From assembly GCA_015231175.1 (NCBI GenBank), contig JADGBZ010000031.1, positions 1 to 38,574 of the forward strand: a stretch of 38,574 bases of DNA, written 5' to 3'. The notes beneath the pieces are model-generated. The model was not told the DNA's origin. It saw only the letters and a list, made by a program, of their open reading frames with translations, and did no database searches. This document shows positions 1-38,574 of this stretch, in pieces. The translations under genes and the position numbers were made by a program. How positions within the stretch are numbered: position 1 is the first letter of the stretch; each line of letters starts with the position of its first letter. The DNA comes from Magnetococcales bacterium (GTDB lineage Bacteria > Pseudomonadota > Magnetococcia > Magnetococcales > DC0425bin3).

Positions 1-138
1 AACATGGAAACCTCGTGTGGATTCTACCAGATAAACCAAGTTGGGACACTACCCGTAAACCCTTTGCACCTTACCGTGAATACAACTCCTTCCTGGGTGC
101 CCGTTTGGCCAGAACGCCGTGATGGAGCAGTGAAGTTG

Positions 139-3100
139 TCAATCCCTTGAGATGTGCGTCCTGGAGACAACCACTTCCCGCCACTCCCCCCCTGCCAAAG
201 GAAAATAGAGACCAAGCCGCAAGGGCCGTTCGTCCATCGCGCCCATGAGTGTGGCATAGGTTTCCATCTGTTTCCGGTAACGCTGTTGTTCCCGGTCCAG
301 GAATGCCGCCAAGTCGCCACCGGCATGCCGGCCTGTCTTGAAGTCGATGATCCAACGTGTGCCAGAATCGACAAAAGTCCGATCCAATACGACACGTTGG
401 ATGCGTCCTGCACAACGGCCCGTCAGGGCCATCTCGGACTGGGCCTCCGCATGGCGCTCCAGGATCCAGCGGCCACGGGAATCGGCAAGGGTTGTCGTCA
501 AGGCCTGGATGGTCAATTGGGTCGCCGACGCGATCTCCTCTGGCATCACGCCCAGTTGGGTCAACTGGGCGGCAAAACGACCCTTCATGGCCTGAACCCG
601 CCCAACCGGCCATGCCGTGATCCCTTCCCGGGCCATGCGGTGCAACCAGCGATGCACCGCGATGCCCACCAAACGAACACTCTCACCCGCCCAACTGAAG
701 ATCAGGTTCTCCTCCTCTCCCTGCACGGTTGCGGAAACCGTCGTACCCACAAGGCCTGGCAGGGGATCCGGCATGTGCCATGTTGCCGGAAGACGCCGCA
801 TCGCCGGGGGAGATGCGGAAAGATTTTCCAATGGCCGACCTGGAGAAGAGGAGACCATATCCGACCCATCCATCCGGGTGGCGGCCATGACCCTCTCCGG
901 GCTCTCCGCCATGAAAGCCTGTTGCACGACCGGCCATAACAAGTGCAGGAAGGATCCCTGGGGTGGAGATTTGTCCGGCTCCACATCACCAAACAGGTGC
1001 AACCGACGCCGAGCCCGGGTCGCAGCCACGTAAAGCAGCCGCACCCTCTCCCAACGCTCCTTTTCCTGATCGATTTTGGCCAGAAAGGCGTAAATGGGAT
1101 CCGGGTCGGCCTGATCGGAACGTTTGAGTGGCGCCAGCAACAGCGACTGCCCATCCGGCGCGTCAGGACGCTCCATCCAAAGCAGCAGGCGTGTTGTAGC
1201 ACCACGGGATGTGCGTTGCAGCCCGGGCAGCATGACTGTGTCGAATTCAAGACCCTTGGCTTTATGGATGGTCATCACCTGGATCCGGGCTTCGGGATGC
1301 ACGGGAGCGGCGAACAGTTGCTCCATCCCCTGATCCAGACGCCGAAAATCGGCGAGATCTCCTCCTTTCTCCAGGCCCTCCAGCAGGTTCAAAAAAGCTT
1401 GCGCATCCTCCATCCCTTCCGGGCCGTGACACGTAGCTGGGCCACCCAGGGCATACCAGGTCGCTTCCACCCAACGCCGTAAATTTCCCGCGCCATGATG
1501 AAAACCAACCCGACGGCGCACCTCCATGGCGCGATCCAATACCGTCATGACCCGTGCCAGCCTCTCCCGGTCAGACGCTTCCAACCTGTTGACGAGGTCC
1601 GGATCGTGCAAACGCTCCCAAATGGTTCGGTCATCCCCATGATCGGATGTCGTCAAAAGGTGCAATTCCGGCAGGGTCAGACCACACCAGGGCGCCCGGA
1701 GCACGGCCAGCCAATGAACCCGGTCGGCCAGATGCAACAGCGCCCGGGTCAGGGCAAAAAGATCCTGTACCACCGGTGTTTCTGCCAGCTGCAAAATTTC
1801 CACCGCCTGAAACGGTATGCCCGTTTGGCGCAATGCCGGCACAATGTTGCCCAAATGTTGGCGGGAGCGGACCAGAATCGCGATCGACTCTTCGGGAGAG
1901 TTGCGCAACATCTCCCGGAGCAGGGCCACCACCTGTTCGGCTTCGGATCCAGGGGTATCCGGGGCAGGTATGTGGGTGGTGACCGGCACATGTTCCGATG
2001 CCGGGTGAAACGGGTGGGCGGCAGCAAAGGGGGTCTCGCCTGTCAGAAGATTGCCTTGTGTGGGCATCAGCTTTTGGAAAAGCCTGTTGCACCACTCGAC
2101 CAGCCCGCCGTCCGAACGAAAATTGACCGTTAAATTCCGCACTCCCAGGGGAACACTCCCCAATCCATCCCGTTGGACCTGGAGGAACAAGCCCACCTCC
2201 GCATCCCGAAAGCGATAGATGGATTGCATGGGATCCCCGACCAGAAACAGGGTGCGTCCATCTCCGGGGTGCCAGCCTGCTGTCAACTGTTTCAGGAGGC
2301 GAAACTGGCTCTGGGAGGTGTCCTGGAACTCATCCACGAGAAGGTGGTGGATCCGGTCATCCAGGCGCAAAGCAAGATCAGAGGGGTCATCCTCCCCTCC
2401 CAAGGCACGCCCGGCGGCCATGGCGACCTCGGTAAAGTCCACTTCGGACCGCTCGGAAAAAATGACCCGCAGAGTCGCCGCCGCTCGGGGCAGAAGCTGT
2501 CCCAGTGCCTGCAAAATTTCCCATTGCTGGTCGTTGTAGCGCGGATCCGGCAGTGTTGTGACTCCGTACAGCAGCCGATCCAATCCTGGTGTGGCAGCCA
2601 GGGTATTCAGGAGAGTCATGATCCTGGATTTGTTCTCTTTAAGGCGCTTTTTCTCGGTCGGATTCTTGCCTTCACTCTCCGGGGGAAAGCCCTGCCGCCG
2701 GTCAACCTTTTTTCGCCAGCTTCCGTCGCTGGTCAGAAGCAGAGTCGCCACGCCACGCCACCTGGGCAGATCCTCCGGCGCCGGGGAGGGCATGCCTGCT
2801 GGTGTTTCCCGCCAGGCGGCCAGGGGCGAATTTTCCTGACCTTGCGGCAAGGCCTGGGCGGCGACATGCAGCAGTGCGGGCAGGTCGGCCCGCACCTTCA
2901 TGGGCAGCGCCTCCGCCATTCTCTCCAGATGTTCCTGGACCAGGGTGGCCAGGGCGGATTCCAACTGTTGTCGATTCAGGTGTCCGCCCGGCAGAAAGCG
3001 CAACCACTGGTCGCGTCGTCCCAGAAGGTCTGCCAGCAAGGTCTCGACGCGACCGGGATTGTTGTCCAAATGTTCCAGCAGTCTGGCCATCGGGGAGGCG

Positions 3101-3594
3101 GAAAAATCCTCTTCTTCCAGGTGGGCCAGCACCTCGCGGGCTGCCTGACGGAAAAGGGCCTCTGCTTCCCTGGTATATCCCGAGGGAACGCCCATGCCCG
3201 AAGAGATCGGCATTTGGTGCGCGATGGCGGCACACAAACCATCGATGGTCAAGACGCGCAGGCGGGCCGGATGACGGAGCAAGTTCCAGTGTTGTTGCCG
3301 ATCCCGTGCCAGTGCCTGCCGCGCCAATTCCCAATTCCGACGGGCATAATCGTCTTGCGGAGGGGTGGTGTTCTCTCCCGAGAGCAGCGCTTCCAGGATC
3401 CGATCCTGCATCTCTCCGGCTGCCTTGCGGGTGAAGGTGATCGCCACCACCTCTTCCGGGCGTTCCACACCGGCGAGCAGCCTTAAAAACCGCTGGGTCA
3501 GGATAGCGGTCTTTCCTGACCCAGCCGGAGCCTGAACGATGAAGGAGCGATTCGGATCCAAAACCTCCTCACGAACTTCAGCGTCAGCCAGCAT
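139..3594 (-). CDS. AddA/RecB-like UvrD-family helicase-nuclease (double-strand break repair)
   Basis: A protein of 1151 residues with a superfamily 1 helicase core and a C-terminal RecB-type nuclease. Visible motifs are a Walker A (APAGSGKT, about residues 22-29), the Walker B/motif II DEFQD at 421-425, the motif V region reading TIHKAKGLEFD, and motif VI YVAATRAR at 855-862. Near the C-terminus IIDFKTG, with D1084 and K1086, is the PD-(D/E)XK nuclease core. By family knowledge it would unwind and resect broken DNA ends for RecA loading, together with an AddB-like partner; that partner is probably the protein at 8256-10955. I chose the ATG at 3594 because it lies 4 bases after the stop of the carbonic anhydrase gene and just before conserved sequence; the longer reading frame would run into that gene. 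The pairing of this helicase with the carbonic anhydrase in one transcript is unusual. The family call is firm; AddA versus a RecB-like subgroup is less so. Confidence 0.93.
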   Translation of the reverse strand: MLADAEVREEVLDPNRSFIVQAPAGSGKTAILTQRFLRLLAGVERPEEVVAITFTRKAAGEMQDRILEALLSGENTTPPQDDYARRNWELARQALARDRQQHWNLLRHPARLRVLTIDGLCAAIAHQMPISSGMGVPSGYTREAEALFRQAAREVLAHLEEEDFSASPMARLLEHLDNNPGRVETLLADLLGRRDQWLRFLPGGHLNRQQLESALATLVQEHLERMAEALPMKVRADLPALLHVAAQALPQGQENSPLAAWRETPAGMPSPAPEDLPRWRGVATLLLTSDGSWRKKVDRRQGFPPESEGKNPTEKKRLKENKSRIMTLLNTLAATPGLDRLLYGVTTLPDPRYNDQQWEILQALGQLLPRAAATLRVIFSERSEVDFTEVAMAAGRALGGEDDPSDLALRLDDRIHHLLVDEFQDTSQSQFRLLKQLTAGWHPGDGRTLFLVGDPMQSIYRFRDAEVGLFLQVQRDGLGSVPLGVRNLTVNFRSDGGLVEWCNRLFQKLMPTQGNLLTGETPFAAAHPFHPASEHVPVTTHIPAPDTPGSEAEQVVALLREMLRNSPEESIAILVRSRQHLGNIVPALRQTGIPFQAVEILQLAETPVVQDLFALTRALLHLADRVHWLAVLRAPWCGLTLPELHLLTTSDHGDDRTIWERLHDPDLVNRLEASDRERLARVMTVLDRAMEVRRRVGFHHGAGNLRRWVEATWYALGGPATCHGPEGMEDAQAFLNLLEGLEKGGDLADFRRLDQGMEQLFAAPVHPEARIQVMTIHKAKGLEFDTVMLPGLQRTSRGATTRLLLWMERPDAPDGQSLLLAPLKRSDQADPDPIYAFLAKIDQEKERWERVRLLYVAATRARRRLHLFGDVEPDKSPPQGSFLHLLWPVVQQAFMAESPERVMAATRMDGSDMVSSSPGRPLENLSASPPAMRRLPATWHMPDPLPGLVGTTVSATVQGEEENLIFSWAGESVRLVGIAVHRWLHRMAREGITAWPVGRVQAMKGRFAAQLTQLGVMPEEIASATQLTIQALTTTLADSRGRWILERHAEAQSEMALTGRCAGRIQRVVLDRTFVDSGTRWIIDFKTGRHAGGDLAAFLDREQQRYRKQMETYATLMGAMDERPLRLGLYFPLAGGEWREVVVSRTHISRD

Positions 3595-3598
3595 ACGG

Positions 3599-4291
3599 TT
3601 ACAACCACTCCACCTTGCCGTTCTCGGTGTGATACAAAGCGCCGACAAATTTGACTTTACCCGCCTTTTGCAGATGGTCCAACTCTTCGCTGTGCAGGGT
3701 CAGGTCGGTGATGGATTGCTTGACATTTTCCTTAATGGCATCCAGAACCAATGCGTCCCCGGTCAACTGTTTGGCCTTGGACCGTTCCGCAGCCGGGATG
3801 ATGTTGTCCACCAATTTGGGGATGCTGCCACCGACCTTGTCCCCTTTGATCACCGCTGTTACGGCGCCGCACTTGGTGTGCCCCATGACCACAACCAGAG
3901 CGACGCCCAGGTGACCCGAGCCATATTCGGCGGTGCCGATTTCGTCGGTGTCGGCTACGTTGCCAGCCACGCGGATGACAAACAGATCGCCGATCCCCCG
4001 GTCAAATACGGCTTCGACCGGCACGCGGGAATCCGAGCAGGAGATGATGGTGGCAAAGGGATGCTGACCCGCGTTGGTCTCCGTGATACGTTTGGCCGTC
4101 ATGTTGGGGTGCTCTGGTTTACCCTCGATAAAACGGGCATTCCCTTCTTTGAGCCAGGCCAAGGCCTGTTCGGGGCTGACGCCAGGAGCCGACTCACTGC
4201 TGGCAAAGGAGAGCCGGGAGAGCAGCATGGCTGCCACCCCTGACGAAATGCCGATGAGTGCCTGGCGACGATCAAGTTGATTCTGACACAT
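3599..4291 (-). CDS. beta-class carbonic anhydrase with Tat-like signal peptide
   Basis: A 230-residue beta-carbonic anhydrase, interconverting CO2 and bicarbonate. The zinc ligands and catalytic pair are visible: C85 in the CSDSR motif with D87 and R89, then H138 and C141 in GHTKCG. The N-terminus has a twin arginine (RR at 8-9), then a hydrophobic stretch at about 11-30 and a small-residue cleavage region (FASSESA), so export to the periplasm by the Tat system is likely. I chose the ATG at 4291 because a GAGAGGA ribosome site lies just upstream and the signal peptide begins there; the open frame extends a further 47 codons upstream without any recognisable protein sequence. It is followed after 4 bases by the AddA-like gene, so the two are probably co-transcribed. 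A sigma70-like promoter lies at 4357-4385. Confidence 0.93.
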   Translation of the reverse strand: MCQNQLDRRQALIGISSGVAAMLLSRLSFASSESAPGVSPEQALAWLKEGNARFIEGKPEHPNMTAKRITETNAGQHPFATIISCSDSRVPVEAVFDRGIGDLFVIRVAGNVADTDEIGTAEYGSGHLGVALVVVMGHTKCGAVTAVIKGDKVGGSIPKLVDNIIPAAERSKAKQLTGDALVLDAIKENVKQSITDLTLHSEELDHLQKAGKVKFVGALYHTENGKVEWL

Positions 4292-4592
4292 GGCCTTGTT
4301 TCCTCTCGCGATAAAAATGGGTACATGATCTTCCCAATCCTGTCCGATCATCGCGGAGTATACTGAGTACACCGGGAATAGGCAAAAACTTCCCTCCATG
4401 TGGTCAATATTGCCGGGTTTGGCAAAGAACATTCTACTGTTTGGCAGGCATATGCCTGTGTTTCACGATGCGCCATTTTGGCACGAATATTTCGTTTCCC
4501 GGCAAAGAAGGTCAGGCTTGGAAATCATTTTTTTATCCTGGAAGATTCATTGGCAACCATGTCTATGATTTTCTTTGGAGAAACGACGGTGC
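4292..4592. other. divergent intergenic region with a 14-base palindrome
   Basis: This gap separates the minus-strand carbonic anhydrase from the plus-strand small protein. It contains the putative carbonic anhydrase promoter and a perfect palindrome, CAGGCATATGCCTG, at 4445-4458. The palindrome could be a binding site for a dimeric regulator; there is no second copy that I noticed. The reading frames that cross the gap show no recognisable protein. Confidence 0.5.
4357..4385 (-). promoter_or_regulatory. putative sigma70 promoter of the carbonic anhydrase gene
   Basis: On the minus strand the hexamers TTGCCT (4380-4385) and TATACT (4357-4362) are separated by 17 bases. The match to TTGACA/TATAAT is 4 of 6 and 5 of 6. 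Transcription would start near 4350, giving a leader of about 60 bases before the ATG at 4291. It is a sequence match only. Confidence 0.4.
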
Positions 4593-5189
4593 ATGGTGGC
4601 CATAAGACTGAATTCGGTTTCTTCTGCACCCGCTGCCACCCCCGAGGAGAAGAACAGAATTCGGCAAGGCGGATGGCCTGGCCGGATCTGGTTTCCCCGC
4701 CACCGTTCAGGTTCCGTACCCTCATCCAGTGGACAACCCGAAATCTGGCCCCGATTTTCCTGCCGGGTTGCCATCTCCGCAGCGGGGCGGTTGGTCGCCG
4801 AGATGGCCGACAAGGTCAGTTCCGCCATTCTGGATATGGTGCGTCGGCAGCAGCTGAAGGGCTCGGATATCTACGGCCCGGACGGTCGGCTTCAAACGCC
4901 CTCGACGGCAACCTTGCCTGGGACGCCAGCCACGGGAGATGGTCGGTCGCAAACAGGCGCAACATCAGCGGCAAACTCGATCTGGCCTCTGGCATCCAGC
5001 CGGGTCACCCTTTCCGACGCATCACGTTTGGCCTCCGGTGTCGTGGCCAATCTGACATCGGCGCCGGAACAGCAAGATGATTTTCTTGCACAAATCCGGG
5101 AAGCCGACGAGGAAAAACGCTTTTCAAGCCACGTCCTGGAAGAGGCTCGTCGGCTTGTGCAGGCTTTCATGGCGACGGAAACGTCGTGA
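4593..5189 (+). CDS. hypothetical protein, unrecognised
   Basis: A reading frame of 198 residues that I do not recognise. The first 70 residues are rich in R, W and P and look poorly ordered. Residues from about 65 on look more protein-like: a helix with AAGRLVAEMADKVSSAILDMV, a Ser/Thr/Pro-rich middle, then a charged amphipathic C-terminal helix (DDFLAQIREADEEKRF onward). No signal peptide or membrane segment is visible. The start is uncertain: the ATG at 4593 has a GGAG 12 bases upstream, and an ATG within the AEMADKV stretch is an alternative. Its stop codon lies inside the left arm of a long hairpin that precedes metZ. It is the best coding candidate in this interval, but a competing overlapping frame (4400-5080) exists and it may not be expressed. 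Confidence 0.45.
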   Translation: MVAIRLNSVSSAPAATPEEKNRIRQGGWPGRIWFPRHRSGSVPSSSGQPEIWPRFSCRVAISAAGRLVAEMADKVSSAILDMVRRQQLKGSDIYGPDGRLQTPSTATLPGTPATGDGRSQTGATSAANSIWPLASSRVTLSDASRLASGVVANLTSAPEQQDDFLAQIREADEEKRFSSHVLEEARRLVQAFMATETS

Positions 5190-5258
5190 TACCGGAACCA
5201 GATCTTGACGATTTGCCTTGGGTCAAAAACAAAAAGCCGTTAAGATCGTCCCGGTATC
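5188..5258 (+). promoter_or_regulatory. long hairpin upstream of metZ, possible leader or attenuator
   Basis: Two nested perfect or near-perfect inverted repeats form one stem. The outer arm GATACCGG (5188-5195) pairs with CCGGTATC (5251-5258). The inner arm GATCTTGACG (5201-5210) pairs with CGTTAAGATC (5238-5247) with one G-U. Between them are an internal loop of 5 and 3 bases and an apical loop of 27 bases. It begins in the stop codon of the upstream gene and ends 39 bases before the metZ ATG. No run of T follows, so it is not a standard terminator. It does not match the SAM-I or SAM-II riboswitch consensus as I know them. A role in controlling metZ or protecting RNA is inference. Confidence 0.5.
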
Positions 5259-5297
5259 TCATGGATTTGTTGGCAAACAGACAATGGGGCCGGGCAA

Positions 5298-6509
5298 ATG
5301 GATGATCGGAAGAAGGCATTTCTCAAGGGGTGTGGCGCTGCAACACGCGCCATCCAGGTTGGTCTGCACCAGACCGGAGAACGGGAAAACAGCCCGCCGC
5401 TGTTTTTGACCTCCAGCTACACCTTCGCATCTGCTGCCCAGGCCCAGGCCGTTTTCGCAGATACTGAACCGGGCAATGTTTACAGCCGTTTCACCAACCC
5501 TACTGTCGCCATTTTTGAGGAGCGGATGGCCGATTTGGAGGAGGGGGAAAAGGGCTTGGCCACGGCTTCCGGCATGGCGGCCATCACCATGGCTTTTCTC
5601 TCTCTGCTGTCGGCGGGAGACCATGTCGTTGTGAGTCGGCAGGTGTTTGGCTCCACTTCCAACGTGGTGCAGAATGTCCTTCTGCGTTTGGGCATCCAGG
5701 TCAGTCGGGTCGATCTTTCCGACATCGCCCAATGGCGGACTGCCGTTACCGGGCAAACCCGCATGTTCTTTGTCGAAACCCCGGCCAACCCCACCCTGGA
5801 GATGGTCGATCTGGCCCAGTTGGCGGTGGTGGCCCGTGAGCGGGATATCCTCCTGGTGGTGGACAATGTTTTCAGTACGCCCATCCTGCAACGCCCCCTT
5901 TCCCTGGGTGCCCACTTGGTGGTGCATTCGGCAACGAAATATCTGGACGGTCAGGGACGTGTCCTTGGCGGGGTGGTGGTGGGAAGCAAAAAATTGATCC
6001 AGGAAAAAATTTTCCCTTTCCTGCGCAACACGGGTTCGACCCTTTCGCCGTTCAATGCCTGGGTGTTGTTGAAAGGGGTGGAGACCCTGGCCATCCGCAT
6101 GGAACGCCACTGCGACAATGCCGAAAAGGTGGCCACATTTCTGGACGCACAACCCGCCATTTCCGGCAAGGTCCACTATCCGGGTCTTGTCACCCATCCT
6201 CAACATGAACTCGCTGCACGTCAGATGCGGCGTTTCGGCGCCATTCTTTGCCTGGAATTGGGGAATCAGCGCCGGGCGCACAGGTTTATCGATGCACTGC
6301 AATTGGCCACAATCACGGCCAATCTCGGTGACAGCCGCACCCTGGTGACCCATCCGGCCACCACCACCCATGGGCGCCTGACCCCTCAGGATCGGAAAGC
6401 TGCCGGTGTCACCGATGGTCTGGTGCGGCTCTCCATTGGTCTGGAAGATTCGGAAGATATCATACGCGATCTGGACCAGGCTTTGGCAACACTGGAGTCT
6501 GGTGGCTGA
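5298..6509 (+). CDS. metZ: O-succinylhomoserine sulfhydrylase (MetZ)
   Basis: A 403-residue PLP-dependent enzyme of the Cys/Met metabolism family. It should make homocysteine directly from O-succinylhomoserine and sulfide in methionine synthesis. Diagnostic stretches are the N-terminal ATRAIQVGLHQTGERENSPP, then NVYSRFTNPTVAIFEERMA and the glycine-rich LATASGMAAI. The PLP lysine lies in SATKYLDGQGR. The YSRFTNPT and GQGRVLGG wording fits MetZ better than MetB, MetC or the homocysteine synthase MetY, which is larger. No signal peptide is present, so it is cytoplasmic. The ATG at 5298 has only a weak GGGG upstream. The hairpin at 5188-5258 lies in the leader. Confidence 0.9.
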   Translation: MDDRKKAFLKGCGAATRAIQVGLHQTGERENSPPLFLTSSYTFASAAQAQAVFADTEPGNVYSRFTNPTVAIFEERMADLEEGEKGLATASGMAAITMAFLSLLSAGDHVVVSRQVFGSTSNVVQNVLLRLGIQVSRVDLSDIAQWRTAVTGQTRMFFVETPANPTLEMVDLAQLAVVARERDILLVVDNVFSTPILQRPLSLGAHLVVHSATKYLDGQGRVLGGVVVGSKKLIQEKIFPFLRNTGSTLSPFNAWVLLKGVETLAIRMERHCDNAEKVATFLDAQPAISGKVHYPGLVTHPQHELAARQMRRFGAILCLELGNQRRAHRFIDALQLATITANLGDSRTLVTHPATTTHGRLTPQDRKAAGVTDGLVRLSIGLEDSEDIIRDLDQALATLESGG

Positions 6510-6538
6510 AGCCCTTTTCCCGGCAGCCATCGGGCAGG

Positions 6539-6642
6539 GGTCGCTGCCAAACGCAGATTGAAGCGGGAACCGTTCGACGTGAGCCGCAGAGGTCGCTGCC
6601 GAACGCTGGCTGAAGCGGGGATCGTTCGACGTAAGCCGGAAC
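6539..6642. repeat. 52-base tandem duplication (two copies)
   Basis: Two head-to-tail copies, 6539-6590 and 6591-6642, both start GGTCGCTGCC and share TGAAGCGGG and CGTTCGACGT. By hand alignment about 80 % of positions agree. The pair fills the space between the 3' ends of metZ and the TPR gene. No transposase or coding function is visible. Confidence 0.75.
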
Positions 6643-6648
6643 GGGGTT

Positions 6649-7989
6649 TTATGGGGATGGCTTCGGATGCGGCGCCTGGATGTGGATCAAGGGCGCCGGG
6701 GTCGGAGGGGCAGCCACCCCATCCTGAACAGGCTCGGTTTCCTTGTCCGTCGGTGCAGCGCTGGTTGTTTGCGACTCCAGATGTGGCGCGACCGGGTATT
6801 TGGCCCGCAGGGCCAGAGCACGCTGATGAAACTGCTCTGCGATATCTGGTCGGTTGCGTATGCGCTCGGCTTCGGCCAGGGATGCCATGACCATGGACAG
6901 TTCCGCGCCATGGATGATGCTGGGGGTTTCAAGATGCTCTTGCAGGTTACGAAGAATCTGCAAGGCTTGCTCCAGATCCAGATCGGCCAGGAGATAGTTG
7001 GCCATGAGGATTGAGGCCCGAATGGTCCGCAGATGATCGACTCCCCAGGTCAGTCGTGTGATCGTCAGCAATCTTGCAACGTGGGACTGTCCTTGTCGGC
7101 TCTTTTTTTGCGCCAACAGGTTGGTGGCCAATCTCTCCAAGATGGGCGCCACAGCCGGGTGATCGGTGCCCCACATGTTTTCCGTGATGGCCAGGGCGCT
7201 TTTGAGCAGATCGGCGGCTGGTTCTGGCATGCCCCTGGTATCGTACAAACTGGCCAGTTTCAGCATGATTTCCACCCGTTTCGCATGAAACGGGCCTGGG
7301 GTTTTCATAAAAACCCGCAATGCCTGCGTATGGTCGCGCAGGGCGGCATCCGCCCGACCCTCTTCCTGGGCGATCTCCCCAGCCCAGAACCAGGCCTCAC
7401 CTTTACCAGGCAGGGGAGCATCAAAACGGGCAACGTGGATCGCGGCGGCCTGATCCCGCAGCTCGGTGGGAATCGGAGGGATGGGGGGAGACTTCGGCGG
7501 CATCTTGATCGCGGGTGACGCTTCGGCCAATCCCTGGAGAATTTCTGCCATGAAGAGCGAATGGGGTTGGGAACTCTGTTCTACCAGCTTTTGCGCAAGC
7601 AGATAGCCGGTTCGAGCCGTGGAATACTCTCCCCGACGCAATTCCATGCGCGCCGCACGAAGAACCGCTGCAAGATACAAAGGGTGCTTCTGGCTAACAC
7701 TTTTTTCCAATTGGTCTCGGGCTTGGCGCAAAAGTTCGCCGGCCTGGTCCCATGCCTGACGCCTCTCGAAATGGGCCGCCTCATCCATCTTCACCCAGGC
7801 CGAACGAAGCTGGCTCGATGCATTCATGGGGTCTGAGTTGGCCGCAGCGCGGGAAGAAGGCGCCATGACGAGGAGCCCGATCACCATGAAAGGGAGTAAA
7901 ATGACCGGGGTCCAGGGGGCTGGCTCCCTGGCAGGTCCAGGACGGCGTCCTGGTGGGGTTCGGGGCGAAGCCCTGACAAAGGCTTTCAT
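6649..7989 (-). CDS. secreted tetratricopeptide-repeat protein
   Basis: A 446-residue protein made largely of helical TPR-like repeats from about residue 60 to 400. Examples are the blocks around AVLRAARMELRRGEYSTA, IMLKLASLYDTRGMPEPAADLL and APILERLATNLLAQKKS, of kinesin-light-chain style. The N-terminus has a hydrophobic segment (VILLPFMVIGLLVMAPS, about residues 29-45) followed by SRAAA, so it is probably exported or membrane-anchored. The C-terminal 45 residues are rich in P, T and A. The role is unknown; TPR proteins usually scaffold protein contacts. The ATG at 7989 has an AGGA site upstream. The unusual feature is that residues about 5-27 (RASPRTPPGRRPGP and following) are encoded by a GC-rich hairpin repeat (7907-7976) of a kind otherwise found between genes here. 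A later start at 7887 would avoid it but has no ribosome site. Confidence 0.8.
   Translation of the reverse strand: MKAFVRASPRTPPGRRPGPAREPAPWTPVILLPFMVIGLLVMAPSSRAAANSDPMNASSQLRSAWVKMDEAAHFERRQAWDQAGELLRQARDQLEKSVSQKHPLYLAAVLRAARMELRRGEYSTARTGYLLAQKLVEQSSQPHSLFMAEILQGLAEASPAIKMPPKSPPIPPIPTELRDQAAAIHVARFDAPLPGKGEAWFWAGEIAQEEGRADAALRDHTQALRVFMKTPGPFHAKRVEIMLKLASLYDTRGMPEPAADLLKSALAITENMWGTDHPAVAPILERLATNLLAQKKSRQGQSHVARLLTITRLTWGVDHLRTIRASILMANYLLADLDLEQALQILRNLQEHLETPSIIHGAELSMVMASLAEAERIRNRPDIAEQFHQRALALRAKYPVAPHLESQTTSAAPTDKETEPVQDGVAAPPTPAPLIHIQAPHPKPSP
7907..7976. repeat. GC-rich triple-hairpin repeat, member 1, inside the TPR gene
   Basis: Three successive small hairpins are visible: CCAGGG/CCCTGG (7912-7917 with 7926-7931), the near-palindrome CCAGGACGGCGTCCTGG (7937-7953), and TCGGGGC/GCCCTGA (7960-7976). 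The linker GGTGGGGTTCGGG between the last two recurs, with one change, at 32180-32192. The element lies within the first codons of the TPR gene. Confidence 0.6.
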
Positions 7990-8008
7990 GTCCAGGCTTT
8001 CCTTGCAA

Positions 8009-8023
8009 GGGTGCTGAATAGTT
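8009..8023. repeat. 15-base inverted repeat, left copy
   Basis: GGGTGCTGAATAGTT here is the exact reverse complement of AACTATTCAGCACCC at 10954-10968. The two copies flank the AddB-like gene and its leader, 2.9 kb apart. Confidence 0.7.
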
Positions 8024-8144
8024 GCCAAACTTTCTGAAAACGGTCTGCCCTGGACAATAAACGGCCTCAGGGTACATGCTGCCTGTGGTTGACGCCTCCG
8101 ACCCCTGCCAACCTGAACCAGTATAGGGGGCGCTTTCTTCCATG

Positions 8145-8240
8145 GAAAGTTGTTGTCGGCGCGTGGGTGAGGGCTGACATGAAAGTTGTTGTCGGCGCGT
8201 GGGTGAGGGCCGACGTGAATGGAAAGTTGTTGTCGGGAAA
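8145..8240. repeat. tandem repeat (2.5 copies) in the leader of the AddB-like gene
   Basis: Copy A at 8145-8180 and copy B at 8181-8216 both read GAAAGTTGTTGTCGGCGCGT and onward, differing at two positions in 36. A partial copy C begins at 8222 with GAAAGTTGTTGTCGG and then diverges. Spacing is 36 and 41 bases. The array ends about 15 bases before the ATG of the AddB-like gene, so the leader RNA would contain it. Confidence 0.8.
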
Positions 8241-8255
8241 GGGAAACGAACCCAC

Positions 8256-10955
8256 ATGAGACATGTTCTGCAATATATGCAGGAGGGTGGAACAGTCGTA
8301 ACGGTCAATCGTCGCCTGGCGCGTTTTTTCACGGAAGTTTACGACCGCTGGCAATGGGATCGGGGTTTGAAAACCTGGCCCACTCCCGACTTGCTCCCCT
8401 ACGAAGGGTGGCTGGTGCGTTGCTGGGATGCCTTGACCCTCTCCACACCTCCGGATGACCTCCCGTCCTGGCCCGTTCTGTTAAGTCTTCCGCAGGAGCA
8501 GGCTCTTTGGGAGAAGGTCATCCAGGACGAGAAACCGGGAGGAGGTCTGCTGGATATGACCTCCGTGGTCGATAAGGTCATGCAGGCATATGCACTTTGG
8601 TGCGCCTGGTCCGATCCTGACGAGGTGACCGACGCGGAGGCCATGTTTTATGATGGTGATGAACGGGCCTTCCAGACTTGGATGCTGGCTTTTGAAACCC
8701 ATTGCCGACTGAGGGGCTGGATTTCTGCGGCCCGTATTCCAACCTGGCTCATGCGCTTCGCCAGACATCTGGAGGTGGACCGCCCCCATTTCCTGGTCGG
8801 TTTTGACCGGCTTTCTCCCATCCAGAAACGCCTCCAGAGCGCTTTCCGGTTGACGAAGCTGGAGCTTTCCCATCAACCCATAACCGGGCAGAGCCGACAG
8901 CACGTGTGTGTGGGCTTTCCTGACCAGGAGACCGAAATAGCGGCTGCGGCGTGCTGGGCAGCCCACCGTCTGCGGGAAAATCCATCCGAACGGATCGGTG
9001 TGGTCGTGCCGGAGTTGCACCGAATCCGGGACCAGGTGGCCCGTCTCTTTGCCGATTTTCTGCACCCCGAAACTCTGGAGATGACCTGCCGGCATGATGA
9101 CCCGTTCTTCAACATGTCCCTTGGCTCCCCTTTGCTTGGTTATCCACTGATTCAGGATATGTTTTTACTCCTGGAGGGCCTACGTGGGACATGGCGGCAT
9201 GCCGATGTCGGCGCCCTGCTGCGTTCTCCTGGTTGGGCTGGTGGGGAGAGCGAGCGATCATCCCGGGCCTTGTTGGATCGGTGGTTGCGAGAGCAGGGAC
9301 GCTCCCACATTTCCCTGCAACAGTTGCATCAATATTCAGCAAAAAAAACAGGGGGCGTTTCCTGTCCCCTGTTGCACAACATTTTGACCCGGATCGTGAC
9401 CACCCAGCTCCCCTCCGGGGATCGAACACCGGGTCAATGGGGAGACATTTTTTTCCGCTGGTTTGCAGCCTGGGGCTGGCCAGGGGAGCGACCCCTGACC
9501 AGTCGGGAACAGCAAACCTGCGCGGCAGGTCGCGACCTTTTGCAAACGTTTGCCACCCTGGAGGGCGTGGTTGGGAAGATACCGTTGTTCGATGCCTTGC
9601 GGCGTCTGCGCGGCATGGCACGGCAACAGTTGTATCAACCGGAAACCCCCGATGCACCGGTGCAAATTTTGGGTATACTGGAGTCCGTTGGAGAACCTTT
9701 CTCCGCGTTATGGCTCTTGGGCATCTCCCGGGATGTGTGGCCATCGGCTCCTTCGCCCAACCCCTTTTTGCCTCTCTCCTGGCAACGCCGCAAAGGCCTG
9801 CCACGCGCCTCTGCCCAGGGAGAGCTGGAATTTGCCCAACATGCGACGGAGCGTTTGCTGGCCTCCTCTCCCGTCGTGGTGGCCAGTTATCCCCTTTTGC
9901 TGGAGGGGCTCAAGCAACATGCTTCACCGCTGATCGCAGAGTTGGCGCCAACCACCATCGCCGCTTTGGGGTTGGAGACCTCCCCATACCATTGGCAAAG
10001 AATCTGCGATGCGGCCATTTGGGAAACCTATGTCGATCACCACGGTGTTGGCCTGGATGTCAAAACAAAAATGGCTGGTGGCGCCAGAATATTGAAATCC
10101 CAAGCTGAATGTCCTTTCAAGGCCTTTGCCGTTTTTCGTCTGGGCGCGGCCCCGTTTCCCGAAGTGGAACCTGTGATCGACTCCCGAATCCGGGGCAATC
10201 TTGTCCATCGTCTCCTGGAACAATTTTGGCGGGTGACCCCATCGTTGAAGAGCTTGGCGGAACTGGGTTCCGAAACCTTGCATGAGCGTATCCATCAGGC
10301 CGTGGTCGCTGCGGTGCAGGGCGAAGCTTTGCTCAGGCCCGAGTTGTTTCCTCCCGGGTTGCGGCGTCTGGAAGAGGGGCGCCTGACCCGCCTTCTGACC
10401 ACATGGATTCAACTGGAACGGACCCGGAGCAAACCTTTCCAGGTGGTTTCCCAGGAACAACCCATCCAGATGAATGTAGGGGGGCTCCCCATGGAGTTGC
10501 GTCCGGACCGGGTGGACAAGTTGGATGATGGCCGCCACGTGGTTTTGGATTACAAAACCGGAGATCCCAAACTGGGTGATTGGCATGTGCCACGCATCAG
10601 GGAACCACAACTTCCTCTCTATTGTCTTTTCCAGAAGGAGAGCGTGGCGGCTGTGGCTTTCGCCCGCGTCAAACCCGACAAGCCTGACTTTATCGGCTTG
10701 GGGGAGGAAGAGGATCTGCTTCCGTTACGCCAGTCCGTGGAGTCGGCGTTGCAGAAAAACAATCTACCCGCATGGCCTGAATTGCTGAACGCCTGGCGGG
10801 ATGACCTGACGGCCACGGCCATGGAGTTCCTGGCTGGCAAAGCCTCGGTGTCACCTCTCCCCGGCGCCTGTGATCATTGCTCATTGACCCCTTTGTGCCG
10901 CAAACACGCAATCGACACTCTGCAAAATCCGCTTGCCATGGATGAGGAACTGTAA
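8256..10955 (+). CDS. AddB-like nuclease, TIGR03623-type probable DNA repair protein
   Basis: An 899-residue protein that fits the roughly 900-residue TIGR03623 family, related to AddB. The N-terminal VVTVNRRLARFFTEVY stretch is typical of that family. The C-terminal RecB-type nuclease shows LDYKTGD with D765 and K767. Four cysteines (C619 in the AECPFKAF segment, and C872, C875 and C881 in a C-x2-C-x5-C group) match the iron-sulfur staple of AddB nuclease domains. It should act with the AddA-like helicase at 139-3594 on DNA ends. The two genes are usually adjacent, but here they are apart and on opposite strands. The ATG at 8256 is chosen because conserved sequence follows soon after; its ribosome site is poor, and an ATG at 8277 is possible. 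Tandem repeats lie directly upstream. Confidence 0.88.
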   Translation: MRHVLQYMQEGGTVVTVNRRLARFFTEVYDRWQWDRGLKTWPTPDLLPYEGWLVRCWDALTLSTPPDDLPSWPVLLSLPQEQALWEKVIQDEKPGGGLLDMTSVVDKVMQAYALWCAWSDPDEVTDAEAMFYDGDERAFQTWMLAFETHCRLRGWISAARIPTWLMRFARHLEVDRPHFLVGFDRLSPIQKRLQSAFRLTKLELSHQPITGQSRQHVCVGFPDQETEIAAAACWAAHRLRENPSERIGVVVPELHRIRDQVARLFADFLHPETLEMTCRHDDPFFNMSLGSPLLGYPLIQDMFLLLEGLRGTWRHADVGALLRSPGWAGGESERSSRALLDRWLREQGRSHISLQQLHQYSAKKTGGVSCPLLHNILTRIVTTQLPSGDRTPGQWGDIFFRWFAAWGWPGERPLTSREQQTCAAGRDLLQTFATLEGVVGKIPLFDALRRLRGMARQQLYQPETPDAPVQILGILESVGEPFSALWLLGISRDVWPSAPSPNPFLPLSWQRRKGLPRASAQGELEFAQHATERLLASSPVVVASYPLLLEGLKQHASPLIAELAPTTIAALGLETSPYHWQRICDAAIWETYVDHHGVGLDVKTKMAGGARILKSQAECPFKAFAVFRLGAAPFPEVEPVIDSRIRGNLVHRLLEQFWRVTPSLKSLAELGSETLHERIHQAVVAAVQGEALLRPELFPPGLRRLEEGRLTRLLTTWIQLERTRSKPFQVVSQEQPIQMNVGGLPMELRPDRVDKLDDGRHVVLDYKTGDPKLGDWHVPRIREPQLPLYCLFQKESVAAVAFARVKPDKPDFIGLGEEEDLLPLRQSVESALQKNNLPAWPELLNAWRDDLTATAMEFLAGKASVSPLPGACDHCSLTPLCRKHAIDTLQNPLAMDEEL

Positions 10956-10968
10956 CTATTCAGCACCC
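10954..10968. repeat. 15-base inverted repeat, right copy
   Basis: AACTATTCAGCACCC, overlapping the stop codon of the AddB-like gene. It is the exact reverse complement of 8009-8023 and also forms the left arm of the hairpin at 10959-10999. Confidence 0.7.
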
Positions 10969-10999
10969 GGCAACGCACCGGGGTTCCGGGGGTGCTGAA
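10959..10999 (+). other. hairpin after the AddB-like gene
   Basis: TTCAGCACCC (10959-10968) pairs with GGGTGCTGAA (10990-10999), and CCGG/CCGG bases inside can extend the stem. No T-run follows, so it is not a canonical terminator. A GTG at 10992 that could start the next gene lies in its right arm, which argues for the later start of that gene. Confidence 0.5.
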
Positions 11000-11033
11000 G
11001 CATGACTTTCCCCAGTTTGGAGGCTTGCCTGCC

Positions 11034-12905
11034 GTGACAAGGCGTTATCACTGGCCATTGCCGATCAGCATGCTGCTCACGGCCCTGTTGTTTTTGCTTC
11101 TTGCCGGCAACTCTTGGCTGCGCTGGGCCGATCCGACCATGGACTTCGGGCGGGAACTCTACTACCCCTGGCAAATTCTTCAGGGCAAGGTATTGCAGCG
11201 GGATTTGTATCAAATTTTCGGTCCTCTGCCGGATTATTTCAATGCCTTTTGGATGTCCATCGCAGGGGTGTCGGTTCACACCTTGTTTGGTGTCAACCTG
11301 GTTTTGGCCGTCGGCGCCACAGGTATGATCCTGTATCTTTTTGGCGCCTGGTTGGGTTGGCTGTCCGGTTGTCTGGCTGCTCTGGCCTTCATGGTCATGG
11401 GGGTCTTTCCTTTTTCCAGCGACATATTCGGCAGCTTCAATTTTATCGCCCCCTACAGTCATGCCGCCACCCATGGCTTCATCACGGCTCTGTTTACCTT
11501 GACGATGCTCATGCGCTTTGTCCGACACGGTCATCCGACCAGCCTGTACCTGGCCGCTCTCGGTATCGGGGGCAACTTTTTGACCAAACCTGAATTTTTT
11601 GTTGCGCTGCTCGCCTCGGTGGGGGTATGGGCCATTCTGTTGGCACGCCACGACGCGCAAAGATGGGCCATCTGCCGACATCATGCCATGCGTCTGTTCC
11701 TGACTGCCTTACTCCTTCCTTTATGTTTCCTGGGTTACTTTCTGTCACTCCTTCCTCTCAACCAGGCCCTGCGCGCCATCGCCGGGGGGTGGACCATCCT
11801 TGGTTATGGAGACCCCACACGTTTACACTATTACAATTTGATTTCCGGTCTGAACCATCCTGGAACGAACATGTGGATCGGTCTCCGCTCGGCCCTGGTT
11901 CAATTGGGTTGGCTGGCGGCGACACTTTGGGCTTTTGGGAGAAAGGGCAAACCTTCTGGTGCAAGCTTGCTGGCTTTTGCCATGACTCTTATTTTTCTTT
12001 TGTTGCTCATCGCCCGTCCTGGTTGGGGGGCTTTCAGCCTGATCGTGATGCCACGCGGGCTTTTGACCATGACCTGTCTGGTTTTGCTGCTGGTTGCAGT
12101 GGCATTTGGGCGCAATACCCTTCGGGATAGCCCGACCGGGCGCGAAACCATGCTGTTTCTGGGCGTCTGGGGCATATTCTCCGTGACCTTGATGGTGCGC
12201 AAGATTTTCAATACGACACTCCTTGGCTACGGCTTCGTGCTGGTCACCCCGGGGTTTTTGCTGCTTGTGGGCATGCTGACCGGCGCGATTCCCCGTTGGC
12301 TGGCGGCGCGGCATCAACCCTCCGCCATCAGGTTTGTGCAAGGACTCTACGTCGTGTTTGTGCTGTTCGTGATCCTGGGGGTGTGGAAAAACTCTTCCTG
12401 GATGTACTGGCAGATGCATTTTTCCATCGGCAAGGGTTCCGATCGTTTTTTGACCTTTTCTCCATCCATAAGTCCCAACGCCTTGGTACATGCGCGCTTC
12501 GACATGTGGGCCATGGAAAAATTGCGGCCAAACGATACCTTGTTGGTTCTCCCGGAGGGGTTGATGATCAACTTTCTCTACCGGGTGGTCAACTCCACTC
12601 AGGTTCATAGTTTCCTTCCCCCGGACATCGCCACTTTCGGGGAGGACTATTTCATCGAAAAAATTCAGCAGGGGCGTCCACGCTTCATCCTGTTCTGGTA
12701 TCGTCCCACGCCCGAGTACGGCTATCCGCAGATGGGGGGGCACGATGGATTTGGACAGAAGATCACCGCTTGGTTGAGGCAGGCCTATCGTCCGGTTTAC
12801 TACCAGGAGAACCGTTTTTCCCTGGACGATCCCGGAAAAAAAGGGTTGATCGTGTTGCAGATCAGAGATGACATCCAGAATCAACGGGGGAACCCCCCAC
12901 CTTGA
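11034..12905 (+). CDS. multi-spanning GT-C-like membrane glycosyltransferase
   Basis: A 623-residue membrane protein with about 10-12 hydrophobic spans between residues 10 and 460 and a soluble C-terminal part of about 150 residues. After the first span comes MDFGRELYYPWQI (D37, E41), followed by KVLQRDLYQIFGP; an acidic residue in the first outer loop is typical of GT-C/GT39-like enzymes that use lipid-linked sugars. The donor and acceptor cannot be told from sequence. I prefer the GTG at 11034 because GGAGG lies 10 bases upstream; the alternative GTG at 10992 falls inside a hairpin. It converges on the polysaccharide operon, and its stop codon abuts the stop of the methyltransferase with no spacing. 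A role in that pathway is likely from context. Confidence 0.75.
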   Translation: MTRRYHWPLPISMLLTALLFLLLAGNSWLRWADPTMDFGRELYYPWQILQGKVLQRDLYQIFGPLPDYFNAFWMSIAGVSVHTLFGVNLVLAVGATGMILYLFGAWLGWLSGCLAALAFMVMGVFPFSSDIFGSFNFIAPYSHAATHGFITALFTLTMLMRFVRHGHPTSLYLAALGIGGNFLTKPEFFVALLASVGVWAILLARHDAQRWAICRHHAMRLFLTALLLPLCFLGYFLSLLPLNQALRAIAGGWTILGYGDPTRLHYYNLISGLNHPGTNMWIGLRSALVQLGWLAATLWAFGRKGKPSGASLLAFAMTLIFLLLLIARPGWGAFSLIVMPRGLLTMTCLVLLLVAVAFGRNTLRDSPTGRETMLFLGVWGIFSVTLMVRKIFNTTLLGYGFVLVTPGFLLLVGMLTGAIPRWLAARHQPSAIRFVQGLYVVFVLFVILGVWKNSSWMYWQMHFSIGKGSDRFLTFSPSISPNALVHARFDMWAMEKLRPNDTLLVLPEGLMINFLYRVVNSTQVHSFLPPDIATFGEDYFIEKIQQGRPRFILFWYRPTPEYGYPQMGGHDGFGQKITAWLRQAYRPVYYQENRFSLDDPGKKGLIVLQIRDDIQNQRGNPPP

Positions 12906-13652
12906 TCAGGCGGGTTTTCTGGCGACAGCGCACACGCTCAGCCCGAAGGGCAGCTCCACATATCGGATCAAGGCCACCTCCAAACGCAGAATAGTCAACA
13001 ACAGCCAGTTGAGTGGCCCGGGAAGCAGGGAGAGATCCGATGTCTCCTCTTTTCGCGGGTAGTATTTTTCCACCAACCTGACGCTGGCCGCCAGGGGGAA
13101 GAGGAAAAAGTTGAAATATCCCAAATATTCGATCTGGAATCCAGCCTGGAGCAGTTTGTCGCGCATTTCACCACGGGAGTAGCGTTGCCGCGCATGGACG
13201 GCCCGATCGTGCGGGCCATACAGGAATTGGAATGCCGAATCAGTCAGGATCAATGTCCCGCCCGGGGCCAGCAAACCATGAATTTCCCTGAGAACCTTGA
13301 CATCATCCTGGATTCCCTTGTGGTAAAGAACGTCCAGAAGACACACCACGTCCATGGATTCACCACAAAAAGGGGTGTGCTCTGCCGAGGCGCGTGCCAG
13401 ACGGCGAAATCCCCGGGTGTGACAGAAGGCCAGAGAGTCAGCGCTGAAATCACACCCTGTGGCCTGGCCAAAGCCGGAGAGCATCTCCAGCACCTTACCC
13501 GTACCACACCCTACGTCCAGGAGGCGCAACGGGCGTCCGGAAACTGCGGGGAGGTACCGGGAGATGAATCCGGCCACGAGGTGCCGTTTCCCGCGAAACC
13601 ACCAATGTCGATCTTCCATCTCATACATTTTGCGATATTCGCTGGTTTCCAT
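12906..13652 (-). CDS. class I SAM-dependent methyltransferase, last gene of the polysaccharide operon
   Basis: A 248-residue methyltransferase. The SAM-binding motif I is LLDVGCGTG (about 44-52), and DVVCLLDVLYH and LLAPGGTLILTD give the later strands. The N-terminal EMEDRHWWFRGKR is a signature often seen in methyltransferases of polysaccharide and lipid-sugar clusters. The C-terminal 60 residues have two hydrophobic stretches that may associate with membrane. The ATG at 13652 opens the conserved sequence; 60 further upstream codons are open but would overlap the space before the cupin gene without recognisable content. Substrate is unknown, probably a sugar or lipid-linked sugar. Confidence 0.85.
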   Translation of the reverse strand: METSEYRKMYEMEDRHWWFRGKRHLVAGFISRYLPAVSGRPLRLLDVGCGTGKVLEMLSGFGQATGCDFSADSLAFCHTRGFRRLARASAEHTPFCGESMDVVCLLDVLYHKGIQDDVKVLREIHGLLAPGGTLILTDSAFQFLYGPHDRAVHARQRYSRGEMRDKLLQAGFQIEYLGYFNFFLFPLAASVRLVEKYYPRKEETSDLSLLPGPLNWLLLTILRLEVALIRYVELPFGLSVCAVARKPA

Positions 13653-13758
13653 GTCGGCCCCCGTCAGGGATAGATGCGCGTCATCTCCAGGAAACAACAG
13701 TGTCCGGCGGGAAGAGGTGATTTTTCCCCGGCAAAGGGTGTCGCTGGAGACAAAATGC

Positions 13759-14196
13759 TCAGGACTGCTCCTCGATGCGCAAAACGTCCGGAGGCAGGCC
13801 CCGAAAGACCACCTTGTCCCGATCTCCAGCATAAGGCCCCTGTTTGACCTCGATCATCTCAAGGGGTTCCAACACCTGGAACCCGTGTCCCCCACCCGTC
13901 AGCAACAAAACATCTCCGGTTTCCAGAATATAACTTTTAAAATATTCCTGCTCTCCGTTATAAAAATCGACCCGCAGCCGCCCCTTGCGAATAAACAGAA
14001 CCTCCTGGGTGTAATTGACCTCGCGCGGGTGACGATTGTGGAAGTGGGGTTTGATGATTCTTCCTTCCGGATGCTTCATGAATGCCAGTTGTTGGGAAAA
14101 ATCGTCGGGAGTAAAAAAGGAGACCCCCTCCCGGTCATAATGATAGCGAACGATGATTCCGTACAGGATTGTTTCATCGCGTATTTCGATGACCAT
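13759..14196 (-). CDS. cupin-fold protein
   Basis: A 145-residue protein with a cupin metal site: H51 and H53 in PHFHNRHP, E65 in the QEVLFIRKGRL strand, and H104 in GGGHGFQVL. The G-D-V-L-L-L-T turn before H104 is the second cupin motif. It could be a sugar-modifying isomerase or epimerase, or a small binding protein; the sequence does not decide. It sits in the operon between the GT2 gene (18 bases upstream) and the methyltransferase (106 bases downstream). An AAGGGA site precedes the ATG at 14196. Confidence 0.75.
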   Translation of the reverse strand: MVIEIRDETILYGIIVRYHYDREGVSFFTPDDFSQQLAFMKHPEGRIIKPHFHNRHPREVNYTQEVLFIRKGRLRVDFYNGEQEYFKSYILETGDVLLLTGGGHGFQVLEPLEMIEVKQGPYAGDRDKVVFRGLPPDVLRIEEQS

Positions 14197-14214
14197 GCTT
14201 TCATGTCCCTTTTT

Positions 14215-14961
14215 TTATTTGTGTTTCCTTGGCAATCCGGGAATGCCGGTCCAGCACAGGTAGAGCATGCGCAAATATTTTACCCCACGACGGAAAAATC
14301 CCCACAGATTGGTTGCGGTTTTGGATTCGCCGAACTGCCGATTGCCAAATGAATAGGGAATCTCTTCGATGCGGTATTCCCGATGCACCAACTGATGGAC
14401 CATGAAGATAAAATACTCGCCATAATCACCTTCCAGGGTGAAATGGGAAAAACACTCCCTTTTCAGGACAAGATAACCGCTGGTGATATCCTTGACCGGC
14501 AGACGGGTCAACCAGCCACTGAACCGGGAAAGAAACTGGCTCAGAACCCTTTGCAGTTCGTATTGTCCCGAGCGGGTATCTGCCCCGCCGGGAATGAAGC
14601 GCGAGGCGATGACACAATCCGATCGGCCTTCCAGCAGAGGCCGCAGCAGGGAGGAGACCAACTCGGGCGGGTGGGCCAGATCACAATCCATCCAGCCAAC
14701 GTACTCTCCACTGGCTTCGCGAATACCCCGATTGATGGCGCTGGTCAGCCCTCGTTCGCCTTGCCGCCGTACTACCCGCACACGGCTGTCTTTTTCCCGA
14801 CTGATGGTTTCGGCGAGTTGCCAGGTCATATCCGGCGAATCATCGTCCACGACGATGAGTTCATACTCCACGCCACGCAAGGCCTTGCCGAGGCGTTCCA
14901 CCAGGGGGCCGATGTTTTCCGCCTCGTTGTAGGTGGGCAAAATCATGGAAAGCGTCGTCAC
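14215..14961 (-). CDS. glycosyltransferase family 2, DPM1-like
   Basis: A 248-residue GT2 enzyme. MILPTYNEAENIG (6-18), the VVDDDSPD nucleotide-binding motif (37-44) and the metal-binding DCD at 92-94 are clear, and the layout resembles dolichyl or polyprenyl phosphate mannosyl/glucosyl transferases. No C-terminal membrane pair is visible, so it is a short, soluble or peripheral form. I chose the GTG at 14961 because AAGGAG lies 6 bases upstream, directly after the stop of the WecA-like gene; ATGs at 14967 and 14982 overlap that ribosome site. It probably makes a lipid-linked sugar or adds a sugar to the repeat unit. Confidence 0.87.
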   Translation of the reverse strand: MTTLSMILPTYNEAENIGPLVERLGKALRGVEYELIVVDDDSPDMTWQLAETISREKDSRVRVVRRQGERGLTSAINRGIREASGEYVGWMDCDLAHPPELVSSLLRPLLEGRSDCVIASRFIPGGADTRSGQYELQRVLSQFLSRFSGWLTRLPVKDITSGYLVLKRECFSHFTLEGDYGEYFIFMVHQLVHREYRIEEIPYSFGNRQFGESKTATNLWGFFRRGVKYLRMLYLCWTGIPGLPRKHK

Positions 14962-14974
14962 GATCATCTCCTTT

Positions 14975-16021
14975 TTACGCATCCTCGTTTTGCAAGGTGC
15001 GTCCACCCAAGCCATCGATGAGGATTGCCAGGGTGAAATACAAGACGCCCCAGGCCAGAAACATTTTTGCCGCAGTTTCCGGGGTGGCATGAAACCGCAT
15101 ATACAGGGCGGAAAGGCCGGAACCAAGCATGAGCCCATATTCCCATAACACCGTGCGTCGATGTCCCCATCCCATGCGCACCAGTTTCTGGTAGTAGTGC
15201 GTGCGATGCGCCCGCCAGACTTTTTTCCTCTGAAAAATGCGTCGAAACATGGTCAGCGTGGCATCGACGATGAAGGGGGAGAACACCAAAAAGGGCACCC
15301 AAAAGGGAAAAATGGCATCCCGTATTCCCCAGAAAGAGAAGGTGGCCACCAAAAATCCCATGGGCACGGAACCAACATCCCCCATGAAGATGCGCGCCGG
15401 GGGGAAATTGGCGGTCAGAAAACCAAGATTGGCCGCAGCGATCAGGAGCGCGGCGCCGGCAAAATGCGGGTGACCGGCAAAGTAACCGAAAGCGGCAAAA
15501 AAAAGAAACCCGAACGCCCCCATGCCGCCAGCAAAGCCGTCCATGCCATCCATGAAATTGTACAGGTTGAGCATCCAGACAAAACTGACAGCCGAGAGTA
15601 TCATACCCCCACCGTGCAATGGCACGGGATGAAAACCGGGAAGGACGATCGCTGCGACGGAATATTCACCCATGGCCAGAAAAAACAGGGCGATACCAGT
15701 GTGCAGAAAAAAACGCACGGAGGGGGCAATTTCACGGCGGTCATTCCACAGGGAGACAACGACACAGGCCATCCAGGCTGAAACGATGTACTCCCAACCG
15801 TGCGGGCGGTGGATGGTGTCCAGCATGAGCAAAAGAGGCCAGGAGACGAGCAAACCACCCAGAATCGCCAAACCGCCGTTGCGCGGTGTCGGACGGGAGT
15901 GAAGAGAGCGATGGTTCGGATGATCCAGGATGAACCAGATGGAATCGGGCCGGCTGAGACGCCGAGCAAGGAGCGCCGCAACCAGAAAGGCAACCAGAGC
16001 CAGGGGCAGGATGGCGATCAA
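14975..16021 (-). CDS. WecA/WbpL-like polyprenyl-phosphate sugar-1-phosphate transferase
   Basis: A 348-residue membrane enzyme of the MraY/WecA family with about 10 spans. Family motifs are visible: HPNHRSLHSRPTPRNGG (34-50), NFMDGMDG (155-162), FMGDVGS (212-218) and HRTHYYQKL (272-280). It transfers a sugar-1-phosphate from a UDP-sugar to undecaprenyl phosphate and so starts a polysaccharide repeat unit at the inner membrane. Its pairing with an NAD-dependent epimerase/reductase resembles the WbpL/WbpV arrangement, in which the sugar is a 6-deoxy-HexNAc. The start is a TTG at 16021 with GGAG 8 bases upstream; no ATG fits. The tandem duplication at 16052-16136 lies just upstream. Confidence 0.9.
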   Translation of the reverse strand: MIAILPLALVAFLVAALLARRLSRPDSIWFILDHPNHRSLHSRPTPRNGGLAILGGLLVSWPLLLMLDTIHRPHGWEYIVSAWMACVVVSLWNDRREIAPSVRFFLHTGIALFFLAMGEYSVAAIVLPGFHPVPLHGGGMILSAVSFVWMLNLYNFMDGMDGFAGGMGAFGFLFFAAFGYFAGHPHFAGAALLIAAANLGFLTANFPPARIFMGDVGSVPMGFLVATFSFWGIRDAIFPFWVPFLVFSPFIVDATLTMFRRIFQRKKVWRAHRTHYYQKLVRMGWGHRRTVLWEYGLMLGSGLSALYMRFHATPETAAKMFLAWGVLYFTLAILIDGLGGRTLQNEDA

Positions 16022-16051
16022 GGCCTGCTCCGATTTGGCGTGGCATGGTGG

Positions 16052-16136
16052 TTCATGTTTCGCTCCGGATCGAACGCACGGTCTCTTCCATGTGATTCAT
16101 GTTCCGCTCCGGATCGAACGCACGATCTCTTCCATG
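16052..16136. repeat. 44-base tandem duplication of the 3' end of the epimerase gene
   Basis: Copies at 16052-16092 and 16096-16136 (period 44) differ at 2 of 41 positions. The second holds the last 13 codons and the stop of the epimerase gene; the first is a non-coding duplicate downstream of the stop. It lies within the operon, between the epimerase and WecA-like genes. Confidence 0.85.
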
Positions 16137-17080
16137 GATGCATCCAGGGAGCGCCGGGGCGCAAAGCCCAGCAGATGACGGCTGCGTTGAGCATCGTAGA
16201 GAGAGGAGCCAGCCAGTTTTTCCAGAGCGTCGTGATCGAAAATAAACCGTTTTTTTCTCCAGCGTCCGATCCCATCCCCGATGGAGGCCAAGCCGGCCAG
16301 CACAAACATGGGAACGTACCAATTGGGAACCGGTTTGCCCAGGGCATGGAGAATCCAGAGATAAATTTGCCGGGTCGCATAAGCCCGCCCATCGGCCAGA
16401 GTCAACTCCTGACGATGGGCGGCAGGGTGCCGGGCAGAGAGCAGAGCCGCTTCCGCCACATCGTCCACATGGATCATGGAGCGGTGGTTGTTGCCCGGAG
16501 GCCAGGGAGGAAACCGCCCCTTGTCGATGGCCAGAACCATGCGGGTCAGATTGCCTTTGCCGCCGGGTCCGTAGACCATCGTTGGCCGCAGGATGACGCG
16601 GTGAGCAATCCCCTCGGCAGCCAGAACCGCTCTTTCGGCCTGGAGTTTGGCCTGCCCGTAGGGGGTCGTTGGGGCCGGCTCCCGGCTCTCGGCAAGGGGG
16701 ATCTCTCCCCCCTCTCCCAAAGCTTTGACACTGCTGAAAAAAACAAACCCATGCACCTGTTCCTGCATGGCCAGATGCAAAATCTTTTGTGTACCATCAA
16801 CGTGGATGCGGTGGTGGGATCCTCCAGCATCACCCCAATCGGAGACCGCATGGGCCTTGCCGGCCAAGTGGAACACGGTGTGTACGTTCTGGCAAAGTTT
16901 CCCGGGAAGTTGCCCCTGTTCCAGATCACCCACCAGCGCCTCATCCCAGGGACCGGGACGGGGATGTCGCAACAAGGCCCGTACCCGAATGCCCTCCGCC
17001 TGCAAAAGCGCACAGAGACGTTGGCCGATAAACCCTCCGGCCCCTGTCACCAGGACCAGATCGTGACGGGCCGGTCTCAT
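16097..17080 (-). CDS. NAD-dependent epimerase/dehydratase (WbpV-like sugar nucleotide reductase)
   Basis: A 327-residue extended short-chain dehydrogenase. The NAD(P) motif GAGGFIG is at 13-19, with the catalytic set S116/S117 in FFSSVKALGE and Y141-x3-K145 in PYGQAKLQAE. By resemblance to WbpV and QuiNAc-pathway reductases it could reduce a 4-keto UDP-sugar to the precursor used by the WecA/WbpL-like enzyme encoded next. UDP-glucose 4-epimerase-like activity is the alternative. The ATG at 17080 overlaps the stop of the preceding GT4 gene as ATGA, which suggests translational coupling. Its 3' end is duplicated downstream (16052-16092). Confidence 0.88.
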   Translation of the reverse strand: MRPARHDLVLVTGAGGFIGQRLCALLQAEGIRVRALLRHPRPGPWDEALVGDLEQGQLPGKLCQNVHTVFHLAGKAHAVSDWGDAGGSHHRIHVDGTQKILHLAMQEQVHGFVFFSSVKALGEGGEIPLAESREPAPTTPYGQAKLQAERAVLAAEGIAHRVILRPTMVYGPGGKGNLTRMVLAIDKGRFPPWPPGNNHRSMIHVDDVAEAALLSARHPAAHRQELTLADGRAYATRQIYLWILHALGKPVPNWYVPMFVLAGLASIGDGIGRWRKKRFIFDHDALEKLAGSSLYDAQRSRHLLGFAPRRSLDASMEEIVRSIRSGT

Positions 17081-18237
17081 GAGCAACGCCCCATGCCCAT
17101 GGTCGCGTACAGAGCCAAGGTTTGCTGCACAATGATTTTTTGGGCAAAATGTTCTTCGACCCGTTGTCGTCCTGAGCGCCCCATGCGTCGACGCAACTCT
17201 CCATCCAGACCAAGACGTTCGATGGCTATGGCAAGGGCTGCGGCGTCGGCACGGGGAATCAGCAGACCATTCACCCCATCCTGGACGACATGACGACACC
17301 CGGGAACGTCAGCTGCCACGATCGCCCGTCCACAGGCTGCCGCCTCCAGGAGAGATTTGGGGAACCCCTCCCGGTAGGAAGGCAACACCGCCACATGGGT
17401 GTTGGCCAGAAGATCCGGGATATCTTCCCGTTCTCCAAGCCACTCGACTGTTCCAGCGGCATGCCAGGCCCGCAACTCCGCCTCGGGCACGGTCGACGGG
17501 TTGTGTGGATCCGGGCTGCCCACCAGCAAAAACCGCCAGGCAGGATGGTTTTTTTTGAGCCGGGCAGCCGCTGCCACAAACTCGGCCACCCCCTTGTCCC
17601 ATAACATGCGTGAGACCATGGTCACCACCGGGTCACCCGGCGGTTCCATCTGGACCTGAAAACGCTCAGGATCGACGCCGGATCCGGGAATGATCGTGAG
17701 TCTTTCCACAGGAAGGGAGGAGACCTCAGCCAAGGTTGCTGCGTCGTCCAGATTCTGCGCCACCACCCGCACCCTGGGGTGGCCAAGCAAGCGGGGCAGT
17801 GCCAGCCGCAAAATTTTTCGGTAACGGATGGCGGAGGGCGTATCCGTGGTAAAGGCATACCCCAGTCCGGCGAAGGCGTTCACCACGCGGGGAACACCGG
17901 CAAGGATGGCCGCCAAGGTGCCCAACAGGACAGGTTTGATGGCGACATGGTGGACCAGGTCCGGGCGTTCCCGCAGGTAGAGGGTGATCAACTGAGTGAG
18001 GGAGCGCAAGCCGTTCAGGGGGTTCAACCCCTCCCGTTTCATGGCGAGTGGGGCCAGCCGAAACCCCTCCTGGATAATTTTTTCTCCATGGCGGTCAACC
18101 CGCACCGCAACCACAACGTCACACCCCTGATTCCGCACCGCACGCGCCAACGGCAACCGATGGGACCAGAAATACCAATCTTCCGTGACCAGAAACAAAA
18201 TCTTGGGTCGACGGGACTTGCGGACGCCTGAGATCAT
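17077..18237 (-). CDS. glycosyltransferase family 4 (PglA-like)
   Basis: A 386-residue GT-B enzyme. The C-terminal domain has the retaining E-x7-E motif (E290 to E298 in REGFPKSLLEA) and the phosphate-binding R210-K215 segment SRMLWDKG. The N-terminal domain has VVNAFAGLGYAFT, a stretch typical of PglA and other enzymes that add the second sugar to a lipid-linked HexNAc. No membrane span is present. It overlaps both neighbours by ATGA (start at 18237 with the polymerase stop, stop at 17077 with the epimerase start), so the three are translated together. Confidence 0.9.
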   Translation of the reverse strand: MISGVRKSRRPKILFLVTEDWYFWSHRLPLARAVRNQGCDVVVAVRVDRHGEKIIQEGFRLAPLAMKREGLNPLNGLRSLTQLITLYLRERPDLVHHVAIKPVLLGTLAAILAGVPRVVNAFAGLGYAFTTDTPSAIRYRKILRLALPRLLGHPRVRVVAQNLDDAATLAEVSSLPVERLTIIPGSGVDPERFQVQMEPPGDPVVTMVSRMLWDKGVAEFVAAAARLKKNHPAWRFLLVGSPDPHNPSTVPEAELRAWHAAGTVEWLGEREDIPDLLANTHVAVLPSYREGFPKSLLEAAACGRAIVAADVPGCRHVVQDGVNGLLIPRADAAALAIAIERLGLDGELRRRMGRSGRQRVEEHFAQKIIVQQTLALYATMGMGRCS

Positions 18238-19439
18238 ACCACCTCACGTGATGCAAGGGGCCGAACCTGTTGCTGCCAACAGGACATACACCACTCCCAG
18301 TAGGCTCGCATTCGATCCATCCGTATCTTGATTTTGTACATTTCAAAATAATAAAAGAAGTACACCAAATAAAAAGTTACAAAAGGATACCTGTATCTTG
18401 CTGCCGTTCCAAAATTATCTGTTACAAGCCCATAAATACACATACCTGTGAAAAAATATAAATTTAAAAACCACATATTCCCACGAATATGTTTGTTTTT
18501 AATGGAATGATAAACTGAAAAGATTATAAATATATCAATAAAAATGTTTTCAATAGACTGAAAAAACTGAAATGCGTTGGCCGCTTCCCATGGAAACGGC
18601 TTCATGATCATGTATGGCGCGGAAAGAAGACCGATGACAACAATGTCCTGGTAACTTTCGATGGGAATGTACCCTTCTAGACTTTCATTGTGGTTTTCAA
18701 AATACATCCATCGCCGATATCGATTTATCTCATCAATCGTCATGAGGTCAGCAAAGTGGGATGCGGCAAAAAAAACGAACCCGACCATCAGGACGCGATA
18801 AAATATATTCAACCGGGGCGAAGTTATCATGAAAAACATGACAGCTACTGCAAAAATAAGGAAATTTTGAAACTTAAGCGCCGCCAATGGAAAATGAGCC
18901 AAACCTGCCAGTATGTAACGCTTCTTTTGAAAAAAATACACACCAAGAACCATGCAAATCATGACGATACCATCACGCAATGCCATGGACGAATAAAACA
19001 TCAAACTTGGGTAAAGCAAATAGAACCATTGTGCACGACCAATCAAAATTTTCTTTTTGACGAGAAAAACATAAAGAAGAACATAATACATTACATTAAC
19101 CATGGAAGCCGATTCAACGCTCCTGATGCTTGGAATCGGAAAAATGGCAAACAGAAGGCCCGGAAGGTGCTTGATGTCAAAATACAACTCAGATGTGACC
19201 CCCGTGCGATAGTACATGGCCGCCATGGAATAATGAGTTTGATCAGAAAACTTTGAAAGAATAAACTCCTGGCTTGTCAAAAAAACCAGGCCAAAATGCA
19301 AGAAAAGAATGGATGCAACAACGTTGTTGGCACGTGCCAAATACATGGCAAGAAAAAGCCACATCAACATGACCGGCAGGTTGGAAAGTTCCAGGGCAAT
19401 ATCGACAGGCCCGAGGCCGCTCAGGACAAATGCATCCAT
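18234..19439 (-). CDS. EpsG/Wzy-like membrane protein, probable polysaccharide polymerase
   Basis: A 401-residue protein with about 9-10 hydrophobic spans rich in F, I, L, M and Y. A large loop between spans holds NRYRRWMYFENHNES. The layout resembles EpsG and Wzy-type polymerases, which join repeat units on the periplasmic side; such proteins share little sequence, so this rests on topology and context. The gene is strikingly AT-rich compared with both neighbours, which is common for polymerase genes moved between strains. The ATG at 19439 follows an AGGGGATGAC site and lies one base from the stop of the methyltransferase gene. The stop overlaps the next start as ATGA. Confidence 0.7.
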   Translation of the reverse strand: MDAFVLSGLGPVDIALELSNLPVMLMWLFLAMYLARANNVVASILFLHFGLVFLTSQEFILSKFSDQTHYSMAAMYYRTGVTSELYFDIKHLPGLLFAIFPIPSIRSVESASMVNVMYYVLLYVFLVKKKILIGRAQWFYLLYPSLMFYSSMALRDGIVMICMVLGVYFFQKKRYILAGLAHFPLAALKFQNFLIFAVAVMFFMITSPRLNIFYRVLMVGFVFFAASHFADLMTIDEINRYRRWMYFENHNESLEGYIPIESYQDIVVIGLLSAPYMIMKPFPWEAANAFQFFQSIENIFIDIFIIFSVYHSIKNKHIRGNMWFLNLYFFTGMCIYGLVTDNFGTAARYRYPFVTFYLVYFFYYFEMYKIKIRMDRMRAYWEWCMSCWQQQVRPLASREVV

Positions 19440-19440
19440 G

Positions 19441-20232
19441 TCATCCCCTTGCGATGGGCGGGGAGACGGCTGTGACAATCAGGTGACCCGCCAGGGGCGT
19501 CGTCCAGGGAAGCTGGGAGATTTTATCGTCCAAACCTTCCAGGCGGGCGGCTGCCTTGGCTCCGGTCCCTTCATGCAGCCGATAGATAAACCTCAGCAAT
19601 CCAAACATGCGTCCCTGACAGGTCACATCCTGGATGCCAAGCTCCTTGAGGATCGCCCTGACCTCGCCGGGAGTTGTGAATTCACAGTGAATGGGCGGCA
19701 GTGTGCCGCGCAGGGATGCCAGCATATGGCGCAGGCCATTGTAGAGGTAAAACCCGTCCAGGGCATAACGGTTGACCATTGTGAAAAACAGCCTGCCGCC
19801 AGGACGTGTCACCCGGATCGCCTCCCGCAGGGCCAGCATCATCTCCGGGCGCTGAAAATACCGGTACACCTCGAAAGCGGTGACCAGGTCGAAATGGTGG
19901 TCGGGAAAGGGCAAATGCGTAGCCGTCCCATCGAGGATCTGGATGTCGGGGTTTTGGCGTTGGGCCATGACGCGCATGTTTTCAGCCGGCTCTACGCCAA
20001 CGACAGCAAACCCGCGTTGCCTGAAAAGGGCAACCTGCTCGCCGGTACCACATCCCACATCCAGGATCCGGGCGTCGGAAGGAAGGATTCCAAGCTGTTG
20101 ATCCAGGAGTTCATCAATTTTTTTTCGCCCATAGGTGAAGGCCGTCAGTCGGTAATCACTCCGCATGGTGCGGTACCAGGCGTCGAATCGATCAGCAGTG
20201 GCATGGTGTTCGGAAATGCTGCGCTGCTCCAT
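19441..20232 (-). CDS. class I SAM-dependent methyltransferase
   Basis: A 263-residue methyltransferase of the Methyltransf_11 type. Motif I is ILDVGCGTG (56-64), followed by VVGVEPAENM for the acidic strand end and ATHLPFPDHHFDLVTAFEVY. ALREAIRVTRPGGRLFFTM marks the later helix and strand. The substrate is unknown; within this operon O- or N-methylation of a sugar is the natural guess. The ATG at 20232 is 13 bases after the stop of the deacetylase gene; the longer open frame would lie inside that gene. Confidence 0.85.
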   Translation of the reverse strand: MEQRSISEHHATADRFDAWYRTMRSDYRLTAFTYGRKKIDELLDQQLGILPSDARILDVGCGTGEQVALFRQRGFAVVGVEPAENMRVMAQRQNPDIQILDGTATHLPFPDHHFDLVTAFEVYRYFQRPEMMLALREAIRVTRPGGRLFFTMVNRYALDGFYLYNGLRHMLASLRGTLPPIHCEFTTPGEVRAILKELGIQDVTCQGRMFGLLRFIYRLHEGTGAKAAARLEGLDDKISQLPWTTPLAGHLIVTAVSPPIARG

Positions 20233-20245
20233 GGTAGGCTTTCTC

Positions 20246-21196
20246 TCAAAGGTGTGCTTCGTGGCCGATGTGATGGTCTCCCATGGGGAGAATATCGAGA
20301 ATGCCCTGTTCCCGCATATCTCCTGCCCGGGCCAAAACGGCTTCCAGGACAGCGAATTGCCGATCGGTATCATGGGTGAAATTGGACGGATGGAACCAGA
20401 GGTGAAAAACCCGCCGCTGGCGGGCGGCCCGTTCCAATCCGGAGCATGCCATGGCGATCAGGTTGCCGGGAGGCACCAGGCGCCGCAGACCGTTACGGCC
20501 CAGCAACAGCATGCTGTCGGGAAGGTTGATCAACCCCTGGGATGTACGCAAGGGTACGACCGTCGGCATGGGAAATCGAAAGATGAAAGTCAACAGGTTC
20601 AAAAGGCGCCGGACCGCCCGGGAGGGAAAATTGTCATACCAGCGGGGCGTTTGACCCCGAAAAACCTGGATGCCCATGTCACGCAGCAGATCCAGATGGC
20701 CGACGCGATTGCGGGGAAACACAAACGTCCGGCAGGGTATGGCGTGTTTTTTGTGCCATACCCGCACCGCTTCCAGATCCGCCCTGGCCGCATCGGGGTG
20801 TGCCAGATCGAAGGGAATATGAAAAAACGAGTGGCTGCCAATCTCCTGGGTTGGTTGCACAGCTTGAATGATCGGCAGCAAATCGCTCCCATACCAGGCA
20901 GGGTCCATCTCCCTGGGTAACTGAAACAGCCAATCCCGGGTCTCTCCTGCCACGACTGGGCGGGGCAGATCGGGATGGGGCAACTCCTGCCAGGGAGCCG
21001 GTCGATCCAAAAGCAGATGACCCACCATCGCCCATGTGGCACGGACCTGGTACTTTTCAAACAGCCGCGCCAGACGGGTGACGATATCCCGCTCGGCGCG
21101 GACAGCGGCCAGCTCCTCTGCCCGATAGGGAACGTCACACCGTCCCCAGGCCAGTTCAAGGTCGATGGATATGGTCAAGGCGCCAAGGGCACACAT
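20246..21196 (-). CDS. polysaccharide deacetylase family protein (NodB-like)
   Basis: A 316-residue NodB-fold protein. TISIDLELAWG near the N-terminus gives the catalytic aspartate (D12) and an acidic partner, and HSFFH gives the metal-binding H122 and H126. RTFVFPRN and VFHLWFHPSNF correspond to later motifs. Enzymes of this fold remove N-acetyl groups from sugars or act on related C-N bonds. It has no signal peptide or membrane span, so it should work in the cytoplasm, perhaps on a lipid-linked intermediate. The ATG at 21196 lies 4 bases after the asnB stop; a TTG eight codons earlier would overlap asnB. Confidence 0.83.
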   Translation of the reverse strand: MCALGALTISIDLELAWGRCDVPYRAEELAAVRAERDIVTRLARLFEKYQVRATWAMVGHLLLDRPAPWQELPHPDLPRPVVAGETRDWLFQLPREMDPAWYGSDLLPIIQAVQPTQEIGSHSFFHIPFDLAHPDAARADLEAVRVWHKKHAIPCRTFVFPRNRVGHLDLLRDMGIQVFRGQTPRWYDNFPSRAVRRLLNLLTFIFRFPMPTVVPLRTSQGLINLPDSMLLLGRNGLRRLVPPGNLIAMACSGLERAARQRRVFHLWFHPSNFTHDTDRQFAVLEAVLARAGDMREQGILDILPMGDHHIGHEAHL

Positions 21197-21200
21197 GGTG

Positions 21201-23159
21201 TCACTTGGCCTCTCTGACAAAACCGTCGATCCAGCGCCGCTTCCAGGCCTGGGCCATGAGAACTCCCCATATCGAGTACTGCCAATTGCGCTCTCCCGAG
21301 AGATGTTCCCGCCAGCGTTGGCGGATGGGGAGTGGGTTCAGCAAACCATCGTCCTGCATCCGTTGGGGATCCAGGAGATCTTCGGCCCAGTCACGCAGCG
21401 GCCCCCGCAACCAGCCATCGATGGGCACACCGAAGCCCATCTTGGGTCGTTCGATGAGGTGAGGGGGAACATACCGGTAAAGAACCTGCCGCAACAACCA
21501 CTTACTCTGACCATTGCGAATTTTCCACTCCCCGGGCAATCGCCAGGCAAACTCGACCACCCGATGATCCAGCAAGGGCACACGCGCCTCCAGGGCGACC
21601 GCCATGCTGGCCCGATCCACCTTGGCGAGGATATCATCCGGGAGATAGGTCAGTATATCCAAAAGTTGCATGCGTTCGGTATCGTCCACCAGGCCGGCCA
21701 GTCCGGAATGGGTGTAGGGCAGGGGATCGGCCTCTCTCTCTCCCTGGACCAACTCCTGATGCAAGGGCCAGAAGGAGAGCAGTTGCGGGTAGATCGAAGC
21801 CACCCCGTCCAGGGCGAGTATCTCGGCCAATTTGTGCAGTTTGTCCCCCAACAGGGTGGGACGAGAAGCGGCGGGTATCAGCCGGGTCAAACGGTCCCAT
21901 GCCGACGGCGGCAGGGAGCAGAGACCACGGGCCACCACCCGACGCAGGGAAGAGGGCAAAAATTGAAAGATACGCCGCAATCGGGCCGCCATCAGGTAGC
22001 GGGTGTACCCGGCAAAGAGTTCATCGCCCCCATCACCGGAGAGGGCTACTGTCACCTGGCGTCGGGTCAAGGCCGAGACCAGATAGGTGGGAATCTGGGA
22101 GGCATCGGAAAATGGCTCGTCGTACAGCTCCGGCAAGCCGGGCACCAGATCCAGGGCATGGGCGGGTTCGACATAGAGTTCGGTGTGGTCAGTACCCAGA
22201 TGCCTGGCCACTTCCCGGGCAAAGGGGGCTTCGTTGTGGCCCTGTTCGTGAAAACCGATGGAGAAGGTTTTGATGGGCTGTTGGCTCTGTGCCTGCATCA
22301 GAGCCACCACGGTGGAGCTGTCCACGCCCCCTGACAAAAAGGCGCCCAGCGGCACGTCGGCCACCATGCGTCGCCGGACGGCATCACGCAACAACAGGTC
22401 GAGTTCAGCGACGGCCTCTGTCGCGCTCCCCCCCCTGGGGGTCCGGCAGGAGGTGGCAATGATTTTCTGCAAATCCCAGAAGGTGTGTTCCTTGACCTCG
22501 CCCTGCCGGTTGATCTCGCAATACCGGCCCGGACGCAGTTTGCCGATCCCCTGGTAGATGGAAGCAGGCGCGGGAACGTAAGAATAGGCCATGAAGGCGG
22601 CCATGGCCCGGCGGTCGATTCTGGGTTCCCACTCCGGATGCGGAAAAAAGCTCTTGGGCTGCGAGCCAAAAAAGATGGTCCGGCCCAACCGACCCCAGTA
22701 GAGGGGTTTGATCCCCAGGCGGTCCCGAACCAGGGTCAGACGTTGTTCGGTGATATCCCAAAAAGCGAAGGCGAACATGCCGATGCAACGGGAGATGGTT
22801 TGCTCTACACCCCATGCCTCACAGGCTTCCAACAGCACCTCGGTATCGGAGTGACCACGCAACGACCGGCCCTGGGCAACCAGATCCGCCCGAATCTCCT
22901 GGAAATTAAAAACTTCCCCGTTGTAGGCGATGACGGAACGACCACTGGCGGAGACCATGGGCTGATGTCCCAGGGGGGAAAGATCGACGATGGAGAGCCG
23001 TCGATGTCCCAAGGCCATGCCGGAGTGGGGATCGACCCAGACGCCACCGTCATCGGGACCGCGCGGGGTCAGGGTGTCGGTCATGCGCGTCACGATATTC
23101 ACCTGGGCGGCCTGGCTGGTGGCTGCCGTCAAATCCCAGAAACCGGTTATTCCACACAC
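21201..23159 (-). CDS. asnB: asparagine synthase (glutamine-hydrolysing), polysaccharide-cluster type
   Basis: A 652-residue class II amidotransferase. Removal of the initiator exposes the catalytic cysteine C2 in the CGITGF motif, and the glutaminase domain runs to about residue 200 (RGPDDGG, LGHRRLSIVDLS, YNGEVFN). The synthetase domain begins with the ATP-binding SGGVDSS at 276-282. AsnB paralogues in O-antigen and capsule loci are thought to amidate sugar acids rather than make asparagine; that is inference here. The start is a GTG at 23159, fixed by the need for Cys at position 2, with AGGAG 10 bases upstream. It overlaps the end of the preceding GT4 gene by 13 bases. The longer open frame of 782 codons is an artefact. 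Confidence 0.92.
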   Translation of the reverse strand: MCGITGFWDLTAATSQAAQVNIVTRMTDTLTPRGPDDGGVWVDPHSGMALGHRRLSIVDLSPLGHQPMVSASGRSVIAYNGEVFNFQEIRADLVAQGRSLRGHSDTEVLLEACEAWGVEQTISRCIGMFAFAFWDITEQRLTLVRDRLGIKPLYWGRLGRTIFFGSQPKSFFPHPEWEPRIDRRAMAAFMAYSYVPAPASIYQGIGKLRPGRYCEINRQGEVKEHTFWDLQKIIATSCRTPRGGSATEAVAELDLLLRDAVRRRMVADVPLGAFLSGGVDSSTVVALMQAQSQQPIKTFSIGFHEQGHNEAPFAREVARHLGTDHTELYVEPAHALDLVPGLPELYDEPFSDASQIPTYLVSALTRRQVTVALSGDGGDELFAGYTRYLMAARLRRIFQFLPSSLRRVVARGLCSLPPSAWDRLTRLIPAASRPTLLGDKLHKLAEILALDGVASIYPQLLSFWPLHQELVQGEREADPLPYTHSGLAGLVDDTERMQLLDILTYLPDDILAKVDRASMAVALEARVPLLDHRVVEFAWRLPGEWKIRNGQSKWLLRQVLYRYVPPHLIERPKMGFGVPIDGWLRGPLRDWAEDLLDPQRMQDDGLLNPLPIRQRWREHLSGERNWQYSIWGVLMAQAWKRRWIDGFVREAK

Positions 23160-24313
23160 GTTGTTCCATGCTCCTGGGCTGGCGCGGGAAGCGACAGGAT
23201 TTCCCGATAAAAGGCCTGATATTGATGCACCACCCGTTCGAGGGCATAGTCGGCCAGAATGCGGGCCCTGGCATGGTGTCCCAGCGCCTGGCGCTCCTCG
23301 TCTGGAAGATCCAGAAGGGCTACCAGGGCATCCGCCAACGCTTCCGGATTTTGCGAGGGGACCGTGCGCCCCGTGGCGCCGATCAGCAGGGTTGAATCCC
23401 CCACGTCCGTCGCCACACAGGGTACGCCGCAGGCCATCGCTTCGCCAAGGGTGTTGGAGAATCCCTCCCCAATCGACGAGGAAACGGCCACATCCAGGGC
23501 CGCGTTGATCCGGGCGATATCGTTGCGCTTGCCGACTAAATGCAGACACCCTGTCAAGCCGAGGGCCGGGATGCGATCCGCAAAAAACGGGTTGTCAGGC
23601 AGGACATCGGCGCCGACCAGCACAAAGTGGACATCCGGTCGGCGCCGATGGACGCAGACGGCAGCCTCCAAAAAGGTGTCGTGTCCTTTCATGGGGTTGA
23701 AGCGGGCCACGATACCCACCAGCGGGGTTGCAGGCGACAATCCCAGTGCGGCGCGCAGCCATGTGCGGGCTTCGGGGTCGGGTCGATATTCCGTGGTGTC
23801 GAAACCGTTGGGGATCCGCACCCAACGTTTGGGGCGATACCCCAGACTTTCGTGATAGCTCTTGCCGGCCAGGGAGTTGACCAGGATGGCGTCAGGCTGC
23901 GACGAGAGCCTGGCCAGGATTCGTTTGGTCCAATCCAGCTTGCGGCCACCGCTCTGCATGGTGGAACAACGCAGGCTCCAGACAATGCGCGGCGCCCCTG
24001 CCCATCTCCCCACCAGCAGACCCAGAAGATCCGAGTGATACATCCATGTTTGCAGGATATCCGGTTGCAGGGTGCGCAACAGCCGGACCAGGCGGAGCAA
24101 GCCCAAAGGGTTGGGTATGCCCTGTCGCATCTCCAGGGTGTGAATGGTCAGGTTCAACTCGTCACGGATTTGGGCGCCGATCGGACCCAAGTCGGTCATG
24201 GAGATGACGGTGTGGTGATACTCTCCATGGTCCGATCCGCGCAAAAATTTGTGCAGCATGCGCTCCGCGCCGCCGGTGCCCAGGCCGGTGATGAGGTGTA
24301 CGATGCGGATCAT
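23147..24313 (-). CDS. glycosyltransferase family 4
   Basis: A 388-residue GT-B enzyme. The N-terminus MIRIVHLITGLGTGGAERML has the GG-x-E glycine loop (14-17). The C-terminal domain has R204 and K209 (ARFNPMKG) and the E-x7-E pair E283/E291 in GEGFSNTLGEAMACG. It resembles the GT4 gene just upstream in layout and several stretches, so the two may be old duplicates with different acceptors. Start and upstream stop overlap as ATGA at 24310-24313, and its 3' end overlaps asnB, so all three are translationally linked. Confidence 0.92.
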   Translation of the reverse strand: MIRIVHLITGLGTGGAERMLHKFLRGSDHGEYHHTVISMTDLGPIGAQIRDELNLTIHTLEMRQGIPNPLGLLRLVRLLRTLQPDILQTWMYHSDLLGLLVGRWAGAPRIVWSLRCSTMQSGGRKLDWTKRILARLSSQPDAILVNSLAGKSYHESLGYRPKRWVRIPNGFDTTEYRPDPEARTWLRAALGLSPATPLVGIVARFNPMKGHDTFLEAAVCVHRRRPDVHFVLVGADVLPDNPFFADRIPALGLTGCLHLVGKRNDIARINAALDVAVSSSIGEGFSNTLGEAMACGVPCVATDVGDSTLLIGATGRTVPSQNPEALADALVALLDLPDEERQALGHHARARILADYALERVVHQYQAFYREILSLPAPAQEHGTTCVE

Positions 24314-25440
24314 GCCACGGATTCCAAGGCGCGCAAGGTGTTGGCCACCAGATTCGACGTGCTGAACCGGGTGAGGATACGTTCCCGGGCACGTTGCCGC
24401 AAGGCGTCCGCTTCCGTATGCAGGCAGCCCAACTGGTTCAGGATATGTTCCGCCATGGCCGCCGGGTCTTTGGGAGGTACGCAGGAGCCGGTCTCCCCGA
24501 TGATGGATGCGGCATCACCGACATGCGTTGCGACGAAGGGGAGCCCGCAAGCCATGCCCTCGCCGATCACTCCGGAAAATCCCTCACCAAAGGCTGATGA
24601 GGAGACACCGAGATCCAGGGCGTTATACACTGCGGCCATGTCATCGCGGGGACCGGCCCAGATCAGGTGATCGGCAAGATCCAGGTCAATGGCCAGGCGG
24701 TTGAGCCGCTCTCGCACGGCGGGTTCGCCATCACCCACACAAACGAAGCGAACCGAGGGGATCTGCCGGGCCACAAGCGCAGCAGCCCGCAGAAAGGTGA
24801 CGTGATCTTTCATCGGGTCAAGGCGGGCAGCAATGCCGACCAGGAGTTGGTCGGATTCGATCTGCCAGGTCTTCCGCAGCCGTTTTCTGGCTTCGGCATC
24901 CGGTCGAAATGTGCCCTCGGCATCGATCCCGTTAGGGACCATGACCGATTTTTCCATGGGATAGCCGCGTTCACAATGGAAGGAGCGTCCCGCCTCGGAG
25001 TTGAAGATGATCCGGTCGGCAAAACGCGAGAGGCGGCAAGTCAGACCAAAAGTCAGTTTGGTGATGGGGTGGTAGTTGTCCAGATCCATATCCGAGGCCC
25101 GTACCCCCCAGACCACGCGGGTGTGGTGCGGGATGACAGGTTTGACCAGAACCGAAAGCAGGTTGGGCTCGACCAGATAACTGTGCAGAATATCCGGCGC
25201 CTCGCGTCTTACCAGTTGCACCAGACGCCACACAAAGCCCCCGAGATCCCAGCGGCTTGTTTTGCCCAGGTCAAAAAGCGGCACTCCGGCCTCCTCCAGG
25301 GTGCGGGAGAAAAAACCACCCGGATAAAAGCAGGCGACAGCGACGTTGTGGCCCCCCTGGTGGAGACCCCGCGCCAGGAGTGTCAGTTGGCGTTCGGCTC
25401 CGCCCCGATTAAGGGATCTGATCAAAAACAGAATTTTCAC
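24310..25440 (-). CDS. glycosyltransferase family 4, first gene of the polysaccharide operon
   Basis: A 376-residue GT-B enzyme. MKILFLIRSLNRGGAERQL carries the glycine loop (13-16). ARLDPMKDH provides R206 and K211, and GEGFSGVIGEGMACG the E286/E294 pair. It transfers a sugar from a nucleotide donor with retention; donor and acceptor are not predictable. The start is a GTG at 25440 with a weak ribosome site. A strong sigma70-like promoter stands 64 bases upstream, so this is the head of the 12-gene operon running down to 12906. Confidence 0.9.
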   Translation of the reverse strand: MKILFLIRSLNRGGAERQLTLLARGLHQGGHNVAVACFYPGGFFSRTLEEAGVPLFDLGKTSRWDLGGFVWRLVQLVRREAPDILHSYLVEPNLLSVLVKPVIPHHTRVVWGVRASDMDLDNYHPITKLTFGLTCRLSRFADRIIFNSEAGRSFHCERGYPMEKSVMVPNGIDAEGTFRPDAEARKRLRKTWQIESDQLLVGIAARLDPMKDHVTFLRAAALVARQIPSVRFVCVGDGEPAVRERLNRLAIDLDLADHLIWAGPRDDMAAVYNALDLGVSSSAFGEGFSGVIGEGMACGLPFVATHVGDAASIIGETGSCVPPKDPAAMAEHILNQLGCLHTEADALRQRARERILTRFSTSNLVANTLRALESVA

Positions 25441-25503
25441 ACTCTACCAGACATGTCACCTGATCCCCGGGGATCGATACCACCACCAGCGCGGACGGTC
25501 CGG

Positions 25504-25532
25504 GGTATAGGCCCGATTCCATGCATTGTCAA
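25504..25532 (-). promoter_or_regulatory. sigma70-like promoter of the polysaccharide operon, with palindromic leader
   Basis: On the minus strand TTGACA (25527-25532, perfect) and TATACC (25504-25509, 4 of 6) are separated by 17 bases. Transcription would start near 25497 and leave a leader of about 57 bases. The leader contains the perfect palindrome GATCCCCGGGGATC (25462-25475), which could be an operator or hairpin. Confidence 0.6.
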
Positions 25533-25705
25533 CCTCCGCGACGAACACGTTGGGCAGTTCCGGCCCATTCCGGGTTGCCTGCAAGCTCTTACGCACGCTT
25601 CCGCCCATTGCAAAGTACGCCCTTGAGGTTCACCCTGGGGGGTGGTCTGCGTGGGGTGGCACGCTCCGCAACCAAACGGTCGAACCTCTGCAAGGGAAGC
25701 CAAAT

Positions 25706-26698
25706 ATGACCTCTGCACGCCATCAGGAACCTGGACATGGCATCACCCTCATCGACACCGGCTATCATCGGCGGGAGTATGCCGCCAGCTACCTGGTCGA
25801 GGATAGCGGCGTTGCGGCCTTCATCGAGACCGGCGCCACACCGGGCATTCCTCATCTCCTGGCAGAGCTGGACCGGCGGCACATTTCCCGTGCAGCGGTG
25901 GCTTATGTCATCGTGAGCCATGTGCATTTGGATCATGCGGGAGGGGCAGGGGTCTTGATCTCCCAGCTTCCCAACGCCCGCCTGGTTGCCCACCCGCGAG
26001 GTGCGCCGCACCTGGTTGACCCTGCCCGGTTGACCGAAAGCGCCCTGGATGTCTACGGGGAGGTGGCTTTTCACCACTCCTTCCAGGAGATTCGTCCGAT
26101 TCCCGAAGATCGGGTCATTGTCGGTCGGGAAGGGTTGCAGTTGCCCCTCGGCAGCCGGAACCTGACCATTCTCGACACCCCCGGCCACGCCCGTCACCAT
26201 ATTTGCATCTGGGACGAAAAAAGCCGGGGACTTTTCACGGGTGACGCCTTCGGTATCGGCTATCGGGAGTTCGATAACGGTCAGACGACTTTGCTCTTCC
26301 CGGCCACCACGCCTACCCAGTTTGACCCGGATGGCATGCACCACACCTTCGACCGGTTGGCCGGTCTCTCTCCCAAAACCCTGTTTTTGACCCACTACGG
26401 ACCGCTCCCTTTTGCGCCTCACTTGACGCAAAATTTGCACCAACTCCTGGACGCCTATGTCGCCCTGGCCCGGCAACACGCACAGGATGGACACGAACGC
26501 CATGGTCGCCTGGTCGCAGGCATCGAAAAGCACCTCTTGAACTACTTGGCCCGGCATGATTTTACCCTCCCCCTGGCCACCCGGCGGGAGTTTTTGGCCA
26601 TGGATATCGAAATCAACGCCCAGGGTCTGGCCAATTGGTTGGATCGTGAAAGCCGGGCAAAGCAAAAGGAGTCCCGCTCAGCACCCGATCGCGCATGA
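25706..26698 (+). CDS. metallo-beta-lactamase-fold hydrolase
   Basis: A 330-residue MBL-fold protein. The metal site is complete: HVHLDH at 72-77, H161 (DTPGHARHH), D180 (FTGDAFG) and H230 (FLTHYGP). No signal peptide is present. The family includes glyoxalase II-like and other thioester or lactone hydrolases; the substrate cannot be named. The C-terminal 100 residues are helical. AGGGA lies 9 bases before the ATG at 25706; an open frame extends 60 codons further but reads through the divergent promoter region. It is divergent from the polysaccharide operon and followed by a terminator-like hairpin. Confidence 0.85.
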   Translation: MTSARHQEPGHGITLIDTGYHRREYAASYLVEDSGVAAFIETGATPGIPHLLAELDRRHISRAAVAYVIVSHVHLDHAGGAGVLISQLPNARLVAHPRGAPHLVDPARLTESALDVYGEVAFHHSFQEIRPIPEDRVIVGREGLQLPLGSRNLTILDTPGHARHHICIWDEKSRGLFTGDAFGIGYREFDNGQTTLLFPATTPTQFDPDGMHHTFDRLAGLSPKTLFLTHYGPLPFAPHLTQNLHQLLDAYVALARQHAQDGHERHGRLVAGIEKHLLNYLARHDFTLPLATRREFLAMDIEINAQGLANWLDRESRAKQKESRSAPDRA

Positions 26699-26700
26699 GG

Positions 26701-26740
26701 TCCGATATGCCGGGATCCAGTCCGACATGCCGGGGTCCAG
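26701..26740. repeat. 20-base tandem duplication
   Basis: Two adjacent copies (26701-26720 and 26721-26740) start TCCGA, share ATGCCGGG and TCCAG, and differ at 2 of 20 positions. They begin 2 bases after the stop codon of the MBL-fold gene. Confidence 0.8.
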
Positions 26741-26802
26741 GCAGGTCAGGTGGTTCTCTGGTTGATCCTGTCAAGGTCAACCTGGTGAGGTGCAGGGCGG
26801 CA

Positions 26803-26839
26803 CCCTGACGACATCACCTCATCAGGGCGGGCCTTTTTT
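26803..26839 (+). terminator. probable terminator of the MBL-fold gene
   Basis: CCCTGA (26803-26808) pairs with TCAGGG (26822-26827), and a run of six T follows at 26834-26839 after a short GC stretch. An alternative nested stem, TGAGGTG with CACCTCA around CAGGG/CCCTG (26786-26821), uses the same bases. It overlaps the 3' end of the convergent glycosylase gene. Confidence 0.5.
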
Positions 26840-27529
26840 CTGGAGAGGCGCCAGGGGGTTGCAGGGACACCCTGGCACCGGGCATCCCACGCACACCGGT
26901 TTTTTCCGGCAATGGGATTGGGCGTGTGCGACGATCAAGGCGTGAAACTCTCCCAACGCTTGTGGGTCCGCAGGAAAGGCTGCATGGACCATCCCCTGGA
27001 TCAGATCGTACTCAGCCTGGGGAGCCACCCAACCCAACCGGGAGAAGAGTCGTTTTGTGTAGGTGTCCACGATAAAAAAGGGCCGTTTGGCTTCGTAGCA
27101 CAGAATGGAGTCGGCTGTCTCCTTGCCAATCCCGTGTACTTGCAGAAGTTTCTCTCGTAGCGGGCCGGTCTCCAGGGCAAAAAGCGAGGCGGGTTCATCG
27201 CCAAAGCAGGCAAGGAATTCTGCAAGGGCCTTCAGCCGCCGGGTCTTGACGCGAAAATATCCGGCAGGTCGAATCAACTCCCACAAGGTGGCGTCGGGAA
27301 CCTGGCGTATGGCTGCCGGGTGGAGCAGACCAGCCGATGCCACAAGCTGTACCGCCTTGCAAGCCTGAGTCCAGGCGGTGTTTTGCACCAGGATGGCCCC
27401 CACCATCATCTCGAAGGCCTCCTTGGCCGGCCACCAATGCCGGGGACCATGGACGGTCAATAAAATCTGATAGAGGTCAAATGGGGTCATTGTTTGGGGT
27501 GGTGTGTCTGTTTGGGACAGGGCTATCAT
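26822..27529 (-). CDS. HhH-GPD DNA glycosylase with iron-sulfur cluster, MagIII/MpgII-like
   Basis: A 235-residue protein of the endonuclease III superfamily. The helix-hairpin-helix reads LLQVHGIGKETADSILCY (129-145), and the catalytic aspartate is D155 in FIVDTYTKR. Cysteines 207, 213, 216 and 221 or 223 form the C-terminal iron-sulfur loop. Where endonuclease III has its catalytic lysine (G-x-G-R-K-T), this protein has glutamate (G-I-G-K-E-T), as in the 3-methyladenine glycosylases MagIII and MpgII. It is therefore more likely a monofunctional alkylbase glycosylase than an AP lyase. The ATG at 27529 is the first in frame; one at residue 14 is an alternative. Confidence 0.85.
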   Translation of the reverse strand: MIALSQTDTPPQTMTPFDLYQILLTVHGPRHWWPAKEAFEMMVGAILVQNTAWTQACKAVQLVASAGLLHPAAIRQVPDATLWELIRPAGYFRVKTRRLKALAEFLACFGDEPASLFALETGPLREKLLQVHGIGKETADSILCYEAKRPFFIVDTYTKRLFSRLGWVAPQAEYDLIQGMVHAAFPADPQALGEFHALIVAHAQSHCRKKPVCVGCPVPGCPCNPLAPLQKKGPP

Positions 27530-27639
27530 TTTAGCCGACCAGTCAGGGCATGACGGATCAAAAACGCATGCGGACGATGGCGTTTCCGGTTTAACAGGTC
27601 AAGGGTTGACACCACAAAACCAGGATGCCTGATCCAGTG

Positions 27640-28086
27640 TCACCTGCCGCGCTTGATGGCCTGGATCGCCTCTTCCAGGGACTGAAGAAAACGGGAGCGA
27701 TCTTTGTTGCCGAAGGGTGGTCCGTTGCCCCGGATCTCCCCGGCATCGCGCAGGTGGGCGTTGAGGTCGCGCAGGGCCAAGGCCATGCCAATGCTATCGT
27801 CGTCGAAGGGCTTTCCGGTGGGGCCGACGACCCGCGCACCCTTGGCCAGACAGCGGGCGGCGAGGGGAATGTCTGCCGTGATGGCGATATCCCCCTGCTC
27901 GATGCGCTCCACGATCCAGTCATCGGCTTTGTCCAGACCACCCGCGACCACCTGGATTTTCAGCAGGCGATGGGTTGGCAGGCGCATCCATTGGTTGCTG
28001 ACCATATGAACAGCCAGCCCATGGCGCTCGGCAACCCGCATGACCTCGGCCTTGACTGGGCAGGCGTCGGCATCCACATAGATCAT
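27640..28086 (-). CDS. YaiI/YqxD family protein (UPF0178, DUF188)
   Basis: A 148-residue protein of a conserved but poorly understood family. The N-terminal MIYVDADACPVK and the later ITADIPLAARCLAKGA and GMALALRDLNAHLR stretches are diagnostic. The conserved acidic residues suggest a PIN-like nuclease fold, but no function is established that I can cite. The ATG at 28086 has GGAGG 6 bases upstream and opens the conserved domain; a longer frame would read through a tandem repeat. Confidence 0.9.
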   Translation of the reverse strand: MIYVDADACPVKAEVMRVAERHGLAVHMVSNQWMRLPTHRLLKIQVVAGGLDKADDWIVERIEQGDIAITADIPLAARCLAKGARVVGPTGKPFDDDSIGMALALRDLNAHLRDAGEIRGNGPPFGNKDRSRFLQSLEEAIQAIKRGR

Positions 28087-28144
28087 CGTGTCGCCTCCGG
28101 CGGATCTTGTACCATGCACTCCCGGGTCTGGATCCCGTTGTCCA

Positions 28145-28196
28145 CCGGGATGTTGCATGTTCGTCCACGCCCGGGATGTTGCATGTTCGTCCACGC
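28145..28196. repeat. 26-base perfect tandem duplication
   Basis: The 26-base unit beginning CCGGGATGTTGCATG occurs twice without mismatch (28145-28170, 28171-28196). It lies between the YraN-like and YaiI-like genes. The lack of any mismatch suggests a recent duplication. Confidence 0.9.
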
Positions 28197-28221
28197 CTCG
28201 CCTCCTGTCTGCTCTTGTGTG

Positions 28222-28593
28222 TCAGGGGAAGGCATTCTGGATCACCTCGACCTGCCATCCGAGTCCCCTGGCAGAGACAGACACGACATCAAAACGACAG
28301 GCATGCTGGGCGTATTCCGGATTGGCCAGCAGGTAGAGCGAACCCAACTGCATCATGCGACGCTGCTTGTGGATATGTACAGCTTCGACGGGCAGTCCGT
28401 ATGCGTCGGAACGGCGCGCCTTGACTTCACAAAAGACCAGAACCCCTTCATGCAGGGCGACGATATCCAGTTCTCCCTGACGGAAACGCACATTACGACC
28501 AAGAAGGTGGTAACCGGTTCGGCTCAGATGCCCGGCTGCCAGATCTTCTGCAAAGCGCCCAAATTTTTTCCGGTCGTCTTGATGTTTCGTCAT
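28222..28593 (-). CDS. YraN family protein (UPF0102), nuclease fold
   Basis: A 123-residue protein. GELDIVA (E41, D43) and FCEVKAR (E56, K58) are the PD-(D/E)XK-like core of the YraN family, and the length is normal for it. Its cellular role is not well established; a DNA or Holliday-junction-related function is often guessed from the fold. I chose the ATG at 28593 because family members begin a few residues before the GRFAEDLAA helix; a frame open for 59 more codons upstream shows no conservation I recognise. It is in line with the YaiI-like gene 135 bases downstream. Confidence 0.88.
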   Translation of the reverse strand: MTKHQDDRKKFGRFAEDLAAGHLSRTGYHLLGRNVRFRQGELDIVALHEGVLVFCEVKARRSDAYGLPVEAVHIHKQRRMMQLGSLYLLANPEYAQHACRFDVVSVSARGLGWQVEVIQNAFP

Positions 28594-29003
28594 GGACAGC
28601 TCGAAGAACTGTTTTTTTCCTGATGCGTATTCACTGCTCAAGTCTGGAGCTGCCGGAACAGGCAGGCAAAAAAACCATTCTCCGTTATCGTGCTTGAAGC
28701 ATGGAATGCTGTCAAGAAGGCGGATTTCCAAACCGGATTTTGATCCCTGTGACCATGGTCTGCCAAACAAAAAGGTTGTTCCTTGATTTGGTTTGCAACC
28801 TGTTTTGATCAGGGTTGTCCCGTGGCCGGTGGATTGTCATCATTCAGACGCAGGGGATGCATGGCCGACAGTCGCCACGAAAAATCTTGCGGGAAAAGAG
28901 GTAATCGTTCAACATTTCCGAAAACGGAGCCCGCATGGAGGGCAAGTCTTGAGAGGGTTTTCTTTTGGCAATCATTTGATTTTCCATTCTGGAGGCTGTT
29001 TTT
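28594..29003. other. divergent intergenic region before acsA
   Basis: This 410-base gap lies between the YraN-like gene (minus) and acsA (plus). Small inverted segments such as GGTTG/CAACC near 28773-28800 are visible. I found no convincing promoter hexamer pair and no RNA gene. Frames through it look non-coding. Confidence 0.5.
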
Positions 29004-30941
29004 ATGTCCACCGAACATGTCTATCCGGTTGCACCGGAAGTGGTTGAGCGGGCGCTCATCAACGATGCGCAGTACCAGGAGATGTACCAGCGCTCCATCA
29101 CGCAACCAGAGGCGTTCTGGGCTGAACAGGCAACCCGGTTTGTGGATTGGATCAAACCCTGGGATCGGGTGGTGGATACAGACTTCAAGCGGGCCCGCAT
29201 TCGTTGGTTTGAGGGGGGAAAACTGAATGTAGCCAGCAACTGTCTTGATCGGCACCTGGAGAAACGCGGCGACCAGGTGGCGATCATCTGGGAGGCTGAT
29301 GATCCCCAATTGTCGAAAAAGATCACCTATCGCGAGTTGCACGAGCGGGTGTGCCGTTTTGCCAACGCTCTCTTGGCACGCGGGGTGAAAAAAGGGGATC
29401 GGGTGGCCATTTACCTTCCCATGATTCCGGAAGCGGCGGTGGCTATGTTGGCGTGTGCCCGGATTGGCGCGGTACATTCGGTTGTTTTTGGCGGGTTCTC
29501 CCCGGAATCCTTGAAGGACCGGATCCTGGATTCGGATTGCCGGGTGGTGATCACCGCAGACGAAGGGGTGCGTGGTGGTCGCAAGGTGCCTCTGCGTCAA
29601 AACGTCGATCAATCCCTGCTGCACTGTCCCCAGGTCCATACCGTGTTTACGGTCAAGCATACTGGTGGACACGTTGACTGGATCAAGGATCGTGATGTGT
29701 GGTACCACGAAGCCACTGCGGCGGTTTCGGCTTTCTGCCCGGCGGTCGAGATGGATGCCGAAGATCCGTTGTTCATTCTTTACACATCAGGTTCGACGGG
29801 GAAGCCCAAGGGGGTGTTGCACACCTCGGGTGGCTACCTGGTCTATGCCGCGATCACGCATAAATACGTCTTTGATTACCACGATGGGGATATCTACTGG
29901 TGTACAGCGGATGTCGGCTGGGTCACGGGTCACTCCTATATCGTTTACGGACCTTTGGCGAATGGCGCCACCACATTGATGTTCGAAGGGATTCCAACCT
30001 ATCCCGATACGTCGCGTTTCTGGCAGGTGGTGGACAAGCACCAGGTCAACATCTTCTATACGGCGCCCACGGCCATTCGTTCCCTGATCGCCGCCGGTAC
30101 GGACCTTGTAAAAAAAACCAGCCGGAAATCCTTGCGTATTTTGGGCTCGGTAGGCGAACCGATCAATCCGGAGGCCTGGGAGTGGTATCACCGGGAGATC
30201 GGCGAACGGCGCTGCCCCATCGTGGATACCTGGTGGCAAACGGAGACCGGTGGCATCTTGATCACGCCCCTGCCCGGGGCCACCCTGTTGAAACCGGGTT
30301 CGGCGACCCGGCCTTTTTTTGGCATCGTACCGGAAATTGTCGATCCGCAGGGGCAGGTTCAGGAGGGGGCATGCAGTGGCAATCTGGTTTTGGCACGCTC
30401 CTGGCCAGGCATGATGCGGACCGTGTATGGGGATCACGAGCGGTTTATCAGCACCTATTTTTCCACTTATCCGGGCAAATATTTTACCGGAGACGGGTGC
30501 CGGCGCGATGCCGATGGGTACTACTGGATCACGGGCCGGGTCGATGATGTCATCAACGTTTCCGGCCATCGGCTGGGTACGGCGGAGGTTGAGAGTGCTC
30601 TGGTCTTGCATCCCCTGGTTTCCGAGGCGGCTGTGGTTGGTTTTCCCCATGACATCAAGGGGACCGGTATCTATGCTTACGTTACCCTGATCCATGGCAC
30701 CACACCCGATGCCGCCCTGAAAAAGGAACTTATTGACCTGGTCCGCAAGGAGATCGGTCCTTTGGCGACCATCGATATTCTGCAATGGGCGCCCGGTTTG
30801 CCAAAAACCCGATCCGGCAAGATCATGCGGCGCATCTTGCGCAAGATTGCCTGCGAGGAACTGGATAGTCTTGGAGACACCACCACCCTGGCCGAGCCGG
30901 GTGTGGTGCAGGATTTGATCAAAAACCGCCCCGGTCATTGA
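29004..30941 (+). CDS. acsA: acetyl-CoA synthetase
   Basis: A 645-residue adenylate-forming enzyme that activates acetate to acetyl-CoA via acetyl-AMP. The ATP-binding loop [11 protein letters not shown] is at 260-270. Further family motifs are WWQTETGG, the hinge and nucleotide region [16 protein letters not shown], and SGKIMRR with the catalytic, acetylation-controlled lysine K606. Length is the usual 640-660. The cytoplasmic enzyme supports growth on acetate. The ATG at 29004 has GGAGG 8 bases upstream. A hairpin lies between it and serC. Confidence 0.97.
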
Positions 30942-30962
30942 GCATCGGGGATTTTTTCACCT

Positions 30963-30987
30963 CAGGGGTGGTTTGGCGCCACCCCTG
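30963..30987 (+). other. intergenic hairpin between acsA and serC
   Basis: CAGGGGTGG (30963-30971) pairs perfectly with CCACCCCTG (30979-30987) around a 7-base loop. No T-run follows on either strand, so it may be an RNA-stabilising or partial terminator structure rather than an intrinsic terminator. Confidence 0.55.
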
Positions 30988-31030
30988 GTCAAGCATGTAA
31001 TCCCGGCAGGGCTGGGCAAGGAGGAATGGC

Positions 31031-32116
31031 ATGGGTCGCATCCACAATTTCAGCGCTGGTCCCGCGGTTTTGCCCCAGGAAGTTCTGGAGCAGGCCCGTG
31101 ATGAGATGTTGGATTACCGGGGCAGCGGCATGTCGGTCATGGAGATGAGCCATCGCTCCAAGGAGTACCTCGCCATCATCGAGGGCGCCGAGCAGTTGGT
31201 GCGGGAGCTGATGGGCGTCCCTGCCAATTATAAAATATTGTTTCAACAAGGTGGGGCGACCTTGCAGTTTGCCATGGTTCCCATGAACCTCCTGACCCGC
31301 CCTGATCAGATCGCCGATTACATCCTGACCGGCAGTTGGTCCAAAAAAGCTGCCAAGGAGGCCAAACTTTTCACCTCTGGAGTTCGCCATCCGGCCTCCT
31401 CCGAGAAGGTCAACTTTACCCGGATTCCCCGCCAGGAGGAGTTGCAACTCACCCCGGATGCGGCCTATGTCCACATGACCTCGAACAACACCATATTCGG
31501 CACGGAGTATTTTTATACCCCGGCAACCGGGAATGTTCCTCTGGTGGCGGACATGTCTTCCAACATTCTTTCGCGTCCGGTGGATGTCTCCCTTTTTGGG
31601 TTGATCTATGCGGGAGCGCAAAAAAATCTGGGGCCCAGCGGTGTGACCCTGGTGATCGTGCGAGAGGATCTTCTGGGACGCAAGGGCGGTCTGCCGTCCA
31701 TGTTGGACTACAAGGTTCAGGTGGAAAATCAATCCATGCTCAATACCCCGCCCACCTATGCCATCTATATTTTGGGGCTGGTGTTGCAGTGGGTGAAAAA
31801 ACAGGGCGGGGTGGCCGCCATTGAAGGCCGCAACATGCGCAAGGCGGCCAGGCTCTATGATGCGATCGATCAATCCGGTTTTTATCTCTGTCCGACAGAG
31901 AAGGAGAGCCGGTCACGGATGAATGTGCCATTCACTTTGGCCAAGGCGGAGTTGACCGACACCTTCCTGGCCGAGGCGAAAAAGGCCGGCCTGGTCTCCC
32001 TGAAGGGGCACCGCTCGGTAGGGGGGATGCGGGCGTCGATCTACAACGCCATGCCCGAGTCGGGCGTCGATGCGCTGATCGCTTTCATGCGGGATTTCCA
32101 GGCCCGGCACGGCTGA
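31031..32116 (+). CDS. serC: phosphoserine aminotransferase
   Basis: A 361-residue class V aminotransferase that makes 3-phosphoserine from phosphohydroxypyruvate, and also acts in the PLP synthesis pathway in some bacteria. RIHNFSAGPAVLP opens the protein as usual for SerC, HRSKEY follows, and the PLP lysine is K198 in YAGAQKNLGPSG, at the same number as in the E. coli enzyme. GHRSVGGMRASIYNAM closes the fold. A strong AAGGAGG precedes the ATG. serB and serA are not nearby. Confidence 0.96.
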   Translation: MGRIHNFSAGPAVLPQEVLEQARDEMLDYRGSGMSVMEMSHRSKEYLAIIEGAEQLVRELMGVPANYKILFQQGGATLQFAMVPMNLLTRPDQIADYILTGSWSKKAAKEAKLFTSGVRHPASSEKVNFTRIPRQEELQLTPDAAYVHMTSNNTIFGTEYFYTPATGNVPLVADMSSNILSRPVDVSLFGLIYAGAQKNLGPSGVTLVIVREDLLGRKGGLPSMLDYKVQVENQSMLNTPPTYAIYILGLVLQWVKKQGGVAAIEGRNMRKAARLYDAIDQSGFYLCPTEKESRSRMNVPFTLAKAELTDTFLAEAKKAGLVSLKGHRSVGGMRASIYNAMPESGVDALIAFMRDFQARHG

Positions 32117-32150
32117 GGCAAAAGGTTACCGTAGAGGTGCCCATGGATCA

Positions 32151-32205
32151 CTGGGAGGAGGGGGAGTTCCCTTCCTCCCGGTGGGGTTTGGGTCGGGCTT
32201 TCGAC
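32151..32205. repeat. GC-rich hairpin repeat, member 2, after serC
   Basis: CTGGGAGGAGGGGG (32151-32164) pairs with TCCCTTCCTCCCGG (32168-32181), with three G-U pairs and a 3-base loop. It is followed by GGTGGGGTTTGGG and a small GTCG/CGAC hairpin (32192-32205). The linker and order match member 1 at 7937-7976. It may end serC transcription, since GGGTTTTT follows at 32207-32214. Confidence 0.6.
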
Positions 32206-32314
32206 AGGGTTTTTCAGGTTCCATTTTTTTGTTGAAACCCCATCAGTTGGGAGGCTGAGTCGCCGCTCCCTGTTCATGATCGCAACCATGATTGAAAAAG
32301 GAGGGCGAGTCGAT

Positions 32315-33499
32315 ATGGATTTTCTGCGTCATTTTATTCGGTTGGAGTCGGCTGGCGGGATTATTTTGGTCATCGCTGCGGCATGTGCGCTCACTCTGGT
32401 CAATTCACCTCTGGCCCATTATTACAATCTCCTGCTGAATACGCCGGTATCGATTCAGGTTGGGGCTCTTGTGGTTGCCAAGCCCCTGTTGTTGTGGATC
32501 AACGATGGTTTGATGGCCATCTTTTTTCTGTTGGTCGGGTTGGAAATCAAGCGTGAAATCCTGGAAGGGCAACTTTCAGACCCTTCGCAAATTCTGCTTC
32601 CTGCTGTGGGCGCTTTGGGGGGGATGGTCGTTCCAGCCGCGCTGTATGTGCTGATCAACCATGGAGACCCATCTTCCCTGAACGGCTGGGCCATCCCGAC
32701 CGCTACCGACATTGCTTTTGCCTTGGGTATCCTGGCGCTGCTGGGGAGTCGCGTTCCCGCCAGCCTCAAAATTTTTCTCATGACTCTGGCAATTCTGGAT
32801 GATTTGGCGGGTATCGTGATCATCGCTTTGTTCTACAGTTCCGACCTTTCCGCTCAGGCCCTGCTCTTGGCCGGGGTGTGTGTCGTGGGGTTGGTCATCA
32901 TGAACCTCTGCCGCGTCACCAGTATCGCCATCTATGCGACGGTGGGATCTCTTCTGTGGTTATGCGTCCTCAAATCCGGGGTTCATGCCACCCTGGCGGG
33001 TGTCGTCATCGCCCTGACCATCCCTTTGAGAACGAACCATGCCACGAAACGATCCCCCTTGCGTCAGCTTGAGCATGACTTGCATCCGGTGGTCTCCTTT
33101 GGGGTTTTGCCGATTTTTGCCTTTGCCAATGCCGGCATCCCCTTGGGGGGCATCAGAATGGAGGATTTGTTGAACCCTGTTCCTCTGGGCATTGCCGTTG
33201 GCTTGTTTGCAGGCAAACAGATTGGCGTTTTTACCTTTGCGTGGACCGCCATCAAAATCGGCCTTGCCAAGCTGCCCGAAGGGATGACGTGGGGTCGGCT
33301 CTACGGGGTCGCGCTGCTCTGTGGGGTGGGTTTTACCATGAGCCTGTTTATTGGCTCTCTGGCCTTTGAAAACATGGGGGAGACTGGCTCTGGCGTCATT
33401 ATGGCCAATCGCCTGGGCATATTGATCGGATCCCTGATGTCGGCCATTTCAGGATATTTTCTCTTGCGCCACCTGTTGCAAGAGAAAACAACCTCATAG
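32315..33499 (+). CDS. nhaA: Na+/H+ antiporter NhaA
   Basis: A 394-residue inner-membrane antiporter with about 12 spans. The ion site is visible: D162-D163 in AILDDLAGI, preceded by D132 in TATDIAFAL, and a lysine in the FAGKQIGVF span that corresponds to K300 of E. coli NhaA. It exports Na+ in exchange for protons and supports salt and alkaline pH tolerance. I chose the ATG at 32315 because AAGGAGG lies 10 bases upstream and the family begins near FLRHFIRLESAGG; an ATG 13 codons earlier is less likely. It nearly abuts the convergent histidine kinase gene. Confidence 0.95.
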   Translation: MDFLRHFIRLESAGGIILVIAAACALTLVNSPLAHYYNLLLNTPVSIQVGALVVAKPLLLWINDGLMAIFFLLVGLEIKREILEGQLSDPSQILLPAVGALGGMVVPAALYVLINHGDPSSLNGWAIPTATDIAFALGILALLGSRVPASLKIFLMTLAILDDLAGIVIIALFYSSDLSAQALLLAGVCVVGLVIMNLCRVTSIAIYATVGSLLWLCVLKSGVHATLAGVVIALTIPLRTNHATKRSPLRQLEHDLHPVVSFGVLPIFAFANAGIPLGGIRMEDLLNPVPLGIAVGLFAGKQIGVFTFAWTAIKIGLAKLPEGMTWGRLYGVALLCGVGFTMSLFIGSLAFENMGETGSGVIMANRLGILIGSLMSAISGYFLLRHLLQEKTTS

Positions 33500-33532
33500 C
33501 TACACAGAATCTTTCAAAGTGCGTACCGCCCG

Positions 33533-36500
33533 TTATTTATCCAGATGGACCCCCTCTTCTTTCGCCCAGGCGCGAAACAACGTCAAACATGCTTCGTAGT
33601 CGTATTGATCGAGGGCCAGTTTGATGGTCTCCAGATTTTTTCGACGCTGGCCGTTCGGCGTCAACGCTGCTATTTCCGTCAACACAACATCCACCGATGC
33701 GTCATAGACGAGGAGTAACGCCACGGCCCTTTGGAACAAGAGAGACAAATCTTCCAGACCGATCTCAACTCCAGGTTGGTCTTCTTTCGAGGTGACAGCC
33801 TCCAGTGGCATCAGCGTGGTCTCGATGGTTGACACAATTCGGGCCAATTCGCTGGCTGTTGTACCGAACATTTTTGGCAGATCCTCCAATCCGTGCTGGA
33901 TTTTCGACTGTTTTTCGATCTGTTCCGCAAGGTTGGCCAATTTTGAAGCCCCGATGGTGGCCGACACCCCCTTCAAGGTATGGGCGATGCGTTCCAATGT
34001 CATGATGTTGCCTGAGGCCAGGCACCGCTCCATCTCCTGACAGGCGCCGCCTTGATTGTGAGCAAACTTGAGCAGAACGTGACGATAAAGCACCGTGTTG
34101 CCGCCGATGTTGCGCAGGCCCTTGGCGATATCTATTCCTGGAATCGGTGGTAGTGGCAACACCGGGGCCATGCTGTGTCCGAAGGGGGGTACAACGGAAG
34201 GTTGGGAAATCAGGCCGGGTCGATGTTCGAGCCATTTGGCCAGGGTTGCATACATCTCCTCCGGGTCAACCGGCTTGGCAATGTGATCGTTCATGCCCGC
34301 TTCCAGGCATTTTTCCCTGTCGCCGGCCATGGCGTTGGCCGTCATGGCGATGATGGGCAACTCGTCGGCGCTCAATTTTTTCCGAATTTGCCGCGTGGCG
34401 GTCAGACCATCCATGACCGGCATTTGCAGATCCATCAAAACGCCGTCAAAATGGTTTTGACTGACCAGATTGACTGCCTCCAAACCATTCTTGGCGATCT
34501 CAACCATGATTCCTGCCTGTTCCAACAACTCCCGGGCCACCTGCTGATTGATTTCGTTGTCCTCCACGAGGAGCAACTTGACCCCTGCCAGATTGGCACG
34601 ATGGATGTTTGAACAACGCATCGCTTGCCGTGCCGGTTCATGGCCAAACGCGATCATGATAACGTCTACCATGGAGGTGATATTGACCGGCTTCATCAAG
34701 AAACCGTCCAGGAGGTTCTTCTCCTCCTCCGGTGCGGCGATATACTCCTGACCATAGGCAGTCACCATGATGATGATCGGGTTTTTTTTCAGAGACATCC
34801 CCTTTTTGATGTGGCGCGCCACTTCCAGGCCGTTCAAGCCGGGCATCTTCCAATCCAGAAGGACCAGGTCAAAAGGAGAACCTTTTTCATTGGCTGCCAA
34901 TAGCTCATCGATCGCCCTTGCGCCACTTTCGGCACAAACCGGTTGGTAGGCCAGAGACGCCAACTGTTCGGAAATGATTTGCCGGGCGCCAGCGTTGTCA
35001 TCCACCACCAAAATGTGCAACCCGCGAATGCTTTCCGCGGGCATGAGAAGTTCCGGCGCCAAACCACCAACCTTGCCGAAACGGGCCGTAAATGTGAAAC
35101 GGCTGCCACGCCCAGGGTCGTTTGTAACACCAATTTGCCCCCCCATCATCTCGACCAGGCGTTTGCTGATCGCCAGTCCCAAACCGGTGCCGCCATACTT
35201 CCGGGTTATGGAGGTATCTCCCTGGGAAAATTCCTGGAACAGCTTGCTCATTTGCTCCGGCGTCATGCCAATACCGGTATCGCGAACCGTAAAGCGAAGA
35301 AATACATCATCTTGTGTCTCTTCCAACGCTTCGGTGATGATGGAAACCTCCCCTTTCTCCGTGAATTTAATGGCGTTACCGACCAGGTTGGTCAAAATTT
35401 GCCCCAGGCGATGAGAATCCCCGCGCAGATTGTGGGGGACGTTTCTCCTGGTATCCAGCAATAGTTCCAGACCTTTTTCATGGCTTTTGACACTCAGAAT
35501 GGCCACCACGCCACCCAAAACCTCATCCAGGGTGAATCCGGCATCTTCCATGGTGAGCTTGCCCGCCTCGATCTTGGAAAAGTCCAGGATATCGTTGATC
35601 AGTTGCAACAAAACATTGGCGCTGAGACTGACCTTGGAAAGATAATCTCTCTGTTGTCCGGTCAACTCGGTCTGGAGGCAGAGATGGGTCAAGCCAATGA
35701 CGCCGTTCATCGGCGTGCGAATTTCGTGACTCATCGAGGCGAGAAACTCTGATTTGGCCTGATTGGCTTTTTCCGCCACGAGCCTGGCGCTCTCCAACTC
35801 GGCATTTTTATCTTGCAGCACCTGGTCCAGGCGTTTGCGTTCACTCATGTCGCGCACGGCGGCAAACACCCCCTGCAATTTCCGATTACGGTCATAGATG
35901 GTGGTCGCATGCAGGGACACCGGTGTTTTTTTGCCATCCCTGGCCCACACGGTGAGTTCGTAGTCAATGACCTTCTTTTCGCTCAGGACCAGCAGGATGC
36001 CGGCCTCGGCCCGCTCCGGGTCATTGAAGTGATTCCGAAAGGGTGAACCAATCAACTCGTCCCGGGAACAATTGGTGATCACCTCCATTTGCTTGTTGGC
36101 GTCCGTGATGATGCCAGACGGATCGGTGATGATCAGCGCGTCGATACTCGATTCAATGAGCGAGCGTGTGTAAAACTGCTGATCCCTGACACGCTGATCA
36201 AGCTTCTTTTGCTCGGCCTCGACCTGTTTGCGTGCGGTGTTATCCGTGCCGATCAGCAGGTAGCCTATGATATCGTTGTCATCGTCGCGCAAGGCGGTGA
36301 CCGACACGACTGCCGGAAAGCGACTGCCATCCTTGCGGATGTAGGTCAGCTCGTAGATATCTTCGATACCACGCGAGGCCTTGAACACCAGGGCCTCGAA
36401 TCCTGGGGTGATCTGCGTGGCAAGTTCATCGCTCAGCGCCTTGGCGCGGGCGACCACCTCTTGCGGATCGGAAATATCGGCGGGGGTGATTTTGTTCACC

Positions 36501-36649
36501 ACCTCCACGGCTGTATAGCCCAACATGCGCTCGGCGCCGACATTGAATATTTGAATGACACCCTCTGCGTCGGTTGCAATACTCGAAAAGTTGGGGCTGT
36601 TGAAAATGGCGTTTTGCAGGGCGCCAATTTCACAAAGTTTATTAGGCAT
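33533..36649 (-). CDS. hybrid sensor histidine kinase (PAS-PAS-HisKA-HATPase-REC-REC-Hpt)
   Basis: A 1038-residue phosphorelay protein. Two PAS domains (about 10-140 and 155-275) come first, then a coiled linker, and the dimerisation helix with phospho-histidine H308 in SHEIRTPMNG. The ATPase domain has NLVGNAIKF (near 425), DTGIG (near 457) and GTGLGL (near 487). Receiver 1 has D599 and K653, receiver 2 has D740 and K792, and the Hpt domain has H890 in IAHTLKGVSATIGAS. No membrane span is visible, so sensing is probably cytoplasmic through PAS ligands. No separate response regulator lies nearby, so its output is unknown. The ATG at 36649 has AGAGG upstream; a GTG 14 codons earlier is weaker. 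A perfect TATAAT (minus strand, 36742-36747) may be its -10, but no good -35 stands before it. Confidence 0.95.
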   Translation of the reverse strand: MPNKLCEIGALQNAIFNSPNFSSIATDAEGVIQIFNVGAERMLGYTAVEVVNKITPADISDPQEVVARAKALSDELATQITPGFEALVFKASRGIEDIYELTYIRKDGSRFPAVVSVTALRDDDNDIIGYLLIGTDNTARKQVEAEQKKLDQRVRDQQFYTRSLIESSIDALIITDPSGIITDANKQMEVITNCSRDELIGSPFRNHFNDPERAEAGILLVLSEKKVIDYELTVWARDGKKTPVSLHATTIYDRNRKLQGVFAAVRDMSERKRLDQVLQDKNAELESARLVAEKANQAKSEFLASMSHEIRTPMNGVIGLTHLCLQTELTGQQRDYLSKVSLSANVLLQLINDILDFSKIEAGKLTMEDAGFTLDEVLGGVVAILSVKSHEKGLELLLDTRRNVPHNLRGDSHRLGQILTNLVGNAIKFTEKGEVSIITEALEETQDDVFLRFTVRDTGIGMTPEQMSKLFQEFSQGDTSITRKYGGTGLGLAISKRLVEMMGGQIGVTNDPGRGSRFTFTARFGKVGGLAPELLMPAESIRGLHILVVDDNAGARQIISEQLASLAYQPVCAESGARAIDELLAANEKGSPFDLVLLDWKMPGLNGLEVARHIKKGMSLKKNPIIIMVTAYGQEYIAAPEEEKNLLDGFLMKPVNITSMVDVIMIAFGHEPARQAMRCSNIHRANLAGVKLLLVEDNEINQQVARELLEQAGIMVEIAKNGLEAVNLVSQNHFDGVLMDLQMPVMDGLTATRQIRKKLSADELPIIAMTANAMAGDREKCLEAGMNDHIAKPVDPEEMYATLAKWLEHRPGLISQPSVVPPFGHSMAPVLPLPPIPGIDIAKGLRNIGGNTVLYRHVLLKFAHNQGGACQEMERCLASGNIMTLERIAHTLKGVSATIGASKLANLAEQIEKQSKIQHGLEDLPKMFGTTASELARIVSTIETTLMPLEAVTSKEDQPGVEIGLEDLSLLFQRAVALLLVYDASVDVVLTEIAALTPNGQRRKNLETIKLALDQYDYEACLTLFRAWAKEEGVHLDK

Positions 36650-36844
36650 GATCAAACCTCTGAAAAACGCTGCCGTGTCGCATATCGCCACAGGGGTTTG
36701 ACGATATAAGATACCAGTAAAAACAATAAACTCCTGACTGGATTATACGCAGACTCCGACGTTTTTGTTTATTCTTTTGGGGTATGATTTAAACGACCAG
36801 CTTTTTTTATTCAGATTATTTAAGAGGAAAATATAACTTTTTTT

Positions 36845-37041
36845 TCAGAATACCACAAGCATGGCCCGTTGTGTATCAATATCGAGACTCCCGCGCTATC
36901 CGGCAGTGAAAATCGAAAGCCGGACTGTGGCGTTGTGCCGGAAGCGCTTCGATTGTACAGTGTGAATGGGGTCGGTCGCCAAGAATCTGACTGGTTGATC
37001 CTCTTACAAAACCAGGGACCATCGGCCCTGGCCGGGTTTTT
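36845..37041 (+). ncRNA. candidate small RNA, about 197 bases
   Basis: A TATAAC box at 36832-36837 sits 8 bases before the proposed start, though the -35 (TATTCA, 18-base spacing) is poor. Inside are the hairpin arms TCCGGC/GCCGGA (36899-36904 with 36919-36924) and, as an alternative, AATCGAA/TTCGATT (36911-36917 with 36948-36954). A terminator with a T-run closes it. It matches no RNA family I recognise; I checked for the SRP RNA core and did not find it. Speculative. Confidence 0.25.
37012..37041 (+). terminator. intrinsic terminator without an upstream protein gene
   Basis: CCAGGG (37012-37017) pairs with CCCTGG (37026-37031), with a further CC/GG inside, and five T follow at 37037-37041. 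The nearest plus-strand gene upstream is nhaA, more than 3.5 kb away, so what it ends is not explained by the proteins; see the candidate small RNA. Confidence 0.55.
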
Positions 37042-37195
37042 CCTGTCTTGACACTGGTCGGCATACGTTTTGCTCAACCTCCACCGGGTGTGGGATACGA
37101 CCGTTTGACATGGCTCGACTCCAGCCTTGCGGCGGAGAGACCATACCGGTTGGCAGGGATGTCTGTTAAGGTTGAATTACCCGAGGGTTTTGGCA

Positions 37196-38422
37196 ATGTC
37201 ATTTCAAATCAAGAGCAACCGTTTTGCCAGAGTTTCGGCTACAGGTCTGATATGTGGCCTGTTGGTTTTGACTTTGCCTTTGGGGGGGTGTGTCTCCAGC
37301 AATGTCCTCCTGAAGCAGGAGAGCGGATATTCCAAGCTCGCCCCTTTGGTCGTTGTTGTGGAGAATGAAGACAGGCTGGGCATGAAGGGCCGTCTGGAGC
37401 ACCTGCTGCTCTCGCAAGGTTTCAATGTGGTCTCCGACCTTGGTGAGCACAAACGCCTGGTGGTCACCGAGGAGCTTCCAGCCACGGCGGTGGTCGAGCC
37501 GGGGAAGGATGTGCAACAGGTCAAACGGATGACCACCGATCTGCAAAACAGGTATCCGGTCAACTATGCGTTCCGGTTCGGCTATCAGACCGACCAGCAG
37601 GGAGATGTCATAAAATTGACTGGTTCCATTGTGGATCTGCGCAGTGGTGAGTTTGTTTTCTCTTATGAATTTCAGGATGGCTTGGTGACACCGTTCAACA
37701 CGTACATCCTCGGAGAAGAGTTGGCCAAGACTTTTCCTGATGGCAAGCCGAGGCAGGTTGAGGATGGCGTTGGGGCCATCCACTCCGATGCGCATGGCAA
37801 CACATCCGCCGTCACTCCGACCGAGACCTCGGGAACACCGGGGGGTTCTGAAGAGAAAGGGGTTGCTGCTCCGGCGAAGGATTCGTCTGCCAGGAAGGAT
37901 GTCAAGTCGGGCAAGGTGGAGTTGGTCAAGGAGATTGCATGGCAGACCAATCTGCTGGCGCTGAATACTTCCGTGGAGGCATCTCGCCATGCCACCCCGG
38001 GTGATCCGATGGTAGCTGTAGCCGCAGAGATCAAAAATCTGGCGGATCGCAGCATGCTGGGTGTCCTGGAGTTGGGCACCCTCATGCACACCCCGTTGGC
38101 CGCCGAGTACCGCGCCGAGGAGTTGCTGGCCCAGTTGACGCCCGAACTGGAAACGGCAACCAGCCATTTGCTCTTTGCGCAAGGTAAGAACCCTGGCGGG
38201 GCAGGGGGTGTTGCCGGCGCCAAGGGGTCCGCCGGCAAGGGCGTTGCCCAGGCGGGTCAGCCCGAACAGGGGCAAAACAGGATGGGCGAGTTCGCCATGG
38301 CTCCAGCCTATCCTGTGCCGACGCCAAACCCACGGCGGTGGGATGCCGGGGGCGTGCCGACTCAATTGGCCATGGTGGCCCCGGTCCCACAACCCAAGCC
38401 CAAGGCCATGACGACCCCCTGA
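37196..38422 (+). CDS. lipoprotein with an embedded chemoreceptor-tip-like segment
   Basis: A 408-residue protein that I do not recognise as a whole. Residues 1-31 are a signal peptide ending in the lipobox LPLGG-C32, so it should be lipidated outside the cytoplasm. Residues about 45-170 look like a compact alpha/beta domain (LVVVVENEDRLGMKG, AFRFGYQ, LTGSIVDLRSGEFVFSYEF), perhaps of the kind found in small envelope lipoproteins. A Ser/Thr/Pro/Gly linker follows. Residues 240-287 closely resemble the signalling tip of methyl-accepting chemotaxis proteins: IAWQTNLLALNTSVEAS matches IAxQTNxLALNAAxEAA, then E278-I-K-N-L-A-D-R-S. The tail from about 330 is rich in G, A, P and Q. The ATG at 37196 has GAGGG 9 bases upstream. 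It is divergent from the histidine kinase and followed by a strong terminator. Confidence 0.8.
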   Translation: MSFQIKSNRFARVSATGLICGLLVLTLPLGGCVSSNVLLKQESGYSKLAPLVVVVENEDRLGMKGRLEHLLLSQGFNVVSDLGEHKRLVVTEELPATAVVEPGKDVQQVKRMTTDLQNRYPVNYAFRFGYQTDQQGDVIKLTGSIVDLRSGEFVFSYEFQDGLVTPFNTYILGEELAKTFPDGKPRQVEDGVGAIHSDAHGNTSAVTPTETSGTPGGSEEKGVAAPAKDSSARKDVKSGKVELVKEIAWQTNLLALNTSVEASRHATPGDPMVAVAAEIKNLADRSMLGVLELGTLMHTPLAAEYRAEELLAQLTPELETATSHLLFAQGKNPGGAGGVAGAKGSAGKGVAQAGQPEQGQNRMGEFAMAPAYPVPTPNPRRWDAGGVPTQLAMVAPVPQPKPKAMTTP

Positions 38423-38463
38423 CCTTTGTTGCGCCACAGTCGTTGTGGCGAGACAGCCTGTCG

Positions 38464-38519
38464 CCCAAACCACCCCTTCGCCTGGAGAGATCCAATCCGC
38501 AGTGGTGGTTTGGGTTTTT
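38464..38519 (+). terminator. intrinsic terminator of the lipoprotein gene
   Basis: CCCAAACCACC (38464-38474) pairs perfectly with GGTGGTTTGGG (38504-38514) and is followed by five T (38515-38519). The loop is 29 bases. A smaller hairpin, CGCCACA/TGTGGCG (38432-38438 with 38444-38450), stands just after the stop codon. Confidence 0.75.
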
Positions 38520-38540
38520 CGATTGAAAGACTGGGATGGA

Positions 38541-38574
38541 GGTCCAGGAGGAAGGGCTGTGCCCTTCCTCCTGG
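38541..38574. repeat. GC-rich hairpin repeat, member 3, cut by the window end
   Basis: CCAGGAGGAAGGGC (38544-38557) pairs perfectly over 14 bases with GCCCTTCCTCCTGG (38561-38574) around a 3-base loop. The flanking GGTCCAGG start and the GGAGGAAGGG core are shared with members at 7907-7976 and 32151-32205. The element probably continues past the window. Confidence 0.6.

Follow-up and report, generated by a model that had tools for sequence, protein, structure and literature searches.

The gene at the end of this locus raises the question of why a predicted lipoprotein should carry the hairpin tip of a methyl-accepting chemotaxis protein (MCP). The chemoreceptor tip is otherwise known inside the cell, where it serves to control swimming. 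It is among the most conserved segments of bacterial proteins and answers to two demands, self-assembly and contact with CheA/CheW. The gene occupies positions 37196-38419 (plus strand) of the window, the 38,574-nucleotide stretch of DNA that was analysed, and encodes a predicted envelope lipoprotein of 408 residues. We consider it reasonably probable that this envelope lipoprotein captured a chemoreceptor tip, uses it for oligomerisation and is decoupled from CheA/CheW; we infer both the location and the oligomerisation.

The original prediction placed a tip homologue inside a reading frame with lipobox Cys32. MCPsignal (PF00015) is the sole Pfam match of the protein in hmmscan, with residues 241-297 aligned to profile positions 39-95 at 46.3 bits (E 5.4e-12; curated cut-off 34.6 bits), which bears that placement out. 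The orthologue from a second species (G002) matches profile positions 39-167 (58.9 bits, E 7e-16), and E. coli Tsr (1qu7) could be aligned, with no gap, to a profile built from the two orthologous tips (E 6.9e-11). Ala/Leu-rich receptor-tip helices can score with other coiled coils, but the E-values of the two Pfam matches (5e-12 and 7e-16) and an ungapped match some 85 residues long, spanning the QTNLLALN and LADRS signatures, make a chance or convergent coiled coil with no receptor homology barely conceivable. By these sequence comparisons, the segment is a real, conserved chemoreceptor-tip homologue. A search of the same genome (G000) with MCPsignal returned 28 matching stretches, mostly ordinary receptors, with the lipoprotein segment at 47.6 bits; some 20 of the others exceed the cut-off, so donor genes are at hand.

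The lipoprotein shares with the MCP signalling domain (PF00015; Tsr tip, 1qu7) the hairpin core IA-x-QTN-x-LALN-x2-VEA-x-R, the closing motif E-[IV]-[KR]-x-L-A-x-R-S, about 40 further residues of the C-helix and the equivalents of Tsr E385 and R388. It differs in having neither HAMP nor methylation helices, in an N-helix of only about 26 residues, in altered equivalents of E391, R394 and F396, and in the position of the module behind a signal peptide and lipobox. The full-length four-helix bundle with equal helices and a methylation region is absent; the match begins at profile position 39, after a low-complexity linker. Short frames of the order also gave further receptor-like matches (L059-L067); those inspected were ordinary receptors, fragments of receptors or soluble proteins with a tip, and had no lipobox architecture. 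One of them, L065 on the minus strand of contig C54 of G000, has a tip of divergent sequence, IAEQTNVLALNARIVSAR, and the frame seen lacks any obvious transmembrane segment; from its sequence it is possibly a divergent cytoplasmic receptor-like protein.

The homologous region is longer than first described. A match to the tip was correctly recognised at bases 37916-38056 (residues 241-287) and described as ungapped from E261 to S286; ungapped homology in fact reaches approximately residue 326. Against a consensus of 46 distinct receptor segments, residues 287-326 score 38 without gaps, where shuffled sequences have a mean of -26 and all 20,000 fall short of 38, a count that overstates the odds because shuffling loses helical periodicity. 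Homology over these residues is also indicated by the orthologue, whose Pfam match extends to profile position 167. Together these results delimit a captured module of approximately residues 239-328, composed of a short N-helix, a turn and a longer C-helix. The N-helix (residues 239-264, positions 37910-37987) is assigned from the PF00015 match, the ungapped alignment to Tsr and a low-confidence model helix; the degenerate turn HATPGD (residues 265-270, positions 37988-38005) from comparison with receptor segments; and the C-helix (residues 271-328, positions 38006-38179), which includes AEIKNLADRS and a receptor-like LTPEL, from the consensus score and the orthologue. A full-length AlphaFold model has helices at 239-264, 271-295 and 300-328 at low confidence (pLDDT 39), and Foldseek with this model was uninformative.

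Has the captured tip been maintained or is it decaying? Among 100 relatives we found one full-length orthologue, in G002, a member of the same genus (G002:C82:17351-18550; 63% identity, same start MSFQ). Signal peptide, lipobox and tip are all present in it. Between the two proteins, identity is 58% in the signal peptide, 67% in the globular domain, 24% in the linker, 83% in the tip, 75% in the post-tip region and 41% in the tail. The tip has the lowest dN of all parts (0.11; the globular domain has 0.20, tail and linker 0.57-0.62), and dN/dS is 0.06-0.09 for the tip plus post-tip region and for the tip. The dN contrast is safer than these ratios because synonymous sites are near saturation, and the estimates derive from one sequence pair. 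Comparison of the two coding sequences shows the MCP-derived module (residues 239-328) to be under strong purifying selection. A decaying or neutral gene fusion, which the original prediction had entertained, would agree with the small number of species that carry the gene and with the degenerate turn; as the tip is the slowest-evolving part of the protein and the frame is intact in both species, we give decay only a very slim chance. Absence of the gene from G001, the third member of the genus, is little informative because that genome is only 76% complete.

The residues kept and lost in the tip bear on what selection acts upon. Ungapped alignment to 1qu7 upholds the predicted correspondence of W249, L253, L256, E261 and R264 to Tsr F373, I377, L380, E385 and R388. 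The lipoprotein keeps the trimer contacts E385 and R388 unchanged, and the positions of F373, I377 and L380 are still hydrophobic. The G-E-x-G-R-G-F turn is, as had been noted, degenerate. In 38 aligned receptor segments of these genomes (a set that includes two misaligned fragments), the E391 position is Glu or Asp in 34, the R394 position Lys in 36 and the F396 position Phe in 36. The equivalents in the two lipoproteins are T/I, D/H and M/M, those of the window protein (T, D and M) lying in turn residues 265-270 and at M272. E391 and R394 of Tsr participate in CheA/CheW coupling. In trimers of a related transducer, the equivalents of E385 and R388 join neighbouring dimers through an ion lock and that of F396 stacks (PMC8144572). 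The 25 residues either side of Tsr E391 have been described as a trimerisation/signalling domain (PMC5364426), and the N-terminal side of the module retains about the same span as the 25 residues before E391. The pattern of kept and lost residues fits a hairpin selected for packing or oligomerisation and not for kinase control.

The lipoprotein layout suggests the compartment. Residues 1-32 (positions 37196-37291) comprise a signal peptide and the lipobox LGGC, with lipidation predicted at C32; both were assigned by inspection of the sequences, the lipobox being LGAC in the orthologue and in a relative without the tip (G003). An n-region containing Lys/Arg and a hydrophobic stretch are present in both orthologues, and a hydrophobic stretch is present in the G003 relative. 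Export is predicted from the signal peptide and lipobox, which both orthologues conserve and the tip-less relative also has. The protein would be lipidated at C32, and Val at +2 would direct it to the outer membrane, its probable location; the +2-residue sorting rule for lipoproteins is known from enterobacteria. Were the protein wholly or partly cytoplasmic, the tip could join or disturb chemosensory arrays, which are to be expected in a genome with some 20 receptor-like matches over the cut-off. Against this stand the export signals just described and the changed equivalents of E391 and R394, and we allow it a slim chance.

The remainder of the protein comprises three parts. A globular alpha/beta domain (residues 33-182, positions 37292-37741) is followed by a G/A/S/T-rich low-complexity linker (residues 183-238, positions 37742-37909), to whose residues 191-235 the 24% identity refers and which is unstructured in the prediction. 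The module is followed by a Pro/Gly/Ala-rich tail (residues 329-408, positions 38180-38419) ending in a conserved PTQLAMVAP-x-P-x-PKP; its identity was taken over residues 341-408 and it is near-identical between orthologues at 388-402. The globular domain has no Pfam match, no convincing PDB sequence match and no match in plasmids, and the full protein has none in viral contigs. An AlphaFold model of the domain from three sequences has pLDDT 64 overall, with the core near 80. Its best Foldseek match is PelC (E 3.4e-4, probability 1.00, TM about 0.4 on this pLDDT-64 model), followed by the CadC periplasmic domain, LptE, GNA1162, LpoB and CsgG. With TM-scores of only about 0.4, the likeness to PelC, LpoB and CsgG is a fold-level lead. 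The outer-membrane lipoproteins PelC, GNA1162, LpoB and CsgG share with our protein a lipobox and possibly an alpha/beta fold, PelC being closest to the model; they differ in that identity is 10-15% with no sequence family match, and we know of no member with a receptor hairpin. No pel domains were seen among the window genes scanned.

Searches with the globular domain alone identify the likely history of the fusion. They recover G000, G002 and, weakly (E 1.3e-4), G003, from another genus of the same family; a three-sequence profile finds G003 strongly, but G003 is itself a member of that profile. Nothing convincing was found in the order's other genomes or in a 398-genome sample of the phylum. 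A weak order-level match in G043 is spurious, with in-frame stops and overlying ordinary genes, as is the single contig-search match (L041, Flavobacterium), which lies in an ABC-transporter-permease-like gene on the opposite strand. The G003 lipoprotein (L045:826-1803, minus strand) has its own correctly placed lipobox, LLGAC, and its N-terminal domain aligns along its length at 30% identity; it differs in having no MCP tip and an unrelated C-terminal part without a Pfam family match. A domain with its own lipobox and no tip indicates domain insertion, and on this comparison the lipoprotein probably preceded the tip. The simplest history the sequences offer is that a receptor fragment was inserted into an existing lipoprotein in the ancestor of the genus; the alternative is loss in G003. 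The N-terminal domain may carry exchangeable C-terminal modules.

We propose that the tip, once moved outside the inner membrane and rid of its kinase-coupling loop, would serve as the oligomerisation module of the lipoprotein. The PelC/LpoB-like domain would sit on the membrane, with the flexible linker holding the hairpin away from it. Hairpins of neighbouring copies would pair into antiparallel four-helix dimers, and these perhaps into trimers of dimers through W249, L253, L256 and an E261-R264' ion pair, clustering the lipoprotein into an envelope scaffold. The Pro-rich tail could reach a partner, for which the conserved PTQLAMVAP end is a candidate site. In its full form, a scaffold of trimers of dimers that descends from the chemotaxis array and lies outside the cytoplasm, we rate this proposal a little short of even.

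Oligomerisation is favoured, on sequence grounds, by the MCPsignal match in both orthologues, the lowest dN in the tip, the kept ion-lock residues and the changed loop residues. The PelC-like model of the N-terminal domain may count on the same side: twelve PelC lipoproteins encircle the Pel exporter as a ring (PMC12141448). Other points count against it. The 26-residue N-helix may be too short to hold a dimer stably. The lipoprotein has Met in place of F396, a residue that takes part in stacking in the trimer of the related transducer (PMC8144572), and confidence in the full-length model is low (pLDDT 39). A hairpin without self-association could instead bind a different envelope partner such as a helical protein, the MCP-derived surface acting as a heterotypic docking helix. 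Residues 287-328, the part of the C-helix past the tip, hardly differ between the orthologues although a receptor-specific function cannot apply there, and the tail has its conserved end motif, both of which suit docking. Since the receptor-tip residues that have been kept are those of self-association, docking seems unlikely, though a serious competitor. Capture from an MCP gene with reuse in oligomerisation or as an envelope scaffold, one of the readings first put forward, is favoured by the tip-less relative, the dN contrast and the kept and lost residues.

No precedent for an MCP signalling domain in a lipoprotein was found in the open-access literature searched. Both building blocks are of known kinds, and their union, with the change of compartment, appears new to us; the lipobox-plus-tip architecture is known in two species. 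If the proposal is true, the protein illustrates how a part of the signalling array can be put to new use in the envelope. It would also be a natural copy of the tip, freed of the CheA/CheW demand and still selected, that shows which residues serve assembly alone, a question otherwise addressed by mutagenesis.

The lipoprotein gene diverges from a hybrid histidine kinase gene (33533-36691, minus strand). Downstream lies a probable intrinsic terminator (38463-38515, plus strand), with a 12-bp outer stem followed by TTTTT and a predicted fold of -29 kcal/mol (z -3.9). The contig (C31) then ends in a palindromic dispersed repeat (38541-38574). Two such repeats occur in the 3.8-Mb genome, GGTCCAGGAGGAAGGGCTGTGCCCTTCCTCCTGG, the one at this contig end, at 121 places and GGTTCGGGGCGAAGCCCTGACAAAGGC at 512 (at most 3 mismatches, both strands counted; reversed control 0); the two frequently make up a composite element with 2-3 bases between them, and they are found at several contig ends. 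In G002 the lipoprotein gene is directly followed by, and shares 4 bases with, a gene for a PMT_2-domain membrane glycosyltransferase (L042:16149-17348, minus strand, and L050). The G000 homologue of that gene has its start 121 bases short of a contig end (C42), and C31 and C42 terminate in the two halves of the dispersed repeat, which at other places are separated by 2-3 bases. As halves of one repeat, they suggest that the genus has probably conserved this gene order, lipoprotein then glycosyltransferase; the join is deduced from the contig-end repeats and not from reads. Speculatively, the Ser/Thr-rich linker is a candidate glycosylation target, given the adjoining PMT_2 gene. An antisense open frame of 424 residues covers the whole lipoprotein gene (37199-38473, minus strand); the substitution pattern favours the plus-strand gene and the frame is probably non-coding. 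The contig that encodes the PelC-like lipoprotein also holds a polysaccharide-type cluster (window positions 12906-25440) with several glycosyltransferases, methyltransferases, an epimerase and an asparagine synthase.
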